64,000 nt of DNA from Streptomyces alboniger (GTDB lineage Bacteria > Actinomycetota > Actinomycetes > Streptomycetales > Streptomycetaceae), in NCBI RefSeq assembly GCF_008704395.1, contig NZ_CP023695.1:124001-188000 (forward strand), written 5' to 3'. Position numbers and translations under genes: made by a program. Shown here piece by piece: positions 1-64,000 of this stretch. The first letter of the stretch is position 1. Each line of letters begins with the position of its first letter. The notes under the pieces are model-generated. The model ran no database searches. It saw only the letters and a list, made by a program, of their open reading frames with translations, and was not told the origin of the DNA.

Positions 1-1
1 C

Positions 2-145
2 CTCCTCTACGCTTACCGAACCAGCCCCGGCGAGGTCCGGGACCGCCCCGCGACCCGCATCATCATCGACGAGTTGGCAGAACGCCACCTTCGCACCACC
101 GGTGTCGGAAACTGCACACCGTCACCAATCGGCAGGCCTGTTTAG
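2..145 (+). pseudogene. 3' remnant of an unknown gene, cut off by an insertion sequence
   Basis: The frame is open from the window edge and ends in TAG. It encodes about 47 residues beginning LLYAYRTSPGEVRDRP. I do not recognise the family. The stop codon is made exactly where the insertion-sequence end begins (TTTA then GGGCCTG), so the natural C-terminus was probably lost when the element inserted. The upstream part lies outside the window. Confidence 0.4.
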
Positions 146-645
146 GGCCTGTCCGACGGGTCAGGTAACCCGCCCGTTGGCCGGTTCGCTCTGTCCGGTG
201 TGGGCGGGGTGATCTTTCCGATGACGAGTGGGCTCAACTCGAACCAAATCTGCCCAAGAGAGTTGGGCGAGGCCAACGTTGGCAGTGTCATCGGCGCGTG
301 ATCAATGGGATTCAACTCCGACAGCGCACCGCCCTGCCATGGCGAGTTCTTCCGACCCGCTTCGGGAAGTGGAAGACGGTCTACGACCGCCCTCGCAGAT
401 AGTCCGCGGATGGCACGTGGGAGCGTTTCCTACGGATGGCCCAGGCGAACGCCGACGTCGAGGGGCGAAACGACTGGAGTGTGGTGAGCGTGGATTCGAC
501 GGTGTGCCGCGCCCATCAGCATGCTGTCGGAGCTCATCACCGCGTGCCCGGGGTAGTGGGGCGCCGGCGCCGTCCGGCCGAGCATCGCCTAGACGAGGGG
601 CTCTAGAAGGCAAGTACGTGCCCTACCGATCCACCGGACAGGCTC
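145..645 (+). mobile_element. Internally deleted IS5-like element with terminal inverted repeats
   Basis: The left end reads GGGCCTGTCCGACGGG and the right end is the imperfect inverse TCCACCGGACAGGCTC, so both termini are visible. Between them is only about 500 bp, roughly half of a complete element of this class. The transposase inside is truncated and carries a nonsense codon, so the element cannot move by itself, although its ends might still be recognised by a related transposase. I see no clear target-site duplication (TTA on the left, TAA on the right). Confidence 0.7.
211..606 (+). pseudogene. IS5-like DDE transposase remnant (DUF4096-type N-terminus)
   Basis: The frame reads DLSDDEWAQLEPNLP, then ALPWRVLPTRFGKWKTVYDR, ADGTWERFLRMAQANAD and DWSVVSVDSTVCRAHQHAVG, which is the N-terminal half of a Streptomyces IS5-group transposase up to the first catalytic aspartate (VDST). 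An in-frame TAG occurs after YDRPRR (about 400) and the frame ends at TAG 604-606 just inside the right terminal repeat, with the catalytic C-terminal half absent. No ordinary start codon is obvious. It is certainly non-functional. Confidence 0.75.
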
Positions 646-672
646 TAAACCTAGCCATCGATAGACCTCGCC

Positions 673-1756
673 GTAAGCCTGGGAAGCGGAGCATGTTCTC
701 AGGCTGACCATCGCGGAGAGTCGGAAGGCACGGAGCAGGCCGCGGTGATAGAGGCGCGGACGACGCATGTTGCCGCTGACGCGGCCGGAGTCTCGCGGCA
801 TGGGTGAGAGGCCGACGAAGGACGCGAGGCGGTCGGCCGTGCCGAAAGCCTCCAGGTCTCCACCAGTGGCGGCGATGAACTCGACGCCGAGGAGGGTGCC
901 CATGCCCGGCCGGGATCCGGATCACCGTTACGTGTCGGTGCTCGTTGAACCGGGCCCCGATAAGCGCGTTAGTTTCAGCGAGTTCCTCGTCGAGGGCCAG
1001 CACGCCCTTGGCGATGCGGGCGACCATGGCGGTCGCGAGAGTCTCTCCCGGCAACGGCAAGGCGGTGTGCTGGGTCTTGGCCGCCTCGACAGCTGTCTCC
1101 GCCGAGCGCGAGGGCGTTGTTCGCCCTGCGGTTCTTCAAGTTGGGTTCCGATCCGCCTGGCCCCGCTGCGACGGATCGCGGCCGGCAACTGGTAGCCGGT
1201 CAGTAGAACGACCGGGCCCTTCTTACTCAGGTTCAGCCCGCACTCCAACACCAGCAAGAACTCGAGGAGTTGACTGCGCAACCGGTTGGTCTGGCGGGTC
1301 CGGTCGTTGACAAAGTCGAGGTGGCGAGCGGTCAGAGTGCGCAGGTCGACGGCTATCTCATCACCGGGCCGCAGGAGACCGAGGTCCTGGCGCATGCGTG
1401 CCTGGTCGGCGATGACAAACGCGTCCTTTTCCTCCGTCTCGCCCTGGCCGCGGTAGGCCGTCGACACCTGGTGCACGGCCAGGCCGGGACCAGCGGCTGC
1501 TCGTGGCTGAGCAAGAGGCCGATAGGCAGGGCGGCGCCACCGTGGTTGATGTCGTCCACCGCCCACAGGGCTCCTCGGCGAGCGCGAGCACCTCTGCGAT
1601 CAGCTCCAGTAGGGCCGGTCCGTCGTTGAAGACTCGGTGTGACAGGAGGCGGTCGCCGCGCTCGCAGACCACTACGCAGTGGTGGTGTTCTTTGCCGATG
1701 CCCACTCCGGCCCAGATCCAGGGCGCGGTCACCTCCGCCAGCTCGTCGTCACACAT
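673..1756 (-). pseudogene. IS110/IS116/IS902-family transposase, multiply frameshifted
   Basis: On the minus strand the DEDD-type N-terminus is visible from 1756 (WAGVGIGKEHHHCVVV), the central region around 1450-1200 (KDAFVIADQARMRQDLG, VDLRTLTARHLDFVNDRTRQ), and the C-terminal transposase_20 domain at 900-673 (GVEFIAATGGDLEAFGTADR, LASFVGLSPMPRDSG). These blocks lie in at least four different reading-frame segments, so several indels have accumulated. The C-terminus is lost after SLRTCSASQAY at 673. IS110 elements normally encode one protein of about 400 residues. This copy is dead and ends beside the smaller IS5-like element. Confidence 0.8.
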
Positions 1757-1961
1757 CGATCCCGCAGACGACCTCGCCGACGTTGTCCTACACAGCGATC
1801 GGGTCGCGTATCCCCATGAGCGGTCGAGTCGTCGCGGGGCTCCGGGCAGCCACGTTCTTTAAGCCGTCCAACGGCGACAAGCTCACAGCCCTACCCAGAA
1901 CCCCTGGGTCCGCCGATCTTACGAATGACCGGATCACCCACGCTTGGAAGGTAGGGCAAGC

Positions 1962-3482
1962 TCAGCCCCGGCGGTCGGAGCCCGGCCGCACCGTCACCTC
2001 CACCTCCGCACCACCGAACGCCCACACGCGCACCTGTCGCGCCTGCCCGGGCGGCACACTTCGGGCGCTGGAGTGTGCCGTGCGGCCCGACACCTCGATC
2101 CGCCAGCCGGTGGTGCTCGGCGGCAGGGACAGCACCGTGGTGCCGGGGCGGCGAGTCGACCGGTAGGCGAGGCGGTACGTCTCGCGGGCCGGGACGTAGG
2201 TGTCGGCGCGCACGGTGCCCGCTACCGCCGGGGCGTACGGCGTGGCGGTGCGCTCCTTGTTCGTACGCAAGCGGCCGTCGCGGTCGAGGGCGCAGTAGCC
2301 GCCGCCGTAGCACCAGACGTAGGCCGCCCAGCCCGAGGAGTAGCGGGTGAAGGAGGCGAGGGCGTCGTCGTGGAAGCGGCGCATGTTCGGCAGGCCGCTG
2401 TTCAGCGGGCCCCACTCGCCCACCACGACGGGAACCGAGTGCTCGCGCGGGTACGCGGTGACGGCGTTCTCGTACGCCGTGATCCAGCCGGCCGCCGGGT
2501 CGTAGTCGGCGCCCGCCTCCATGGCGGTGTTGTAGAAGTGCGGGGCGTAGACGACGCGTTCGTCGGGGACGCGGCCCAGGCCGGTGGGCACGCCTTCGCC
2601 GACGATCGGGGTCGGCTCGATGAACAGGTGGTTCGAGCGGTCCCGGGTGCGGATGGCGGCGGCGAGGCGGCGGTACATCGGGGTGAGCTGCGTCGCCTCG
2701 ATGCGGCGAGCGGCCCTCGCCAGGTCCTCGCCCGCGCGCGGCTCCCCCATCGGCTCGTTGATCAGGTCGTAGCCGAACACCGCGGGGTGCCCGCCGAAGC
2801 GGTCCGCCAGCAGACGCCACATGCGGGCCTGCGCGCGCCGCAGGTCCGCGTCCTCGTAGAGGTGGGTGAAGGCGCGCTGGACGGCGGGTTCGAAGTATTC
2901 GGCGAACCAGTCGTCGGGGTGCGGAGTGAACGGCAGCCCGTCGGTCCGCGTCGCCCACACCGGGATCCCGCGGTGGCCGAACGCGGGCCCGAACACGTCC
3001 TGGTGAGCGTCGATGACGACGTGGACACCGTGCTCGTGCGCCCAGTCGAGGATGCGCCGGATCTTGCGCAGGTACGACTCGCTGTAGCGACCGCGCCGCG
3101 GCTCCAGATCATCCCAGAAGACCAGCAGGCGAGCGAAGTTGAAGCCGTGGGCCCGCAAGTCGGCGAAGTGCCGCTCGGTGATCGCGCTGAGGGCGTCCGG
3201 GCCGTGGTGGACCTTGTCCTCGACGTTCCAGCCGCGCAGGGTGAGGGTGCGTCCGCGGGCGTCGGTGAGGCGGGGTATACCGGCGGCGGTGGGGGCGGCC
3301 GCGGACCCGCTGCCGGAAGAGGCTCCCGTAACGGCGCCGGAATCGGTGCCGGTGCGCCCGCTCTTCACTCCCCCCGAAGCGGCGGGAGCCAGGCTCGCAC
3401 CGAGCAGGGCGGTCGCGATCAGGACGATCAGGGTGATTAGGGCCATCGGGCCGACGTGCTGCCGCCTGCAGCGCTTGCCCAT
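1962..3482 (-). CDS. Secreted glycoside hydrolase family 5 (endoglycoceramidase-like)
   Basis: A 506-residue exported protein. The ATG at 3482 is chosen over an upstream in-frame start (3563) because GGAGG lies a few bases before it and it starts a clean signal peptide (positive MGKRCRRQ followed by a hydrophobic run ending near LAPAASGG). A low-complexity Gly/Ser linker follows. The TIM-barrel catalytic domain shows LRGWNVEDK, VVIDAHQDVFGPAF, the acid/base glutamate in GYDLINEPMG and the nucleophile in PVVVGEWGPL. About 90 residues of C-terminal beta-rich sequence follow. The HQD-containing strand and the C-terminal domain resemble endoglycosylceramidases more than cellulases, but substrate is inference. 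It probably acts outside the cell on a glycoside or glycolipid. Confidence 0.82.
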   Translation of the reverse strand: MGKRCRRQHVGPMALITLIVLIATALLGASLAPAASGGVKSGRTGTDSGAVTGASSGSGSAAAPTAAGIPRLTDARGRTLTLRGWNVEDKVHHGPDALSAITERHFADLRAHGFNFARLLVFWDDLEPRRGRYSESYLRKIRRILDWAHEHGVHVVIDAHQDVFGPAFGHRGIPVWATRTDGLPFTPHPDDWFAEYFEPAVQRAFTHLYEDADLRRAQARMWRLLADRFGGHPAVFGYDLINEPMGEPRAGEDLARAARRIEATQLTPMYRRLAAAIRTRDRSNHLFIEPTPIVGEGVPTGLGRVPDERVVYAPHFYNTAMEAGADYDPAAGWITAYENAVTAYPREHSVPVVVGEWGPLNSGLPNMRRFHDDALASFTRYSSGWAAYVWCYGGGYCALDRDGRLRTNKERTATPYAPAVAGTVRADTYVPARETYRLAYRSTRRPGTTVLSLPPSTTGWRIEVSGRTAHSSARSVPPGQARQVRVWAFGGAEVEVTVRPGSDRRG

Positions 3483-3883
3483 GATGACCTCCGGCACTCG
3501 GGGACGCGCGGTACGTACGTGTGTCCGATCGGCACGCACTGTATTACCAGGAACCGCCTGCACAGACCAGCGAACCGACGACGCGGGCGGCCGGGAATCT
3601 CACGCCGCCTCGCTCAAGGTGCCACCGCGCTCACCTCGGCCGGTAGTCATGCGCCGGGGTGACCAGCGGCCCTTTGTTCCCATGGGGCAACACCGATACG
3701 TGACAAGCCAGTGAGGAACGGGTTCCATCGTGCTTCTCCTCGTTGAGGAACCGGGGGGCGCGGCCGGAGACGGAAGGATCCTCGCGGGCGGGAGGGGCGG
3801 CTCGGGGGCGAAGGGTGCGCGAGCGCCCGGAGGCGAGTGGGCTGTGTCGTCCCTGCTGCCGCAAAGAGTGCGCAGGTTCAGGT
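3483..3883. other. Intergenic, 401 bp, promoter region of the GH5 gene
   Basis: This gap separates two minus-strand genes. It should hold the promoter of the GH5 gene and the terminator of nothing obvious. I found no convincing ORF, RNA or strong hairpin. Confidence 0.3.
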
Positions 3884-4942
3884 TCAGAGGACTTCGAGAA
3901 GCTTGTCGGTGAAGTCGGCCGTGGAGGCGGTGCCGCCCAGATCCCGGGTGCGTACGTCGGTCTTGGCCAGGACCGCGGCCATCGCATCGGTGATGTCCTT
4001 GGCCGCTCGGGGGTGGCCGAGGTGGTCGAGCATCATGGCGGCCGACCAGATCGCGCCCAGCGGGTTGGCGATGTCCTGGCCCGCGATGTCGGGGGCCGAG
4101 CCGTGAACCGGCTCGAACATCGAGGGGAACTCCCGCTCGGGGTTGAGGTTGGCCGCCGGGGCGAGACCTATGGACCCGGCCACCGCGGCGGCGAGGTCGC
4201 TGAGGATGTCCCCGAAGAGGTTGGAGGCGACCACGACGTCGAAGCGGGCCGGTTCTAGGACGAACTTGGCCGCGAGCGCGTCGATGTGCTCCTGGCCCCA
4301 GCCGACCTGCGGGAACGAGGCGGCCCGCTCGGCGACGAGTTCGTCCCAGAACGGCATGGTGTGCACGATCCCGTTCGACTTGGTGGCCGAGGTCAGCCGG
4401 CCCTTGCGCTGTTCCGCCAGCTGGAAGGCGTAGTCCAGCAGGCGTGTGACGCCGGCCCGGGTGAACACGGCCTCCTGTACGGCCATCTCGTCCGGGAACC
4501 CCCGGTTGAGCCGCCCGCCGACCTCGCTGTACTCGCCTTCCACGTTCTCCCGGACGACGACGAAGTCGACCTCCCCGGCCCGCGCCCCGCGCACCGGGCT
4601 GTCAATGCCCTCGAAGACTTTGATGGGCCGCAGGTTGACGTACTGGCGGAAGCCGCGGCGGATCGGGATCAGCAGTCCCCACAGCGAGACGTGATCGGGC
4701 ACCCCGGGATGCCCCACCGCGCCCAGCAGGATGGCGTCCTTGTCGCGGAGCTGGGCGAGGCCGTCGGCGGGCATCATGGCGCCCTCGCGCAGATACCGCT
4801 CGCACGACCAGTCGTCGTAGGACGTATAGGAGAGGGTGAAGCCGTGCCGGCGGCCGAGGACGTCGAGTACCTGCTGCGCGGGGGGCAGTACTTCGGCGCC
4901 GATGCCGTCACCGGGGATGAGGGCGATGCGGTGGTTCGTCAT
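3884..4942 (-). CDS. Tartrate/D-malate dehydrogenase-type decarboxylating enzyme
   Basis: A 352-residue beta-decarboxylating dehydrogenase of the isocitrate/isopropylmalate family. Landmarks in order are the N-terminal ALIPGDGIGAEVLPPA, LLGAVGHPGVPDHVSLWGLL, the substrate-binding YVNLRPIK, VVVRENVEGEYSEVGGR, the catalytic lysine block SATKSNGIVH, the metal-binding VVASNLFGDILSDLAAAV, and the NAD-binding FEPVHGSAPDIAGQ. The ENVEGEYSEVGGR pattern is typical of tartrate dehydrogenase and D-malate dehydrogenase rather than LeuB or Icd, so it likely oxidises a 2-hydroxydicarboxylate with NAD+ and divalent metal. The LysR gene lies 73 bp upstream in the same direction and could be its regulator. 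Confidence 0.85.
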   Translation of the reverse strand: MTNHRIALIPGDGIGAEVLPPAQQVLDVLGRRHGFTLSYTSYDDWSCERYLREGAMMPADGLAQLRDKDAILLGAVGHPGVPDHVSLWGLLIPIRRGFRQYVNLRPIKVFEGIDSPVRGARAGEVDFVVVRENVEGEYSEVGGRLNRGFPDEMAVQEAVFTRAGVTRLLDYAFQLAEQRKGRLTSATKSNGIVHTMPFWDELVAERAASFPQVGWGQEHIDALAAKFVLEPARFDVVVASNLFGDILSDLAAAVAGSIGLAPAANLNPEREFPSMFEPVHGSAPDIAGQDIANPLGAIWSAAMMLDHLGHPRAAKDITDAMAAVLAKTDVRTRDLGGTASTADFTDKLLEVL

Positions 4943-5015
4943 GCCTTCGATTCCAGCAACACGCCCAGCCAGACGTCCAAGACCGAAACCGGATCTCCCT
5001 TATAACGGCCGCCTA

Positions 5016-5900
5016 TCAGTCGGTGCCGGTGGGGACGGCCATCCCCCAGAACGCGGCGGCCGCCGGGGACCGGATACCCCTGCGGCTGATCAGCGCGACA
5101 CTCAGCGCGGTCGCGGGTTCGATGTCCAGCACGTCGGCCCCCGCCCGCCGGGCGATGTCCCGCCAGGAATCCGTCACGACCGCGAGCCCGACCCCGGCCA
5201 GCACCAGGGGCAGCAACGCGACCCGGTGCTCCGTCTCCGCCGCCATGCTGAAGTCGATGCCCTGGTCACGCAGGGAGTCGACGTACGCCCGCATCCCCGT
5301 CCCGGGCTGTCCCACGATCAGCCGCTGACCCGCCAGTTCCTCGCACGCCACCGCTTCCCGGCCGGCGAAGGGCCCGCCCGGGGGTGCCACCAGCACAAAC
5401 CGCTGCTCCGCCAGCACATGCGCGCAGACCTCCGTGTACGGAACACTCCCGGCCGACGCCAGCAGTCCTAGCTCCGCAGCCCCTGTCCGCACCGCGCCGA
5501 TGACGTCCCGAGCCGTGAAGGCGGCCTTGACCGACACCGTGACGCCCGGATGACGCTGGGCGAAGGACCGGATCAACGACGTCAGAGGCTGGACCGCTTG
5601 GGACGGCATCGACGCCACATCAAGGCGCCCCGCCCGCAGCTCGCGCACGCACGCCACGCTCGCCCGGGCACCTTCCAGGCTCCGCACCGCCGCACGGGCC
5701 GGCTCGATCAACGCCCGGCCTGCCTCCGTCAGCACAGCACGGCGCCCGATCCGATGGAACAACTCCGTACCCAGATCACGCTCCAGCGCACGGACAGCCT
5801 GCGACAACGAGGGCTGTGACACGTACAGCGCCGAAGCCGCGCGGTTGAAACCCCCGCGGTCGACGACGGCCAAGAAGTACTCCAACTGCCGGATATCCAT
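5016..5900 (-). CDS. LysR-family transcriptional regulator
   Basis: A 294-residue protein starting MDIRQLEYFLAVVDRGGFNR, with the classic LysR winged helix (AASALYVSQPSLSQAVRALE, residues about 15-35) and a type 2 periplasmic-binding-like effector domain to the end. The start at 5900 matches the usual LysR N-terminus. An alternative GTG at 5915 would add five residues; longer in-frame extensions to 6587 are rejected as they run antisense to the next gene. It is co-directional with, and 73 bp upstream of, the dehydrogenase gene, so it may activate or autoregulate that unit; LysR genes are more often divergent from their targets. Confidence 0.85.
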   Translation of the reverse strand: MDIRQLEYFLAVVDRGGFNRAASALYVSQPSLSQAVRALERDLGTELFHRIGRRAVLTEAGRALIEPARAAVRSLEGARASVACVRELRAGRLDVASMPSQAVQPLTSLIRSFAQRHPGVTVSVKAAFTARDVIGAVRTGAAELGLLASAGSVPYTEVCAHVLAEQRFVLVAPPGGPFAGREAVACEELAGQRLIVGQPGTGMRAYVDSLRDQGIDFSMAAETEHRVALLPLVLAGVGLAVVTDSWRDIARRAGADVLDIEPATALSVALISRRGIRSPAAAAFWGMAVPTGTD

Positions 5901-6111
5901 GACTTCGATCTTCACTGGCCAAAGAAGTGCCCTCCGCTGCGGGGGCCAGGCCCGCCAAACCAGCGTGCCGCCCAGACCGGCGCAACGCGGCCGCGCAGGT
6001 TTTACTGAGAGGAGGGTGCACGGCCGCATGGCAGTACACCCCTTCGCTCTCCTTCTGATTTTACGAGACGGGACACTGCTGCTCTCCCCCGCCCTCCTCA
6101 AGTGGCCACGC

Positions 6112-6780
6112 TCAGCCGACGGGCTCGTACTCCACCGTCTCCTGCCCGCACCCTGCGGCCAGCTCCCGCAGAGCCTGCCGTTCGGCCTTGTCCACGGACA
6201 GACCCCACCGGAGCTTGGTCGCCACCCAATGGTTGGTGTAGGTGCAGCGGGCATCCGCCAGCGGCGGCTGCCACTCGGCCGGGTCCTGGTCGGACTTCGA
6301 ACGGTTGCTGCGCGCGGTGATGGCCACCAGCGACCGTTCGTCGCCGAGGTCGTTGGCGTAGGCCGTGCGGCGCTCCGCGTTCCAGGCGCTGGCACCGGAG
6401 TCCCAGGCCTCGGCGAGCGGCACCGTGAAGTTGATGGCCAGAACGCGGGGTTGGGTGAGCGTCTGGCCGTCGTAGTAGGAGAACCACTTCCCCGCGGTGA
6501 CCTTGCAGCCCGCTCCGATGGCAGGGGCGGTGCGGGACTCGGTGATGAGGACCTCCTCACGGGTATCACACCCGTCCCGGTCGTCATCGGTCCAGTGCTT
6601 GAAACGGGAACGCTCGTACCCTTCCCGCGACTCCGCGGCCATCGGCAGCGCGGCGACCGCCTGCTTCAGCGTCATCGGAAGCGCGACCAGGTCGGCGTCG
6701 GCGGCCGAAGGGGATGCCGAGGTGAGGGGCAGGGCGAGGAAGGCTGCGGCCAGGGCCGCGCGCATACGGGGTGCGATCAC
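6112..6780 (-). CDS. Secreted DUF1524/HNH nuclease-like protein lacking the core motif
   Basis: A 222-residue exported protein with a GTG start at 6780 and a signal peptide ending near SASPSAADA. The rest follows the Streptomyces secreted HNH (DUF1524, GmrSD C-terminal-like) family: RFKHWTDDDRDGCDTREEVL, PAIGAGCKVTAGKWFSYYDG, VPLAEAWDSGASAW, AYANDLGDERSLVAITARSN and SKSDQDPAEWQPP. Family members carry a DIDH motif just before VPL. Here that stretch reads LAINFTVPL, so the aspartate-histidine pair is replaced by Asn-Phe. The other conserved positions and cysteines remain, suggesting a fold kept without nuclease activity. Family call is strong; loss of catalysis is inference. Confidence 0.8.
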   Translation of the reverse strand: MIAPRMRAALAAAFLALPLTSASPSAADADLVALPMTLKQAVAALPMAAESREGYERSRFKHWTDDDRDGCDTREEVLITESRTAPAIGAGCKVTAGKWFSYYDGQTLTQPRVLAINFTVPLAEAWDSGASAWNAERRTAYANDLGDERSLVAITARSNRSKSDQDPAEWQPPLADARCTYTNHWVATKLRWGLSVDKAERQALRELAAGCGQETVEYEPVG

Positions 6781-6921
6781 AACCTGGTGATACCGGGGCC
6801 CGCCGGCCGCCGGGGACAGTTCGGGTGGAGTGTCACCCGGGCGAGCCCAAAGGTCATACTGGCCGACCTTCCGAGGACTGGTCTCGCCTCCCCCGGCAGC
6901 CCACGGAGCGTCGGGCGAGCG

Positions 6922-7356
6922 TCAGTTCGCCCGACTCGCCGGCGCGACCACGACCAGAGGAATCTCCCGGATCGTCGCGGTGCGGTAGGTCGCATACGAG
7001 GGCGTGGCAGCCACCACCGCCGGCCACAAGCGGGCCGACTCGGGCGCCGTGGCAGGCCGGGCGGTCGCGGGGAAGGTATCCGCGCCGACCTGGAGGATGA
7101 CCTCAGGAGAGGCCAGCAGGTTTAGATACCAGGCCGGGTGGCGGTCCGCGCCCCCGTTGGACGCCGTCAGGACGTAGGCGTCCTCGTCGTCCCGGATGTA
7201 CGCCAGCGCCGTACGGCGCAGCAAGCCGGACTTGCGGCCCCGGGTGGTCAGAAGGAGATCGTTCACTCCGGGGCGGGGGCGTCCGCCGGTCTCCTCGAAA
7301 CGGCGGATGTGATCGGCGACCCACGGGGTCGGGTTGTCATGGACCGTGCCGGTCAT
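6922..7356 (-). CDS. F420-type (Ddn/DUF385) nitroreductase-family oxidoreductase
   Basis: A 144-residue split-barrel flavin-binding protein. The signature GRKSGLLRRTALAYI followed by AYVLTASNGGADRHPAWYLN and a C-terminal IREIPLVVVAP is typical of the deazaflavin (F420)-dependent nitroreductase family in actinobacteria. It likely transfers hydride from reduced F420 to a small substrate that is not identifiable here. The start overlaps the stop of the upstream NAD(P)-binding gene by 4 bp (7353-7356), so the two are translationally coupled and probably cooperate. Confidence 0.85.
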   Translation of the reverse strand: MTGTVHDNPTPWVADHIRRFEETGGRPRPGVNDLLLTTRGRKSGLLRRTALAYIRDDEDAYVLTASNGGADRHPAWYLNLLASPEVILQVGADTFPATARPATAPESARLWPAVVAATPSYATYRTATIREIPLVVVAPASRAN

Positions 7357-7961
7357 GCGACGGCCACCCCGGTGTGGAGCCGGTGCAGGGTCGGCGCCTC
7401 TACCGCCTCGTCCACCAGGGCCCGGGCGAAGTCGTGGGGCGTGATCAGGCTGTCGGCGGCGGCCGGGGCGAAGACGTACCCGCCCGTGGGCTCGCCCTCG
7501 TGGTCGAAGTCTCCCGCCGGGCTCAGCACCACCCAGTCCAGCGCTTGCGGCACGGTCTCACGCAGCGCCTTGGTGCCCGCGGCGTGGCCGAGGTAGAACT
7601 CCCGCCATTCCTGCGGGTATTCGGGGGTGTCCATCAGCAAGTCCCCTGTCTTGGTGGGCAGTACGGACGCCAGCCCGACCGACACCAGCCGCTTCACTCC
7701 CGCCGCCGGGAGCCCCTGTGTGAGGGCGCGGGCAACGGCCGGGAAGAACTCGCCGGGACGCGCCCCGGGGTCGTAGACAGCGACGATCGCCGCGTCGTGC
7801 CCGGCCGCGAGCCCTGCCACGGCGGCCGGGTCCGTCACTGATCCATCGGCCCGCCCTACTGCGGTGACCTCGTGGCCCCGCCGCCGGGCCTCTGCCACCG
7901 CGGCCCGGCCGACCCGGCCCCCCGCCCCGAAAATGACGATTCTGCTGCGCTTGGATTCCAT
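7353..7961 (-). CDS. NAD(P)H-binding oxidoreductase (atypical SDR/NmrA-like)
   Basis: A 202-residue Rossmann protein with the nucleotide-binding start RIVIFGAGGRVGRAAVAEAR, a sugar- or NAD-epimerase-like core (DAAIVAVYDPGARPGEFF, KRLVSVGLASVLP) and a C-terminal LITPHDFARALVDEAVE. It belongs to the NAD(P)H-binding SDR5-type group related to YwnB/NmrA. It is first gene of a two-gene unit with the F420-type reductase and faces the HxlR gene across 59 bp, so HxlR probably represses it in response to an electrophile or redox signal. Confidence 0.85.
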   Translation of the reverse strand: MESKRSRIVIFGAGGRVGRAAVAEARRRGHEVTAVGRADGSVTDPAAVAGLAAGHDAAIVAVYDPGARPGEFFPAVARALTQGLPAAGVKRLVSVGLASVLPTKTGDLLMDTPEYPQEWREFYLGHAAGTKALRETVPQALDWVVLSPAGDFDHEGEPTGGYVFAPAAADSLITPHDFARALVDEAVEAPTLHRLHTGVAVA

Positions 7962-7985
7962 GAGGGGGAGCGTAGGCCGGGGGGT

Positions 7986-8003
7986 GGTATCCGATCGGAT
8001 ACC
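7986..8003. promoter_or_regulatory. Perfect 18-bp palindrome, candidate HxlR operator
   Basis: GGTATCCGATCGGATACC is a perfect palindrome centred between the divergent NAD(P)-binding gene (start 7961) and hxlR-type gene (start 8021). Only 17 bp separate it from the HxlR start codon, so a bound dimer would block the promoter region. HxlR proteins bind as dimers to inverted repeats in divergent intergenic regions; assignment to this one is inference. Confidence 0.75.
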
Positions 8004-8020
8004 GCCTTACCTTGTAGATC

Positions 8021-8410
8021 ATGACGACGCCGCAGGCCGAACGGGCCTCTTTGGATCCTGAGATGTTCGACCCGGTCTGTCCGTCGGCGCTGGTGCCGTT
8101 CCGCGTGGGCGACAAGTGGGCGACGCTGATCCTGCGCTGCCTACAGGACGGTCCGCGACGCTTCTCCGAGCTGAAGGTCCCGCTGCGCGGTATCACGGCC
8201 AAGTCACTGACGCTGTCTCTGCGCAGGCTGGAGCGGGACGGCTTCGTCGTGCGGGAGGAGTACGAGGGCACCGAGCGCCGCGTCGAGTACGCACTCACCC
8301 TGCTGGGGCGGGGGCTGCTGGGTCCGCTGGACGCGGCCTGTGAGTGGACACGGAATCACTGGGACGAGCTGCTCGACGCGCAGGAGGCCGGACTGCGTAG
8401 CGGCGGCTGA
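8021..8410 (+). CDS. HxlR-family winged-helix regulator
   Basis: A 129-residue MarR-like winged-helix protein. The HxlR hallmark CPSALVPFRVGDKWATLILR is followed by GPRRFSELKVPLRGITAKSL (recognition region) and the wing LERDGFVVREEYEGTERRVEY. The N-terminal cysteine next to the first helix is the residue HxlR proteins often use to sense electrophiles or aldehydes. It is divergent from the reductase pair and shares the palindromic intergenic region, which is the usual arrangement for a local repressor. Confidence 0.9.
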   Translation: MTTPQAERASLDPEMFDPVCPSALVPFRVGDKWATLILRCLQDGPRRFSELKVPLRGITAKSLTLSLRRLERDGFVVREEYEGTERRVEYALTLLGRGLLGPLDAACEWTRNHWDELLDAQEAGLRSGG

Positions 8411-8618
8411 TTCTCAGCCAGGTGCACCCGGGGCCCTAGGAACAGACTGAGCAGCGAGCCTGCCGGGTCCGGCACGGGCCGTCCGGTGGCAGGCCCTCTC
8501 TCCCTCCATGTGCGAGATCCCAAAGGCTAGGGCCTGTCCCATGGATCTCCATGGCGTCGTGGTCACCTATGCTGACACGGCCTCTGTCGGCCTCCTCAGC
8601 TCCTCAAGGAAAGATCAG

Positions 8619-9167
8619 TTGACACCGCATTCCCTCGCGTTCTACATGGATGTGATCGCGTCCGGAACGGTCCTTGGTGCCAAGCCGACGGACAGTCCTG
8701 AGCAGGTCACCGCGATCCTGGGCTCCGACTGTGCCGAGAACTCCCTTGACGACCAGAGCATGTGGCGCGACTACGGAATGGTCGAGTTCTTCTGGGGCCG
8801 GGAATCACGGGACCATCCATGGGTGGGCCACCACTTCACCCTGCACGTGCATAGGCTTTCTTGGGGCGGCAGCACTGTCCACAGGGCGATTCGTGCGCGG
8901 TACGGCCGCTTCGACCGTCACCTTCAATTCGGCAAACTGGAGCGGCTGCTGGCCAGGCGCGGCGTACGCATGGAGGACGTCCCGGATTCCAACGCTCCGA
9001 CCCACACTCTGCACTGGCAACCTGCCTCGCAGGTGTCCGTCAGGGTGTGGCGGTCTCCTGAGAGGGGCGAACGTCGGCGTGGCGGCGCACGTATCGGTGA
9101 TGTGTATGCCATCTCATCATCGATGAGTGCCGAGCAGGTGGCCTGGTACAGGGCGCGTTACGGCTGA
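8619..9167 (+). CDS. Conserved hypothetical protein, TTG start
   Basis: A 182-residue protein that I do not place in a named family. The TTG at 8619 is preferred over an upstream ATG (8508) because AAGGAAAG lies about ten bases before it and because the stretch beyond it looks non-coding. It begins MTPHSLAFYMDVIASGTVLG, continues with VEFFWGRES and HHFTLHVHRLS and ends AEQVAWYRARYG. No signal peptide or membrane segment is visible. The pattern of short His/Trp-rich strands suggests a small soluble alpha/beta protein, possibly an immunity-type family, but no evidence here proves that. Confidence 0.6.
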   Translation: MTPHSLAFYMDVIASGTVLGAKPTDSPEQVTAILGSDCAENSLDDQSMWRDYGMVEFFWGRESRDHPWVGHHFTLHVHRLSWGGSTVHRAIRARYGRFDRHLQFGKLERLLARRGVRMEDVPDSNAPTHTLHWQPASQVSVRVWRSPERGERRRGGARIGDVYAISSSMSAEQVAWYRARYG

Positions 9168-9317
9168 CAGATTGCCGTCTGCGATGCGTCCCCCGCCCCC
9201 TACTGGCCGGGCGTGATGACGAACCCGAGCGGCCGGCGCCCGCCCTCACGGGACCCCGCTCCTCTGCCTGAACAGAAACCCACCTGCCAGGACGGTTGCG
9301 GTGCCACCGCCGGGTCA

Positions 9318-10439
9318 TCAAAGCGGGGGCCAGGGACCGGCGAGCAGCCGTTCGGCCTCCGTGACGATCGCTTGCCCGCGTGTTCCTCGCTGGCTCGCGT
9401 TCCATTCGTTGTACGCATCGACCTCGTCGACAAGCGGCTGAAGAGACTGGGGCCGGGCCAATGCGCCCCAGCCCTCGTATGTGATCACGTCACCACCGGC
9501 TCCGGGGGCCAGACTCCCGTTCACGATCAGCCGGAGCCACCAGCGCACCAGCTCCCAGCGTGCCGCCTCCCAGGGGATACCGGTGTCGTCGCCGGGAAGA
9601 CCCGCGGGCAGACCGAGTTCGGCCAGTACCTGGTCGAAGAGCGCAGCGGCGCTCTCGTGCTCGGGGCGTGACAGGCCGGCGAGCAGCGGAAGCGACTCCG
9701 TCTCGACGCCGAGAACCAGTGCCGTAAGCCCTGCTTCGATCAGCTGGTGCGGGCGGTGCTGTCGACCGATCAGGCGCTCCAGGGCCAGCATTCGCAGGTA
9801 CTCGGTCGCCTCCTGAGCGCTGACGGCGTAAGGGGTGTGGGGCGTGGGCGCGGTGACGTCGATGCCGGGACCGCCGTTGACGAAGTACGACCAGAAACCG
9901 ACAGTTGCGCGGGCCAGGAGACTGCTCGCCCGGCCGGTGAACTCGTGTCGTACGTAGTCGGAGAGGTCGTTCCCGTAGAGGATGATGTCGGTCTGGTGGA
10001 CGGACAACACAGGGTGCCCGCATTCGTCTGCTGTGCCAGGCAGGTAGCGGTGGCTGTAGATGGGGATCAGTTGCGGTACGGTCGCCAATTCGGACCGTGC
10101 GATCTCCAGCGCGTCAGATGTCCCCGCGGGCCTCGGGCTCCAGGCGGGGTGCCAGAAGCCGTTGTGCTCGACGTCAAAGAGCACACCCTCGACCGGTTGG
10201 GAGAGCCACTCGGCCAGGTCCTCGGCGTCGCCGTTGCGCCAGTCCGGCCAGCTTCGTGACCCGTGTGGGAGCCCGGCGGCGAGGAAGACCCTGTGGTCCG
10301 GCGAGAAGGTGAAGCCGAACCGTGCCTCAACCGCGTCGAGTTCCCGCTCGCTGAGGCCCGGCCCGATCTCGGTTCGGAGCAAGCGCTGAAGGTCCCTGGC
10401 GGTTTCGAGGGTCAGCGGAGGGGGCGGCTGCGCGGTCAT
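9318..10439 (-). CDS. SMI1/KNR4-like protein
   Basis: A 373-residue soluble protein. The N-terminal half matches the SMI1/KNR4 (SUKH) fold: LSERELDAVEARFGFTFSPD, then HRVFLAAGLPHGSRSWPDWR, VLFDVEHNGFWHPAWSPRP and VPQLIPIYSHRYLP. The second half is helical (EATEYLRMLALERLIGR) and unannotated. SUKH proteins often act as immunity proteins against contact-delivered toxins, but stand-alone Streptomyces copies may have other roles. No toxin gene is adjacent; its neighbours are an unknown gene and a hydrolase. Confidence 0.7.
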   Translation of the reverse strand: MTAQPPPPLTLETARDLQRLLRTEIGPGLSERELDAVEARFGFTFSPDHRVFLAAGLPHGSRSWPDWRNGDAEDLAEWLSQPVEGVLFDVEHNGFWHPAWSPRPAGTSDALEIARSELATVPQLIPIYSHRYLPGTADECGHPVLSVHQTDIILYGNDLSDYVRHEFTGRASSLLARATVGFWSYFVNGGPGIDVTAPTPHTPYAVSAQEATEYLRMLALERLIGRQHRPHQLIEAGLTALVLGVETESLPLLAGLSRPEHESAAALFDQVLAELGLPAGLPGDDTGIPWEAARWELVRWWLRLIVNGSLAPGAGGDVITYEGWGALARPQSLQPLVDEVDAYNEWNASQRGTRGQAIVTEAERLLAGPWPPL

Positions 10440-10512
10440 CCCGGCAGCATAAGGCCCGAGCGCTCTAACGGTCCTTACCCGAGACGCGGCGTCAGCTCAG
10501 GTCGTTGACTCC

Positions 10513-11091
10513 CTACTTAATGCGGTCGAGGAAGCCGAGCACCCGATCGTTGACCTGCATCGCGGCCTGTTCGTCGTAGGACGGAAGGCTGCTGTCGGTG
10601 AACAGGTGCCTGTCGCCGGGGTAGAGGAACAACTCCGCATCCGTCACCGTCTCGACGACCGTGCGGGCGGCGTCCGCATCACCCTCCCCCGCGAAGAACG
10701 GATCTGCGTCCATGCCGTGGATCTGAACTGGGACGTCTTGGGGCCAGGCCGCGCCGAACTCCGAGGCCGGGACGCACGCCTCAAGCAACAGGGCACCCTT
10801 TGCTCCAGGGCGAGTCTGGGCCAGCTTCTGCGCCGGCAGGACGCCGAGCGAGAAGCCCACATAGATGAGTTCCGCAGGCAGCCCCTCGGCGGCGACGGCT
10901 CCGCGCGCGGTGATCGTGCCGAACCCGACGCTCTCCGCATAGGCGGCGCCCTCCTTGAGGCTGTCGAATACCTTCCCTTCGTACAGATCTGGAGCGTGGA
11001 CGGTGTGTCCGGCCCGTCGCAACTGCTCGGCGAAACCGCGAATGCCGGCGGTCAACCCGTATCCATGGTGGAAGACCAGCACCTCAGCCAT
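10513..11091 (-). CDS. Dienelactone-hydrolase-family alpha/beta hydrolase
   Basis: A 192-residue alpha/beta hydrolase. The ATG at 11091 follows GGGAGCAAC, so the longer frame is rejected. The start MAEVLVFHHGYGLTAGIRGF and AGHTVHAPDLYEGKVFDSL are characteristic of the dienelactone hydrolase family. The nucleophile elbow reads YVGFSLG with serine where classical dienelactone hydrolases have cysteine; the acid is likely in HGMDADPFF and the histidine in GDRHLFTD. It is therefore more likely a serine esterase/hydrolase than a true dienelactone hydrolase. The substrate is unknown. Confidence 0.82.
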   Translation of the reverse strand: MAEVLVFHHGYGLTAGIRGFAEQLRRAGHTVHAPDLYEGKVFDSLKEGAAYAESVGFGTITARGAVAAEGLPAELIYVGFSLGVLPAQKLAQTRPGAKGALLLEACVPASEFGAAWPQDVPVQIHGMDADPFFAGEGDADAARTVVETVTDAELFLYPGDRHLFTDSSLPSYDEQAAMQVNDRVLGFLDRIK

Positions 11092-11111
11092 GTTGCTCCC
11101 CTCGTCCTGCG

Positions 11112-11345
11112 GTGCCGGGTGGCACCGCGACACGAGTATGGACCGCAGCACTGACATCCACGGGCCTCGGCCGGGCAGGACCTGGCCGGTGGTCCCTGTT
11201 CGGGGAGGCGGACTTCGGGGGCTGCGACTCGCCGGTCTTGGAAGCGCAGGTTCGAGCGGGCGGCCGCTGGCCCAAGCTTCTGGGTTTCGGCATCCTCGGG
11301 GTGGGGGTCGCCCTCCTCACCGAGGTGATGGTCCAGTACTGGTGA
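11112..11345 (+). CDS. Possible small ORF with one membrane helix (doubtful)
   Basis: The frame has GC-rich third positions in its second half and ends PKLLGFGILGVGVALLTEVM plus VQYW, which resembles a single membrane helix. The start is unclear and the first 30 residues look non-coding. It may be the tail of a decayed gene. I see no ribosome-binding site or family. Confidence 0.25.
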   Translation: MPGGTATRVWTAALTSTGLGRAGPGRWSLFGEADFGGCDSPVLEAQVRAGGRWPKLLGFGILGVGVALLTEVMVQYW

Positions 11346-11478
11346 GATCCGTGGCATGGGGCGGTCCCGGATCCGCCCAGCGCTCTGACGGCACAGCTGC
11401 ATGACGGTCACAGCTACAGGGGCTCTCCGCCACGGCCCAACGCCCGCAATTACGCAGCGCACCAGGCGCCGGGTCCCG

Positions 11479-12474
11479 TTACTGGCGCGGCGGCTTGGAC
11501 GGCCCGCGCGCGGGTGGGCCGCCCGCCGGGGCGTGGGCGCGGCGGTAGGCGCGGGGGGTGGTGCCGGTGAGGGCGCGCAAGTGGTGGCGCAGGGCGGTGG
11601 GCGAGGTGAATCCCGTCGCGTGTGCGATGGCCTCGACGGGGGTGTCCGTCTCGCGCAGCAGCCGCATCGCCTCGTGCAGGCGCGTACGCAGCACGTACTG
11701 GAGCGGGCTGAGACCGGTGTGGGCGCGGAAGCGGCGCGTCACGCCGCTGGTGCTCGTGCGCGCGTGGGCGGCGATCTCGCCGAGCGTGAGAGGGAGGTGG
11801 AGGTGTGCGTCGATCCACCGCAGGGTGGGTTCGAGTCCCGTGCTCTCGGCGACTTCCCGGTCGATGGCCTCCTGGACGCTGTCCGCGTCCGCGTGCAGCG
11901 GCGTGATCAGTTCCCGTGAGGTTTGTCCGGCGACCTGGCGGCCGTAGTCGCGGGCCAGCAGCCGCAGACAGACGTCCATCCCCCCGAAGACTCCGGCCGC
12001 CGTGCAGAACGGCCCGTCCTCAAGGACCGTACCGGCGGGGTCGACATCGATATGGGGGTAGAGCGCGGCCAGTTCCTCCACGTGCCGCCAGCCGGTCGTG
12101 GCCCGGCGTCCGTCCAGGAGGCCGGTGGCCGCGAGCGTGAACGTACCGGTGCCCACGGCGGCGACGCGGCCCTGTCGGGCCACCACAGCACGCAGCGCGG
12201 CCAGAACGCCCTCGGGGGGCTGTGCGGCGCGGGGACCGTCGTGCCCTGGAATTACTACGACGTCGGCGTTCTCGGTGCCTTCGAGACCGTACGGCGGACG
12301 CAGGGCGAGCGCCGGACCCGGGCCCCCGGTCGCCCGGAACCCGGGCGCCGCGCAGAGCCTGACCTCGTAGGACACGCCGGGGTGCTCGCGGCAGGCGGTA
12401 GCGAGGACCAGGCCGGGCGTGGTGAGGTGATGGCCCGGGGCCCCGTCGAGGGCGAGGACGGCGATCACTGGCAT
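11479..12474 (-). CDS. GlxA-like AraC-family regulator with DJ-1/PfpI domain
   Basis: A 331-residue two-domain regulator. Residues 1-165 form the DJ-1/PfpI (class I glutamine amidotransferase-like) module beginning MPVIAVLALDGAPGHHLTTP, with AVGTGTFTLAATGLLDGRRA at the nucleophile position, where Thr/Gly replaces cysteine. Residues about 215-315 hold the AraC double helix-turn-helix (TLGEIAAHARTSTSGVTRRF, GLSPLQYVLRTRLHEAMRLL, AHATGFTSPTALRHH). It closely resembles the GlxA-type gene at 13655. The two bracket a secreted trypsin gene, suggesting a local duplication. Confidence 0.88.
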   Translation of the reverse strand: MPVIAVLALDGAPGHHLTTPGLVLATACREHPGVSYEVRLCAAPGFRATGGPGPALALRPPYGLEGTENADVVVIPGHDGPRAAQPPEGVLAALRAVVARQGRVAAVGTGTFTLAATGLLDGRRATTGWRHVEELAALYPHIDVDPAGTVLEDGPFCTAAGVFGGMDVCLRLLARDYGRQVAGQTSRELITPLHADADSVQEAIDREVAESTGLEPTLRWIDAHLHLPLTLGEIAAHARTSTSGVTRRFRAHTGLSPLQYVLRTRLHEAMRLLRETDTPVEAIAHATGFTSPTALRHHLRALTGTTPRAYRRAHAPAGGPPARGPSKPPRQ

Positions 12475-12510
12475 ACCGGGAATCCAATCATCCGCGTGAG
12501 CCGGCCGGCG

Positions 12511-12601
12511 TCAGCCGCCCCCGTGGTCCGCCGGCCGGTATCAGCGCCCTCGCGCGATCCGCCGGCCAGTGTCAGCTGCTCGCGCGGTCCGCCGGCCGGC
12601 C
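12511..12601. repeat. Three imperfect tandem repeats of about 30 bp
   Basis: Units start TCAGC and end with a GTCCGCCGGCCGGT-like motif at 12511-12540, 12541-12571 and 12572-12601. They fill most of the gap between two minus-strand genes. Each unit contains the self-complementary core CCGGCCGG or a one-base variant, so the array could form hairpins. Confidence 0.7.
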
Positions 12602-12641
12602 CCCGCCCACAGGAGCGTCCGTCGGCTGCGTGAGTAGCTGG

Positions 12642-13511
12642 TCAGCCGCCCTTGTGGATCGTCTTGAGGATCCAGCTCTTGAACGCGGGCACGTTGGAGT
12701 AGAGGCCCGGCCCCGTCCCGCAGCCTTCGCGGAGGCTGCCAGGACCGGACGTGGCGCCGATCAGCTCCCAGCGGCCGTTCTTCGCGCGCTGGAGCTGCGG
12801 GCCGCCGGAGTCGCCGTTGCACGCCATGGCCCTCGGCTTCTGGCTGACGGTGCACAGCCGCGTCCTGCCAGCCCAGCCGGGGGCGCACTCGCTGGCCGCG
12901 CCCCTGCGCGTGTCCAGTTGCTGGAGGCGGTCGGGGAACTTCGCGTCCTCCAGCGAGGGCGCCTCGACGACCGTGCCGTAGCCAAGGATGCGGGTGGGTG
13001 TGCCGACAGGACCCGCCTTGTCGGCGATGCGGACGGGCTTCTGGGAGACGGGGCGCTCCAGGCGTATCAGCGCGAGGTCGTTCTTGTTGTACGTCGTTCC
13101 CGTCATGTCCTGCACATAGCCGGGCGCGGTGACGATCTTGTCGATGCTGCGGACGGATCCGCCAGTCGTACGGTGGTCGCTCCCGACGCGGATCGTGCCG
13201 GTCAGCGTGGCCAGCTCGGGGTTGACGCAGTGCGCGGCCGTCAGGACCCACCGGGGGTCGATCAGTGTCGCCCCGCACTGCGCGCCGTACTCCTTGACCG
13301 GCACCGTCGCCATGAACGAGTAGTGCTGCGTGGCGTCCTCGCCATTGACGATGGCGCTCGCGCTGCCGCTCATCACTGAGACGCCGAGGAGCGCGGTCGC
13401 GCCGAGCGCCGCAGCGCCCCGGGCGAGCAGTCGGCGCGCGGCGCGCCGGGTGGGGCCGGCAAGGCCGGAAGAAGAGGTCCCGGGGGCGGGAGCGGTGTCC
13501 GTGGCGTGCAT
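12642..13511 (-). CDS. Secreted trypsin-like serine protease (S1)
   Basis: A 289-residue exported chymotrypsin-fold protease. The ATG at 13511 follows AAAGG and begins a long, arginine-rich signal peptide (GPTRRAARRLLARGAAALG) that may be Tat-dependent. The mature enzyme shows the triad His in VLTAAHC, Asp in KNDLALIRLE and Ser in ACNGDSGGPQ. Signal cleavage after SGSASA would expose IVNG directly, so no activation propeptide is needed, unlike most Streptomyces trypsins. An acidic residue six before the serine is absent (MACNGDSGG), so specificity is uncertain. It sits between two GlxA-like regulators and is divergent from the second. Confidence 0.88.
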   Translation of the reverse strand: MHATDTAPAPGTSSSGLAGPTRRAARRLLARGAAALGATALLGVSVMSGSASAIVNGEDATQHYSFMATVPVKEYGAQCGATLIDPRWVLTAAHCVNPELATLTGTIRVGSDHRTTGGSVRSIDKIVTAPGYVQDMTGTTYNKNDLALIRLERPVSQKPVRIADKAGPVGTPTRILGYGTVVEAPSLEDAKFPDRLQQLDTRRGAASECAPGWAGRTRLCTVSQKPRAMACNGDSGGPQLQRAKNGRWELIGATSGPGSLREGCGTGPGLYSNVPAFKSWILKTIHKGG

Positions 13512-13654
13512 GAACTGGCCTTTCGCGACAAGGGTGACGGAGGTGTGCGTGGGCGAGGCTGCTGTCCGCCTTCGTCCCGCCGCTCTGCGATCATCCTTCG
13601 CCTGCGGCCCCCGCAAACAGCGGCTGCGATGTCACCCTGGGCTAAATTCTGGAC

Positions 13655-14800
13655 ATGTCAGTGATCGCCGTCCTCGCCCTCGACGGGGTTCCGGGGCACC
13701 AGCTCACCGCCCCTGGACTGGCCTTCGCCACGGCGGCCAGGCACCACCACCCGGTCGCGTACGAGGTGCGGGTCTGCACGGGGCCGGGGTTCTCCAGCAC
13801 GGGCGGACCCGCTCCCTTCGGCATCGAGGCGCCCTGGGGCATGGAGGGGCTCGAAGACGCCGATACGGTGCTGCTGCTGGGGCATGCGGGCTTCCGGGCC
13901 GCGCCGCCGCCCGGCGTAGGTGAGGCCCTGCGGGCCGCGGCGGCGCGCGGAGCCCGCATCGGCGCCGTCGGCACCGGCACGTTCACGCTCGCGGCCACCG
14001 GTCTCCTCGACGGGCGCCGGGCAGCCACCAGTCGGCGTCACACGAGCGAACTGGCGCGACTGCACCCGCGTATCGTCGTGGACCCCGAGGGGGCCGCGGT
14101 GTCCGACGGCCCCTTCCACAGCGCGGCCGGGGTACTCGGAGGCATCGATCTGTTCCTGCACCTGATCACCCTGGACCACGGCGAGCCGGTCGCCATCGAA
14201 ACGGAACGGCAGCTCTTCCTGCACCTGCACGCAGAGGTGGAAGACGCCGACGGGGCTGCGCCCGAGGCGGGTTCGGGGTCCGCCCAAGGTGCCCTCACGA
14301 AGGGCGCGTCGGGGCCCGCTGAAGATGCCCCCGCGGAGGTCGGCTCGCGAGCGGATCCAGGTGCCCCCGCCAAGCCCGCGCCGCGAGCCTGCCAAGGTGG
14401 CGCTGCCGAGGCCGCGTACAACGCCATCACCCCGCCCGGCGGCAGCCTCGAACCGGTGACGCGGTGGATGGAGGCCAACCTCCACCACCCGCTCACCCTC
14501 AACGACATCGCGGGCCGGGCACAGCTCGGCGTCCGCAGCCTGACCCGCCGTTTCCGCGCCGAGACGGGACTCACCCCGCTCCAGTACCTGCTTCGTATGC
14601 GGATCCAGCACGCCCAGCGGCTCCTGGAGCGCACCGACGACCCGGTGGAACGCATCGCGGCCCGCAGCGGTCTTGGCACACCCGCCAACCTGCGCCACCA
14701 CTTCCAGCGCGCCACCGGCACCAGCCCCACCACCTACCGCACGGCGTTCCGTGCGCTGGTCTCCGGCATCACCTGGCCCGACCGTCCCGATCAGCCGTAA
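13655..14800 (+). CDS. GlxA-like AraC-family regulator with an inserted Ala/Pro/Gly linker
   Basis: A 381-residue paralogue of the gene at 11479-12474. The DJ-1/PfpI-like half starts MSVIAVLALDGVPGHQLTAP and contains AVGTGTFTLAATGLLDGRRA, identical to its paralogue. The AraC half starts near HHPLTLNDIAGRAQLGVRSL and ends TTYRTAFRAL. Between them, residues about 192-256 form an Ala/Gly/Pro-rich segment (for example EAGSGSAQGALTKGASG) that the paralogue lacks and which explains the extra length. It starts 143 bp from the divergent protease gene and may control it. Confidence 0.87.
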   Translation: MSVIAVLALDGVPGHQLTAPGLAFATAARHHHPVAYEVRVCTGPGFSSTGGPAPFGIEAPWGMEGLEDADTVLLLGHAGFRAAPPPGVGEALRAAAARGARIGAVGTGTFTLAATGLLDGRRAATSRRHTSELARLHPRIVVDPEGAAVSDGPFHSAAGVLGGIDLFLHLITLDHGEPVAIETERQLFLHLHAEVEDADGAAPEAGSGSAQGALTKGASGPAEDAPAEVGSRADPGAPAKPAPRACQGGAAEAAYNAITPPGGSLEPVTRWMEANLHHPLTLNDIAGRAQLGVRSLTRRFRAETGLTPLQYLLRMRIQHAQRLLERTDDPVERIAARSGLGTPANLRHHFQRATGTSPTTYRTAFRALVSGITWPDRPDQP

Positions 14801-14821
14801 TCACACCGGCAAGAAAGGATC

Positions 14822-14862
14822 GGAGTGAGTGCTCACTCATTGACGGAGTGAGCACTCACTCC
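14822..14862. promoter_or_regulatory. Double palindrome and promoter of the TetR gene
   Basis: Two 16-bp palindromes, GAGTGAGTGCTCACTC and GAGTGAGCACTCACTC, are themselves exact reverse complements, separated by 7 bp. The spacer holds a -35-like TTGACG (14840-14845); the second palindrome fills the 17-18 bp to a weak -10 (TACTCT, 14864-14869). A bound TetR dimer would therefore sit between the two promoter elements. The predicted transcript start coincides with the ATG at 14877, implying a leaderless, autoregulated mRNA. Confidence 0.8.
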
Positions 14863-14876
14863 GTACTCTCGCAGTC

Positions 14877-15488
14877 ATGACAGCACCCAAGGAGAACCAG
14901 ACCGGCCGCCGCCGCGCCCCCGGCATGTCACCGCAGGAGCGGCGCGCAATGATCATCCAGACCGCGATCCCCCTGATCGCCGAATTCGGGGCCGCGGTGA
15001 CGACCGCGAAGATCGCCCGCGCTGCCGGCATCGGCGAGGGCACGATCTTCCGGGTCTTCGCCGACAAGGACGAACTGCTACAGGCCTGCATTGCCGAGGC
15101 GCTCTCCCCCGAGCACGCGGTCCGCGAACTCGACGCGATCGACGTATCCCAGCCGCTGCCCGACCGGCTTGCGGAGGCGGCCGAGGCGCTGCAAGCGCAT
15201 ATGGCCAGGATGGGCACCATCATCGGCTCGCTGGGGCATCACGGCGGCAAGCACCCCGGCACAGTGCGCGGGGCGGGCCGTGACGAGTCGACGACCCGCA
15301 TCCGCGCCGCCCTCGCGGAGCTGCTGGAGCCCGACAAGGCCCACCTGCGCCGGCCGCCGGAGCAGATCGCGGCCCTCTTCTTCGGGCTGCTCTTCACCCA
15401 GCCTCGCACGGAGGACGAGCCCGACCTGACCCCGCGGGAACTGGTGGAGGTCTTCCTGCACGGGGCGCTCTCGGGGGACGCCAAGTGA
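14877..15488 (+). CDS. TetR-family regulator
   Basis: A 203-residue TetR protein. The HTH is residues about 22-66 (RRAMIIQTAIPLIAEFGAAV, TTAKIARAAGIGEGTIFRVF), followed by DKDELLQACI and a helical ligand domain. No Shine-Dalgarno sequence precedes the ATG, and a promoter lies directly before it, so the mRNA is probably leaderless. The stop overlaps the next start by 4 bp, coupling it to the small membrane protein. Operator palindromes immediately upstream point to autorepression. Confidence 0.9.
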   Translation: MTAPKENQTGRRRAPGMSPQERRAMIIQTAIPLIAEFGAAVTTAKIARAAGIGEGTIFRVFADKDELLQACIAEALSPEHAVRELDAIDVSQPLPDRLAEAAEALQAHMARMGTIIGSLGHHGGKHPGTVRGAGRDESTTRIRAALAELLEPDKAHLRRPPEQIAALFFGLLFTQPRTEDEPDLTPRELVEVFLHGALSGDAK

Positions 15489-15895
15489 GCGCGCGGAGAG
15501 GGCGCCTGGGGGTTACGGCCCTGGCCGTCCTGGCCCCCGTCCTGGTGTGGCTGGTCGCGGACCCCCTGCTGGGACATCGGCTGCGGATAGCCGACGGCGA
15601 GCAGAGGCTCGACATCGGCGCCGTGCCCGTGGCGGTCCTCGCACTGCTCGCCTCGCTCTGCGGCTGGGGACTGGTGGCCGCCCTGGAACAGTTCAGGGCG
15701 CGGCGCGCCCGCGCCATCTGGCATGGGGCGGCCGGCGCCGTACTGGCCGTGTCCTTCCTACCGTTCATCGGTGACGGCATGGACGGCGCTACCCGGATCA
15801 CCCTGGCCCTGATGCACCTGGCAGTGGCGGCCGTGCTGATCCCGGGGCTGGGCGCCAGACCCTCCGAGGCGAGAGCCACAGCTGCTCAGGGGTGA
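15485..15895 (+). CDS. DUF6069-like four-helix membrane protein
   Basis: A 136-residue integral membrane protein with GTG start overlapping the tetR stop (GTGA, 15485-15488). Four hydrophobic segments are visible: VTALAVLAPVLVWLVADPLL, GAVPVAVLALLASLCGWGLV, GAAGAVLAVSFLPF and ITLALMHLAVAAVLIPGL. This length and topology match DUF6069, a Streptomyces family with no known function that commonly sits next to TetR genes. It is likely the main target of the autoregulated operon. Confidence 0.78.
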   Translation: MSARRGRLGVTALAVLAPVLVWLVADPLLGHRLRIADGEQRLDIGAVPVAVLALLASLCGWGLVAALEQFRARRARAIWHGAAGAVLAVSFLPFIGDGMDGATRITLALMHLAVAAVLIPGLGARPSEARATAAQG

Positions 15896-16090
15896 CCGCC
15901 GGCACCAAGTACGCGGCGAACAGCACCGAATGGCAGCAGCCTGCTGGAGCGACGCCAGGCCGGGATGACCGTCACCGTGCCCATCACCACCGAGATGAAC
16001 AGCGACACCCGGCGGTCGGGCCCAGGCCCAGGCCCAGCAAGAGATTCCCCGCCCCGAGAGACCGTCCTGCGGGGACGGTCCCTCGGGGCA

Positions 16091-16120
16091 GCCGGCCGCC
16101 GCGCTGTCGCGGCCGCCGGC
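16091..16120. terminator. GC-rich hairpin between convergent genes
   Basis: The 13-bp arms GCCGGCCGCCGCG and CGCGGCCGCCGGC pair with one mismatch around a 4-bp loop. It lies between the convergent DUF6069 and penicillin-acylase genes and could end transcription from both sides. No T-run follows, as is usual in this genus. Confidence 0.55.
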
Positions 16121-16138
16121 GCCCGTGGTGCCGGTCGC

Positions 16139-18544
16139 TCACGCCGGGTTGAGCGTGATCCTTGTTTCCGCGTTCTCCGCGATCGCTTCCTTGCTGTAGA
16201 GCAGCGGGAAGTACTCGCCCGCGTTCCACTTCGCCGCGAGGTCGGCGTAGTGCGGGCTGCGTTCGTCCCCGGACTGGCCCGGCGCGTTGATGACGCGCGA
16301 GTCGTCCCAGGAGCCGACGTCGAGGGCCATCTTGAAGGTCGGCCCCGCGATCTGGATCCTCGGGAAGCGGTTCGGGAGGTACATTGACATGCGGACCGTG
16401 TGGTAGGTGCCGTCCGCCTGGGCGCCACCTACGTACGGGCCGCCGAGCGGGCGCATGAACACATGGATCTGCGCCGAGCCCCAGCGCCACTTGGCCGGAT
16501 CGGCGCCGAGGTGCCCGCTCACCTCGTCGTACGCCTTCGGCAGGGTGTCGAGGATCAGCTTGTCCCGGGCCTGGGCGCCCTCCTTGCCGAACCACTCCTC
16601 GGGCTCGGCGAAGGAGTCGGTCACGACGCGGAAGTCCTGCATGAGCTTGCCCTGGGTCAGGTACTGCGCGGCCTCCTTCGGCAGCAGCGTCTGCGCCCAC
16701 GCGGGGTAGAGCACGTTGGTGATCCAGGTCTCGAAGAGGACCGCTCCCGCGGAGTCCTTGCTCGCGACGCCGTCGTAGCCGCGCAGCAGGTCCAGCGCCT
16801 TCTTCGTCGTCGGGTCGGAGGACTCAAGGTCCTTCAGATACGGCAGGATCTCGGAGACCGCGAGCGACTTCACGTCGTTCTGAAGATCCATGGTGTCCTT
16901 GACGGAGGTACCCGACTGCTTCGACAGCACCTCGTCGATCCGGTCCTTGCGGTAGTGCTCCGACCACTCGTATCCGAGCGCTTCCTCGTCGCCGGGGAAG
17001 TTGTACTCATTGGCGGAGCTGACAAAACCCGACTTCGGGTTGCGCGTGACGGGGAACTCGGCGCTGTTCCTGAAGCCGGCCCACTCATAGCGTCCGTCGC
17101 CGGGCACCGGAAGCAGCCCGTCGTAGCCCTTGCCCACGCGCTTGGGCGAGAGCGCGCCGGGCACCCACCCGATGTCGCCCTTCTTGTCCGCGTACACGAG
17201 GTTGGATCCCGGGGCCTTCCAGTGCCGTACGGCCTTGGAGAAGGCATCGAGGTCCCCGGCCTTCTGGAACCTGAGGCTGCCGAGATAGGCCGAGGTGCCC
17301 GGCTGCGTCCAGACCGTGCGCACCGCGTACGCCTTGTTCTTCGCCTCGTCCACCTTGACGACCGGGCCGTGCCTGGTGAAGGAGAGCGACGACTTCCGCG
17401 CGCCCTCCCCGGCCACCGGGATGTCTTCGTCAGCGGTATTCATCGATACCCAGCGGCCGCCGTAGCGGTACTTGGTGGGGTCCCCCGGCTTGAGGTCGTA
17501 CACGTAGAGGTCCGACTGGTCGGCGGCCAGGTTGGTCAGGCCGAACGAGATCTTCCCGTTGTGCCCCATGCTGACCCCGGGGTTCCACGGCTCACCCGCG
17601 CCGATGATGTTCAGGCCGGGGGCGGAGAGGTGGGTGATGTAGCGGTTCGAGGGCGCCGAGGTGTTCGCCCGGTGCGGGTCACCCGCGAGGATGGGCCTGC
17701 CGGTGGAGGTGCGCCGCGGCGACACCGCCCAAGCGTTGCTGCCGCCCATCCCCTCGCGCAGCGCCGGGACCTCCTCGGGCTTCTTCTCCATCTTGCCGTT
17801 GTTGAAGGTCACCGGGGTCGTGGCCAGCTGGTATGTGGCCAGGACATCGTCCGGGAGCGAGCACAGGTCGAGGCCGTCGGGCACCTTGGGCTTGTGCTTC
17901 GGCTCGAGCTTCGCCAGGTACTTGCTCGCGTCCGGCCCGCCGAGACACATGAGCTTCGCCCGGGTGACCTCGTTGGTGAGGTTGCTGACGAGGCCGTGGG
18001 TGCGGATCCGCACCAGGTCCTCGGGCTTCCAGCGCGCGGGCTTGTAGCCGAGCTTGCGGAACTCCTCCGGCACGGCGTCCGGGTTCTTCTCCAGCCAGTC
18101 GACGTAGGCGTTGACGCCGGCCGCGAAGCGGGTCGCGATCTCCTTGGCCTCCGGGCCGTAGCTCGCCCACTCCTTGTCCATGTCCCCGCGGTAGAGGAAC
18201 AGCCGCGCGGCCCGGTCCTGCTCCACATAGTTCTTGCCGAGCACCTCGCTCAGCTCACCGAGCCCGCTCCGGCGCCAGGTGTCCATCTGGAAGAGCCGGT
18301 CCCGCGCGGCGTTGAACCCCTGTGCCTGGAAGAGGTCGCCGGTGGTGGACGCGGATATGTGGGGCACCCCCCACTTGTCGACCGTCATGGAGACCGGCTC
18401 CGCAAGGCCCGGCACCGCGTAGGAAGTCTCCGGGACCTCCCCGGAGCCGGACGGGTCCGGGCTCTCCGCAGTCGCCGACAGCGGCACCACCAGGGGCACC
18501 GTGAGGGCGGCCGCAGCCAGCAGTATCTTTATGGGCGGTCTCAT
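16139..18544 (-). CDS. Secreted penicillin-acylase-family Ntn hydrolase
   Basis: An 801-residue exported N-terminal-nucleophile amidohydrolase. The ATG at 18544 begins a typical signal peptide (MRPPIKILLAAAALTVPLVV ... SATAES); longer in-frame starts are rejected. The small chain spans about 40-215 (DKWGVPHISASTTGDLFQAQ, RDRLFQMDTWRRSGLGEL). A spacer follows, then autocatalytic cleavage is expected before Ser269 in GMGGSNAWAVSP, giving the large chain (ILAGDPHRANTSAPSNRY, GFVSSANEYNFPGDEEALGY). The family includes penicillin, cephalosporin and acyl-homoserine-lactone acylases; sequence alone does not give the substrate. Its promoter region is the long gap upstream. Confidence 0.88.
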   Translation of the reverse strand: MRPPIKILLAAAALTVPLVVPLSATAESPDPSGSGEVPETSYAVPGLAEPVSMTVDKWGVPHISASTTGDLFQAQGFNAARDRLFQMDTWRRSGLGELSEVLGKNYVEQDRAARLFLYRGDMDKEWASYGPEAKEIATRFAAGVNAYVDWLEKNPDAVPEEFRKLGYKPARWKPEDLVRIRTHGLVSNLTNEVTRAKLMCLGGPDASKYLAKLEPKHKPKVPDGLDLCSLPDDVLATYQLATTPVTFNNGKMEKKPEEVPALREGMGGSNAWAVSPRRTSTGRPILAGDPHRANTSAPSNRYITHLSAPGLNIIGAGEPWNPGVSMGHNGKISFGLTNLAADQSDLYVYDLKPGDPTKYRYGGRWVSMNTADEDIPVAGEGARKSSLSFTRHGPVVKVDEAKNKAYAVRTVWTQPGTSAYLGSLRFQKAGDLDAFSKAVRHWKAPGSNLVYADKKGDIGWVPGALSPKRVGKGYDGLLPVPGDGRYEWAGFRNSAEFPVTRNPKSGFVSSANEYNFPGDEEALGYEWSEHYRKDRIDEVLSKQSGTSVKDTMDLQNDVKSLAVSEILPYLKDLESSDPTTKKALDLLRGYDGVASKDSAGAVLFETWITNVLYPAWAQTLLPKEAAQYLTQGKLMQDFRVVTDSFAEPEEWFGKEGAQARDKLILDTLPKAYDEVSGHLGADPAKWRWGSAQIHVFMRPLGGPYVGGAQADGTYHTVRMSMYLPNRFPRIQIAGPTFKMALDVGSWDDSRVINAPGQSGDERSPHYADLAAKWNAGEYFPLLYSKEAIAENAETRITLNPA

Positions 18545-19393
18545 CTCGACCTTCACCTCGGGGACTTGGAGCGGATAGAGAACACCTCCGGAGGCCGGCA
18601 TGGGCCAACTGCCCGGAAGTCTCCTCACTTTAGGAGTGATCGTTTGCTCCGCCCCACCCCACACAACCCCACACTGGCAGCACGGCGCTTGGCGACTGTC
18701 AGTCACTCATGAACACCGACCGGGACCGCGGACCAGCGCGCCGCACAAGCCAGATGACGGGCCATCACATAGTTGTGGACGCGCGCGAGTGGTGCTTCAC
18801 GAGAGCGCTGTCCAGCAGGCCGACCACGACGGCCGCGGACACCGCCGGGCCGAGCCGCGAACGGCGGGCCAGCCCTCCGGTTGCGCTCGGGGCATCTGCT
18901 TGACTCCGCCGCCGGACGGCCACCTCACGGGCGGTGGCCCTGATGGACATCGCCCGTAGAGGTCTGTTCTCCGCTCTCCGCGCTGTCGGCGGCCGGGCAG
19001 CGCGCAGCTCGCCGTGGTCACTGCCTGCCCCGATCTGCCAGACCAAGTCGGGCGGGCACCCCGCTCCTCGCAAGCCATCGAAAACCCGTCAGCGACAACC
19101 GCGGACGCCTCACCGTCAGCTCCTACATCTGGACCCGCGCCACCGAAGGCGAGCACGACTTCGCCCCCTGCCTGTCACGCATCGCCCCCGACCCAGCACT
19201 ACGCGCCGTCTGGACGCCCCGGGAACGCACCTGGCCAAGGTGGTCGACAGACGCTGAGCCTGAGCGTGATGGGCAAGGTCAGGGCCGCGCGGTCCGGAAC
19301 GCCAGATACCGACTGAAGGCTTCGTGGCTGCCGGGGGTGCAGCGCCAACTCTGGGGCCGGATGCCATGGTGATGGGGTCGCCGGAAATGGCGC
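18545..19393. other. Intergenic, 849 bp, no convincing gene
   Basis: I see no ORF with a ribosome-binding site and coding-like codon use throughout. A short plus-strand stretch near 19090-19250 reads LTVSSYIWTRATEGEHDF and looks like a gene fragment of unknown origin, immediately upstream of the CRISPR-like repeats. The segment next to 18544 must hold the acylase promoter. Confidence 0.35.
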
Positions 19394-19478
19394 GTGCTCC
19401 CCGTGCATGCGGGGATGTTCCCGATGCGCACGACGACATGGCACGGCACCGGGTCCCCGCCTCAGCGGGGATGACCCT
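19394..19478 (+). CRISPR. Two-repeat CRISPR-like relic (type I-E-like repeat)
   Basis: The first repeat, 19394-19422, has a CCCC-GTGCATGC-GGGG hairpin followed by ATGTTCCC. The second, 19450-19478, has CCCC-GCCTCAGC-GGGG followed by ATGACCC. Both share the CCCC-N8-GGGGATG core of Streptomyces type I-E repeats. They are separated by 27 bp, shorter than the usual 32-33 bp spacer, and differ at many positions, so this is degenerate. There are no cas genes in the window. Confidence 0.45.
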
Positions 19479-19526
19479 CATGACTAGGACGCCCGCCCCG
19501 CCCGCCGCGCGCTTGACGTTCCATGA

Positions 19527-19566
19527 CCATTGGCCCCCGGCGTCTGTGACGTCTGAGGGCCAATGG
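19527..19566 (-). terminator. Hairpin downstream of the small secreted protein gene
   Basis: Perfect 10-bp arms CCATTGGCCC and GGGCCAATGG enclose a 20-bp loop. The hairpin begins 23 bp past the stop codon of the minus-strand gene at 19589 and is well placed as its terminator. Confidence 0.55.
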
Positions 19567-19588
19567 GATCCGCCGTGGCGATGTGCAA

Positions 19589-19999
19589 TTACGGCCGGAA
19601 ATACTCTGTGGGGCCTGACCACGAGGCAGTATGAGCGTTGTAGAGCCAGACTCCGACCTTTGTAATACCCCCCGGATATGCCGAACCATCGAGGGTGAAG
19701 TTGTAAGGCACGGTCTCATTGACTGCGAACTTCCCCTGAGTGGGGCGGTTCTGGGAATCGACCAGCATGCCGCCCACCCACGCTTCGAATCCTACTTGCG
19801 TTCCCGCGCCGCCGATGTTCTTCACCTCTCCTTGGACCTGAACGGAGCGATTGAGCCAGGTGAAGCTACCCCGGGCCGAGTGTGTACCCAGGCCGGAGGA
19901 GACTTCGAAGGTGGTGGTAGCGGCGAGGGCGGGGCCTGCGGCGAGCATGGTGACCGCGGCGGCACCCACCAGAGTGGCACCAACTTGCTTTAAACGCAT
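19589..19999 (-). CDS. Small secreted protein of unknown function
   Basis: A 136-residue protein. The ATG at 19999 follows AAGGAGAT, a strong ribosome-binding site. The signal peptide is clear (MRLKQVGATLVGAAAVTMLA ending at ALAATT). The mature part of about 110 residues is rich in Gly, Thr and aromatic residues in a beta-strand rhythm (ARGSFTWLNRSVQVQGEVKN, VGVWLYNAHTASW), suggesting a small beta-sandwich. It has no cysteine and no recognisable catalytic motif. The G+C content is lower than that of its neighbours. I do not recognise a named family. Confidence 0.75.
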   Translation of the reverse strand: MRLKQVGATLVGAAAVTMLAAGPALAATTTFEVSSGLGTHSARGSFTWLNRSVQVQGEVKNIGGAGTQVGFEAWVGGMLVDSQNRPTQGKFAVNETVPYNFTLDGSAYPGGITKVGVWLYNAHTASWSGPTEYFRP

Positions 20000-20278
20000 G
20001 AAATCTCCTTACACCCAAGGGAGTCGTGCGTACATCAAGAATCTACGCCCTCACGATTTCGCGTCTAGATCAATTCAGGTCACGATGCCGGTGCCCGAAA
20101 AGCCCGGCTGCATTGGAAGAGCCCCCTGGGAGACGGATTGGAGCGGGGCGTGCAGCACGGTCTATAAAAAGCAGAGTTCATCGACATTTAGCAGTTGGAA
20201 TTCGCTCTGACACTTGGAGGGGGCATGTCGGCATGCGGAGCGGCGGCCGGCCTGGTGTGTTGTTGGTACCCCTAGGTC

Positions 20279-20651
20279 GTGGCGGTCTTGGAGCGTCTTG
20301 TCCCGGACGGGCTGTGGGAGTTGTTCCAGTGGGTGGTGCCGGTGGTGGCGTGGGCAGATTCCCGAGGCGTTCGGTCCGTCGTAGTTGACGGTGTACCGGC
20401 GTTTCACCGCGTGGAGCCGGACTCGGGTGTGGGCCAAGCTCCATGCGGACAAGGGCTGCGACTACGACCACCTGCGTCAATGGCTCCGAACTCGCCATAT
20501 CGTGCCGCGCATTGCCCGCAGAGGCATCCAGTCCTCGGCCCGCCCGGGACGGCACCGGCGGGCGGTCGAACGGACTGTGAGCCGGCTGGGCGGATTCCGC
20601 CGCTTGCACCGGCGCTACGAATACAAGCCCGAGCCCTTCCTCGCCTTCGCC
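20279..20651 (+). pseudogene. Internally deleted IS5-like transposase
   Basis: The N-terminal piece reads VLERLVPDGLWELFQWVVPV; after a frame change the sequence resumes TVYRRFTAWSRTRVWAKLHA, then DKGCDYDHLRQWLR, RIARRGIQSSARPGRHRRAV and ERTVSRLGGFRRLHRRYEYK, ending FLAFA. The whole catalytic middle is gone. The join RVWAKLHADKG fuses the upstream AKLH of RVWAKLHR(L/V) to the AKLH of the downstream PAKLHADKG motif, so the deletion probably used this shared short sequence (20433-20444). The frame continues past the homology to 20884 into unrelated sequence. Confidence 0.75.
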
Positions 20652-21541
20652 GCTCCCACCCGGCAGAGACCACTCGCGGGTGAATCCACATCGTCCAGCA
20701 AGATGGACTGCCAGGATACGAACGGAAGCCATGGTCTTGAAGACCTCGTCCACTGGCGCGGCGAACTCGTAGACCTCGTCGAAGCCGCCCGCCACGCAGA
20801 TGCGTCAGCCACCGCCCTCGTGGACCGCGCCGCGATCGCAGCCGTACTGGAGAAAGCCGCCTCTGGCCAGGTGGGACCGGCGTAGGCCCGAGCCAAAACG
20901 GTAGGACAAGCTAAGAGCGCCGGACAGGAGCTTGGCCGACGGCGCCGTGCCGTCGCCACCGAGCGGGGGTTCTGTTGCAGGGCCGCGACCAGAGTGAGCC
21001 GGACTCCCCGTGCTCAAGCGTGCGTCAGTGCGCTGGCCTTGCACCGGTCCAACGCGTACGCCCTGTAGCAGTACCGCCTCGCGACGCCTAAGGTCTGTCC
21101 TAGAGGCCGGTGCCCGTGCTGAGGACGCCGCACGGTGGCCGTGCCTCGCGGCTCCCAAACCCTGGGCTGCGTACGGGACAGCACGGCTCAAGACCGCCGG
21201 AGCTCTCTGATCCTTCGCAGCGAACCCAGAGGGTCCCGGCATTCCGTCCTCCCCGCCCGTGCCTGGAGCGGCTCCCGCGTGCTCCGGCGAAGGCAGCAGG
21301 GAGGGCAACCGGCGCGGGGAGCAGTGGAGGGGAGCCATCACCCTCGCGTCGCGCGGCCGCCGCCGGTCGCCGACAACCGGCGGCGGCCGCCCACTCACCA
21401 CCGCACGACCATGCCGCTCCTCCCGACAACGACAGAGCGCCCGGCCGGAGTCTCCCGGCCGAGCGCTTGCCTGCACCGTTCATCACGCCTCGGCCCGGAA
21501 GTCACCGGGCCGCAGGCCTATCACCTCACCTGACCGACCGA
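20652..21541. other. 890 bp without a convincing gene
   Basis: The first 230 bp extend the transposase frame with a helical-looking tail (GELVDLVEAARHADASATAL) that may be the end of another lost gene. The remainder shows no ORF with a start signal; it includes the region downstream of the glycine-rich gene. Many overlapping frames are open only because of high GC. Confidence 0.35.
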
Positions 21542-22168
21542 TCAGCAGGGGAGGGTGGACTTGCCGGCCGCGCCGGTAGCACCGGTGGTGCCATCGGCAT
21601 TGAACGTGGCCGCGGTTCCGTTGCCGCCGGGCTTACCGGGGCACACCGGGCTCGCGGCGCCGCCGACGCCACCGGCTCCGCCCTTGTGGCCGCCACCGAC
21701 GATGGAGGCACCGCCGTTACCGCCCTTGCCGCCGGCGATCCCTGTACCGGCATCGCCCACGCCGCCTACGCCGCCCTTGCCGCCGGTGCCACCGAGCTTG
21801 GCCGCCCCGCCGAAACCGCCTGCGCCGCCGTTGCCGTTGGCGCCGCCCGCACCGCCCGCGCCGCCGGCGCCTCCGGTGCTCGCACTGCCGTCGCCGTTGC
21901 CGCCGGCGCCTCCGGTGCCGCCGTTGCCGTTGGCTCCGGCCGCGCCACCGGTACCGCCGAGGCCGCCGACACCGCCGTTGCTCCCCACGCCGTTGACGCC
22001 GTTCGCTCCGGGCAGTCCGAGAATGCCGAGGCTGGTGGCCGTACGGGTGCTGCCCGTCTCGGCCCGGGCCGTCGCAGAAGCCAGGGTGGGAGTGAAGGCC
22101 AGGCCGGCCGCGGCGATCGCGGCGATCAGGACCGTTCGCGGAACGAGGGTGGTGCGCGTGGTGCGCAT
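21542..22168 (-). CDS. Secreted glycine-rich repeat protein
   Basis: A 208-residue exported protein starting at the ATG 22168 (GGAAGG upstream), with signal peptide MRTTRTTLVPRTVLIAAIAA through LASATARAE. From about residue 45 it consists of Gly-Gly-X and Gly-Ala-rich repeats (GGVGGLGGTGGAAGANGNGG) resembling the PGRS regions of mycobacterial proteins or collagen-like Gly-rich surface proteins, but there is no PE domain. It ends with two cysteines (SPVCPGKPGG, KSTLPC) that could form a disulfide. It is likely a cell-surface or matrix protein. The repeats explain long spurious frames on the opposite strand. Confidence 0.75.
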   Translation of the reverse strand: MRTTRTTLVPRTVLIAAIAAAGLAFTPTLASATARAETGSTRTATSLGILGLPGANGVNGVGSNGGVGGLGGTGGAAGANGNGGTGGAGGNGDGSASTGGAGGAGGAGGANGNGGAGGFGGAAKLGGTGGKGGVGGVGDAGTGIAGGKGGNGGASIVGGGHKGGAGGVGGAASPVCPGKPGGNGTAATFNADGTTGATGAAGKSTLPC

Positions 22169-22383
22169 GAGGTACGCCTTCCATGGTGCCCAGCTGGAGA
22201 AGTTCTCCGGCTGACAAATCATCAGCCTAGCCAGGAAGGGCACCCACCGCACTCTCCAGAGTGATCAAATGTCTTGAAATAGAGATATTAACTAAACTTT
22301 GGCCGTAAGTTCCTAATTTTGGCTCCGAGAATCGGCTGCGGCAGCACAGCTTCCATGAAGACAGCGTGCGGCTCCCGACCGCG

Positions 22384-25300
22384 TTACGCGTGGTCGAGCG
22401 ATCGGCGGGGCGCGGGGGCGCCCCGCGCGGGGAACGCCGACGCCGTCATCCGCTGGTGTTCCTGGGCGAACGCGGGGTCGGCGCTGTAGGCGGCGTTCCC
22501 GCGGATCGGCGTGGGCAGTGGGCGTTCTTCGCTCCGGCCGAAGGCGATGGGGTCCCGCAACTGGACGTCGACTTCGGGGCCTTCGCCCGCTCCTGCGGGG
22601 AACACCGGGCCGCCGATGGGATCGGTAGCCCGCCACAGGTTGCGCCAGCTGTGCACGTCTCGGTGCAGGGCCCGCAGCTCCCGGTGCCCGAAGAATGCCG
22701 GGAACAGCCGTCCGTAGAGGCGCTCCAGAGGTGAGCCGTAGGTGAGCAGCCGCACTCGGCGGCGTACGGACGGGGAGAGCTGCCAGATGGCGGCGGCCGC
22801 GAGCACGCTGCCCTGGGAGTGGGCCGACACCAGGACCCGGCCGCCCGTCGTCCGGCACCACGTCGACATCCGCCAGGTGAGATCGGGTACGGCCCGCTCC
22901 GAGTAGCTGAGCCGCGCGAACGGATGGGCGGCGCAGGGCCAGAAAGCGCCAAGGCCCCACACGATGCCCAGCAGCCCGTGGGACGTGGGCGCACGGGAGG
23001 CCCGGCGGCCGGAGTTGAGGAAGACGACGACTCCGAGGGCGATCAGCCAGGACCCGATCCCCTTCAGCGCCTGGCCCAACTCCCCCAGGAACTGCGGCAG
23101 TCCCGTCCCGGAGTCGCCCGGCGGGGCGCCCGTGACGAAGGCGCCCGCCAGGGTGGCCGCACTCAGCAGCAGGACGGCCGTGGCGACGGCGCTCAACATC
23201 ATGGGGATCGAGTCGGTGATACAGGCACGCGCACGGGCGGCGGCGATCCGGCGCGCGCGCAGCATGTCGTAGGAATCGCCCGGATAATCGCCCTGTGCGA
23301 AGACGCGCAACCGCCTTTCGTTTCTTCGGAGTTGGATGTGCGTCACGCCGACGAGAGCCAACAGCACGATGAGCAGCACGGGGATGGCGGACACCTGCCA
23401 GGTCATCGCGGGAGGGGGCCCGGCGATGGCGCCGCGTGTCGTGCCCGGCTCGCCGTGGTTGCCGAGCCAGTCCGCGAGCCCCTGCACGGCACCGGCGGCC
23501 ATCATGTTGTAGAGCGAGAAGGCGAGCGTCACGGCGGTCGCCGGGGCGAGGCCCCGCAACAGGATGCGCGGGGCGGAAGCCCTGCGGAACAGCACCGTCC
23601 CGGCTACGGCGAGCGCCACCACCATCGCGCCTTGCACCAACAGCAGTCCGCTGTAGATGACTTCCGTGCCCGGCAGCGGTCCCGCCGACCTCCATCCGGG
23701 TCGGGACCACATGGCGTACGGGAGGCAGAGCACGACGAGGGCGGCCGAGCCGCTGGAGACGGCTCGGGTGAACGCTCGGTCCAGTCGGCGGTCGATCCGA
23801 TTCTCAGAGCGGCCCCGACGACAGATTGTCCACACCGCGGTCAGCCCGAGGCAGGCGATGAGTACGCTCAGCAGCCAGCCGCACACGTCCAGGGCTGCCG
23901 GTCCGCCGGCCTGCCGGTCGTAGCTGCTCGGCGCCGCGACGAGCAGTACGGCGACGGTGCACAGCCCGGCGGCGGTGTGCGTCGAGTTGAGCCGGGCCAG
24001 AAGGCGCCTGCCGTACCAGAATCCCGGCATCGAGAGCGCAGGCCGAAGCTCCCCATCCTCCTCGGGGGCGCTTTGATGAGGCAGCAAGTCCTGGGACTCG
24101 TACGCGTTCCATGTCTGCCGGGACAACCGCCACAGCAGGCCGATGAACGCGCACGGCAGCAGCGATGCCACGGCGAGACGGCGGCCCGGCTGCCCCCACC
24201 AGCCGGACTCCGCCGAGAGGAAACCCAGCCAGAAGCTCTGCTCACGCGTGCATGCGGCCCGGCCCGCGCACTGCCAGGCGACGAGATCCATGGAGAGTGC
24301 GCACGCAGCCGTCACCACCATGACGGTCAGGCTGAGCGCCGCAAGTCTGACCAGCACGGCGTGCAGTCTGATGGTGCGCCGGTGACCACGGGCGGGTGGG
24401 CGCATCCAGTGGGCGAGGTTCACGAGCATGAAGGGGAGCAGCAGGAACCACAGCACCCGACCGGGCCGGCCCGGCGCGAGCGGCCCCCAGCTGTATGTCT
24501 CGGGCACAGTTCGCCCCTGGTAGTCCTGTGGCCGCGACTCCGCGTCCACGTCGGCGGCCCTGCGGTGCAGCGCCGCTGTCTCGTCGCCGGCGATCTGCAC
24601 GACGCGCGGGTCGGCGAGTGTCCGCTCGGGCGTCGCGCCTTCGATGCCGTGGACGAGGCGTTCGAGGACGAGATCGAAACTCGCGTGGCGCTCCGGGGCG
24701 GAAGGACGTGGCGTGGTGGCCAGGGCGGCGCGGGCCCGGTCCGAGCGATCCCGGGCCGAGCGGGCCCGGTCCGTAGTCTCCTGCGTGTGCGCGAGGGCCT
24801 TGCGCACCGCTTTGGCCTGCGGATGCCGAAGCCCCAGTGTGGTCGACGCCCGCTGGGCCGCCACCGCGAGGACGTCGATGAGCCGTTCCATGCCGGTCAC
24901 GTCGCCGTCCAGCGCTGCGGTTTCGTGGCGGGCCGAGGCCATCAGGACCAGGGCCTGGAGGGACCGGGGATGGTCGTCCCCCAGGCGGTTCATCTGCTGG
25001 AGGCACAGCTCTTCGAGGTCGTGGGCCAGTTGCCGGACGCGGTCGTCGTCCTCTGCGCGGCCCGCGGCCAGGAAGAGAACGGAGGTGGTGCGCAGGAGCG
25101 TGTCGAGGCGGGGCCCGGACTCCGGTAGCGAGCGGCCCAGTTCGTTCCCCTGCCGGGCGTGCGACTCGGCGGCCCGCCACCTGCCCTGCTCGGCGGCGCA
25201 CAAGGAGAGGTTCGTGTGGGTGTGCGCCTTCTCGACCGGGGTGTCCGCGGCGTCCAGCGCCGACTCCAACGCGGTCAGGGCGTGGTCGAGGCAGGCGCCT

Positions 25301-25614
25301 CCCTCGTCGATGAGGGCCGCGGCGAGCCGGTTGTGCACCACGCACCGGTATTGCCGCTCGACGCGTGACGCGTCGATCCACTCCGCGGCCACGTCCAGCG
25401 CCGCGGCTAGCTCGTCGGCCAGGTCCAGCTCGCGCAACAGCGTGACCAGATAGGCGAATTGCTGTGCGTCGTCGGGGGTGCGCAGAAGCGTCCGGTCGTC
25501 GGCGAGCGTCGTGAGGCGGGCCCGCAGCGCGTCCAGCGATCCGGGCTCGCCCCGCACCGCCCGCTCGGCGTCGGCGATCCACTGCTCCCACCCCGGGGTG
25601 GTGTGCTCAGTCAT
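22384..25614 (-). CDS. Large TPR-like / multi-TM / alpha-beta hydrolase protein
   Basis: A 1076-residue membrane protein. The ATG at 25614 overlaps the stop of the upstream protease gene by 8 bp, fixing the start. Residues 1-340 are helical and TPR-like (DLADELAAALDVAAEWIDAS, EKAHTHTNLSLCAAEQGRWR). Residues about 385-860 contain at least eight hydrophobic segments (LWFLLLPFMLVNLAHW, LSLTVMVVTAACALSMDL, LSVLIACLGLTAVWTI). The C-terminal 220 residues are an alpha/beta-hydrolase-like domain with the nucleophile motif VSAHSQGSVLAAA near residue 930 and LLTYGSPLERLYG. It is the last gene of a coupled three-gene operon with the Trypco1-like and trypsin-like genes. Likely a membrane-anchored esterase/lipase effector; the role is inference. 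Confidence 0.75.
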   Translation of the reverse strand: MTEHTTPGWEQWIADAERAVRGEPGSLDALRARLTTLADDRTLLRTPDDAQQFAYLVTLLRELDLADELAAALDVAAEWIDASRVERQYRCVVHNRLAAALIDEGGACLDHALTALESALDAADTPVEKAHTHTNLSLCAAEQGRWRAAESHARQGNELGRSLPESGPRLDTLLRTTSVLFLAAGRAEDDDRVRQLAHDLEELCLQQMNRLGDDHPRSLQALVLMASARHETAALDGDVTGMERLIDVLAVAAQRASTTLGLRHPQAKAVRKALAHTQETTDRARSARDRSDRARAALATTPRPSAPERHASFDLVLERLVHGIEGATPERTLADPRVVQIAGDETAALHRRAADVDAESRPQDYQGRTVPETYSWGPLAPGRPGRVLWFLLLPFMLVNLAHWMRPPARGHRRTIRLHAVLVRLAALSLTVMVVTAACALSMDLVAWQCAGRAACTREQSFWLGFLSAESGWWGQPGRRLAVASLLPCAFIGLLWRLSRQTWNAYESQDLLPHQSAPEEDGELRPALSMPGFWYGRRLLARLNSTHTAAGLCTVAVLLVAAPSSYDRQAGGPAALDVCGWLLSVLIACLGLTAVWTICRRGRSENRIDRRLDRAFTRAVSSGSAALVVLCLPYAMWSRPGWRSAGPLPGTEVIYSGLLLVQGAMVVALAVAGTVLFRRASAPRILLRGLAPATAVTLAFSLYNMMAAGAVQGLADWLGNHGEPGTTRGAIAGPPPAMTWQVSAIPVLLIVLLALVGVTHIQLRRNERRLRVFAQGDYPGDSYDMLRARRIAAARARACITDSIPMMLSAVATAVLLLSAATLAGAFVTGAPPGDSGTGLPQFLGELGQALKGIGSWLIALGVVVFLNSGRRASRAPTSHGLLGIVWGLGAFWPCAAHPFARLSYSERAVPDLTWRMSTWCRTTGGRVLVSAHSQGSVLAAAAIWQLSPSVRRRVRLLTYGSPLERLYGRLFPAFFGHRELRALHRDVHSWRNLWRATDPIGGPVFPAGAGEGPEVDVQLRDPIAFGRSEERPLPTPIRGNAAYSADPAFAQEHQRMTASAFPARGAPAPRRSLDHA

Positions 25615-26447
25615 CCGAAGCCCCGCCCAGCCACTGGGCGTCCAGCACACGAGACGCCCTCTCACGGCTCCGCGCGGCTTCCTCCGGCGTGATGAGGCCG
25701 TCCTCGAGCAACTGCCGGACCTTCTTCAAGTACCCGTCGATGTCCACGGCCGGTGGGTTCGGGTGCGGCTCGGCCGGGGGTCTCGGGCCGGGCACGAGCA
25801 TGGGCTTCCCGGCCGCCACCTCGCGCAGATGAGCGATGTCGAAGTACGGGAACCGCTCGGCCGCGTGCTGTACGGATGCCGCGAACACCACGTTCGTGTC
25901 CCGGGAGCCGTCCGCGCGGCTGAGCTCCTGCTCCATGAGGATGCCCACGACGGGCCACTCGCCCGGTTCCGCGTCGGCGGGGACGGCGTGGACCGGGCTT
26001 CCGGAGTAGCCCCCGAAGTCGTGCACCAACTGGTCGACGGTCATCTGTAGCCCCGTGAACTCACCGTGCGCGTCGCTGCGATGAGTGATCGGCGCGTGGG
26101 TGACCCGCCCGCTCAGCGCGGTCTTCGTATCCGGCGGCCGGTAGGTGCCGAGCCACGCCCCGTCGCGGACGGTCGGTGGGCGGGGCGGGCGGGAGGTCGT
26201 ACGCGTGGGCGTCGAGGACAGCGACGAGCGCGAGGTCCGACTCCTCGATCCGGTCGCACAGTCGTCCCGGGACCCGCTTTCCGTCCGGAAGGTGCAGATC
26301 CAGGCGAACGTCGTCGCCGGAGGCTCCCGACACGACGTGCAGCGCGGTCAGGACGAAGCTCCGCGTGAGCAGGAACCCGGCACCCAGATGCGACTCACCC
26401 TCGTGAATCCGCACCCAGTACGCGTCCGCGCACGACTCCGCGTTCAC
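25607..26447 (-). pseudogene. Trypsin-like serine protease split by a frameshift
   Basis: The GTG at 26447 overlaps the Trypco1 stop by 4 bp. The first segment (26447 to about 26180) has the S1 features GAGFLLTRSFVLTALHVVSG (His) and EESDLALVAV (Asp). The second segment, read in another frame down to 25607, continues DGAWLGTYRPPDTKTALSG and contains the serine motif FGGYSGSPV, then a C-terminal tail with a helical segment (YLKKVRQLLEDGLITPEEAA). Neither frame alone has a triad. The shift lies in a C/G-rich stretch at about 26165-26200. This is either a real inactivation, a phase switch or a sequencing error; an ATG at 26044 could express only the second part. Confidence 0.8.
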
Positions 26448-26773
26448 GGCGCGCCGTCGGCCCGTTCGACCGTGAGTGTCACCTCGAGAGACGCCTCCGC
26501 CGAGGCCTTCGAGAGGATGACGCCCGCCTCGGCGGCGAGCGTCAGGCCGAAGGTGACCTGCACGCTGCTCACCGACCAGCCGTGCCGCTCGGGCACCTCG
26601 GCCAGAGAGTCCTGGGCTAGGACCGTCGCCTGCTGAATGGCCTCCCGCACCTCGTCGGCCCGCTCGGCGAGCGGGGCCGAGCGGCGCGTCCTGGTGCTGA
26701 TCTGACGCGAGCCGTGCCCATCGGTCTCGACCGTCTCGATCCGTACGAGCGAAGGGGCATCCTGATCAGCCAT
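26444..26773 (-). CDS. Trypco1-like (CU044_2847-type) trypsin-co-occurring domain protein
   Basis: A 109-residue protein with GGGAG upstream of the ATG at 26773. It begins LVRIETVETDG, has a central helix (DEVREAIQQATVLAQDSLAE) and ends VQVTFGLTLAAEAGVILSKA followed by a last strand (EVTLTVERAD). This strand-helix-strand pattern with FGLxLxAEAGxxxxKA matches the small domain that accompanies trypsin-like proteases in effector-associated systems (Trypco1). The next gene is indeed trypsin-like, and starts within this stop codon. Assignment is from memory of the family pattern. Confidence 0.72.
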   Translation of the reverse strand: MADQDAPSLVRIETVETDGHGSRQISTRTRRSAPLAERADEVREAIQQATVLAQDSLAEVPERHGWSVSSVQVTFGLTLAAEAGVILSKASAEASLEVTLTVERADGAP

Positions 26774-26932
26774 GGCCGCTCCCGCTCCCCCGCCGAGTCG
26801 TCCCCGTCGCGGGCCAGCGTAGACCCCAAGAACTGGGCGATGGGTGGGAACGGGAGGTTCCTGTCCGACCTACGCCACCGGGCGTAGCGCCCATCGGCCG
26901 CCACTCGGCCGCCGGGACGCGGCCGCGGGCCC

Positions 26933-27367
26933 TCAGTCGAGGCAGAACTCGTTGCCCTCCACGTCCTGCATCACGATGCAGGACTCCTCGACGCCGTCGG
27001 CAGGCAGCAGTCGCACGCGCACCGCGCCGAGCGCGACCAGCCGTGCGCACTCGGCCTCCAATACGGCAAGACGCTCTTCACCCACGAGCCCGGCGCCGGC
27101 CCGCACATCGAGATGCACCCGGTTCTTGACGACCTTGCCTTCGGGGACACGCTGGAAGAACAGTCGCGGCCCGACCCCCGAGGGGTCGACGCACGCGAAT
27201 GCCGAACCCCGACGCTCCGCCGGGAGCGAGCGGTCGAACTCGTCCCAGGAAGCGAACCCCGCCGGCGGCGGCGGTACGACGTACCCCAACGCCTCGCACC
27301 AGAAGCGGGCGACGCGCTCGGGTTCCGCGCAGTCGAAGGTGACTTGGAACTGCTTGATCGATGGCAT
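26933..27367 (-). CDS. VOC-family (glyoxalase-like) protein
   Basis: A 144-residue vicinal-oxygen-chelate protein. The N-terminal KQFQVTFDCAEPERVARFWC and the C-terminal IVMQDVEGNEFCLD are the two ends of the glyoxalase/bleomycin-resistance fold, with NRVHLDVRAG in the middle. A metal-binding set of His/Glu positions is plausible (HLDV, NEFCLD). This subgroup, with W-ALGY and PxxGFxSWDEF, is common in Streptomyces and has no assigned substrate. Confidence 0.85.
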   Translation of the reverse strand: MPSIKQFQVTFDCAEPERVARFWCEALGYVVPPPPAGFASWDEFDRSLPAERRGSAFACVDPSGVGPRLFFQRVPEGKVVKNRVHLDVRAGAGLVGEERLAVLEAECARLVALGAVRVRLLPADGVEESCIVMQDVEGNEFCLD

Positions 27368-27528
27368 CGGCCCACCATAGTGGCGCGCGTCGTTCCGTCA
27401 GAGGCGGTGCCGCGTTTCGTGCCGCTTACGTCTGGAACAACTCTGCCGAGCAGGGCATCCTGGCCTTGGGCCAACGCTTCTCCTGAGCGCCTCGACTGGG
27501 TGGCCTACGGGGTCCTGAGGGCCGCCCC

Positions 27529-27924
27529 GTGACGCGGCTCGGGAGCTGCGGCGGGATCCCGCGGACGGCGATGCTGGGTCCCGATCTGCCGCGCCACCCG
27601 CCGGTGGGGACCGCGGCGCGGGAGGGGTTCGTACGCAGCGCTCTCGCTCTCGCCCTGCATGTGCGGGCGCCCAGCTGGAACGCCTCGCCCGAGGGTTGGG
27701 CCGCCACCCTCGTCACCGACCTCGCCTACGGCGACGAGACGTTGGAGACGGCGGTCAAGGTGGGCAAGTACATCCAGGAGACCGACCGGAATCCCGGAGT
27801 CGGGCCCGGGCCCGGCTCGCCGTCGGACTGGGCAGCGCGCTTGGGCGGCGCACGCGGAGTGGCGCAGCGCATGGGTCAGTTCGTGCTGAGCGCCCTCTTC
27901 CTCCCGTTCGTCTTGGGGATGTAG
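27529..27924 (+). CDS. Hypothetical protein with chimeric 3' end
   Basis: The frame shows coding-like GC third positions from about 27570 to 27890 ([37 protein letters not shown]). I do not recognise it. Its last dozen codons overlap, on the opposite strand, the end of the group II intron RT fragment, so the original C-terminus was replaced when that fragment arrived. The start is uncertain (GTG 27529 or ATG 27571). It is probably a truncated gene. Confidence 0.4.
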
Positions 27925-28154
27925 GTCCGCCGAACCGGAGTCCACCGATAGGTTCCGGTACGTAGTCTGCCGATGATCATGTCGATCTTCTCCAGGGACA
28001 TACCGTCCACGATTTCCACTGCGGCCCCAGGCGTCATCGCACCCTTGTTGGCGTAGATACGCCCGTAAGCCATCAGGGACAACTGCGGGTTGAACTGCTG
28101 CCGATACGGTCCTTCCAGCGCCAGGTTCTTCCTGCCGCGTTCCCGGAGGCTCAA
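27876..28154 (-). pseudogene. Group II intron reverse transcriptase, N-terminal fragment
   Basis: The minus strand encodes [20 protein letters not shown], then [40 protein letters not shown] and [16 protein letters not shown]. This is the RT0/RT1 start of a bacterial group II intron-encoded protein. Homology stops near 27895, so the catalytic YADD domain, maturase and endonuclease regions are absent. The element is dead. The junction truncates the plus-strand frame at 27529. Confidence 0.85.
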
Positions 28155-28513
28155 TCACCTGGGCCCTTTGCCCTGCGACCGGATTCATCGGCCTCCTTGG
28201 CAGGTCGTTACTCCTGCGACTACTACGGGCTCTCCGTCGCCATAGGGCTCGCGCCCCCTAGGCGATCCAGTGGTACATCTTCGCTGTACGTATCGAGCGC
28301 GACTTGCGCCGCCCACTCATTCCCCTGGCCGCCTCGCTGGGAGGAGCTCTACGCCATGGAGGTTGCCTCAGCCTCCAACCGCGACCAAAGCATGGCGTGA
28401 CGTCGACTTCAGGCGTCGTTTCGACGGGTGTCTCTCGCGCCGCTGGGATTTGGGCTTCAAGCAATCAAGCCTGAGCCGTATCGCGCGGGTCTTGCGGCAC
28501 CTCGGCCCAAGAC
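28155..28513. other. 359 bp of probable intron RNA remnant and mobile debris
   Basis: On the minus strand, the segment just before the RT fragment includes GATGAATCCGGTCGCAGGGC, which looks like the conserved intron RNA region preceding such RT genes. The rest to 28513 has no gene I can support. Confidence 0.35.
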
Positions 28514-28657
28514 CTTACGGATCCACGGCTCTGCGCGGCCATCGTGGACCGACTGACATCCGGCGGCAACATCATCGAGACCGGCACCGACTCCTACCGG
28601 CTGGCCGCCACCCGCGCCCGCGCCGCACAGATAACGGCGGCCGCGGATGCGGGTTGA
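28514..28657 (+). pseudogene. IstB-like IS21 helper ATPase, C-terminal fragment
   Basis: The frame reads LTDPRLCAAIVDRLTSGGNI then IETGTDSYRLAATRARAAQI and ends at TGA 28655-28657. It matches the end of IstB-like ATP-binding proteins of IS21-type elements. Only about 47 residues remain and the ATPase core and IstA are missing. Confidence 0.65.
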
Positions 28658-28704
28658 CTAAACCGCGGGGCGGTCGCAATATCCTTGCGCCCGCCCCCGC
28701 TGGC

Positions 28705-29466
28705 CTATCGCAGGGAAATATTGAGCTTCTCGCCGACGGTTCGGTAGCCGATCCGGGAGTAGATCCTTTCGATACCCGGATCGCCCGGCTCCAGCCACAC
28801 TATTCCGGCAGCCTCGCTCCAGGACTGCAGCGGTCAGGTAGGCGGAGAGCATCGCGCCGATACCGCGCCGCCGGGAGCTCTCGGCGACCGCGAGGCCGGC
28901 CAACTCGCTCAAGCCGTCCACCGGCGATGAGCAGGCGCCCGCGCCGACCGCGGTGCCGTCGCCGGAGCTGGCCAGAGCGACCACACCGCCGCCCGAGATG
29001 GTGTCGCGCAGCCAGGCGGTCTCACCCTTTGTCGGCTCACCCGGCTGTCCGTATCCGGCATGCTGCACTACCGCGACGGCAAGGAGCCCGGCGTCGTCGG
29101 TCGGCTCTGTGATCTGGACGTCGGCCGCCGCTCTGGGGGTGATGAGTGTTTCAGCTGAGCAGGCCATGACCGCGGCGCGGTTCTCGGCCGTGAACCCCGC
29201 CGCGAGCAGGGTTGGTTCGACCTGTGGCGCGCAGGTGGGCAGGTATTCCAGACGCGGCACCCGATCGAGCGTGCGAAACGTGCTGATGAGGGCATGAGGG
29301 CGCTGATATCGCTCGCGGTCGGTGCGGCCCCGTCATCCGGGATCGCATAGTTGGCGAAGAGGCTCGGCCAGTTCTGGTCATAGCGCACCACGAACGGGCC
29401 GCTCCGCACATGGCCGTCGGAACGCAGGGCGCGCGTGCGCGCATGATTTTGGACGTCGAAGTCCAT
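28705..29466 (-). pseudogene. GNAT-family N-acetyltransferase broken by two frameshifts
   Basis: The N-terminus starts at ATG 29466 (MDFDVQNHARTRALRSDGHV, RYDQNWPSLFANYAIPDDGA). After the 8-bp duplication at 29286-29301 the frame changes and continues RTLDRVPRLEYLPTCAPQVE, then QITEPTDDAGLLAVAVVQHA and the acetyl-CoA loop LAVAESSRRRGIGAMLSAYL. A second shift after AVLERG leads into AGIVWLEPGDPGIERIYSRI and GYRTVGEKLNISLR, ending at TAG 28707-28705. Correcting both shifts restores a full acetyltransferase of about 250 residues, so decay is recent. Confidence 0.85.
29286..29301. repeat. Exact 8-bp tandem duplication causing a frameshift
   Basis: ATGAGGGC occurs twice in tandem (29286-29293, 29294-29301) inside the GNAT gene. 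Removing one copy rejoins the two reading frames as SAL-ISTFRTLD, so the duplication is the mutation. Such a slippage could revert. Confidence 0.85.
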
Positions 29467-29984
29467 AGGAAGATCCCTCTGAAGACATGTAAAGACTCGG
29501 ACATGCCGCCGATATCACCCGGACCTGGCTCCAGCTCTGTGAGTCCTTGCAGTCAGCGGTGATCTTGGCATGTCCGCTGCCCCTGGACAAGCGACTGAAC
29601 GTAGGCGTCCCCACTGTTGTTCGGACGGGCGAACATTCGGGCCCCTGTTGGGCAGCGAGCCTGATGCCGTGTGTCGGTGTCGGAACGTGCTGACACGCCC
29701 ATCTGGCACGCTCCCCACAGCAGCGCGGTCCAGATCCCGAACAACAGTATCCAAGTCAAGGACAGCACTGAGTGGCTGAGGTGAGGTGGAACGGAGCCCC
29801 AGCGCCACGGGCGCGGCCGGCCGCTACCAGGGCCGGGCCCACTCCCCCGGCTGCGCGCACCGGCGCTCTGATGGCGGGGTCGACCACCACGGCGAGAGTC
29901 GTCGAGGTGGAAGCTCACCGAGTTGTGCGAACGTAGCCCCGCACTGGCCACAACCACCGACTACGCCCCGCGTCTGGCGACGGC
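29467..29984. other. 518 bp without a convincing gene
   Basis: A minus-strand stretch near 29700-29780 encodes a hydrophobic run (LSLTWILLFGIWTALLWGAC) that could be a lost membrane protein, but no start or intact frame supports it. Confidence 0.3.
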
Positions 29985-30188
29985 TGCCTGGACGGACAGC
30001 AAGAACTCCGTACTCTGGCCGGCGGCATCCGTCGCGAACGGGCAGCAGCCGTTCTCGCGGCCTTGAACAACACCCCCAGCTCCGGAGCGGTCGAGGGCAA
30101 CGTCACCCGCATCGAACTACCGAAGAGACAGATGTGCGGCCGGGCCAACTGCGACCTCCTGCGGCGCCGCCTCCTGCTCTCACCGTGA
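29985..30188 (+). pseudogene. ISL3-family transposase, C-terminal fragment
   Basis: The frame reads LRTLAGGIRRERAAAVLAAL, SSGAVEGNVTRIELPKRQMC and GRANCDLLRRRLLLSP then TGA. The SG-VEG-VNRIKxLKRQM-GRA-F-LLR-R pattern is the conserved end of ISL3 transposases. About 67 residues remain; the rest is gone. Confidence 0.75.
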
Positions 30189-30210
30189 TCCACCAGTCGG
30201 CACCCCCAGA

Positions 30211-30708
30211 TCAGCGGTAGGGCCAGGTTCCGTGACCTGGTTGCTGAGCGTTCGGGTGCCCATGAAGTTGTGCTCGGAGAGAGTGGGCTATTTGGTCTGC
30301 CTGGTCAGCCGTTACCTGCTCCTGCTCTGGTCGCCGAAGCAGCTCGAAGATGCCCGGCCCACGATGCTCCGGTTGCAGATCTGCCATGCGCGGAACGATG
30401 TGGAAGTGCACGTGCGTGAAGCCTTCGGCTTCGGCGAATTGGACGACGTAGGTCTTGGTGCAACCAGTGATGCTCCGGAGAGCCCGGGAGAGCTTGACCT
30501 GCCACATTCCTAGGGCGGAGGCCTCAGCGTCGGTGAGGTCATGAACTGCGGCGACGTGGCGTCGAGGCAGCAGAACCAGCCAGCCGGGCACTGCGGTGTT
30601 GAGGGCATGGGCCACTCGCCAGTGCTGGTCACATACCACGCACTCGCGTGGTGGTAGGTCGTCGAACTCTGCTTCCTTGCTGCATGTGTAGCACTCGGGA
30701 GTCGTCAT
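30211..30708 (-). CDS. HIT-family (histidine triad) protein
   Basis: A 165-residue nucleotide hydrolase/transferase-fold protein. The start at ATG 30708 is chosen because the upstream in-frame sequence belongs to a transposase fragment. It begins with a possible zinc-binding pair CYTC ... CVVC, then LNTAVPGWLVLLPRRHVAAV and the triad GFTHVHFHIVPR (HxHxH). HIT proteins act on AMP-linked or phosphoramidate substrates. It is the only intact gene among mobile debris on this side of the PLD operon. Confidence 0.85.
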   Translation of the reverse strand: MTTPECYTCSKEAEFDDLPPRECVVCDQHWRVAHALNTAVPGWLVLLPRRHVAAVHDLTDAEASALGMWQVKLSRALRSITGCTKTYVVQFAEAEGFTHVHFHIVPRMADLQPEHRGPGIFELLRRPEQEQVTADQADQIAHSLRAQLHGHPNAQQPGHGTWPYR

Positions 30709-31108
30709 GAAATGGGATAGTAGAACTGCTTCTCCGGAAACACCTGCTGGCCTCAGCCAGTTTGTGGCTGAGGTCCGGTGAGGCGATTCGGGAGGGGACG
30801 CCTGTACCGCGTATGCAGGCGGTTCCATGAGGTCGATGTCGCAGCCGAGGCCTGCTGCGGCGCCTGGACCGGTATGCCGAGGGCCGCGGGCCCGACCCGT
30901 CCGCCTGTGTGCTGGGCTCCCAGACACGGCGGTGAGCTGTTCGAACACGCCGTCCTGTTGCCACTTGGCGAAGTAGCCGTACGTCGTGGCCCAAGGGCGA
31001 GATCGTGTCGCAGGTGTCGCCAGGGATGCCGGTGCGGTCCACGTACAGGATCGCGTCCATGAATCTGTCGCAGATCCACTCAGCTTGAACCAACACGTCG
31101 TTCGACAT
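30709..31108 (-). pseudogene. IS5-like transposase, N-terminal fragment
   Basis: The minus strand gives WICDRFMDAILYVDRTGIPG from 31108, then in another frame ALGPRRTATSPSGNRTAC and finally DGVFEQLTAV-like sequence close to the HIT gene. Together these follow an IS5-group transposase N-terminus (AILYVDRTGIPWR-LP ... Y-YF-KWQ-DGVFEQL). At least two frameshifts are present and the catalytic part is absent. Its ATG overlaps the stop of the PLD gene, so it forms the downstream boundary of the defence-like operon. Confidence 0.7.
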
Positions 31109-33783
31109 CAGGGCGTCGTCGCGTATTCGGAGGGGAAAAGGTCGGCCAGGACGCCGCCTGCCGTACAGAGCTCCTCAAGGGCCCTCCGGGTTAAGGGCTG
31201 AGTCGACTCGGCCAGCGCACCGCCCACGCCCGGCAGGTATGCGATTGTCTCGTCGGTCACGAACGAGAGGCGCCAACCACCCTCGACGGCTCTCAGGACG
31301 ACTCCATCGCAACGGCGATAGTGCTGTGCGGCGACGACCAGGCGGGGCACGCGCGCGTCAACGAACGGGGTGGTTATGCCGCGGACATCGAGCCGGAGCC
31401 GGATGGCCACCGTTTGGTCCGGCGATGCTGCCAGCCTCAACTCATCCAGGCCGAACTCTTCAGCCGTGCGAGCGCACCAAAGGTCGTCGTCGATGAAGTC
31501 GACGGCGCCGAGGAGCTGATCGACGGCCATGTCGCAGGTGACGGTTTGACGGGTTACATCGGTTAGGTAACGGCTTGTGGCCTCGGTCGGATCGAGCAGA
31601 CCGTGGGCGAGTGCCGCCGATAGGACCGGTTTGCTGGCGACGATGCGTTCGCGCCGGTCTCTGCCGGGCTGTACCAGCAGCCAGCACAGAGCCGCGACGG
31701 TTTCCGGCAGGCAAGTGGGCAGCCGGTCGAGTACTTGCGTTCGGGTGGGCTCGTCGAGCTGGTCGAGCCAGCCGTCACCCTGGCCGGTCCCTACGAACGG
31801 CCGCAGCCACAGTTGCCATATCTCGTCCAGATCGTCCTCGGTAAGTTCGCCCCGCTCCGGGTGGCGGGCTTGGTCAAGGCGGAGGCAGGCGAGGGTAAGA
31901 GCCATCACGGAGAAGTTCACAGCAGGGGCGAATGGATCGACCCATACGAGGCGCGGATCGGTTTGCGCGGCGGCCCAGCGACGCAGGAGGTTCCGGGCGC
32001 GCGTCCTGATCCGCGTGGACGGCTTCCAAGGCCGGGGCGGCCTGTGCTCCCCTTGGGCAGGTTGCTCGTGCGTACGGTCGAGGAGCTGTGCGAGCAGGGA
32101 ATGCGGATGCGCGCCGGCGGTGGCCGGGGTAGAGGCGCGGAGCGCATCGATCAGTTCGATGAGCGGTTCGGCGCCTCCTAGAGTGTGGCGCCGCCACACG
32201 CGGTTGTAGATGCTCGCCCGGGGGTCGCATGCGAACTGTTCGCGTTCGAGGCGCTCCCACAGGTCGTCATCCGTCTGTTCACTGTGCTCGCCCCGGGCCT
32301 CCGCCGCGGTGCTGGTGGTCGTGGCCAGTTCGCTGACGTCCATGGCGAGGTTGCGGTGCAGCCGGACGAGAGCCCGGCCGAGAGGTGTGTCCAATTCCGC
32401 ACCGTGGAGTTCGGGGGGAATGTCGCCGCCAGAGCGGGTCGAGCCCTTGATGAGCGTGGCGGCGAGGGCGGCCGGATCGTCGACAATGACGCGGTTCGAC
32501 AGGACTTGCTTGTCGGCGTCGAGGAGTTGGACAAGTCGGCCCTCCAGCGGCCCGACGGTTAGGACACGGCCTTTGTCATCAGCGGTGAGGGCCTGATGGC
32601 ATGTGAGGTCGTCGAGGAGCCAGTCGTCGCTCCAGGCCGGCTCGGTCGTGATCTCGATCCGGCCATCGGGATGCGCGCTGGCGGCCACGAGCTGCACCGC
32701 GGGGAGCGCCGGCTCCGGTCGGGCACGGAAACTGAGGTACGTCAGCGTTTGGAGACGGTGTTCCCGAACCGTCGTGCCGGGTGGTGTGAATGCGGCCCGA
32801 ACTTCGTCGGTTCCCAACGGGGCGAGGACGGCGAGTTCGATGTTGCCCTGAGCGGCGTGGGTCAGCCTGAGCGCGGCGCTTGAGAGGTTCGCCGAGCCGG
32901 ACAGCAGCCACGCTCGCGGTCCCGCCAGGATGCCTATGAGCTTGGCGTGGACGAACTGATCTGGCTCATAGGCGGCCACGTCCACGCCAGCGCCGCTTGT
33001 GGCGAGTCGCTCGGCGAGTCGCTCGCCGTTGACGCTGGTAGATCCGGTGACGAAGAGCTTCACCCTTTCCGGCTTCAGCATGTCGAGCAAGGTGCCGACT
33101 GCGACGGCATCGGCGTCGTAGAAGGGAGCAGCCAGCCATAACTCGTTCACGCGAGTTCCCGACTCCGTGACAACGGTTGCAAGCTGGTCGGCGATGGGGG
33201 TGTCAAGGTTGTGCAGCAGGGGCGATGGCACGTGCTGGGTAACCACGGCCGTGGACGGGATCTGGCCTTCGAGATGCTGGAAGCGTGCGGCGAGCGTGGT
33301 GTCACCGACTATGCCGACGAGGCGCCGCATCCATGACCGCCACGCGGCGATGGCGGCGTCGCCGACCAGGGTGCCCGACCTGAAGGTGGTGAACGCCTCG
33401 CGGCCGTCGTCCAGACCGCCGGCCGACAGGTTCCCGGAACCGACCAGCAGTGTGGCCCTGCCATCGGCAACCGCCAGATAGGACTTGGGGTGGAATGCCC
33501 CGCTGATCCGGACACCGCGCAGGAGCCAACGGCGGTTCACCGGTGCGAGCGTGTCGGCGCGCTGAGCGGGTATGCGGCCGAGGCTGGTGCTGAGACGCCG
33601 GTGGTCAGCCAGCACAGCGATGTTGAGCGGCGGTTCGCCGAGCCGGGCGAGGAGGAACTCGTTGAACAGCGCGAGATCCATGGTGTACGTCGTGGCCCAT
33701 AGCGCCTGCGCGCCGCCGTTGAAGAGTTCGACGATGGGCTGGACTGTACGAGTCATCGGACCGCTCTCGGGAGTGTCCGTCAT
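31108..33783 (-). CDS. PLD-like nuclease-type protein of a two-gene operon
   Basis: An 891-residue protein with two phospholipase-D-like half-sites: FHPKSYLAVADGRATLLVGS with GNLS following (His98, Lys100, Asn118), and FVHAKLIGILAGPRAWLLSG with SANLS following (His279, Lys281, Asn299). The HxK...N spacing without the HKD aspartate resembles PLD-type restriction nucleases (BfiI/NgoFVII-like) more than lipases. The remaining 550 residues are mostly helical (residues about 480-720) and end in a mixed alpha/beta region; I recognise no further domain. ATG at 33783 overlaps the 571-aa gene's stop by 4 bp. Probably cytoplasmic; nucleic-acid cleavage is inference. Confidence 0.75.
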   Translation of the reverse strand: MTDTPESGPMTRTVQPIVELFNGGAQALWATTYTMDLALFNEFLLARLGEPPLNIAVLADHRRLSTSLGRIPAQRADTLAPVNRRWLLRGVRISGAFHPKSYLAVADGRATLLVGSGNLSAGGLDDGREAFTTFRSGTLVGDAAIAAWRSWMRRLVGIVGDTTLAARFQHLEGQIPSTAVVTQHVPSPLLHNLDTPIADQLATVVTESGTRVNELWLAAPFYDADAVAVGTLLDMLKPERVKLFVTGSTSVNGERLAERLATSGAGVDVAAYEPDQFVHAKLIGILAGPRAWLLSGSANLSSAALRLTHAAQGNIELAVLAPLGTDEVRAAFTPPGTTVREHRLQTLTYLSFRARPEPALPAVQLVAASAHPDGRIEITTEPAWSDDWLLDDLTCHQALTADDKGRVLTVGPLEGRLVQLLDADKQVLSNRVIVDDPAALAATLIKGSTRSGGDIPPELHGAELDTPLGRALVRLHRNLAMDVSELATTTSTAAEARGEHSEQTDDDLWERLEREQFACDPRASIYNRVWRRHTLGGAEPLIELIDALRASTPATAGAHPHSLLAQLLDRTHEQPAQGEHRPPRPWKPSTRIRTRARNLLRRWAAAQTDPRLVWVDPFAPAVNFSVMALTLACLRLDQARHPERGELTEDDLDEIWQLWLRPFVGTGQGDGWLDQLDEPTRTQVLDRLPTCLPETVAALCWLLVQPGRDRRERIVASKPVLSAALAHGLLDPTEATSRYLTDVTRQTVTCDMAVDQLLGAVDFIDDDLWCARTAEEFGLDELRLAASPDQTVAIRLRLDVRGITTPFVDARVPRLVVAAQHYRRCDGVVLRAVEGGWRLSFVTDETIAYLPGVGGALAESTQPLTRRALEELCTAGGVLADLFPSEYATTP

Positions 33784-35495
33784 CCGAGGGCCTCTTCGAC
33801 GAATCTCATGCCCCGTGCGGTCAGTGCTGCCGGACGTCTATCGTCGTCGGTCTCAGTCCACAAGCCGAGGTCCCAAGTGAGAGATGCCAGGGGCGCATTG
33901 CGGACAGCGGCCAGCGGAAACCGCTCCACTCCATGGTCGTAGAAGTGCAGCAGGCCGTCCTCCCAACGGAAGCGGAAGGTGCGCTCTGGCAGCTTCGAGT
34001 ACGCGATGCGCTCATGGACGGGGATGACGAACCGCGACACCAGCCACCACAACGTGTCCGCCACGGTGGGGCTATCGGCCAGGTGCGTACGCAGGGCCGC
34101 GGTGACGTCTGCGATCGAGGGCTGCCATCCCGACCTGATGTCGGCAGCCTTCTGCCAGCCGTCTCCAGCGCGGCCTTCCATCCGGCGGACCAGCTCAAGC
34201 AAGACCACAAGACCGGAGGAGGCGGTATCGAGCTGGCTGGTGAGCCGTCGCAGATCGTCCAGCGGTGCGGTTGCCACATCCACGAGGATGCCGTCGGCAT
34301 CCGGTACGGCGAGCGTGCCAGCCGCGAGCTGGGCGGCGACGGCCGTGGTCGAAGAGGTGGGGCGAAGGTCCGGTTGCCCGGCTGCCAGACCTGCAGCGAC
34401 CCCGCGCACCTCATCCCAGGTGAGGCCGCGGCCGAGTTCGCCGGTTCGGATCAGGCCGGCTCGGCAGAACTCGACCCAAACCGAGCAGAGCGCCTCCTGC
34501 CAGACGTCTTTGGCTATCAGTGCCGCCCACTGGCCCGCTACCACAGCATGGGCATCGCCACGGGGCGCTGGCGGCGACCACAACCCGTCGCGGTACGCAG
34601 TCTCCGAGGCGACAACGCTCGGGTCAGCATCCAGGAGCGAGAGGTAGTGACCGACGCTGAGGCACCGCTGCCGCACTCCCGCCTCCGCGAAGACCTCCCC
34701 GATAGCTTCCGGTCCGTCACCCACACCCTGTAGTGCGCTGTTCTCGTCGCCCCCTGGGGAGCGTGCTTCGATGGTCGGGGCGTCCGTGCAGAACAGCGCG
34801 GCGTGGACGGCAGCACGCTCTTCGGGCAGCTCTCTCAGACGGCACAAGCAGGCGGCATGGGCGTACTCATCGAGTACATCGGCAGGCAGGTCATCGGTCG
34901 TCCACATGACACGCTGGTAGTACGCGGTGTGCTCCACAGCGGACTTGAACGCGCTGGCGGGCCGCCGGGCCCGGTCGGTGTCGTGGAGCACGTCGATAGG
35001 GATGGGCCGACCGCCAAGCAGCGTCCCAGCTCTGGCTACGATGCCGAACTCCGCCATCGGCGAGCGATAGTACAACCCGTAACCGCCAAAGGCACTCGCC
35101 ACTGATTCGCCCCGTTCATAGGGGCCCGGCCCCCTCGCCAGTCCGCTCAGCCTGCGGGCTCCCACCGGGCTCGATCCGCAGCCCCGGGGGCATCGCAGCA
35201 CGGCGAGGCCGAACTCCCATTCGCGACGCTTGATGAACGCCGACAGCGCATTTCCGTCGGCCGCCAAGTGACGGTCCCGGTACTCAGCGAGCAGGAAGGC
35301 ATGAAAGGAGAAGTAGCGGGCCCGCCGGGTCAGCTCCAGGATCCCAGGCAGCAGAACCGGCATCAATCGGTCCTGCGTGGTCGTCTGGAGCCCGAGCGGG
35401 TCCCGGCCTTCTTTGAGCTTCAGCGAGGCCTCGATCCAGGCCGGTGCAGGCACTCTCGTCCCGTCTGCCGCCCACCCTTCAGTCTGCACGGCCAC
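33780..35495 (-). CDS. 571-aa protein of unknown family, partner of the PLD protein
   Basis: The GTG at 35495 is chosen for its strong GGAGG nine bases upstream; a longer frame to 35609 lacks one. The protein begins VAVQTEGW and has the conserved-looking segments WIEASLKLKEGRDPLGLQTT, LPGILELTRRARYFSFHAFL and FIKRREWEFGLAVLRCPRGC, then SAFKSAVEHTAYYQRVMW. The C-terminal third is helical and ends RPAALTARGMRFVEEALG. No membrane helix, ATPase motif or nuclease motif is visible. I do not recognise the family. Tight coupling to the PLD gene and location in a debris-rich island suggest a sensor or scaffold of a defence system. Confidence 0.65.
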   Translation of the reverse strand: MAVQTEGWAADGTRVPAPAWIEASLKLKEGRDPLGLQTTTQDRLMPVLLPGILELTRRARYFSFHAFLLAEYRDRHLAADGNALSAFIKRREWEFGLAVLRCPRGCGSSPVGARRLSGLARGPGPYERGESVASAFGGYGLYYRSPMAEFGIVARAGTLLGGRPIPIDVLHDTDRARRPASAFKSAVEHTAYYQRVMWTTDDLPADVLDEYAHAACLCRLRELPEERAAVHAALFCTDAPTIEARSPGGDENSALQGVGDGPEAIGEVFAEAGVRQRCLSVGHYLSLLDADPSVVASETAYRDGLWSPPAPRGDAHAVVAGQWAALIAKDVWQEALCSVWVEFCRAGLIRTGELGRGLTWDEVRGVAAGLAAGQPDLRPTSSTTAVAAQLAAGTLAVPDADGILVDVATAPLDDLRRLTSQLDTASSGLVVLLELVRRMEGRAGDGWQKAADIRSGWQPSIADVTAALRTHLADSPTVADTLWWLVSRFVIPVHERIAYSKLPERTFRFRWEDGLLHFYDHGVERFPLAAVRNAPLASLTWDLGLWTETDDDRRPAALTARGMRFVEEALG

Positions 35496-35562
35496 CTGTT
35501 CTCGCCTCCCCTGTGCCGACCAGGCTTCCCGTAGAACTCCCGTAGCCAGCCGTGCACGACCA

Positions 35563-35576
35563 AGAACTAGAGTTCT
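35563..35576. promoter_or_regulatory. Palindrome upstream of the two-gene PLD operon
   Basis: AGAACTAGAGTTCT has perfect 6-bp arms around AG, overlapping a second inverted repeat CTAGAGTTCTAG. It lies about 70 bp upstream of the GTG start and could be an operator. The binding protein is unknown. Confidence 0.45.
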
Positions 35577-35686
35577 AGGGAACCGCCACAGCGCTGGTGG
35601 ACAGGGCACGGCACGCCGTTGGCCGGTAGTCCGTCGCTACCTCACCCAGGTATAGCAGCCACTCGGGGGCCCGGCGGGGCCCCTAA

Positions 35687-36478
35687 CTACGCTTCCCGCG
35701 TGGGCAGCACGGAGATCTGGGACAGGTTGATGTGTCGCGGGCGCTCGACGGCAAAGGCGATCAGCTCGGCGACGTCGCTCCCCGAGGGGATGCCCTCGAT
35801 GGAGGCCACGGCCTCTTGGACGGCGGCGCTGATGGCCGGTTCGTCGATGTGGTCGCGCAGCTCGGTGCCGACGGTGCCGGGTTCGATGTTCGTCACGCGT
35901 ACGTCGGCGGGGCTGAGCTGGGCCCGCAGATTGCGGGAGAGGTGGCTGAAAGCGGCCTTGGAGGCGGCGTACCCGGCGAAGCCGGGCAGGACGGACTGGG
36001 CGGCCGCGGAGGAGATGTTGACCAGGTCCGCGTGGCCCCGCTCGGCCGCTGCCGCGAGCAGGTCCGGGACGAATGTCTCCACGACGGCGAACGCGCCGGT
36101 GACGTTCACGTCGATCATCCTCCGCCAGTTGGCGCCCGCCGACCCGTCCAGGAGGTCGGGCAGGGCGAGGCCGGCGTTGTTGACGACGAGGTCGACGCGG
36201 CCGAGGCGGGCGTGGATGTCGGCGGCGGCCGCGGTGAGCGAGGCGGGGTCGGTCACGTCGGTGGGCAGGGCGAGGGCGGTGCCGCCGGCCGCCTCGATGT
36301 GGGCCACGTGCTCTTCCAGGCGATCGGCGCGCCGGGCCAGCAGGGCGACGTGCGCACCCTGGGCGGCCAGTTTGCGGGCTGTCGCCTCGCCGATGCCGCT
36401 GGAGGCTCCGGTCACGACGGCGATCCGGCCGGTGAGGGGGCGGGCGAGGGAGGCGGTCTGCTCGGTGGTGATGGTCAT
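35687..36478 (-). CDS. SDR-family oxidoreductase
   Basis: A 263-residue classical short-chain dehydrogenase/reductase. The ATG at 36478 has GGGAG upstream. The cofactor loop is GRIAVVTGASSGIGEATARK, with LARRADRLEE favouring NADP(H), the structural NNAG in LVVNNAGLALPDL and the active-site SSAAAQSVLPGFAGYAASKA (Ser...YxxxK). The C-terminus reads INLSQISVLPTREA, common in Streptomyces YdfG/Sdr-like enzymes. It is divergent from the XRE-type regulator, which probably controls it. Confidence 0.9.
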   Translation of the reverse strand: MTITTEQTASLARPLTGRIAVVTGASSGIGEATARKLAAQGAHVALLARRADRLEEHVAHIEAAGGTALALPTDVTDPASLTAAAADIHARLGRVDLVVNNAGLALPDLLDGSAGANWRRMIDVNVTGAFAVVETFVPDLLAAAAERGHADLVNISSAAAQSVLPGFAGYAASKAAFSHLSRNLRAQLSPADVRVTNIEPGTVGTELRDHIDEPAISAAVQEAVASIEGIPSGSDVAELIAFAVERPRHINLSQISVLPTREA

Positions 36479-36538
36479 GGTGGTCTCCCAGGGTGCGTGT
36501 ACGGACCGCGTTGGGTGCGAGGTCCTTTGGTGTCTTGT

Positions 36539-36566
36539 GCATGAGGCCACCTGCATGAGGCCTCAT
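36539..36566. promoter_or_regulatory. Direct repeat and palindrome in the SDR/XRE divergent region
   Basis: GCATGAGGCC occurs at 36539-36548 and 36553-36562, the second forming the perfect palindrome ATGAGGCCTCAT (36555-36566). It sits 60-90 bp from the SDR start and about 150 bp from the regulator start, a reasonable operator for the divergent pair. Confidence 0.5.
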
Positions 36567-36714
36567 GACGGTGCGGGTCCCCGCGATCTCTTGCGGGCCC
36601 CGCGGTGGCTCGCGGTGTCTTGCGGTAGTGACTCTGCGGGAGATCCGCTCCCCTACCCAGGGCTCGGCTCGACCCTGGGTCTGGCAGAACCACCCTGTGA
36701 CGGACACTTGACCC

Positions 36715-37650
36715 ATGGACTTCCGCACTGAGCTCTCCGCGTTCCTCCGCTCCCGCCGCGCCCGGCTGGGGCCGGAGGACCTCGGCGTACGCCCGTTCAG
36801 TGGCCGCCGACGTGTTCCTGGCCTGCGGCGTGAAGAGCTGGCGGACCTGGCGGGGGTGAGCGTCGACTACTACATACGGCTCGAGCAGGGCCGCACCCAC
36901 AATGTCTCCGACCATGTCCTGGACGCCGTCGCCAGGGCCTTGCGCCTGGACGAAGCCGAACGCGCGCACCTGGGCCACCTCACCCGCGCCCTGCGCCATC
37001 CGGCTTCGACACCTCCCGTCCCGCAACCGGTCAGGACGGGTGTGCGGGTCCTGCTCACGGCGCTCGGCGAGGTGCCCGCGTACGTGCTGGGCCGCCGACT
37101 GGACATCCTGGCGTCCAATGAGGCGGCCCGAGCGCTGTTCACCGACTTCGAGGCCCTGCCGTCCGGGCAGCGCAACGCGGCCTGGCTGATCTTCCTCGAC
37201 CCGGCCGTGCGCGGCTTGTACCCGGACCGGGAGGCGTGGGAGGAGAGCGCGCGCGGCACCGTCGCGGCCCTGCGCTTGGACCTGGGCCGGTACCCCTGTG
37301 ATGACCGGCTGTGCGATCTGCTCGGCGAACTGTCGGTGCGCAGCGAGGACTTCCGCGCCCTGTGGGCCGAGCACCATGTGGGCGAGCACGCCTACGGCAT
37401 CGAGCGGCTGCGTCACCCCACGGCTGGTGAGCTGACCCTGCGCCGCGAGACGCTGCGCCTGCCCGGCGAGGGCGACCAGTGTCTGGTCACGTACGCGGCC
37501 GAACAGGACACTCCGTCCCACTCGGCCCTCGCCGGCCTCGGGGCGCCTCAGCGTTGCGGCGTGGGGAACGCGACGGGGCTGCGCAGGCCGGAGCGGCCGA
37601 CCGCGCGTACGCCGAAGAAGACGTTGTCCTTGGACAGGTCGACGGTGTGA
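36715..37650 (+). CDS. XRE-type regulator with MmyB-like ligand domain, C-terminal read-through
   Basis: A 311-residue regulator. The HTH is residues about 15-75 (RRRVPGLRREELADLAGVSV, YYIRLEQGRTHNVSDHVLDA). The MmyB-like domain follows (VPAYVLGRRLDILASNEAAR, LFTDFEALPSGQRNAAWLIF, GIERLRHPTAGELTLRRETL). Family members normally end soon after the strand QCLVTYAAEQDTPSHSALAG. Here the frame runs about 33 residues further, antisense to the 3' end of the M28 peptidase gene, so the original stop may have been lost. It is divergent from the SDR gene. Confidence 0.87.
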   Translation: MDFRTELSAFLRSRRARLGPEDLGVRPFSGRRRVPGLRREELADLAGVSVDYYIRLEQGRTHNVSDHVLDAVARALRLDEAERAHLGHLTRALRHPASTPPVPQPVRTGVRVLLTALGEVPAYVLGRRLDILASNEAARALFTDFEALPSGQRNAAWLIFLDPAVRGLYPDREAWEESARGTVAALRLDLGRYPCDDRLCDLLGELSVRSEDFRALWAEHHVGEHAYGIERLRHPTAGELTLRRETLRLPGEGDQCLVTYAAEQDTPSHSALAGLGAPQRCGVGNATGLRRPERPTARTPKKTLSLDRSTV

Positions 37651-38966
37651 CGGGTGGCGTCGCCGACGTCGATCACATGGGTCCAGTCGGGGTCGGTCGT
37701 CTCGCGCCACACGACTTCGTATCCGGCGAGGTCGGCCTCGGTGCCGCGCTCCCACACCAGCTCGGTCTCGTTGGTCAGCGCGGCGGTGAGGATCTTCGCG
37801 CCGCGCGGGGTGCCGGGGGCCTGGGCGAGGCTCCACAGGGCGGCGGCATTGACGCGGGCGACGCGGGCGATGAACGGGAAGTCGCAGAACTCCGGCAGGT
37901 CCCCGTACTGCTTGCCGTCCACCACGCGGACGTCCTGGTGCTGGTGGGCGAAGTCCTCGGCGGGCTCGGTGAACCGGGCTGCGGGGTAGGCGCGTTCGAG
38001 GAAGGGGATGTGGTCTCCGCCGCGCAGGTAGCGGTCGCGGCGGTAGACGACGCGCACCCGCATCCCCGTCGCGTCGTTCGCGGCCACATCCTCTACGAAG
38101 CGGGCGAGCTGGCGTGCCGGCGAGTCGTTCTCGCCGCCTACCGAACGTCTGACGGCGGCCTCCTCAGGTGTTTCTGACGAGGGGACGCCCTCCGCGAAGA
38201 GGCGGATCGTCCGCGGGTCGCGGGTGCCGTCGTCGGCGGTGGAGCTGCCGACGATGTCATTGGTGAACATCCCCTGGACATCGGCCTTGCGCTGCTTGAA
38301 CTGCTCCGCCATGTGCGCCGCGCCGAACAGCCCCTGCTCCTCGCCCGCGACGGCCGCGAACACGAGCGTCGCGCCGATGCGCCGGGTCGCCATGACGCGC
38401 GCGAGCTCCATGACGAGCGCGACCCCGGAGGCGTCGTCGTCGGCTCCGGGCGCATCGCTCGTGAAGTCCATGACGTCACTGGCGCGCGAGTCGTAGTGCC
38501 CGGAGACGACATACAAGCGGTCGGGGGAGGCCGAACCGCGCAGTGTGGCCACGACGTTGGTGATCCGCGTCGGAGTGGGGATGCGCGGACCCGGTTCCTG
38601 GACGTACGACTGGAGCTCGACGGTCATCCGCCCGCCCGAGCGTCGCGCGTGGCGCCGCAGCTCGGCGAGGATCCAGTCGCGGGCGGCGCCGATGCCACGT
38701 ACGGGGTCGTCCTGCGAAGACAGTGTGTGCCGGGTTCCGAACGCGGCGAGCCGCCGCACCGTCGCCTCGATGCGCCGATGGTCGATCTCCCGCAGGATCG
38801 CGCGCAGTTCGCGCGTCGGTTCCTGGGCCGTGGGCCGCCCGCCGTCACGCGCGGTGGCGGGGGCCGTCTGCATACCGACGGCCCCGGCCGTGGTGGCGGC
38901 CGCGGCTGCGGTCAGGACGGTACGCCGGGAAGTGCCCGTCTGCTGCGACATGCGCCCCATCGTCAT
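37548..38966 (-). CDS. Secreted M28-family zinc aminopeptidase
   Basis: A 472-residue exported peptidase. The ATG at 38966 has GGAG seven bases upstream; alternatives at 38951 and 39008 exist. The signal peptide carries a Tat-like SRRTVLTAAAAATTAG. The metallopeptidase core shows the metal ligands His (VVSGHYDSRA), Asp (PGADDDASGV), Glu pair (VAGEEQGLFG), Asp (MFTNDIVGSS) and His (GGDHIPFLE). A fibronectin-like C-terminal segment (DLAGYEVVWRETTDPDW) follows. It likely trims peptides outside the cell. Its 3' end overlaps the convergent XRE gene by about 100 bp. Confidence 0.87.
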   Translation of the reverse strand: MTMGRMSQQTGTSRRTVLTAAAAATTAGAVGMQTAPATARDGGRPTAQEPTRELRAILREIDHRRIEATVRRLAAFGTRHTLSSQDDPVRGIGAARDWILAELRRHARRSGGRMTVELQSYVQEPGPRIPTPTRITNVVATLRGSASPDRLYVVSGHYDSRASDVMDFTSDAPGADDDASGVALVMELARVMATRRIGATLVFAAVAGEEQGLFGAAHMAEQFKQRKADVQGMFTNDIVGSSTADDGTRDPRTIRLFAEGVPSSETPEEAAVRRSVGGENDSPARQLARFVEDVAANDATGMRVRVVYRRDRYLRGGDHIPFLERAYPAARFTEPAEDFAHQHQDVRVVDGKQYGDLPEFCDFPFIARVARVNAAALWSLAQAPGTPRGAKILTAALTNETELVWERGTEADLAGYEVVWRETTDPDWTHVIDVGDATRHTVDLSKDNVFFGVRAVGRSGLRSPVAFPTPQR

Positions 38967-39273
38967 GGACACTCCAACTCCCCGCAAGGGTGCGGGGGGT
39001 CGTTGCACTGGCCGGACACGGCAGGCAGGTCAACGACCTGGACGGCGGGGGGCGGCGGAACAGGACCGGCCCCCAGGCCTGACACACACCCGTGAGGTGA
39101 TCTACGGGACACCGTTACGTAACCTATGAGTGGACGCAATAGCGGGTGATTTACCTTTATTACGCATTCGCGGGATGGCAGAGAGCAAGAGTCCGTACCG
39201 CGTATATCCACTGAGCCGGTGGGTTCGCGCTGCGCGCGAGCACCACCGCATCACAAAGGGGAGCACCACCGTT

Positions 39274-39945
39274 ATGCGCACCGCCACTCACAGCCGCAGC
39301 ACCCTGCGTACCGCCACCGTCTCGGTCATCGCGGGTACGGCCCTGTTGGCTCCGGCCGCAGCGGCCCTGGCGAGTTCGCCCTCGCCCGAGCGGCCCGCCG
39401 CCGTGCAGCACGCCGCGGCCGCCGCGAAGGCCACGAAGATCGACATCGGAGCCGGCGTCGTCATCACCGTCAAGGACGGTAGCCACCCGTACTACAACGG
39501 CAAGCTCCTCAAGCCTGGGCAGACCGTCAATGACGGCATCTACGTGCACCTGAGCGCCGACGGCAAGCGTCTGTACAGCAAGACGCAGGGAGGCGGCACG
39601 CCGTACGCGATCTGGGATGTCAAGACCGGCAAGATGCTCGGCACCCAGAAGACCAGCCCCACCGCGAAGGCGAAGGCCTCGCTGAGCGCCAAGCCGTCCG
39701 CGACTTCGGTGAAGGCCTGGCAGGAACTGCGCGTCAGCGGCAAGGCGACGGGTGTCAAGGCGGGCAGCAAGGTGAACTTGCAGCAGAAGCAGCGCGGCAC
39801 GTGGAAGACGCTGCCCGCCAGCGCGACCGTGAACAAGTCCGGCGCGTACTCCATGCGCGTCAAGCTCGGCCTGAAGGGCAAGAACGATCTTCGTGTGGCG
39901 AGCGGTGCCACGCTGTCGCCGGTCTTCAACGTCACTGTGCGCTAA
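39274..39945 (+). CDS. Secreted protein of unknown function
   Basis: A 223-residue exported protein. ATG 39274 is preferred over upstream in-frame starts since AAAGGGGAG precedes it and the signal peptide begins there (TVSVIAGTALLAPAAAALAS). The mature half contains IDIGAGVVITVKDGSHPYYN and IYVHLSADGKRLYSKTQGGG, then a Lys/Ala linker, then an immunoglobulin-like strand set (AWQELRVSGKATGVKAGSKV, GTWKTLPASATVNKSGAYSM). The C-terminal part resembles bacterial Ig-like/cell-surface domains. It has no catalytic motif. Probably an extracellular or wall-associated structural protein. Confidence 0.72.
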   Translation: MRTATHSRSTLRTATVSVIAGTALLAPAAAALASSPSPERPAAVQHAAAAAKATKIDIGAGVVITVKDGSHPYYNGKLLKPGQTVNDGIYVHLSADGKRLYSKTQGGGTPYAIWDVKTGKMLGTQKTSPTAKAKASLSAKPSATSVKAWQELRVSGKATGVKAGSKVNLQQKQRGTWKTLPASATVNKSGAYSMRVKLGLKGKNDLRVASGATLSPVFNVTVR

Positions 39946-40172
39946 ACAGCGTCTTCCCCACGCCTGACCGCGGACCACGGGGTCCAGATCCCGCCCCCTT
40001 GGAGCCGCGGGGGTCAACTGCCGGATCCGAGGCCGAATCCGCCCGTCCTCACCATCAGGAGCGGGGCTCCACCGCCGCTGTCCCCATGGCGCGCGTAGCG
40101 CGGATGTTCCATGGTCCGGGGTAACGTGACGCCGATGGACGGCAGTTGACCGGGGTACGGGGGGCGGGGCGG

Positions 40173-42749
40173 ATGATCGGCCAGTTGCGGGATACGTCAC
40201 CTCGGCGGCTCGGTCCCTATGTGACGCTGGCCCGCCTCGGGGCGGGCGGGATGGGTGAGGTCTTCCTCGCGCGCCCCGGTGACAACGACGCGTTCGGCCC
40301 CGGTGACCTCGTCGCCGTCAAGGCCATCCGCAACGAACTGGCGACGGACGACGTCTTCCGGCGGCGTTTCCGGCGCGAGGCGGAGGTCGCGGCCTGCGTC
40401 GACAGCCCCTTCGTGGCCCGGCTCGTGGCAAGCGAGGCCGAGGGGGAAGTGCCGTGGCTGGCCACGGAGTACGTCGCCGGGCCCACCCTCTCCGAGGCCG
40501 TGCGCCGGCACGGTCCGCTGCCCATGGGTGCCGTCGCCGCGCTCGGAGCGGGCGTGGCCCAGGCGCTGACCGTGGTGCATGAGGCGGGCGCCCTGCACCG
40601 TGACCTCAAGCCGGGCAACGTACTGCTCGGCCAGGACGGCCCCAAGCTGATCGACTTCGGCGTGGCCCGGGTCCAGGACGCCACGACCATGACCCAGTCG
40701 GGCCTGCTCGTCGGCACCCCGGGCTTCATGTCACCGGAGCATGTGGCGGGCGGCAGGCATGTGGTGGCGGCATCGGACGTCTTCTGCCTGGCATCGGTGC
40801 TCACTTACGCGGTGACAGGGCGGGACCCTTTCGGGGACGGGCCCATGGCCGCCGTCCTGTACCGGGTGTCGCGGGCCGAGGCCGACCTCGCCTCTGTTCC
40901 GGGCGAGTTGAGGGACATCCTCGCGGCGTGCCTGGCGCGGGACCCGGCCGGGCGGCCCGGCGCGACAGAGGTCGCCGAACGGCTCGTACGGCTGCGGGAC
41001 GCGGCGACGAACGCCGAGTGGCCGGACGCGGTACGGGCGACCGTCGACGAGGCGCGGCGGGATGTGGAGCAACTGTGCGCTTCGGGCCGGGCGTTGCTGC
41101 CGGTCCCGCGCTGGCCGGAGCCGGAGGCCGGGCAGCGTCCGGCCACCGCTCAGGGCGGCCCGGCGACAGTGCCGGGGCATCCGGTCACCGCACCCGGCCA
41201 CCCCGCCGGCGCTCCAGGGCTGCCCGTCGGCGTCGGCTTGCATCAACTGCCGACGATGAGCGGCTCGCCCCCGCCGGCCACGGCCCGCCCCCGCCATCGC
41301 ACGCCACGCGTGCTGCTCGCCACCATCGCCGTCGCTGTGGTGGCGGGCGCGCTGGGCGGGGCGCTCGCCGTATGGGGGCCCTGGTCGGAAAAGTCCGGCG
41401 GCGAAAGCCCGGAGGCCGCACGGCCCGGTGGCTCGGCCGTGCCGGGCAAGGTGGATCCGGGGCCCACCGACCCGGCAGCCGTGGAGAAACTGATCGCGCG
41501 GGCCGGGGTCGACGCGGAGGGCACGGCCGACCGGTCCGGGGTGGTGGACCAGGTCGCCGCCCAGCGGCCCAAGGGGTGGAAGGCGTGGCGGGGCGCTCTG
41601 AGCCACTCCCCCATGAGCTGCGCCGCCGACACCCGTGCCATCGTCTGCCTGCTGACCAACGGCACATACGAGGCGCTGAGCGCGGTCGACGGGAAACGGC
41701 TGTGGAAGTCCGGCAAGGTCGACCCTGAAGGCGGTGTCGACGAGGCGTACATCGGCCCGAGCGGCGCCTACTTCAGACCCGGCGACGTACTCGAACCGCA
41801 GGTGCGCGGCGGCAGGGCGGTCATCGCCCACGAAGGCGTGCTCCAGGTCCGCGACTCCACGACCGGTGACGTCATTTGGGACGCGCCTGCCCCGGAGGGC
41901 GCGGGCGCGTTCACGCTGCGTCCGCTCATGGACGACGACACGCTCCTGGTCACCGCGGAGGATTCGTACGTGAACGAGGGGGCGATCGCCTCCCTGCACG
42001 CCTACGACCTCGACGGTGGCCGCCCTCTGTGGGACGAGGAGATCGGCACCCCGCTGACGGCCAAGGCCGACATCAACCGCTACCAGATGCGGGCCCTGCG
42101 CGACGGAGTCGTGTACGCCGACGAGAAGGACAGCCTGGCAGCGTACGACGCACGGACCGGCGAGGAACTCGGGCGGTCGGAGAACGGCTGCGGGGCGGTG
42201 CTCGTCGGCGAGGACGTGCTGTGCACGACGTCCGCCGACGACGCGTCCGAGAGCGACGCTCCCTCGCCGCGCGTGAAGTTGCTGCAACTGAAGGCCCGCA
42301 CCTTCAAGCAGGCGGGAGAGCCTCTCTTCTACCCGGCGCCCGAGGGGTACGGACCGGCCGCGGGCCCGACGGCCGTGAGCCGCGCCCTCGTGGTCTCCGT
42401 GGACCCCGGCAAGAACAGCGTCCAGGTCAATGACAGGGGGAACGGAAGAGTGCTGCGTTCCGCGAAGCTGCCGAAGGGGAACGTGCCGGCCTCGTCGCCG
42501 CTGATGCTCGGCGATCGTGCCGTCTACGCGGACAGCGGCGCGCTGTACACGCTGCCGCTCGGCGCCGGTACCGGGAAGGTGACGCGCCATCCCGTGCCCG
42601 GAGCGCCGGGCGACCGCCCCGAGCCCCCGCCGAACGTCAACGGCACCGTCATCTCCGAGATGCTGCGTGCGCCGACCGTCCTGGCCCTCGGCGGCGTCGC
42701 CCACATCGTCTACGACGAGGGCAGGATCTCGTCGGTGGAACTGCCGTAG
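40173..42749 (+). CDS. Membrane Ser/Thr kinase with extracellular PQQ-like propeller (copy 1)
   Basis: An 858-residue Hanks-type kinase. ATG 40173 follows GGGGCGG; a TTG at 40146 is an alternative. The kinase domain (about 15-280) has the glycine loop RLGAGGMGEVFLA, lysine VAVKAIRNEL, catalytic HRDLKPGNVLL, DFG in KLIDFGVAR and the P+1 region GTPGFMSPEHVAGG. A Pro-rich linker leads to a single membrane helix (RVLLATIAVAVVAGALGGAL) near residue 385. The outer part is a PQQ-like beta-propeller (GKRLWKSGKVDPEGG, GDVIWDAPAPEG). It probably senses an external ligand or wall state. A paralogue follows 55 bp downstream. Confidence 0.9.
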   Translation: MIGQLRDTSPRRLGPYVTLARLGAGGMGEVFLARPGDNDAFGPGDLVAVKAIRNELATDDVFRRRFRREAEVAACVDSPFVARLVASEAEGEVPWLATEYVAGPTLSEAVRRHGPLPMGAVAALGAGVAQALTVVHEAGALHRDLKPGNVLLGQDGPKLIDFGVARVQDATTMTQSGLLVGTPGFMSPEHVAGGRHVVAASDVFCLASVLTYAVTGRDPFGDGPMAAVLYRVSRAEADLASVPGELRDILAACLARDPAGRPGATEVAERLVRLRDAATNAEWPDAVRATVDEARRDVEQLCASGRALLPVPRWPEPEAGQRPATAQGGPATVPGHPVTAPGHPAGAPGLPVGVGLHQLPTMSGSPPPATARPRHRTPRVLLATIAVAVVAGALGGALAVWGPWSEKSGGESPEAARPGGSAVPGKVDPGPTDPAAVEKLIARAGVDAEGTADRSGVVDQVAAQRPKGWKAWRGALSHSPMSCAADTRAIVCLLTNGTYEALSAVDGKRLWKSGKVDPEGGVDEAYIGPSGAYFRPGDVLEPQVRGGRAVIAHEGVLQVRDSTTGDVIWDAPAPEGAGAFTLRPLMDDDTLLVTAEDSYVNEGAIASLHAYDLDGGRPLWDEEIGTPLTAKADINRYQMRALRDGVVYADEKDSLAAYDARTGEELGRSENGCGAVLVGEDVLCTTSADDASESDAPSPRVKLLQLKARTFKQAGEPLFYPAPEGYGPAAGPTAVSRALVVSVDPGKNSVQVNDRGNGRVLRSAKLPKGNVPASSPLMLGDRAVYADSGALYTLPLGAGTGKVTRHPVPGAPGDRPEPPPNVNGTVISEMLRAPTVLALGGVAHIVYDEGRISSVELP

Positions 42750-42804
42750 CGGACCGGGCCGAACCGGTCACCGCCCTGTACGTGCCCATGAGTTGAGGAT
42801 TCGC

Positions 42805-45072
42805 ATGCTCACGCCTCTGCCGCCCGGTGCCGCCCGCCACATCGGCCCCTACCGTCTCCTCGCCAGGATCGGTGCGGGCGGCATGGGTGAGGTGTTCCTC
42901 GCCCGGCGTGACCAGGGGCAGCTCGTCGCCGTCAAAGCCGTCCGGCAGGAACTCGACGTGGATCTGGACGACGCGTTCCGTGTCCGCTTCCGGCGGGAGA
43001 TGGCCGCCGCTCGCGCGGTCACGGGACCGTTCACCGCCGCTCTCCTGGACGGCGACGCGGAGGCCCGACTGCCCTGGCTGGCAACGGAGTACGTGCCGGG
43101 GCCCTCCCTCGCCGACGCGGTCGCGCGCTGCGGTCCACTTCCGGTGAAGTCGGTTCGGGCGCTGGGGGCGGGGTTGGCCCGGGCGCTCGCCGTGGTGCAC
43201 GCGGCGAGGGTCCTGCACCGTGACCTGAAGCCGGGGAACGTGCTGCTCACACCCGAAGGCCCCCGCCTGATCGACTTCGGTATCGCGCGGGCCTTCGAGG
43301 CGACGGCCCTCACGATGACGGGCGTGCTCGTGGGCACACCGGGCTTCATGGCACCGGAGCAGATCGAGGGCTCACACGCGGTCGTCCCCGCATCGGACGT
43401 CTTCTCACTCGGCGCGGTCCTGTGTCACGCCGCCACAGGCCGCGGCCCTTTCGACGACTCGGAGCTGGCCTCGGTCGTCTTCCGCATCTCCCAGGGTGAC
43501 GCGGACCTCTCCGGGGTGCCGGACGAGCTGCGCGGCATCGTCGCCGAGTGCCTGGCCACCGATCCGGACCGCCGCCCCACGCCGACCGAGCTCGCCGAGC
43601 GCCTGGCCGACGGCACCGCGGCCACTCCTTTCCCCTGGCCCTCCGACGCGCTGTCACTGTTCGCCGAGTACCGATCCGCCGCGGCAGCATTCGAGCGGTC
43701 CGAGTTCGAGCGGTCCGGGGCGGGCGAGCCTCCCCCGCCGCAAGCGCCGCCCGCCTTGGGGGCGTTCGGTCCCGCGCCGGTTCTCAAGCGGCGCCGATTG
43801 CCTTGGGTCGCGGCGTCCGCCGCGGCCGCCGTGGTGGTCGCCGTGGCGGGGGTGATGTTGCCGGACGCCCTCAGGGACGATCCGGCGGGCACTCCCGCCG
43901 CGGGCTCACCGCCGGATGCCGGCTCGGCGTCCGGTCGTGTGGTCACCGCCTTGGGCAACCAGGGCCGTTCCGGGGAGTTCGGCGCGTCGGCCGTGCGCGA
44001 AGACGCGCTCCCCGATGGCTGGCGGCCGTGGTCGCGCAAGAAGCCGAAGGGCGTGGACAGCATGGGCAAGGGCTGCGTCATCGTGCGGTCCACGCTCGTG
44101 TGCCGGGACGGGTGGGGCGCCGCGATTGCCCTGGACGCCGCGACCGGCAAGGACCGCTGGAAGGCGCCCGGCTTCTCGGGGAAACCGAGTGGCATCCAGG
44201 AGAACCCTCCCGAGACCGACGGCGAGCGGGTCTTCGTCCCCAGCGAACTGGGGGTGACCGGCCTGGACGTGGCGACGGGCGACGAAGTCTGGCGGCACGA
44301 AGCCCCTGCGCACGCGGGAGTGGTATCCGTGGCGTACGCGCAAGGGGTGGTGTACACGGCCGAGTTCAACAGGCGGGCCGCGCCCGAGCCGCGCACCACC
44401 GTGCTGCGGGCCCGGCGTGCGAGCACCGGCAGGCAACTGTGGAAGACCAGCGTCGACGGCAAACCCCAGGGCGCGCTGCTCGTGCGGAGCGGCCGGCTGT
44501 ACACGGCCCTGGAGGGCGGCGGCGTCCTCTCCCTCTCCACCCTGGCAGGCGACGAGAAGGCCAGGGTGCCGGAGCCCGCGTGCAGCGGCCTCATCGGCTA
44601 CGCGGGCGCGATCCTGTGCTGGTCCGTGGAGCACGAGGGCGTGCGCGTGCTCGACAGCGGCACTCTTGCCTCCCGCCGCACGATCGGGGCCACGAAGGAG
44701 CCCGACATCGCCCCGGTCGTCGGGGAGAAGGGAGTTCTGGTCATCGCGAGCACCGACGAGAGGGCCGAACTCCCGGACCGCCTGACCGCGTACGACTGGA
44801 AGTCCGGCAAGAAGCTATGGGACCTCCCGGCCCGCGGCAATCCCAGCGCCCTCGGCCTCTCCCGCGACCGGCTCCTGTCCGTCGGCTCCTACGAGATCCG
44901 TACCGTTCCCCTCGACGGTGACGCGGAGAACGTCACCCAGCGGACCGTTCCCACGACCGACACGAAGGCGATCGACGGCGTGGCGGACACCTTGACGACG
45001 CCGCTCTACCTGGGCGGTGCGATCTTCGCGGAGTCCATCGAAGGGCGCCTCGTCTCTGGCCGCGCCCTCTGA
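42805..45072 (+). CDS. Membrane Ser/Thr kinase with extracellular PQQ-like propeller (copy 2)
   Basis: A 755-residue paralogue of the preceding kinase. ATG 42805 has TGAGGA upstream. It shows RIGAGGMGEVFLA, VAVKAVRQEL, HRDLKPGNVLL, LIDFGIAR and GTPGFMAPEQIEG in the kinase domain, a membrane helix around residue 340 (LPWVAASAAAAVVVAVAGVM) and a PQQ-like propeller (TGKDRWKAPGFSG, TGDEVWRHEAPA, SGKKLWDLPARG). Kinase halves are much more alike than propellers, suggesting duplication followed by ligand divergence. The two are probably co-transcribed. Confidence 0.9.
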   Translation: MLTPLPPGAARHIGPYRLLARIGAGGMGEVFLARRDQGQLVAVKAVRQELDVDLDDAFRVRFRREMAAARAVTGPFTAALLDGDAEARLPWLATEYVPGPSLADAVARCGPLPVKSVRALGAGLARALAVVHAARVLHRDLKPGNVLLTPEGPRLIDFGIARAFEATALTMTGVLVGTPGFMAPEQIEGSHAVVPASDVFSLGAVLCHAATGRGPFDDSELASVVFRISQGDADLSGVPDELRGIVAECLATDPDRRPTPTELAERLADGTAATPFPWPSDALSLFAEYRSAAAAFERSEFERSGAGEPPPPQAPPALGAFGPAPVLKRRRLPWVAASAAAAVVVAVAGVMLPDALRDDPAGTPAAGSPPDAGSASGRVVTALGNQGRSGEFGASAVREDALPDGWRPWSRKKPKGVDSMGKGCVIVRSTLVCRDGWGAAIALDAATGKDRWKAPGFSGKPSGIQENPPETDGERVFVPSELGVTGLDVATGDEVWRHEAPAHAGVVSVAYAQGVVYTAEFNRRAAPEPRTTVLRARRASTGRQLWKTSVDGKPQGALLVRSGRLYTALEGGGVLSLSTLAGDEKARVPEPACSGLIGYAGAILCWSVEHEGVRVLDSGTLASRRTIGATKEPDIAPVVGEKGVLVIASTDERAELPDRLTAYDWKSGKKLWDLPARGNPSALGLSRDRLLSVGSYEIRTVPLDGDAENVTQRTVPTTDTKAIDGVADTLTTPLYLGGAIFAESIEGRLVSGRAL

Positions 45073-45240
45073 TTCGATCAATAGATGAGCATCCTGACCA
45101 AAAACACCCACGCCAACGACTTTCTCTAGAAAATTTCAGCCAATTACGAACCTCCAGAGAGGTCGCCGACACACATCGGAGCGCTCGGAAGTCCCATCGG
45201 CCACCTCACTGCCACTTAACTATTCGAAGCCAAAGCCGGT

Positions 45241-45292
45241 TCGAATTGAAGGTTCGGCTGGTATTATTTGCTCTTCGATCTAAAAAATCGAG
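45241..45292 (+). promoter_or_regulatory. Candidate ROK-gene promoter and inverted repeat
   Basis: An AT-rich patch unusual for this DNA contains an extended -10-like TGGTATTAT (45260-45268), TTCGAA 16 bp earlier as a weak -35, and downstream the inverted repeat TCGAT-CTAAAAA-ATCGA (45276-45292), which could be an autoregulatory operator. Confidence 0.45.
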
Positions 45293-45318
45293 ATGCGGAT
45301 ACCGGGGCTGGGGGGCCA

Positions 45319-46512
45319 ATGGCGAACGCGGACGATCTCTTTGGCCGGCTGCCTGAGGCCGGCCCCACCCGGGCAGCCAACCGCAGGAAGGTCCTTCTCG
45401 CCGTGGCGATCAAGTCCGGCACCCAGGCCGACATCGCGCACCGCACCCTGCTCTCGCAGGCCACCGTGTCGGCCGCGGTCCGCGAACTCGCGGAGGTCGG
45501 CCTCGTACCCGCCACCAAAGAGCGCGGCAAGGTCTGCCTCTCAGCTGTGAACGACGTCGGCGTGGGCGTGCACCTCGGGTTCAACCACATGACCGTGGTC
45601 GCCCGCAGACTCGACAAGGAATTCGACCAGGTGACCTCGCGGGTCAGCTCGGAAGGCGTCAGCAGGGGCTGGTCCCGGGCTCTGCCCGAGGTCAGGCAGA
45701 TGATCGACGAGGCGATCGAAGGAACACAGCGGCGCCGCTCCGACGTGTTCTCCCTCGGCATCGCCGTACCCCGGATGATCAACCCGCGCACCGGCGGCTT
45801 CACCCCGCCGATCCTCCCGCCCTGGCGGGACGGCGACGACCCGGTGAAAGACCTGGGCACCTGGCTGGGCGTGCGCGCTTTCATCGACAACGACGCCAAC
45901 CTCGGCGCGTTGGCCGAACAGACCTACAGCACACGGGAACACGCCGAAACGGTGGTCTACGTGAAGGCGTCGACGGGTGTCGGCGCCGGCATCATCGTGC
46001 ACAACAGCGTGCTGCGGGGCCACGGCGGCATGGCAGGGGAACTAGGTCACCTCACCGTGGACCCGCACGGCGCGGTCTGCCAGTGCGGTGGACGCGGCTG
46101 CCTGGAGACGGTGATCGGCGCCGACGCGCTGATCGCGCAGGTCCGTACCGCGCGGGCCCGCAACAGCGCGCCCCCACCGGAGACGCTCGAACAGGTCATC
46201 GCAGCCGCCCAGGCACAGGACGCGGTCTGCATGCGGGTGATCCACGACGCCGGCCGGCTCCTGGGGCAGTCACTGGCCCAGCTGTGCAACCTGCTCAACC
46301 CCGACCTCGTCGTCATCGGCGGGCAGCTCGCCCAGAGTCCGCTGCTGCTGGAGGGCTGCAAGGAGTCCTTGCGTCGTTTCGCGCTGCCCGGCGCGGTCGC
46401 CGAGGACTCCAAGTTCGTCCTCGGCCTCAGCGAACTGGACACCCGGGCCGAAGCCCAGGGCGCTTTGATCCTGGGGCTTCGCGGCATGGAGCACCCGGCC
46501 AACAACATGTAG
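45319..46512 (+). CDS. ROK-family regulator (NagC/XylR-type)
   Basis: A 397-residue protein with a winged helix (residues about 20-75: SGTQADIAHRTLLSQATVSA, AVRELAEVGLVPATKERG) and a ROK sugar-kinase-like domain. Visible motifs are SLGIAVPRMINPRTGGF, FIDNDANLGALAEQ, VKASTGVGAGIIV, GELGHLTVDPHG and the zinc site CQCGGRGCLE. The ATP phosphate loop looks altered, as in pure regulators. It lies directly upstream of the lasso-peptide genes in the same direction and may regulate them in response to a sugar or sugar phosphate. Confidence 0.88.
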   Translation: MANADDLFGRLPEAGPTRAANRRKVLLAVAIKSGTQADIAHRTLLSQATVSAAVRELAEVGLVPATKERGKVCLSAVNDVGVGVHLGFNHMTVVARRLDKEFDQVTSRVSSEGVSRGWSRALPEVRQMIDEAIEGTQRRRSDVFSLGIAVPRMINPRTGGFTPPILPPWRDGDDPVKDLGTWLGVRAFIDNDANLGALAEQTYSTREHAETVVYVKASTGVGAGIIVHNSVLRGHGGMAGELGHLTVDPHGAVCQCGGRGCLETVIGADALIAQVRTARARNSAPPPETLEQVIAAAQAQDAVCMRVIHDAGRLLGQSLAQLCNLLNPDLVVIGGQLAQSPLLLEGCKESLRRFALPGAVAEDSKFVLGLSELDTRAEAQGALILGLRGMEHPANNM

Positions 46513-46567
46513 ACACCCGACTGTCGAACTCGTATCTCACCCGCCAAGGCACTTAGGGAGATACTCG

Positions 46568-46663
46568 ATGGCCAACGAGCCGCCCAAGCCCCTCTCTTCT
46601 TCGATACGGCACTGTGGACCCGCTGTCACTGCCGCGCTCGTTCAAATGAGTGAGCGCCGTTGA
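46568..46663 (+). CDS. Possible 31-aa leader or small peptide
   Basis: ATG 46568 is preceded by TTAGGGAGATACTCG, a good ribosome-binding site at normal spacing. The peptide starts MANEPPKPLSSSIRHCGP, has one cysteine and ends MSERR. It lies between the ROK regulator and the lasso precursor. It might be a leader peptide or an accessory peptide of the cluster; nothing proves expression. Confidence 0.35.
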   Translation: MANEPPKPLSSSIRHCGPAVTAALVQMSERR

Positions 46664-46907
46664 TCGAATGAGTCGCCCTCCCGTCAGCGGACCAGTGGGA
46701 GAGAGCGGAAACCCTTCTGCCGCCAGGAAACAAGGGCGGGAACTGCCAGGCCGGAGCACCTGCGATCACGGGCCGATTCGGCACCAGGAGCGGCTGGAGA
46801 ATCGCTACACTTTGGGGCTCCGACGACGCCGGGATGGCCGGCGCACGCGTCCTTCCCGTTCCGATCCTTTTCCGGGGCAGCTGATGCCCCTGACCCGAGG
46901 CGGCCTC

Positions 46908-47111
46908 ATGAACTACGAGCCCATTGCCGTATCCCCGTACGAGGATTTCGGATATCCGCGACAATCGGTGAAGGCCGGGGCCGCGCCGTCCCCCGAGGAA
47001 GCGGCAGCCTACGAACCGCCGATGGTGGTCGACCTGGGGCATGTCCGTGAGGTGGCGCTGGGCAGCTCCCCCAGCGGGTGCGCCGATGCCAATGCCCAGT
47101 ACTACTACTGA
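46908..47111 (+). CDS. Lasso peptide precursor
   Basis: A 67-residue precursor. ATG 46908 follows GAGG; ATG 46884 would add eight residues. The leader carries the B1-recognition pattern YEPPMVVDLG (residues 35-44; family pattern YxxPxLxxxG). The penultimate leader residue, almost always Thr, is Ala here (VAL before the core). The predicted core, residues 52-67, is GSSPSGCADANAQYYY: Gly1 and Asp9 are correctly spaced for a nine-residue macrolactam ring, with tail ANAQYYY giving aromatic plugs. An unpaired Cys7 sits in the ring. If cleavage falls one residue later, Ser1 to Asp8 would form an eight-residue ring. It is directly followed by the cyclase gene. Confidence 0.85.
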   Translation: MNYEPIAVSPYEDFGYPRQSVKAGAAPSPEEAAAYEPPMVVDLGHVREVALGSSPSGCADANAQYYY

Positions 47112-47128
47112 TATTCCGGACATCTCTC

Positions 47129-49039
47129 ATGCCCCGACCCGCGGCCCCCGCCGCAGCCACGGACCCGCGCTGCCCGTCTCCTGTCCTTCCCCCTCCCGAC
47201 GGGCCCACCATCGCGGGACTGCTGTCACCGGCACCTCCCCCGGCGCCGCGTGGAGCCACCCGGCTGTGGCCAGGCGAACCCCTGCTCTGGTCCTGGGGGC
47301 CCTGGCACCCCGGTGAGGTCCGCACCGTACAGTGCGCACACGCCCGGCTGGCCGCCGTCGGCCAGTGCCTCGCCGATGAAGTGACGATGCGTCATGATCT
47401 GCGGCAGGCCGTGCAGGACGGCCACTGGGAACGCCTGACCCGATGGCCCGGCGCCTACCTGCTCATCGTGCTCCAAGACGACGGCCACCTCACCGCATAT
47501 GTCGACCCGGCGGGCCAGTTTCCCCTCTACTACGGGCGCCAGGGCCCCAACACGGTTCTGTCCACCCGGGCGAGGACGGCGGCGGCCCTGTCCGGAACAG
47601 CCGGCCGGCCCGATACGGCCGTGCTCGCCGCGCACATCGTCTGCCCCGCGGTTCCCGAACTCACGGAAGGGCGCACAGCGTACGACGGAATCCGCCGGCT
47701 CGGTGGCGGCCAGGCCCTGAGAGTCGCTCCTTCCGGCGGCTGCACCCATTGGACGTACGAGGACCTCGCCCCCGATCCCGGCACGCGGTTCGAGGACAGC
47801 GCGGCCCAGTTACGCTCGGCCCTCACGCGCGCCGTCACCCTGCGCACCGACAGCGCCCCACGCATCACCTCGGACTTCAGCGGCGGCCTGGACTCCACCT
47901 CCCTGGCCTTCCTGGCCGCCCGCACCACCGGCCGACCGCCCCTGGACGCCTTCGTCTACCACCACCCCGGCGCACCCGCCGGCGATCTCGTCCACGCCCT
48001 GGTCCACGCCGAGCAGGCACCATCGATCCGGCTCACCGTGACCCGTGGCGGTGAGGACTCCCTGCCCTACAGCGACCTGCCCGAGCACGGCTCTGCGGAC
48101 CAGCCCGATCCGGCAGCGGCCATCGGCGCCCGACAACGGCTGCGACTTGACCACATCGCGCGCGGCGGGCCCGGCCTTCACCTGACCGGCGAGGGCGGCG
48201 ACGCACTACTGGCCGCGCCCCCCTCCTACCTCGGTGACATCGCGGCCACCGCCGGACTGCGCAGACTCCTGAGCGACGGGCGCGCGCTGGCCCGCATACG
48301 TCAACTCTCCCCGGCCGACGTCATTCTGCGGGCCAGGCGCCTTGCACGAACTCCCCTGCACCAGGCGATGAGCAAACTCGCATCCGATCTCGACGAGCCC
48401 CTGGACCACCCGCCGCGGTGGGCGGACGCGGTTGCCTGGTGGCCGGCGCCGGGACCGGAGACGGCCTGGCTGACCACCAGAGCACGTCGGCACCTGGCCG
48501 AGCTGGCCGAACTCGCCGAGGAGCGTGCCCGATCGGCCGGCCCCGCATCCCCTTCAGCGCCCGCGACACCGGGCACCCGGGCAGTCCTGTGTGAGCTGCG
48601 CACCTCCGCCGCCGTGCAGGCTCAGTTCACCTCCACAGCCCGCGCGTTCGGCATCTGGCCACACGCTCCCTTCCTGGACAGCGAGATCGTACGAGTCTGC
48701 ACCCGCCTCCCCTTGCCGCACCGGATCGACCCGTTCACCGCCAAGCCGCTGCTGGCGGCCGCCCTGACCGGCCTGGTTCCCGACCCCGTACTGCGGCGCA
48801 GGACCAAGGGCGACTACGCGGCCGAGAACTACCGCGGCGCCCGCCGCTCGGCGACACAGATCAGAGCACGGCTCCTGCGATCCCCGCTGGCCGAACTCGG
48901 AATCATCGAACCCTCGCGGGTGATCGCCTCGGTCGAACGGGCGGTCGCGGGTCTGCCCTCACCCTTCCCAGCGCTCAACCGCCTGCTCGGCGCGGACCTG
49001 TGGCTGACGGCCGGCGACAGCGGGCAGGAGCTGTCATGA
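47129..49039 (+). CDS. Lasso peptide cyclase (asparagine-synthetase-like, C protein)
   Basis: A 636-residue homologue of asparagine synthetase B. The N-terminal region resembles the glutaminase fold (GHWERLTRWPGAYLLIVLQD, YVDPAGQFPLYYGRQG) but lacks an N-terminal catalytic cysteine. The synthetase half has the pyrophosphate loop SDFSGGLDSTSLAFLA, HLTGEGGDALLAAP, and PHAPFLDSEIVRVCTRLPLP near the end. In lasso pathways this enzyme adenylates the Asp/Glu side chain and closes the macrolactam. ATG 47129 lies 18 bp after the precursor stop. Its stop overlaps the next start by 4 bp (ATGA). Confidence 0.9.
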   Translation: MPRPAAPAAATDPRCPSPVLPPPDGPTIAGLLSPAPPPAPRGATRLWPGEPLLWSWGPWHPGEVRTVQCAHARLAAVGQCLADEVTMRHDLRQAVQDGHWERLTRWPGAYLLIVLQDDGHLTAYVDPAGQFPLYYGRQGPNTVLSTRARTAAALSGTAGRPDTAVLAAHIVCPAVPELTEGRTAYDGIRRLGGGQALRVAPSGGCTHWTYEDLAPDPGTRFEDSAAQLRSALTRAVTLRTDSAPRITSDFSGGLDSTSLAFLAARTTGRPPLDAFVYHHPGAPAGDLVHALVHAEQAPSIRLTVTRGGEDSLPYSDLPEHGSADQPDPAAAIGARQRLRLDHIARGGPGLHLTGEGGDALLAAPPSYLGDIAATAGLRRLLSDGRALARIRQLSPADVILRARRLARTPLHQAMSKLASDLDEPLDHPPRWADAVAWWPAPGPETAWLTTRARRHLAELAELAEERARSAGPASPSAPATPGTRAVLCELRTSAAVQAQFTSTARAFGIWPHAPFLDSEIVRVCTRLPLPHRIDPFTAKPLLAAALTGLVPDPVLRRRTKGDYAAENYRGARRSATQIRARLLRSPLAELGIIEPSRVIASVERAVAGLPSPFPALNRLLGADLWLTAGDSGQELS

Positions 49040-49929
49040 CGCGGCTGAGCGTGTCCGCGTACGTTCGCGAGAGCACCTCACCGCACGGTGGCAGCGTGCT
49101 GCTGGACGTGCGGTCCGGCCACTGCTTCGCGATGAACTCCATGGCTCATACCCTCTGGCAGGAATGGCACCGCAGCGGGGACTTCGACTCCGCGGTACTG
49201 GTGTTGGCCGGCCGCTACCCGCACGTGCGGCACGACCGGATCCGCGAGGACGCCCGCCGCCTCGCCGACGACCTGATCAGCCTTGGCCTCCTCGCCGCAC
49301 ACACCCCGAGCCGGACGGCCCCCGCGGCGGGACACCGCACCTACCCGAACCCGGCGGCCGACGCTGCGCCTCCCCCGGCGGAGCGGACACCGGTGACCGC
49401 GGGCCGGCGTCCGGACGGTCACGAATCCGCCTGGCACCCCCCACCGCAGCGCGAGGTTCCGCCCGACACCGAAGTGCCCCTGGCCGCGGCCCAGATGACC
49501 ATGGCCGCCGAACCGGTGCGGGGCGAACGCGACCGCTCCCTTCGCGGCGCCGTGACCGCGCTACTCGGCCTGCTCGCACTCCTCGGCGCTCTGCTGCTGA
49601 TCCGGCTGCCGTTGAGAACCGTCTCCCGTACGGTGAGCTGGACCGCACGCATCTGGTGCCGGCGGGAGGCCACACCGGCGCAGGCCTCAGCCTCCCTCGC
49701 GACGGTGCGCCGGGCAGCCCGGTGGTACCCCGGACGCGCCGCCTGCCTGGAATTGTCCCTGGCCACGCTCGGGGTCCTGGCCCTGACCGGCCGGCGTGTG
49801 GTGTGGTGCGTCGGCACGGCGGACGACCCCTACCGTTTCCACGCGTGGGTGGAGGCACAGGGAGTCGCCATCGCCTCACCTGACGAGTACGGCGACACGG
49901 AATTCCGCCGTGTTCTCTCCGTGAGCTGA
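49036..49929 (+). CDS. Fused lasso B1-B2 protein: leader-binding domain plus leader peptidase
   Basis: A 297-residue protein translationally coupled to the cyclase gene. Residues 1-88 are a PqqD-like recognition element (VLLDVRSGHCFAMNSMAHTL, DARRLADDLISLGLLAA) that binds the leader. A Pro-rich linker (about 90-165) follows, then the B2 region starting with a hydrophobic helix (VTALLGLLALLGALLLIRLP) and the transglutaminase-like peptidase with Cys237 (GRAACLELSLATLG), His269 (YRFHAWVEAQG) and Asp283 (ASPDEYGDTEF). In most actinobacterial clusters B1 and B2 are separate genes, so this fusion is noteworthy. No transporter gene follows. Confidence 0.88.
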   Translation: MTRLSVSAYVRESTSPHGGSVLLDVRSGHCFAMNSMAHTLWQEWHRSGDFDSAVLVLAGRYPHVRHDRIREDARRLADDLISLGLLAAHTPSRTAPAAGHRTYPNPAADAAPPPAERTPVTAGRRPDGHESAWHPPPQREVPPDTEVPLAAAQMTMAAEPVRGERDRSLRGAVTALLGLLALLGALLLIRLPLRTVSRTVSWTARIWCRREATPAQASASLATVRRAARWYPGRAACLELSLATLGVLALTGRRVVWCVGTADDPYRFHAWVEAQGVAIASPDEYGDTEFRRVLSVS

Positions 49930-50129
49930 TGAGTTGGACAGAGTTGATGAGTTGGGCAAACCGGCTGCTGGAACCGGGCCTTCCACGGCTGTCACAGCCT
50001 CTTCCCACCGCCGTGTTCAATTCGCACACGCCCGACGCCTGCCGGGATCCTTACCGGATAGTTTCAAGAACGCCATGGAGAATTCGAGCGGATTCCCCTT
50101 CATCGGCCAGACTTTGTGCGCTAGCCTGA
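49929..50129 (+). CDS. Doubtful small ORF coupled to the lasso B gene
   Basis: Its ATG overlaps the lasso B stop by one base (TGATG), an arrangement that can couple translation. The 66-residue product starts MSWTELMSWANRLLEPG and resembles no family I know. The codon pattern becomes AT-richer and less coding-like after 50000, and the frame ends just before the hairpin at 50139. It may be spurious. Confidence 0.25.
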   Translation: MSWTELMSWANRLLEPGLPRLSQPLPTAVFNSHTPDACRDPYRIVSRTPWRIRADSPSSARLCALA

Positions 50130-50138
50130 CAAAGAGAA

Positions 50139-50170
50139 GGGGCGGTCACCGGTCTCCCGGCAACCGCCCC
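50139..50170. terminator. Hairpin between the lasso cluster and a convergent small gene
   Basis: GGGGCGGT (50139-50146) pairs with ACCGCCCC (50163-50170) around a 16-bp loop. It lies between the plus-strand lasso genes and the minus-strand 52-aa gene, so it can serve both as terminator. Confidence 0.65.
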
Positions 50171-50193
50171 CGTTGGAGGGACCTGCTCACCCC

Positions 50194-50352
50194 TCAGACG
50201 CGCGGCAACAGCGCGTCGACCAGCGTCGTGTCACCGTCTCCGCGAGTCATCACACTCAGGAACACGAGGACCATGACGATGATGACCACTCGCACGTGCT
50301 GCCAGCGCACAGAGACCGAACAGCGGGTGGTCATCGTCATCTTCATACCCAT
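50194..50352 (-). CDS. 52-aa small membrane protein convergent to the lasso cluster
   Basis: The minus strand has a strong GGTGAGGTGAA ribosome-binding site, ATG at 50352 and an uninterrupted frame to TGA at 50194. The peptide begins with a Met-rich basic stretch (MGMKMTMTTRCSVSVRWQHV), has one clear membrane helix (RVVIIVMVLVFLSVM) and ends with the acidic tail RGDGDTTLVDALLPRV. The topology (basic N-terminus inside) is coherent. I know no family. It might be an immunity or export helper for the lasso peptide, as no transporter is present, but this is inference from position only. Confidence 0.5.
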   Translation of the reverse strand: MGMKMTMTTRCSVSVRWQHVRVVIIVMVLVFLSVMTRGDGDTTLVDALLPRV

Positions 50353-51269
50353 GTGACTTCACCTCACCTTCCCCACGCGTCGACACCGGTGCCCGGCAAT
50401 TCGGGAATACGGCAGCGACTCCGCGTAAGGAACAGTGTTCCCGTCAACCTGCCGCAAGACAATGGCCTTTGACGCGCCCCCACGTGCCCCACGAGCCCCA
50501 GTCCGAGGGAATCCCCTCCTCGTCGCACTTCAATTTACCTATCCACAAAGAGTGATGAATGCCGTCGCGACGTGAACCGAAAATTGAGACCGCTCTCCGC
50601 GCCGGGCCCCACCTCAGCGGACACCACAGGGCAGCCGGTCTCGCACTGCCGAACCGCCAGCGAGCCTTCCCGCACCCCCAGCCCCCACCGGGGCACGCCC
50701 TGCACCAGATTCGAAGGCAAACGCAGAGTGAACACCGCTCGCCCTCATCGAATAATGCGGCGCATGCCTCGCAGCGAGGCCGTTACCGCGTACGGGCCAG
50801 CACCCCAAGCACGCTTGAATGTGATGGAAGTCACATGCCCCGTAGGTCTCCAGAGAGACGTCTACGACATTGCGGGGCCGTCCTCGCCGACGGGGAACGC
50901 GCAGGCGGGCCGCGACGTCAGTGAACAGGTCGGTGCGTCGCAGGCCTGGCCTGCCGGGAGCAACGGCTCGATCCGCGCCACCTGCGCGTCAGTTAGCGGC
51001 ATCCGCGGACCAACGGCCGACTGATCCCAAAACTGCCTGTGACGCCGGGGCCTCCTAGGCCCCGGCGTCATACTGCACACCGTGCAGCGCGTTCTCCTTG
51101 AGCCTCTCGTCAGCCTCCCGGTAGCCGCATAAGAGATCATCTCATTTGGCTGGCTTCTGAGGCGTGGTGAGGGTCAGTGAGCGGCTGGTGGCCTTGGGTC
51201 CCTACGCAGCCGTGGTGACCTGCTCTAGATTGGCCATCTCATCGACTCTGGTGACGCTAGGGGGATTGG
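50353..51269. other. 917 bp with a transposase scrap and a strong hairpin
   Basis: On the minus strand, 50946-51002 encode MPLTDAQVARIEPLLPAGQ, the start of an IS5/IS630-like transposase and nothing more. A strong hairpin lies at 51041-51069. The remainder, including the 5' region of the 52-aa gene and of the next kinase, shows no gene I can support. Confidence 0.45.
51041..51069. terminator. Perfect 12-bp-stem hairpin
   Basis: GACGCCGGGGCC and GGCCCCGGCGTC pair perfectly around TCCTA. It has the form of a rho-independent terminator without a T-run. It lies next to the transposase scrap and upstream of the kinase gene, so it insulates that promoter. Confidence 0.7.
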
Positions 51270-52541
51270 GTGCAGCAGGGTATGGCCGTCGGGAGCCGCT
51301 ACCGCGTGGGACGCCTCCTTGGCAGGGGTGGCTTGGGTGAGGTCTGGGAGGCGACGGACCATACCCTCGGCCGACGGGTCGCCATCAAGTTCGTCACCGG
51401 CGTCACGCAGTACCCGGAGGCGGCTCAGCGGTTCGCCCGTGAGGCCCGCACGCTCGCCTCGCTCCGCCACGGCAGCGTCGTGACCGTTCACGACGCCGGA
51501 ACGGCCGACCACGACAACCAGCCCCTGCCTTACCTCGTGATGGAGTTGCTGGACGGCGCCACCTGGGAGTTCTCGCACGTGGACTCGGTCGTGGAGACCG
51601 GGGCGCACTTGGCGGACGTTCTCGCGCACGTCCACGCAGCGAAGGTTGTGCACCGGGACATCAAGCCCGCCAACATCATGATCTGTGCCGACGGGCGCAC
51701 CGTGCTGATGGACTTCGGCATAGCCCGGGACGACGCCTCTCTCACCCGCACAGCCACCACCACCGGAAGGTACTTCGGCACCCCCGGCTACATGGCCCCC
51801 GAACAGCTCCAGGGCCGTGCCGCCACACCCGCCTCGGACGTCTACGCCCTGGGAATCGTCCTGATCGAGAAGCTCACCGGCCACCGACTGCCCGTCACGC
51901 AGCTCATGCCCCAGGTCCAATCCTCCATCTGCGAGCCCGTACTGGCCCTGCTCGCCCGGATGACCGCCGCGCGTCCCGAGGAGCGGCCCACCGCCGCCGA
52001 GTGCGCTTCGCTGCTGCGCGCGTCCAGCACGACCACGACATCGCGGCGCGTGCCGTCCACGAGGCGGGAGCGGCTGGAGCGGCTGGGCCCGCCGGCGGCG
52101 CTGCTGGCGCTGCACACGATCATTTTGTTCCGGCCCGCTTACAGGCCCGGGTACTGGAACCCGAGCGACAGCGTTATCGAGTCGTTCGGCAAACGGATCG
52201 TCTACGCGGAGGAAGAGGACTTCTTAGAGTGGAACGCACGAGCCTGGGGAGCCTTCACCACCGTCGGAGCCGGCGTCGGGGTGGCGACACTGCTGGTGGC
52301 GGTCACGCTGCTCGTTCTAGGTTCCCGGGTACCCACGCGGCTGGCGGGCTACGGCGCAGTGGCGCTCACCGTTGTGTGCCTCGGCTGGCAGGCCACATCC
52401 AACCCACCCTATGAACCCAGCACAGACTCAGGCCCCCCGGTCGCCTTCGGCCTGTGGCTCTTCTACCTGGTGACGGCGCTGACCATCGCCATGTACGTCT
52501 ACCACGATGTCCGTGCCCGCCGGGTCAGCGCACGGCCATAG
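51270..52541 (+). CDS. Ser/Thr protein kinase with C-terminal membrane segments
   Basis: A 423-residue Hanks-type kinase with GTG start preceded by AGGGGGA. The domain (about 10-265) has GRLLGRGGLGEVWEA, VAIKFVTGV, HRDIKPANIMI, MDFGIARDD and GTPGYMAPEQLQG. Unlike the two propeller kinases it carries four hydrophobic segments at the end (LLALHTIILF, VGVATLLVAVTLLVLGS, YGAVALTVVCLGWQ, LWLFYLVTALTIAMYVYHDV) with a loop between the first two that could face outwards. The domain order is common in Streptomyces and the target is unknown. Confidence 0.88.
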   Translation: MQQGMAVGSRYRVGRLLGRGGLGEVWEATDHTLGRRVAIKFVTGVTQYPEAAQRFAREARTLASLRHGSVVTVHDAGTADHDNQPLPYLVMELLDGATWEFSHVDSVVETGAHLADVLAHVHAAKVVHRDIKPANIMICADGRTVLMDFGIARDDASLTRTATTTGRYFGTPGYMAPEQLQGRAATPASDVYALGIVLIEKLTGHRLPVTQLMPQVQSSICEPVLALLARMTAARPEERPTAAECASLLRASSTTTTSRRVPSTRRERLERLGPPAALLALHTIILFRPAYRPGYWNPSDSVIESFGKRIVYAEEEDFLEWNARAWGAFTTVGAGVGVATLLVAVTLLVLGSRVPTRLAGYGAVALTVVCLGWQATSNPPYEPSTDSGPPVAFGLWLFYLVTALTIAMYVYHDVRARRVSARP

Positions 52542-52597
52542 ACCACGGCCGCACAGAGTCGGCCGACGATGTCCTCCGGGCAGCGGCCGGAAAATTC

Positions 52598-53026
52598 TGC
52601 GAGCCAGGCTATGGTCCGCTCGAGGGTCCAGCGGTGGCGGCCCAGCTTCTGGGAGGACTCAACTCCACTGCGGGCGATGCGGGGCGTGATGCGACGTTCT
52701 CTGAGCCATTTCCGCAGGGGGTTGTCGTAAGCCTTGTCGGCATGGAGTTTGGCAGGGCGGCGGCGCCGCGGGCCGGCCCTCGGAGCTCGATGAAACGGTC
52801 GATGGGCTTGCCCGCTCCGGGCCCTTCGGCAAGAGGCGAGGTCTTGTGCGATCCCCCCCCCCCCCCCCCCCCCCCGCGGCCTCGTCTTCGCAGGGATCAA
52901 CAAAGCCCGCCTTCCATGCCCTCGGACCGGCTGGCCGGCGACCTTGGCCACGCGCGGAACGGCTTCCAGCGCTTCGTGATGGTGCTGGTCTGCGTCCACG
53001 CGCTCAGCGGCACCGACATGCGCCAC
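52598..53026 (-). pseudogene. IS5-like transposase C-terminal remnant
   Basis: On the minus strand the sequence RRRRPAKLHADKAYDNPLRK, WLRERRITPRIARSGVESSQ and KLGRHRWTLERTIAWLA matches the catalytic C-terminus of IS5-group transposases. Upstream, the matching region is interrupted by a 23-base C run and frame changes (HHHEALEAVPRVAKVAGQPV). Homology stops after AWLA at 52598, where the frame enters sequence antisense to the kinase gap. The element has no N-terminal half and no visible ends. Confidence 0.75.
52853..52875. repeat. Homopolymer of 23 C
   Basis: An uninterrupted run of 23 cytosines inside the transposase remnant. Such a tract is prone to replication slippage and is also a common site of sequencing error, so its true length is uncertain. 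Confidence 0.85.
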
Positions 53027-53059
53027 CTGCTGCCGTCCAGACCGCGGGCACGAGCAAGC

Positions 53060-53596
53060 TCAGAGGTGCTTGCTCACCCAGGGGAACCAAGATGCCTGAT
53101 TCTCAACCCACTCGTTCGACGCCTCGTCCCAAGTGAACGTCTTGCCGGCATGCGCAGCGTCGCCGAAATCGAATTCAAGCAGGGCGATCTTGGCGTCATC
53201 GGGCAGATCGGGGTCGACCAGCATCCGTACCCTCCCGTTCGGACCTTTGACGAACAGCTGGTAGTGACCTGGTGATCTGGTGAACTCCATACGGACCCGG
53301 CTGGTCGATTCAGCCAGCGACTGGCCAAGGCGTTCTCCCAACTTCGTGCCCAATGCCTCTGCCATCGGTCCGACAACCTTGGCGAGGGCATACCCCCCGA
53401 CGATGTAGAAGACTGGGATACTCGACCAGTCGATCCCCATGCTCGGGTAGCGGCCCCTGGAATGCGCTTCACGGACTGCTGCAGAAACCCGGGCTTGTTC
53501 TGCGTCCATGGCCGCACAGTACTTGCTGGTGGCCATCTCCTCGATGGCGTCCCAGTCGTCGCCGCGGGCGACTCGATCGGTGAGGTCTAAGTCCAT
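53060..53596 (-). CDS. Hypothetical protein with one hydrophobic segment
   Basis: A 178-residue protein, starting at ATG 53596 (MDLDLTDRVARGDDWDAIEE). A longer in-frame start at 53776 gives a Pro/Ser-rich extension that does not look coding and is rejected. A hydrophobic stretch (SSIPVFYIVGGYALAKVVGP) is followed by LGTKLGERLGQSLAESTSRV and an Asp-rich strand region (VDPDLPDDAKIALLEFDFGD). No ribosome-binding site is evident. I do not recognise the family. Trp-rich end: ASNEWVENQASWFPWVSKHL. Confidence 0.55.
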   Translation of the reverse strand: MDLDLTDRVARGDDWDAIEEMATSKYCAAMDAEQARVSAAVREAHSRGRYPSMGIDWSSIPVFYIVGGYALAKVVGPMAEALGTKLGERLGQSLAESTSRVRMEFTRSPGHYQLFVKGPNGRVRMLVDPDLPDDAKIALLEFDFGDAAHAGKTFTWDEASNEWVENQASWFPWVSKHL

Positions 53597-53981
53597 AGGG
53601 CAAGTATGGAGTTCCTCCGAGGTGCGGAACCAGGCCGCCTCCAGCCGTGGCCAACTCGCCGAGGTCGGAAAACGCGTGCTCGGTTTCGGCCTGGGCACGG
53701 ATGCGGGCGGCCTGCGGGCATCTCCGGTGGTGGCGTTTGCCGATGCCCCGGGCGACGTCTGATTCACGGCTCCCAACTCGTGCGCGAGACCCTAGAGTTC
53801 ACGGACTCGCGTACGGGTCCCCGTTGCCTGACGCTCAGGTTCCTGGAACCTGCGCGCCTTCGCCTGCGGCGGGAACATGTGGCCGAACTCGACCTCCGCC
53901 CCGTCTGGAAGGACGCGCCCCTGGCGCTCCGCGTCACGGCGACCGAGCGTGACGACGCCGATTATTGCTGCGTCGCACCAA
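53597..53981. other. 385 bp with a possible gene fragment
   Basis: A plus-strand segment at about 53790-53960 reads LEFTDSRTGPRCLTLRFLEP and HVAELDLRPVWKDAPLALRV, with coding-like composition, but has no start and runs into the terminator hairpin. It may be the end of a lost gene. Nothing else is seen. Confidence 0.35.
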
Positions 53982-54027
53982 GGAACGCCAAGGCCCTGAT
54001 GGGCGCCCAGCAGGGCCTTGGCGTTCC
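53982..54027. terminator. Very strong bidirectional hairpin
   Basis: GGAACGCCAAGGCCCTG and CAGGGCCTTGGCGTTCC pair perfectly over 17 bp around a 12-bp loop that is itself largely palindromic (TGGGCGCCCA). It lies 54 bp past the stop of the minus-strand 266-aa gene at 54081 and is the probable terminator of that gene. Confidence 0.85.
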
Positions 54028-54080
54028 TCCATGAGGCGCCGCACCGGCACTCAAACGCTCACTGAGCGGGCAAGGCCGTG

Positions 54081-54881
54081 TCAGGCGCCGAGGGGTTCCT
54101 GCGGCGGGACCGTCGGGAGCGGGTGGACCGGCGCCGCGGGGTAGGCGGAGGGGGCTCCGCCGAGCACGCGGGACTCGGGAAGCCACATGGCCAGGATGAG
54201 GCTGGTCCGGTCGAAGACCTGGGCGGCGCCCAGCGCATCCGGCAGCAGCTGGCCCGGGGACGGCGTACGCGCCAGGGCGTCGAGTGAGCGGGCAGCCGCT
54301 TCCCCCGGGGTGTCCGCTGCAACGCGGGCGGCCACGGTCAGCACGCCGATCTGCTTCTCTTCGGGCTGGTGCAGCAGCCAGACGCTCGCCGCCCCCGCGG
54401 CACCGGCGTGGTCGCGCAGCGCGGGCCAGGACTGCTCCAGCAGCCGGGCGGCATTCGCGGCGTCGCCGTCGTAAGTCCAGCGCTCGAAGCGGTTTACGTG
54501 GTGCGTGGTAGCCAGCGGGGTGAAGTCGTGGGCGCCGGTGACGCGCCAGATGTGCCGGTCCACGTCCAGGAAGAACGGGCGGTCCCAGAACTTCACGCCC
54601 TCCTCGAACTCCAGCTCGTTGCTGGTGAAGTCGTCGTAGTCGAGGACGTTGTCCCAGGTGTCGAAGAGGTAGCGGCCGCCGATCTGCGGCGTGCCCGCAG
54701 CGGAGTCGAAACGCAGCGGCGTGTACTTGTGCCGCATGCCGGGCCGTATGTCCATGCTGCGCCGCTCGATTTCGAGCATGTCGACCAGCTTCTGGACAGG
54801 CAGGTCGCCCGGAATCTCGAAGTCGGAGGTGAAGGCGGCCTCCGCCGCGATCGGACCGGTCTCGTAGCCGCGGATGTCCAT
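54081..54881 (-). CDS. Conserved hypothetical protein controlled by a divergent TetR gene
   Basis: A 266-residue soluble protein with GGAAGAA before the ATG at 54881. It begins MDIRGYETGPIAAEAAFTSD and contains PGMRHKYTPLRFDSAAGTPQ, YLFDTWDNVLDYDDFTSNEL, FWDRPFFLDVDRHIWRVTGA and HHVNRFERWTYDGDAANAAR. The conserved Trp/Asp/His clusters suggest an enzyme or ligand-binding barrel, yet I cannot name a family. There is no signal peptide. The divergent TetR gene 142 bp away is the likely repressor. Confidence 0.65.
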   Translation of the reverse strand: MDIRGYETGPIAAEAAFTSDFEIPGDLPVQKLVDMLEIERRSMDIRPGMRHKYTPLRFDSAAGTPQIGGRYLFDTWDNVLDYDDFTSNELEFEEGVKFWDRPFFLDVDRHIWRVTGAHDFTPLATTHHVNRFERWTYDGDAANAARLLEQSWPALRDHAGAAGAASVWLLHQPEEKQIGVLTVAARVAADTPGEAAARSLDALARTPSPGQLLPDALGAAQVFDRTSLILAMWLPESRVLGGAPSAYPAAPVHPLPTVPPQEPLGA

Positions 54882-54964
54882 GGTGGTTCTTCCTTTCGGG
54901 CCGGGTGCCCGCCGACCGCAGGTGCGGGGGCTGCCACCCGGAGGGGTACGCCATCGAACGTAAC

Positions 54965-54996
54965 CGAACGCTGCTCAATAAACAAACACCGTTCAG
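54965..54996. promoter_or_regulatory. Inverted repeat, candidate TetR operator
   Basis: CCGAACGCTG (from 54964) and, on the other strand, CTGAACGGTG (to 54996) match at 8 of 10 positions as an inverted repeat across an AT-rich centre. It sits 28 bp from the TetR start in the divergent region. Confidence 0.45.
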
Positions 54997-55023
54997 TTTC
55001 CGATCGGGTGTACCCTCGGGCGC

Positions 55024-55764
55024 ATGGATACCCCGCCCCAGCCGACCCGCCGTGAACGCCTCCGCGCCTCGACGCTCCGGGAGATCAAGACGATCGCCTC
55101 CCGGTTCCTCGCCGAGGGCGGGGCCGGCACGCTGTCGCTGCGCGCTGTCGCCCGCGAGATGGGCATGACGCCAGCGGCGCTGTACACCTACTACGACACC
55201 CGGGATGATCTGCTCGCCGCGCTCGCCGCCGATGCCTACAGCGCACTGGCCGAAGCTCTCGAGCAGGCACGTGGCACCCTCCCCGTGGAGGACACGGCAG
55301 GCCGCCTGGTCGCCCACGGGCTGGCGTACCGGGAGTGGGCCCTCGCCCATCCGCACGAGTTCCGGCTGCTGTACGGCGAGGCACCCGCCGGGCACCCGGC
55401 ATCCCCCTCCGTCCAGGCCGCAGCCCAGGCCGAGCACCGCCTGTGCCTGGGGCTCCTCGGCCTGGTCGCTGCGGCCTGGCCGCTCACCTGCGCGCTCCAG
55501 GACGCCGAGGACTACGCCTGGGAGGACTTCGACGCCGGGTTCGTCCCCCCGGCCCGGACGGCACACCCCGAGCTGCCGCCGTCCGCCCTCGCCGTCACAC
55601 TGCGCGTCTGGGGCCGGATGCACGGCCTGGTCGCGCTGGAAGTGGCCGGCCTCCTCGGCCCCCGCGCGCGCGACGCGACCCGGCTGTACCGCGACGACCT
55701 GCGCGACCTCGCCCGGTCCCTGGGCCTCCCCCCTGCACACCCCCTGCCCACCGCCCCCGTATAG
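55024..55764 (+). CDS. TetR-family regulator with WHG-type C-terminal domain
   Basis: A 246-residue regulator. The HTH is residues about 18-62 (LREIKTIASRFLAEGGAGTL, SLRAVAREMGMTPAALYTYY). The ligand domain contains HGLAYREWALAHPHEFRLLY and RVWGRMHGLVALEVAGLLGP, the latter typical of the TetR WHG domain group. It probably represses the divergent 266-aa gene and itself. Confidence 0.9.
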   Translation: MDTPPQPTRRERLRASTLREIKTIASRFLAEGGAGTLSLRAVAREMGMTPAALYTYYDTRDDLLAALAADAYSALAEALEQARGTLPVEDTAGRLVAHGLAYREWALAHPHEFRLLYGEAPAGHPASPSVQAAAQAEHRLCLGLLGLVAAAWPLTCALQDAEDYAWEDFDAGFVPPARTAHPELPPSALAVTLRVWGRMHGLVALEVAGLLGPRARDATRLYRDDLRDLARSLGLPPAHPLPTAPV

Positions 55765-56151
55765 CCGACTGAGGCGAACCACGCACCCGATAGGGAAAGT
55801 CGGGCAGGGAGTTTGCGTGCTGGAGGACGCCGCGGGTCAGAGGGTTCAGGGCGCCGTGGATGGCGGTGCGCAGGGCGGTGATGCTCGTGGTCAGGGCCCC
55901 GGAGCGTACGGGCGCCTAATCCGGCAGATCAGCCGAACAGGGGAACGCTCGACGGGAGTCGAGACCGTGGGCCGGCCGCTACAGCCGTGCGCCTAGAGGC
56001 CCCCAGCCCTGGGATGGCGATCTCGCAAGGCTCGATCATCTTCGCGCCTGGCGATCCTCACGGGCCAAACCAAGCATGCAGCGATGGCGGATCTGGCGGT
56101 CGACACCGACCGCGACACCGTCAGCCGCCTGGAAGCATTCAAGCGGGCTGA
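55765..56151. other. 387 bp with a small gene fragment at its end
   Basis: From 56048 to TGA at 56161 the plus strand reads LAILTGQTKHAAMADLAVDT then DRDTVSRLEAFKRADHA. This looks like a C-terminal remnant of an unknown gene. The rest is without recognisable content. Confidence 0.35.
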
Positions 56152-56763
56152 TCACGCCTGACGTGAGTTGTCCGTGGTTACTGCGGCTGAGGGGAGCCCG
56201 GCGTCGACGATGTGTTCGGCGAGTTCGCGGACCGCCGCGGCGGGCGGGCGGTCCTCGGGGCGGGCCGCGCCGGTGGCGAGAAGGCCGTCGACGAGGATGA
56301 GCAACTGGTCGGCTGCGAAGTCGGGGCGCGCGTGTCCGAGGGCGGCGAGTTCGGCCGTGAACAGCCCGTGGAGGGTACGCCGGTAGGTCCGCGTGACCTC
56401 GTGGCCGGGGTGCTCCCGGTCGGTGAGCGCGAGGTCGGCTGCGAGGTAACGGCAGCCTTGGAAGTCCGGCTCTGCGGCGATGCGGCCGAGCCGGTCGACG
56501 ACCGCGAGGAGCCGCGTCCGCGGGTCGTCGCCCGCTGCGTCCATGGTGGCGCGGTACTCGGCCACGTCCTCGGCGGTGCTGCGGCGCAGCACCTCGGCGA
56601 TCAGTCCGTCCTTGCCGCCGAAGTGCTCGTACAGGGAACGGCGTGCGACGCCGGCCGCCTTGAGCAGCGCGTCCACGCCGACGCCGACGCCATGGGTGTA
56701 CGTCAGCTCCTGGGCGGCGAGCAGCAGGCGTTCGCGGGGGCCCGGCTTGGTCGAAGCGGTCAT
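56152..56763 (-). CDS. TetR-family regulator
   Basis: A 203-residue regulator starting MTASTKPGPRERLLLAAQEL. The HTH (GVGVGVDALLKAAGVARRSL, YEHFGGKDGLIAEVLRR) is intact, followed by DFQGCRYLAADLALTDREHP, characteristic of the TetR_C_33/YcdC-like subgroup. Longer in-frame starts are antisense to the next gene and rejected. No Shine-Dalgarno sequence is seen, so the mRNA may be leaderless. Two operator-like repeats lie in the 96 bp between it and the divergent SnoaL-type gene. Confidence 0.88.
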   Translation of the reverse strand: MTASTKPGPRERLLLAAQELTYTHGVGVGVDALLKAAGVARRSLYEHFGGKDGLIAEVLRRSTAEDVAEYRATMDAAGDDPRTRLLAVVDRLGRIAAEPDFQGCRYLAADLALTDREHPGHEVTRTYRRTLHGLFTAELAALGHARPDFAADQLLILVDGLLATGAARPEDRPPAAAVRELAEHIVDAGLPSAAVTTDNSRQA

Positions 56764-56790
56764 GGCGTGATTGTGCAGCACTTGACGCGG

Positions 56791-56842
56791 TAGATCAATC
56801 GGTCTATCTATATGGGGCAGAGGGTAGATCGACTGGTCTATC
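56791..56842. promoter_or_regulatory. Pair of TetR operator-like repeats
   Basis: TAGATCAATCGGTCTATC (56791-56808) and TAGATCGACTGGTCTATC (56825-56842) are direct repeats 34 bp apart and differ at three positions. Each is an imperfect palindrome (TAGATC-N4-GGTCTA). They lie between the divergent TetR and SnoaL-type genes and fit cooperative binding of two dimers. Confidence 0.8.
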
Positions 56843-56859
56843 TCATTCGAGGAGGCGTC

Positions 56860-57255
56860 ATGTCCGTACGCAGCACCGCCGAAGTCATCGACCGTTTCAA
56901 CCGCGCGTTCACCGACCGTCAGGCCGCCCTCCTGACCGACCTGATCGCCGAGGACTGCGTCATGGAGAGCGTCCAGCCCGCGCCGCGCGGGGAGCGGGTG
57001 GTCGGGCGCCAGGCCTGTACCGAGTGGTGGACGGCCCTCGTCGAGGACCTCACCTCGCAGTTCACGCCCCAAGAGGTGATCGTGGCGGGCGACCGCGCGA
57101 CGATCGTGTGGACCTACCGCTTCGGGGACGGCCCCGATCAGTGGGTGCAGGGCGTCAACGTCATGCGCGTGACGGACGGCCGGATCGTGGAGGCCCTCGG
57201 CTTCAGCAAGACGGCTGGCGAGGTCCCGCTGGCCGCGGAGTCCGACGACGCGTGA
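56860..57255 (+). CDS. SnoaL/NTF2-like protein
   Basis: A 131-residue cone-shaped alpha+beta protein. ATG 56860 has a perfect GGAGG six bases upstream. MSVRSTAEVIDRFNRAFTDR followed by LLTDLIAEDCVMESVQPAP and GQACTEWWTALVEDL, then ATIVWTYRFGDG and GVNVMRVTDGRIVEALGFS match the SnoaL-like fold. Such proteins are isomerases, hydrolases or binding proteins; the conserved pocket residues do not reveal a substrate. It faces the TetR gene across paired operators and is surely its target. Confidence 0.87.
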   Translation: MSVRSTAEVIDRFNRAFTDRQAALLTDLIAEDCVMESVQPAPRGERVVGRQACTEWWTALVEDLTSQFTPQEVIVAGDRATIVWTYRFGDGPDQWVQGVNVMRVTDGRIVEALGFSKTAGEVPLAAESDDA

Positions 57256-57360
57256 AGCGGCATCGAACCGTTCACAGTGCTGTCGTATCAGCGCACGCGT
57301 TGGATATCGGCATGACTCTGCTGGACAAACATGCTGGCTGAACTGCCACAACCTCGCGAG

Positions 57361-57383
57361 GGGCCGGGCGTTGCGCCCGGCCC
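57361..57383. terminator. Hairpin between convergent genes
   Basis: GGGCCGGGCG and CGCCCGGCCC pair perfectly around TTG, followed by TTCGGTCTGT. It lies about 105 bp past the SnoaL-type stop and 10 bp from the stop of the minus-strand MarR remnant, serving both. Confidence 0.8.
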
Positions 57384-57392
57384 TTCGGTCTG

Positions 57393-57623
57393 TCAGCCGG
57401 CCGTTCCGCCCTCATTGCGGATCAACTGCTGGAGCACCTTCAGCGTGGTGACGTAGTCCGCGTCGTCGGTGCCCTCGTGGATGGTTGCGTGGATCGCTGG
57501 GGCTGGGTGTGGCCCTTCACAGCCTGCGGGGCCCGGACGTACGCGATGAGCGCCTCGTAGGCGAGTCCAGTACGCGGCGGGCTGTCCGGCGAGTTCGGCA
57601 TCAGGGATCTGCTGGGTCGTCAT
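57393..57623 (-). pseudogene. MarR-family gene with frameshift and internal deletion
   Basis: The ORF starts MTTQQIPDAELAGQPAAYWT and ends YVTTLKVLQQLIRNEGGTAG, both matching the intact MarR gene at 63007-63477 (ELAGQPAAYWTG, VLGQLIHNAGGTAP). After AYWT one base is missing or added: the alternative frame reads AYEALIAYVRAPQAVKGHTQ. Then about 75 codons, the whole winged helix, are absent before ATIHEGTDDADY. The remaining 76-codon ORF cannot make a DNA-binding protein. Confidence 0.8.
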
Positions 57624-57680
57624 GAATTCTCTCCTTCTTATACTTCAGGAATACACCGTGTCGACGACCGGCACTCCCTG

Positions 57681-58505
57681 TCAGCCGCTCGGGACCGTGG
57701 CCTGGGCGAAGCGGAGGTAGCGTTCGACGGACCGGGCCAGGACCTCGTTGCCTTGGGAGGTGACGACGCGGTGCCACCAGGCGCCGTAGATCCGCTCGAA
57801 GCGGTAGCCAGCGAGCAGGTCGGCTGCCGCTCGGACCGCGTGGGGGCGCTCGGGAATGTGGTTGGCGTAGCTGTACATGAGGGTCACCCAGCGGCCGTCC
57901 GGGCAGACGTTGACCACGTCGCCGGTGAACAGCGCCCCCTCCCCCGCGCTCCAGTGCAGCACCGCGCTGCCCGGGAAGTGCACGCCCGGGTTGATCAGGG
58001 TCACCTCGTCGGTGAGCTGAAGCGTGCGCCCGCTCCAGAACCGCACGGCCGGGTCCGGTCGGCCCACCCACTGCCGGTCGGCCTCGTGCAGATGGACCGG
58101 CGCGTCGAAGGCGTGCGCCCACTCCACCATCGAGGAGTAGAAGTGCGGGTGGCTGATCGCGATGTGGTCGATGCCGCCGACTTCCTCGATGGCCCGCACC
58201 ATCGCGTCGTCGAGGTACGGCACACAGTCCCACAGCACGTTCCCGGCGGCGGTACGCAGCAGCAGGGCCCGCTGGCCGATGGCGAACTGCGGGGTGACGC
58301 CGACGCCGAGCACGTCGGGCCCCTCTTCCTCGAAGCGGCCGGTGTGGCCCGCCTCGCGCAACCCAGCCAGCGTCGTCCACTGCTGGCCGCCCTGGCCCAC
58401 GTACTGCCGTTCGTCCAGACAGACAGGGCAGTCGGGGCGCGGGGCGGTGTACTGGGTACCGCAGACGCGGCAGATCGGGGGTGTCAGGACGGCGGTGTCA
58501 GCCAC
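57681..58505 (-). CDS. Metallo-beta-lactamase-fold hydrolase with N-terminal zinc ribbon
   Basis: A 274-residue protein. GTG 58505 has GGAGG five bases upstream and overlaps the upstream epimerase stop by 8 bp. The N-terminus holds a four-cysteine ribbon (CRVCGTQYTAPRPDCPVC). The MBL core has ISHPHFYSSMVEWAH in place of the usual HxHxDH, so the metal site is altered (His-Pro-His kept), NPGVHFPGSAVLHW and LFTGDVVNVCPDGRW, with a late histidine in AWWHRVV. This subgroup is common in actinobacteria next to redox genes. It probably hydrolyses a small ester or thioester. Confidence 0.78.
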   Translation of the reverse strand: MADTAVLTPPICRVCGTQYTAPRPDCPVCLDERQYVGQGGQQWTTLAGLREAGHTGRFEEEGPDVLGVGVTPQFAIGQRALLLRTAAGNVLWDCVPYLDDAMVRAIEEVGGIDHIAISHPHFYSSMVEWAHAFDAPVHLHEADRQWVGRPDPAVRFWSGRTLQLTDEVTLINPGVHFPGSAVLHWSAGEGALFTGDVVNVCPDGRWVTLMYSYANHIPERPHAVRAAADLLAGYRFERIYGAWWHRVVTSQGNEVLARSVERYLRFAQATVPSG

Positions 58506-59370
58506 GGGTGCCTCCGGCGAGTTCGGTGAGGACGTTCGGGCGGCTCGGCTGCCAGCCCAGCTCTTCGCCGGCGCGCCGTCCCGACACCACCTGGTCGAGC
58601 GCGAGCGCCTCGGCGAACGGCTCCCCGAGCGCCTCGGCGGCTTCCGCGAACGGCCACGGCTCGGCCCGGCCGACGCCGCCCGCGGCGATGTCGGCGGCCG
58701 CGGCGACGGCCGCCGCCGGGACGGACTCCCACGCCACGCCGTGCAGGAGGTCACCGGAGTGGCCCTTGGTGAGCGCGAGGACGTACAGCTCGGCGAGGTC
58801 GTCGACGTGGACCATCGGCCACCGGGTCGCGACCGGGCCCACGTAACGACCCGCGCCGTGCTCCCGCGCCCAGCCGGTCATCAGGGCGGGAATGCCGCCG
58901 TCCCGGCCGTACGCGATGCCCGGGCGTATCACCACGGCCCGCACGTCGTCCCCGGCGGCGGCAAGCACCCGCTGCTCGATCCGCGGCCGATAGCCGACAA
59001 TCGCGATCGGGTCAGTAGCGGCATCCTCCGTCGCCGGGGCGTTGCCGGTGGCGCCGAGCACCCACACGCCACTGGTGTAGACGAACGCCCGGCCCGTGCC
59101 GCGCAGCGGTGCGAGCAGCGCGTCCAGGGCGGCGGTGTCCACCGCCTCGTCGCCGGTCGGCGTGGCCAGGTTCACCACCGCGTCCACGTCGTCCGTCACC
59201 GCCGCGCGAAGCGACGCCGGGTCGGCCAGATCGCCGACCCGCACCGGCACGTCCGGATGCAGCTCGGCCGCGCTCTTGACCAGGGGCACCACGTCGTGGC
59301 CCTCCCGCGTCAGGCACGACACCACCGCGGAGCCGATGTAACCGGTGGCACCCAGTACCAGAACCTTCAT
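58498..59370 (-). CDS. NAD(P)-dependent epimerase/dehydratase-type SDR
   Basis: A 290-residue extended-SDR protein with GGGAGGG before the ATG at 59370. It starts MKVLVLGATGYIGSAVVSCL, with AVVNLATPTGDEAVDTAALD, FVYTSGVWVLGAT, an altered catalytic site (VGYRPRIEQRVL where YxxxK is expected: Tyr kept, Lys replaced by Glu/Gln) and WPMVHVDDLAELYVLAL. It is translationally coupled to the metallo-hydrolase gene. Substrate unknown, probably a sugar-like or terpenoid compound. Confidence 0.85.
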   Translation of the reverse strand: MKVLVLGATGYIGSAVVSCLTREGHDVVPLVKSAAELHPDVPVRVGDLADPASLRAAVTDDVDAVVNLATPTGDEAVDTAALDALLAPLRGTGRAFVYTSGVWVLGATGNAPATEDAATDPIAIVGYRPRIEQRVLAAAGDDVRAVVIRPGIAYGRDGGIPALMTGWAREHGAGRYVGPVATRWPMVHVDDLAELYVLALTKGHSGDLLHGVAWESVPAAAVAAAADIAAGGVGRAEPWPFAEAAEALGEPFAEALALDQVVSGRRAGEELGWQPSRPNVLTELAGGTRG

Positions 59371-59490
59371 GAGCCCTCCCAGGCAGACGTTCTTCCAACA
59401 CCAGAACCGTAGGATCCGCGCCGGTGCCTGCGGATCCGTCGAACGACCAGGGTCCTTACCAGGGTTCACGCCCGTGACGGGGCCGAGAGG

Positions 59491-62310
59491 TCAGGCCAGG
59501 CTGAGCGCTCCCAGGGCGGCCCGCGACGTCACGCCGAGCTTCGGGTAGGCGTTGGACAGGTGGTAACCGACCGTGCGCGGGCTGAGGAAGAGCCGTGCGC
59601 CGATGTCCCGGTTGCTCAGGCCCGTCGCCGCGAGCCGGACCACCCGCAGTTCCTGCGCGGTCAGCCGGCCTGCGAGATCCGCGTCCGCCGCCGGCGCGGA
59701 CGGGGTGGCGCCGACGGCCCGCAACTCCGCGCGTGCCCGGTCCGCCCACGCGGCGGCCGGCATCCGCTCGAACGACTCCAGCGCTACGGTCAGCGCCTCC
59801 CGGGCGTCGGCCCGGCGCTTCGCCCGGCGCAGCCACTCCCCGTACAGCAGCCGCGTGCGCGCCTCCTCGAACGGGCGGCCGTCCCCCGCATGGGCGGCGA
59901 GCGCCCGCTCATAGAACTCTCCCGCCGCGTCGTCGGCGGCGAGCAGGGCGCGGCAGCGGAGTTCCACCGCCCTGGCCCACGCGGTCCCGGTGGCATCGGT
60001 CCAGCGCGTGAACCGCTCGGCGGCCGGCCCGGCGTCGGTGGCCCGGTCGATCCGGACGGCGGCCTCCACCTGGTCGGGCAGGCTGTGCACGGAGACCATC
60101 AAGTGCCGGTGCGGTCCGCCGGTCAGGACGGCGAAGCGTTGCAGCGCCCGGTCGTAGCGGCCGACCCCGAGATCGAACAGGCCCTGCGCCCGGGTCAGCC
60201 AGAACGGGGCCGGCGCGACACCGGGGCACAGGTACCGCCCCGCCCGCCCGGAAGAACCCTGTTGGTCCCCGCCGTCCCGCCGTTCGCGCGCTCCTGTGTC
60301 ATCCGGTTCTTCCCCGTCGAGGGCGGCCAGCACCGCCAGGACGCCGCTGAGCATCGTGGCGAGATGGCTCTGACCGGTGTCACGAGCGATCTCCAGTCCC
60401 TCGACCGCCGTCGTGTACGCGTCCCGGTGCCGGCCCAGGAACAGCCGCAGCCGCGCCAGCCGCAGCAGCACCCGCGGCAGCACCCCGACGGCACCCTCCA
60501 CCCGGCACTCCCGCTCCAGGGCCACGGCCTCGTCGTGCACCGTGCGGTACTCGCCGAGCAGCATGTCCCATCCGTGCAGCCGCACCTGATCGGTCAGGCT
60601 GCGCTCCTGCCTGGTCCGCACGACGTGCTCGGCGAATTCCCGTATTGGTGCCGCCCCGCCCGCCAGATCACCCGCCAGTGTGTCGAGCACCCCGGCCGCA
60701 CCCCGTTGTACGGGATGCTCGCCGAAGTCCAGACCGGCCACCCTCGCGCGGGTGTCCCGGGCCGCCGCGACCGGGTCCGGCGCGTCCCAGGCCATCGCGG
60801 CCGACTCGAACAGCAGCCACGCCCCCATGGCGGGACGGTGCGCCGTCACCTCGGCAGTCGCCTCGACGAGCAGCAGCCGCGCCGACTCCGCGCGGCCGCG
60901 CCCGTGTTCGAGCGCCGCCCGGACGCTGGCGAGCCGGGCGATCGCCGACGGACTGCTCACCGGCCCCGCCTCGTCGGCGAGCGTCCCCGCGAGCTCCGCC
61001 TGTCCGGCCTCGGCGGCGGCGGCCGCCGCGGCGGCCAGCCGCAGCGCCCGGGCATCCTGGTCCTCGGTCAGTTGTGCGGCCCGCCGGTAGGCCGCGGCGA
61101 CCGCCGCCCGGCCGCCCCGGGAGCGGAACAGCTCGGCGCTGCGCTCCAGTTCGGCGGCGACCGCCTCGTCGTAGCCGACGGTCGCCGCGGCCAGGTGCCA
61201 GGCCCTGCGGCCCATGTCCCCGGCGGCCGGCGCGACGTCGGCGAGCGCCCGGTGAGCGGTCGTCCGCTCGGCCAGCACCGCACCCTGGTACGCGGCGGCC
61301 CGCACCAGCGGATGCCGGAACACCAGCCGACGTCCGGACACCCTCACCAGGCCCGCCGCCTCCGCCGGCCCGAGGTCCCCGGCAGCCGCGCCCACCCGTT
61401 CCCCCGCCGCCATCACCAGCGCCACGTCGCCGGTGTCATCTGCTGCGGCGACGGTCAGTAGCAGACGGGTCGGCGCGGGCAGCGCCCGGATCCGCTCGTC
61501 GAAGATCCGCCGCACCCGCCACGAGGCCGGCAACACGGCGATCTCCCGCGCGTCCAGCGGCTCGCTCCCGTCCCGCTGGGCCGCCGTCAGAGCCCCCGCC
61601 AGCTCCACGAGGGCGAGCGGATTGCCCTGCGCGAGCCCGAGGATGCGGCTGCTCACGGTGGTATGCAGGTCGGGCGCCCGATCTGCCAGCAGCGCCGCCC
61701 CCTCCTCATCGGTCAGTGGCCCGAGGTGCAGCATCGGCAGGCCCGGCGCACCGTCGAAGACCGCCGAATCCTCATGCGCGGCGAACACCATGGCCACCCG
61801 CCCCATCCCGAGTCGGCGGGCCGCGAACAGCAGCGCGTCCACGGTCTCCAAGTCCAGCCAGTGCGCGTCGTCCACCAGGACCACGACCGGGCGTTCCTCG
61901 GCCAGCTCGTCGAGCAGGCCCAGCGTCGCGGCTCCGACCAGGAAGCGGTCCCCGGCGGGCACGTCATCCGGCGCGATCGCCCCGCGCAGCGCCGTCAACT
62001 GACGCTCCGGCAGGCTCCTGGCCCGGTCGAGGGCGCCCCGGAGGAGCACTTGCAGACCGGCGTACGGCAGCGCCGCCTCCGAGTGGACCCCCGTGCACCG
62101 CAACAGCCGGGCTCCGTCCGCGCCCGCCGAGGCGCACCGGTCGAGCAGCGCCGTCTTGCCCGACCCTGCCTCGCCTGTGAGAACCACGGCCCCACCCCGG
62201 CTCTGCCAGGCTCCCTTCAAGAGCCCGTCGAGCACTTCCCTTTCGTGGTGCCGGCCGCTGAGACCGGCGGGCCCCCGGTCGGCGGCCCTTGTCCGGACCG
62301 CTTCGGTCAT
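59491..62310 (-). CDS. LAL-family LuxR-type ATP-binding regulator
   Basis: A 939-residue large LuxR regulator. ATG 62310 follows AGGGAAGAG. The N-terminal AAA module has Walker A VVLTGEAGSGKTALLDRC and Walker B VVVLVDDAHWLD. The middle 500 residues are TPR-like helices (AAVAAAYRRAAQLTEDQDAR). The C-terminal LuxR HTH is RLTAQELRVVRLAATGLSNR, DIGARLFLSPRTVGYHLSNA, YPKLGVTSRAALGAL. Such proteins activate secondary-metabolite or sugar-use genes on binding ATP and an inducer. It lies upstream of the epimerase and metallo-hydrolase genes (120 bp gap), which it may activate. Confidence 0.9.
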   Translation of the reverse strand: MTEAVRTRAADRGPAGLSGRHHEREVLDGLLKGAWQSRGGAVVLTGEAGSGKTALLDRCASAGADGARLLRCTGVHSEAALPYAGLQVLLRGALDRARSLPERQLTALRGAIAPDDVPAGDRFLVGAATLGLLDELAEERPVVVLVDDAHWLDLETVDALLFAARRLGMGRVAMVFAAHEDSAVFDGAPGLPMLHLGPLTDEEGAALLADRAPDLHTTVSSRILGLAQGNPLALVELAGALTAAQRDGSEPLDAREIAVLPASWRVRRIFDERIRALPAPTRLLLTVAAADDTGDVALVMAAGERVGAAAGDLGPAEAAGLVRVSGRRLVFRHPLVRAAAYQGAVLAERTTAHRALADVAPAAGDMGRRAWHLAAATVGYDEAVAAELERSAELFRSRGGRAAVAAAYRRAAQLTEDQDARALRLAAAAAAAAEAGQAELAGTLADEAGPVSSPSAIARLASVRAALEHGRGRAESARLLLVEATAEVTAHRPAMGAWLLFESAAMAWDAPDPVAAARDTRARVAGLDFGEHPVQRGAAGVLDTLAGDLAGGAAPIREFAEHVVRTRQERSLTDQVRLHGWDMLLGEYRTVHDEAVALERECRVEGAVGVLPRVLLRLARLRLFLGRHRDAYTTAVEGLEIARDTGQSHLATMLSGVLAVLAALDGEEPDDTGARERRDGGDQQGSSGRAGRYLCPGVAPAPFWLTRAQGLFDLGVGRYDRALQRFAVLTGGPHRHLMVSVHSLPDQVEAAVRIDRATDAGPAAERFTRWTDATGTAWARAVELRCRALLAADDAAGEFYERALAAHAGDGRPFEEARTRLLYGEWLRRAKRRADAREALTVALESFERMPAAAWADRARAELRAVGATPSAPAADADLAGRLTAQELRVVRLAATGLSNRDIGARLFLSPRTVGYHLSNAYPKLGVTSRAALGALSLA

Positions 62311-63006
62311 TCGCGCTCTTCCCTTACTCCGGACGCCGCACCTTGAGGTGGACGTGGCTGACGATGTCATGGGTCCGACGGTCACGGGCCCCGGCCCGAC
62401 GGAGCGGTAAGAGCGCCTTGCCGAGTGGGCCGTATTCGGCTGTCAGAGACGCGGGCCGCCGCGCGGCGAAGCCCGGGCGCCCGCCGCCGTCATCGGTGAA
62501 TCGCATGTGGGGCACAGGCCCCAGGTCGCCGGCACCCGACCGCTCCTGGCCGTGGCGCCGGGGTCGGCTGTGAGCACGGCGACAACCCGCCCCAGGGAGG
62601 CGGGCGTCTCCGCGTCGGCGAAGTCGGGATCGTGGCCACGGCGCCCCGTCAGTTCGCCTCGGTGACGCCCAATTTGTTCGAGCAGCGCCTCCGCGGCCTG
62701 GGCATCCGCGGAACGGAGCACCGACGGCTTCGCGAGGTCGGATGACCCAGCCGCGGTAGCGCGGTGTCACCGTCGGCTACCTCCACGTCCCGAGGCGGCA
62801 CCGCTCCCCTGGTCGGTCGGCCGACAGAGTCGGCAACTGCCGGGTGGAGTCAGGCCGACAGGGGTGTCCAACGGCGCCTGCCGTAGGCGAGGCCGAGCCG
62901 CACAGGCCAAGCGGGAACGGGCCGGTCAGCTCCGGCCGGGTGGGCCACGCAGACCGGCCGCGCCCCGCGCCGAGTCGCCAAAGGCGGGGCGTCCAGGGCC
63001 CTCGGC
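62311..63006. other. 696 bp without a supported gene
   Basis: A minus-strand frame at 62443-62721 contains LGRVVAVLTADPGATARSGR and a CPTCD pair, but has no start signal and poor overall coding character; a decayed gene is possible. The promoter of the LuxR gene should lie near 62311-62400. Confidence 0.35.
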
Positions 63007-63477
63007 CTATGAGGGGGCCGTCCCGCCCGCGTTGTGGATCAGCTGACCGAGCACCCTCAGCGCGACGACGTAGTCCCCGTCGTCGATGCCCTCGTGGAGA
63101 GCGGCACGGATCGCGGGCGCATTGCCCGCAAGGTCGACCCGGGCCTGCTCCCCCTCCTCCGTGAGCCACAACCGGTCCTCGGCGTCCCGTCTCAGCCAGC
63201 CGCGCTTCTCAAGCACCGCGGATTCTGCCTCCAGGTCGTCCTCGGGCCGGATGTACGACCTCATCGCCTCCCGCAGCTCGGCCACGGTCATCCCCGCGCC
63301 ATCGGGCGATATGTCATTCACCGACAGGTTGCGCAGCAGCCAGAACTGGGGCTGGGTGTAGCCCTTCTCCAGCTGCCGGGCCCGGGTGAACGCGATCAGC
63401 GCCTCGTAGGCGACACCGGTCCAGTATGCGGCGGGCTGTCCGGCGAGTTCCTTATCGGACATCGACTGGTTCATCAT
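63007..63477 (-). CDS. MarR-type winged-helix regulator
   Basis: A 156-residue regulator. ATG 63477 (MMNQSMSDKELAGQPAAYWT) is preferred, with GGGGAA upstream. The helical N-terminus (AYEALIAFTRARQLEKGYTQ) is followed by PQFWLLRNLSVND, TVAELREAMRSYIRPEDDLE and the wing RGWLRRDAEDRLWLTEEGEQ, then a C-terminal helix. This is a MarR-like fold common in Streptomyces. A broken second copy lies at 57393-57623. It is probably co-transcribed with the SnoaL-type gene upstream. Confidence 0.85.
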   Translation of the reverse strand: MMNQSMSDKELAGQPAAYWTGVAYEALIAFTRARQLEKGYTQPQFWLLRNLSVNDISPDGAGMTVAELREAMRSYIRPEDDLEAESAVLEKRGWLRRDAEDRLWLTEEGEQARVDLAGNAPAIRAALHEGIDDGDYVVALRVLGQLIHNAGGTAPS

Positions 63478-63535
63478 GGAATGTTTCCCCTGCTGTATCG
63501 AGCGAGAATCCTGCGTCACAAGCCGTGCTGGGCCG

Positions 63536-63997
63536 TCAGTCGGCCACGACGGTGTTCTGGGCGGCGCCGACGCGCCAGGTGCCGTCCTCCTTGACCAGGA
63601 TGTAGAACGGGCGGCCCTCGGGACGGTCGGTGATCCGGGTGCCGTCGTGGCGGACAGGCTGCTGGCGGACGTTCACCGCGGCGACGTCGGGCTTCAAGAA
63701 CAGCACGCGCTCGACGTCGTAGACGGCGGTGGACTCGGCCATGGCACCGGGCAGCACCTTGCGGGTGAAGGTCTCGATCTCCTCGAAGCCCGACAGGCGC
63801 TTGCCGTGACCGGTGGTCCACACCGGGTCCTGGCGGCGAAAGACGCTCAGGAACCGGTCGACCAGCTCGTTCTGCTGGGCCTGCTCGACCTCCGCCACCA
63901 CACGGCGGATCGCGGCCACCGCGGTGTCGGTCTCCGGGCCTTCGGGGGCGCCGAACACCTCGACCGGCCGGTACGAACCCGTCGTCAGTTCGGCCAC
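63536..63997 (-). CDS. SgcJ/EcaC-type NTF2-like protein (start near window edge)
   Basis: A frame of 153 codons with a GTG at 63997, three bases from the window end, so the real start may be outside. The body EQAQQNELVDRFLSVFRRQD, PVWTTGHGKRLSGFEEIETF, TRKVLPGAMAESTAVYDVER and RPFYILVKEDGTWRVGAAQN fits the SgcJ/EcaC-type NTF2 family seen in antibiotic clusters. It lies 58 bp upstream of the MarR gene in the same direction. Confidence 0.8.
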   Translation of the reverse strand: MAELTTGSYRPVEVFGAPEGPETDTAVAAIRRVVAEVEQAQQNELVDRFLSVFRRQDPVWTTGHGKRLSGFEEIETFTRKVLPGAMAESTAVYDVERVLFLKPDVAAVNVRQQPVRHDGTRITDRPEGRPFYILVKEDGTWRVGAAQNTVVAD

Positions 63998-64000
63998 GGC

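Follow-up and report, generated by a model that had tools for sequence, protein, structure and literature searches.

A co-inherited, mobile gene pair related to Azaca, with a predicted PLD-fold protein and probably a role in defence, in Streptomyces alboniger

Enzymes of the PLD superfamily work through a covalent phospho-histidine intermediate, and the superfamily also holds lipid enzymes. The genes of the Azaca system we take to be ZacA, ZacB and ZacC. Azaca has been tabulated with a PLD-like domain (PMC10952713), and ZacC was named as its SF1/SF2 helicase (PMC12278908). Here we describe a pair of genes, A and B, in which the PLD core of B resembles ZacB and the N-terminal region of A resembles ZacA by profile comparison, in the same gene order, A then B. 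As judged by titles and abstract openings, which are weak evidence of absence, no paper was recognised as describing the pair. A sequence-only reading of the same DNA had put it forward as a candidate new defence system. Defence was supported by co-inheritance and by the neighbouring genes; the pair is not wholly new, since B is distantly related to ZacB and part of A to ZacA.

The window, the whole stretch of 64,000 nucleotides that was analysed, corresponds to positions 124001-188000 of a 7.96-Mb single-contig genome, in which a genome search found one copy each of A and B. The sequence-only reading had described two overlapping genes with a ribosome-binding site and an upstream palindrome, and all of these were recovered in the following layout.

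33780-35495, minus strand: gene A, 571 aa, GTG start, first gene of the pair, without a Pfam domain
31108-33783, minus strand: gene B, 891 aa, ATG start, double-PLD protein with a long C-terminal region
33780-33783, minus strand: 4-bp overlap (ATGA) of the A stop and the B start, the junction reading GGATGACGG
35505-35511, minus strand: ribosome-binding site GGGGAGG in the sequence, 9 nt 5' of the GTG of gene A
35563-35576, no strand: palindrome AGAACTAGAGTTCT upstream of gene A, a possible operator, not conserved in the family

A 4-bp overlap start (ATG or GTG) was possible in 29 of the 46 named loci with both genes; the remaining loci had an 8-bp overlap with a TTG codon (14), a 1-bp overlap (1) or none of these (2). 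Two close orthologs of B were available, in the loci L065 (84-86%) and L066 (82%). The dN/dS ratio (Nei-Gojobori) was 0.186 for gene A against L066, and for gene B 0.269 against L066 and 0.303 against L065. The earlier remark that neither gene is broken is backed by these values: A and B are intact and under purifying selection.

The core of the palindrome, GAACN4GTTC, fits the actinobacterial LexA pattern. In the L066 ortholog the arms were identical and the spacer was 5 instead of 4. Reading the palindrome as a LexA/SOS operator was dropped: the core stood upstream of only one of 79 A genes tested, and in the genome it occurred 77 times, the reversed pattern 44 times.

The neighbourhood had been said to contain pieces of four or more kinds of mobile element. 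This could not be confirmed: none of the 10 ORFs scanned beside the pair matched a Pfam transposase or reverse transcriptase, and two were remnant-like by eye only. One is a 92-aa ORF at 27876-28154 (minus strand), which by eye is similar to the beginning of a reverse transcriptase from a group II intron and had no Pfam match. The other, at 30629-31108 (minus strand), has by eye the appearance of a transposase remnant of the IS5 type with a frameshift, the pieces of which had no Pfam match; about 30926-31077 within it matched scattered places in congeners. Flanking the pair at 35687-37650 are genes for a short-chain dehydrogenase and, divergent from it, an MmyB-like regulator (MLTR_LBD), probably an ordinary regulator-enzyme unit. 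Alongside the window copy of the pair no known defence gene was identified, and Rfam gave no match at gathering scores within the window. Two flank searches over 61 genomes, the own genome included, gave scattered gene-by-gene matches and no empty site of the pair among the matches listed.

Gene B carries the following features.

32749-33741, minus strand: PLD catalytic core of B, residues about 15-345, from the predicted structure and Foldseek
33484-33492, minus strand: half-site 1, H98-P-K100 (N118 at 33430-33432), at least 90% conserved in 42 sequences
32941-32949, minus strand: half-site 2, H279-A-K281 (N299 at 32887-32889, then E316), with H279, K281 and E316 invariant in 42 sequences

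Both half-sites, H98/K100/N118 and H279/K281/N299, were thus present as the sequence-only reading had them. In the 42-sequence alignment H279, K281 and E316 were invariant, and H98, K100, N118, E129 and N299 were at least 90% conserved. A simple pattern matched both half-sites in 13 of 18 plasmid B proteins; it missed half-site 1 in the B proteins of Polaromonas pPNAP03, both Sphingopyxis and Roseomonas, and half-site 2 in that of Halorussus, so that some members may use a variant. The only Pfam match of B was PLDc_2 with 26.4 bits, just under the cut-off of 27. In the structural model the ten-residue pLDDT means were mostly 62-96 over residues about 15-345, falling to 42-52 at residues 61-80, and beyond this core the pLDDT was mostly below 60. 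B has the two HxK...GSxN half-sites and the predicted fold that define the PLD superfamily. We concluded that B is, by prediction, a PLD-fold protein with conserved catalytic residues.

When the modelled core was compared with solved structures by Foldseek, Tdp1 ranked first (E 8.6e-9, 13% identity, target TM-score 0.45, rmsd 6.5). The Tdp1 matches were moderate throughout, with target TM-scores of about 0.45-0.5, rmsd of 6-10 and 9-14% identity. Lipid PLD and polyphosphate kinase were also among the top 50 matches. Searching the solved structures by sequence with A and B, alone or as profiles, gave no meaningful match. It had been asked whether structure prediction would point to a lipid enzyme; in the modelled core Tdp1, a DNA enzyme, came ahead of the lipid PLDs, both being listed. 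From this ranking of Tdp1, then lipid PLD and polyphosphate kinase, one might suppose that B repairs or reverses protein-DNA adducts in the manner of Tdp1, or acts on lipids, in a housekeeping or stress role on mobile DNA. We regard this as improbable: the distribution of B relatives is patchy (27 of 392 congeners, the own genome included), and this, the carriage on plasmids and the repeated defence neighbours are unlike a housekeeping gene.

For gene A two regions could be delimited.

34776-35429, minus strand: N-terminal region of A, residues about 23-240, alignable with ZacA (DUF6361), hhalign probability 90, E 1.7e-6
33783-33938, minus strand: C-terminal end of A, residues about 520-571, putatively winged-helix-like, from a pattern in 25 sequences

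Gene A had been said to have no known domain. This stood for Pfam, where a scan of A gave no match, but A has a remote N-terminal region in common with ZacA/DUF6361. The A protein of Prevotella reached the cut-off of the Pfam model HTH_45 (26.1 against 25.5 bits), and the other four of the five A proteins scanned together had no match. This one match and the pattern at the C-terminal end of A make a winged helix probable. The model of A was helical and poor (mean pLDDT 51.5), and Foldseek against solved structures returned nothing at E ≤ 0.001, so that its fold could not be placed; with a poor model and no structural match, the role of A is a guess.

The search for relatives gave 83 B loci, 68 of them distinct at 99.5% B identity. 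An A-family ORF adjoined B directly upstream on the same strand in 64 of the 68 (partial in L065, L111 and L116). The four exceptions were L131, which ends at a contig edge, L115 and L136, which retain no more of A than its C-terminal end, and L137, which has a remnant of B. B was split into two ORFs in L031 and L135. Near the truncation of A in L136, where the B ORF is also shortened to 499 aa, lies an ORF at 3167-4144 (minus strand) that is transposase-like by eye. Beside the B ortholog of L065 four ORFs of 455, 637, 247 and 369 aa lie on the same strand (2710-7822, minus strand), and the 247-aa ORF looks by eye like a transposon AAA ATPase.

Within the class, B relatives were found in 9 of 394 genomes, the own genome included, and a search with A in 100 relatives returned the own genome and one other, weakly. 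Scanning the genome collection with a six-sequence B alignment, which represents a sister clade and would hardly pick up distant phyla or the clade of the window itself, gave 50 loci, all in Actinomycetota. The plasmid collection was searched with the proteins P0002 and P0001 and two plasmid B proteins; 24 records matched and 18 were opened. Of the six left out, five (Sphingobium one, Myroides two, Roseomonas two) had match figures identical to those of opened records or of one another, and the sixth was an unannotated Novosphingobium place. The hosts of the opened plasmids were Roseovarius, Sphingopyxis (2), Sphingobium, Roseomonas, Polaromonas (2 plasmids), Undibacterium, Myroides, Prevotella, Miltoncostaea, Streptomyces (4 plasmids), Mycobacterium avium, Halorussus and Halobaculum. 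The pair thereby ranges over Actinomycetota, Pseudomonadota (Alpha- and Betaproteobacteria), Bacteroidota and haloarchaea.

An A-family gene stood directly before B in all 18 plasmid records opened, annotated each time as 'hypothetical protein'. With the first-pass profile 17 of the 18 plasmid A genes were recognised at E ≤ 2.2e-5 and that of Roseomonas at 0.017; a profile rebuilt from the 16 below 1e-5 also took in the other two. The final E-values of 1e-96 or better are circular, as the profile contains all 18, and the best control ORF reached 0.043. No relative of the pair was found in phage records within the reach of the search, nor in viral contigs by three scans from short exact peptide patterns, and PHROGs gave no match for six proteins. 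The survey of co-inheritance that the sequence-only reading had called for was thus clear on both genome loci and plasmids: A-B is a co-inherited, mobile gene pair.

A survey of gene neighbourhoods had also been proposed, with the prospect that the pair might occur in housekeeping contexts only. Instead, defence genes were repeatedly found beside it. HsdM (E < 1e-20) lay near the pair in 16 of the 68 distinct loci, and in 9 of 46 and 6 of 21 when loci were counted at 90% and 70% B identity. It was absent at E ≤ 1e-10 from 40 control stretches, each of about 20 kb and together 796 kb, which were taken from 12 genomes at hand-picked positions; genes neighbouring the pair had served to train the HsdM profile, which may favour pair loci. 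A CHAT-protein profile matched in one of the 40 control stretches.

Several neighbourhoods place the pair inside or against known systems. For L026 and L033 Pfam bore out the type I RM genes, and L033 has the gene order HsdM-HsdS-HsdR-(223 aa)-A-B. On the Myroides plasmid the pair lies inside a type I RM run (methyltransferase-HsdS-A-B-HsdR), and type I RM adjoins it on the Roseovarius plasmid. A BREX locus (L025) reads PglX, an unassigned stretch of about 2.2 kb, A-B, BrxC and PglZ (1652, 1248 and 660 bits), and PglW adjoins the pair in L117. HsdM, an Mrr-type nuclease, an EcoR124_C protein and a TrwC relaxase were found in L031. ZorC1 and ZorD1 of Zorya are beside the pair on Polaromonas pPNAP01, QatC/QatD are about 1 kb away on the Roseomonas plasmid, a DrmD-like gene is near it on the Sphingobium plasmid, and in M. 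avium pS2b a methyltransferase and a restriction gene follow directly downstream. CHAT genes were near the pair in two Streptomyces plasmids. Product names on the other opened plasmids gave no named defence system, with the exception of AbiEii-type genes (Sphingopyxis), a DEAD helicase and Sir2 (Prevotella) and NACHT (S. jietaisiensis NBC_00023). In L066, the 82% ortholog, a MkoA-like helicase (8e-95) and a PLD protein are encoded just upstream.

Clade 2 had the block HsdR-HsdS-HsdM-c4 in divergent orientation to A-B, after which came either a TPR-S/CHAT protein (1271 aa) or a CBASS-effector-like HNH protein. L073, L076 and similar loci form a recurrent island in which type I RM and c4 (732 aa, of no recognised kind, with a weak mads_2 match) are divergent from A-B; the TPR-S/CHAT or HNH gene lies at the opposite end, which gives the impression of two effectors replacing each other at a single position. 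The stretch at 12847-19032 (minus strand) of L066 encodes the MkoA-like helicase, an unknown 426-aa protein and the PLD protein, which scores higher with DrmC than with MkoB, and is possibly a Mokosh variant next to the ortholog of the window's pair. Directly 3' of the pair in L118, from Actinokineospora iranica, lies a gene for a 2097-aa protein that joins a protein kinase (PD-T4-6-like) to a DruE-like helicase with an MZB domain (12763-19056, plus strand).

Such arrangements bear on the main rival to our interpretation, in which the pair is an accessory effector or back-up of type I RM, BREX, Zorya or DISARM-like systems: those would find and unwind the DNA and A-B would cut it. The insertion of the pair inside or against operons in Myroides, L025 and L033 and the conserved divergent type I RM block of clade 2 speak for it, as does the helicase that the related Azaca proteins had of their own in six of the seven loci opened. 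Yet no HsdM was found in 52 of the 68 distinct loci within the stretch covered, the window among them, and the partners vary between loci, which suggests independence of the pair. We judge the accessory role rather unlikely; it overlaps with the explanation that we prefer, and the confidences of the best and rival readings likewise overlap and do not add to one.

As the pair travels together and often adjoins antivirus genes, it is probably a defence system, judging from genomic context. The explanation that we prefer, and consider likely, is that A-B is a horizontally moving, helicase-free, two-gene defence module with a PLD effector, related to Azaca, in which B would cut or process DNA and A would control it. 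B would most likely be a PLD-superfamily phosphodiesterase that cleaves or processes invading DNA through the covalent phospho-histidine, its action being on nucleic acid. A, the constant partner, would most likely serve as the recognition and control subunit that recognises or licenses, and its probable C-terminal winged helix, next to the N-terminal region common to ZacA, could contact DNA. The two together may protect against phages or plasmids.

A wider proposal treats A-B as an uncatalogued cross-domain immune module of a winged-helix partner and a Tdp1-like PLD enzyme, which would stand alone and also be plugged into many DNA-surveillance systems that are unrelated to each other. Instead of plain DNA cleavage, its action would perhaps be directed at DNA ends, or at linkages between protein and DNA, that phages and conjugative elements make. 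We put this forward tentatively, as possible and somewhat doubtful. If the helicase-free module exists as we prefer to see it, a defence module that spans Streptomyces to haloarchaea is missing from the PADLOC 2023 models, and a ZacA/ZacB-like core can work without a helicase. Because the pair repeatedly lies within or next to type I RM, BREX, Zorya and Qat, cooperation between defence systems would then be directly testable, and with a B relative in 27 of 392 sampled congeners the pair is common enough to study in the genus.

None of the model libraries searched had an entry specific to the pair. Among known systems, the PADLOC models that B matched were ZacB (8e-7), DrmC (7e-4) and PDC-M27B (0.04). 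With DrmC of DISARM and MkoB of Mokosh B shares an HxK...N PLD core in a defence setting. The match to DrmC is weak, however, with 23 bits against a cut-off of 133 (NCBIfam), well short of assigning B to DrmC; A and B match no Mko model, the MkoA-like gene being only a neighbour in L066. The PADLOC candidate PDC-M27 is similar through its PDC-M27B model (E 0.04 for the B of the window, 1e-5 for the best relative), but the match covers about 35-85 residues around one half-site and the A proteins match no PDC-M27 model. Three B relatives weakly match PF09565 of the NgoFVII-type PLD restriction endonucleases, at 13-15.7 bits against the curated cut-off of 23.8. Tdp1 has in common with B a PLD fold with two half-sites (Foldseek E 8.6e-9); B differs from it by an identity of only about 13%, a moderate superposition, a long extra C-terminal region, a constant partner gene and the prokaryotic defence setting.

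The comparison with Azaca goes further. By hhalign B matched ZacB with a probability of 97 (E 2.8e-11), both half-sites being covered, and A matched ZacA with a probability of 90 (E 1.7e-6) over the N-terminal 175 columns, the alignable part of A being N-terminal only. A wider A set gave a probability of 91 (E 1e-6) against ZacA, and the PADLOC ZacA model matched A at 1e-3 over residues 25-95. The ZacA of L034 is DUF6361 (E 4.5e-54), the Pfam model of which matched neither A nor eight other A proteins, so that by this model A is not an Azaca ZacA. ZacA matches were found in 11 genomes, and in six of the seven loci opened ZacC was present with 850-1706 bits, the exception being L039 with a weak ZacA match; five of these six loci had supplied the sequences for the ZacC profile, so only L035 is an independent match. 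No ORF of the pair loci or the window scored above 27 bits with ZacC (five ORFs were at 26-27), which does not suffice for a ZacC, and a search of the own genome gave no match.

When the B cores of 30 pair members were placed in one tree with 4 ZacB sequences, each group fell on one side of a branch with support of 100/100. Within the pair family the window clade sat on a long branch next to other actinobacterial pairs at 92/96, which makes its exact place unsure; an earlier actinobacterial tree had given a long-branch warning at the same clade. A divergent Azaca that lost ZacC, or that uses a helicase encoded elsewhere, would explain the shared gene order and the two profile matches. It is hardly likely in view of the ZacC searches of the pair loci and the own genome, the separate B clade and the sizes of the proteins, about 485-630 aa for A and about 730-905 aa for B against about 420-490 aa for ZacA and about 580-620 aa for ZacB. 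By these sequence comparisons the helicase-free pair that we prefer is placed as related to but distinct from Azaca, its nearest known system.
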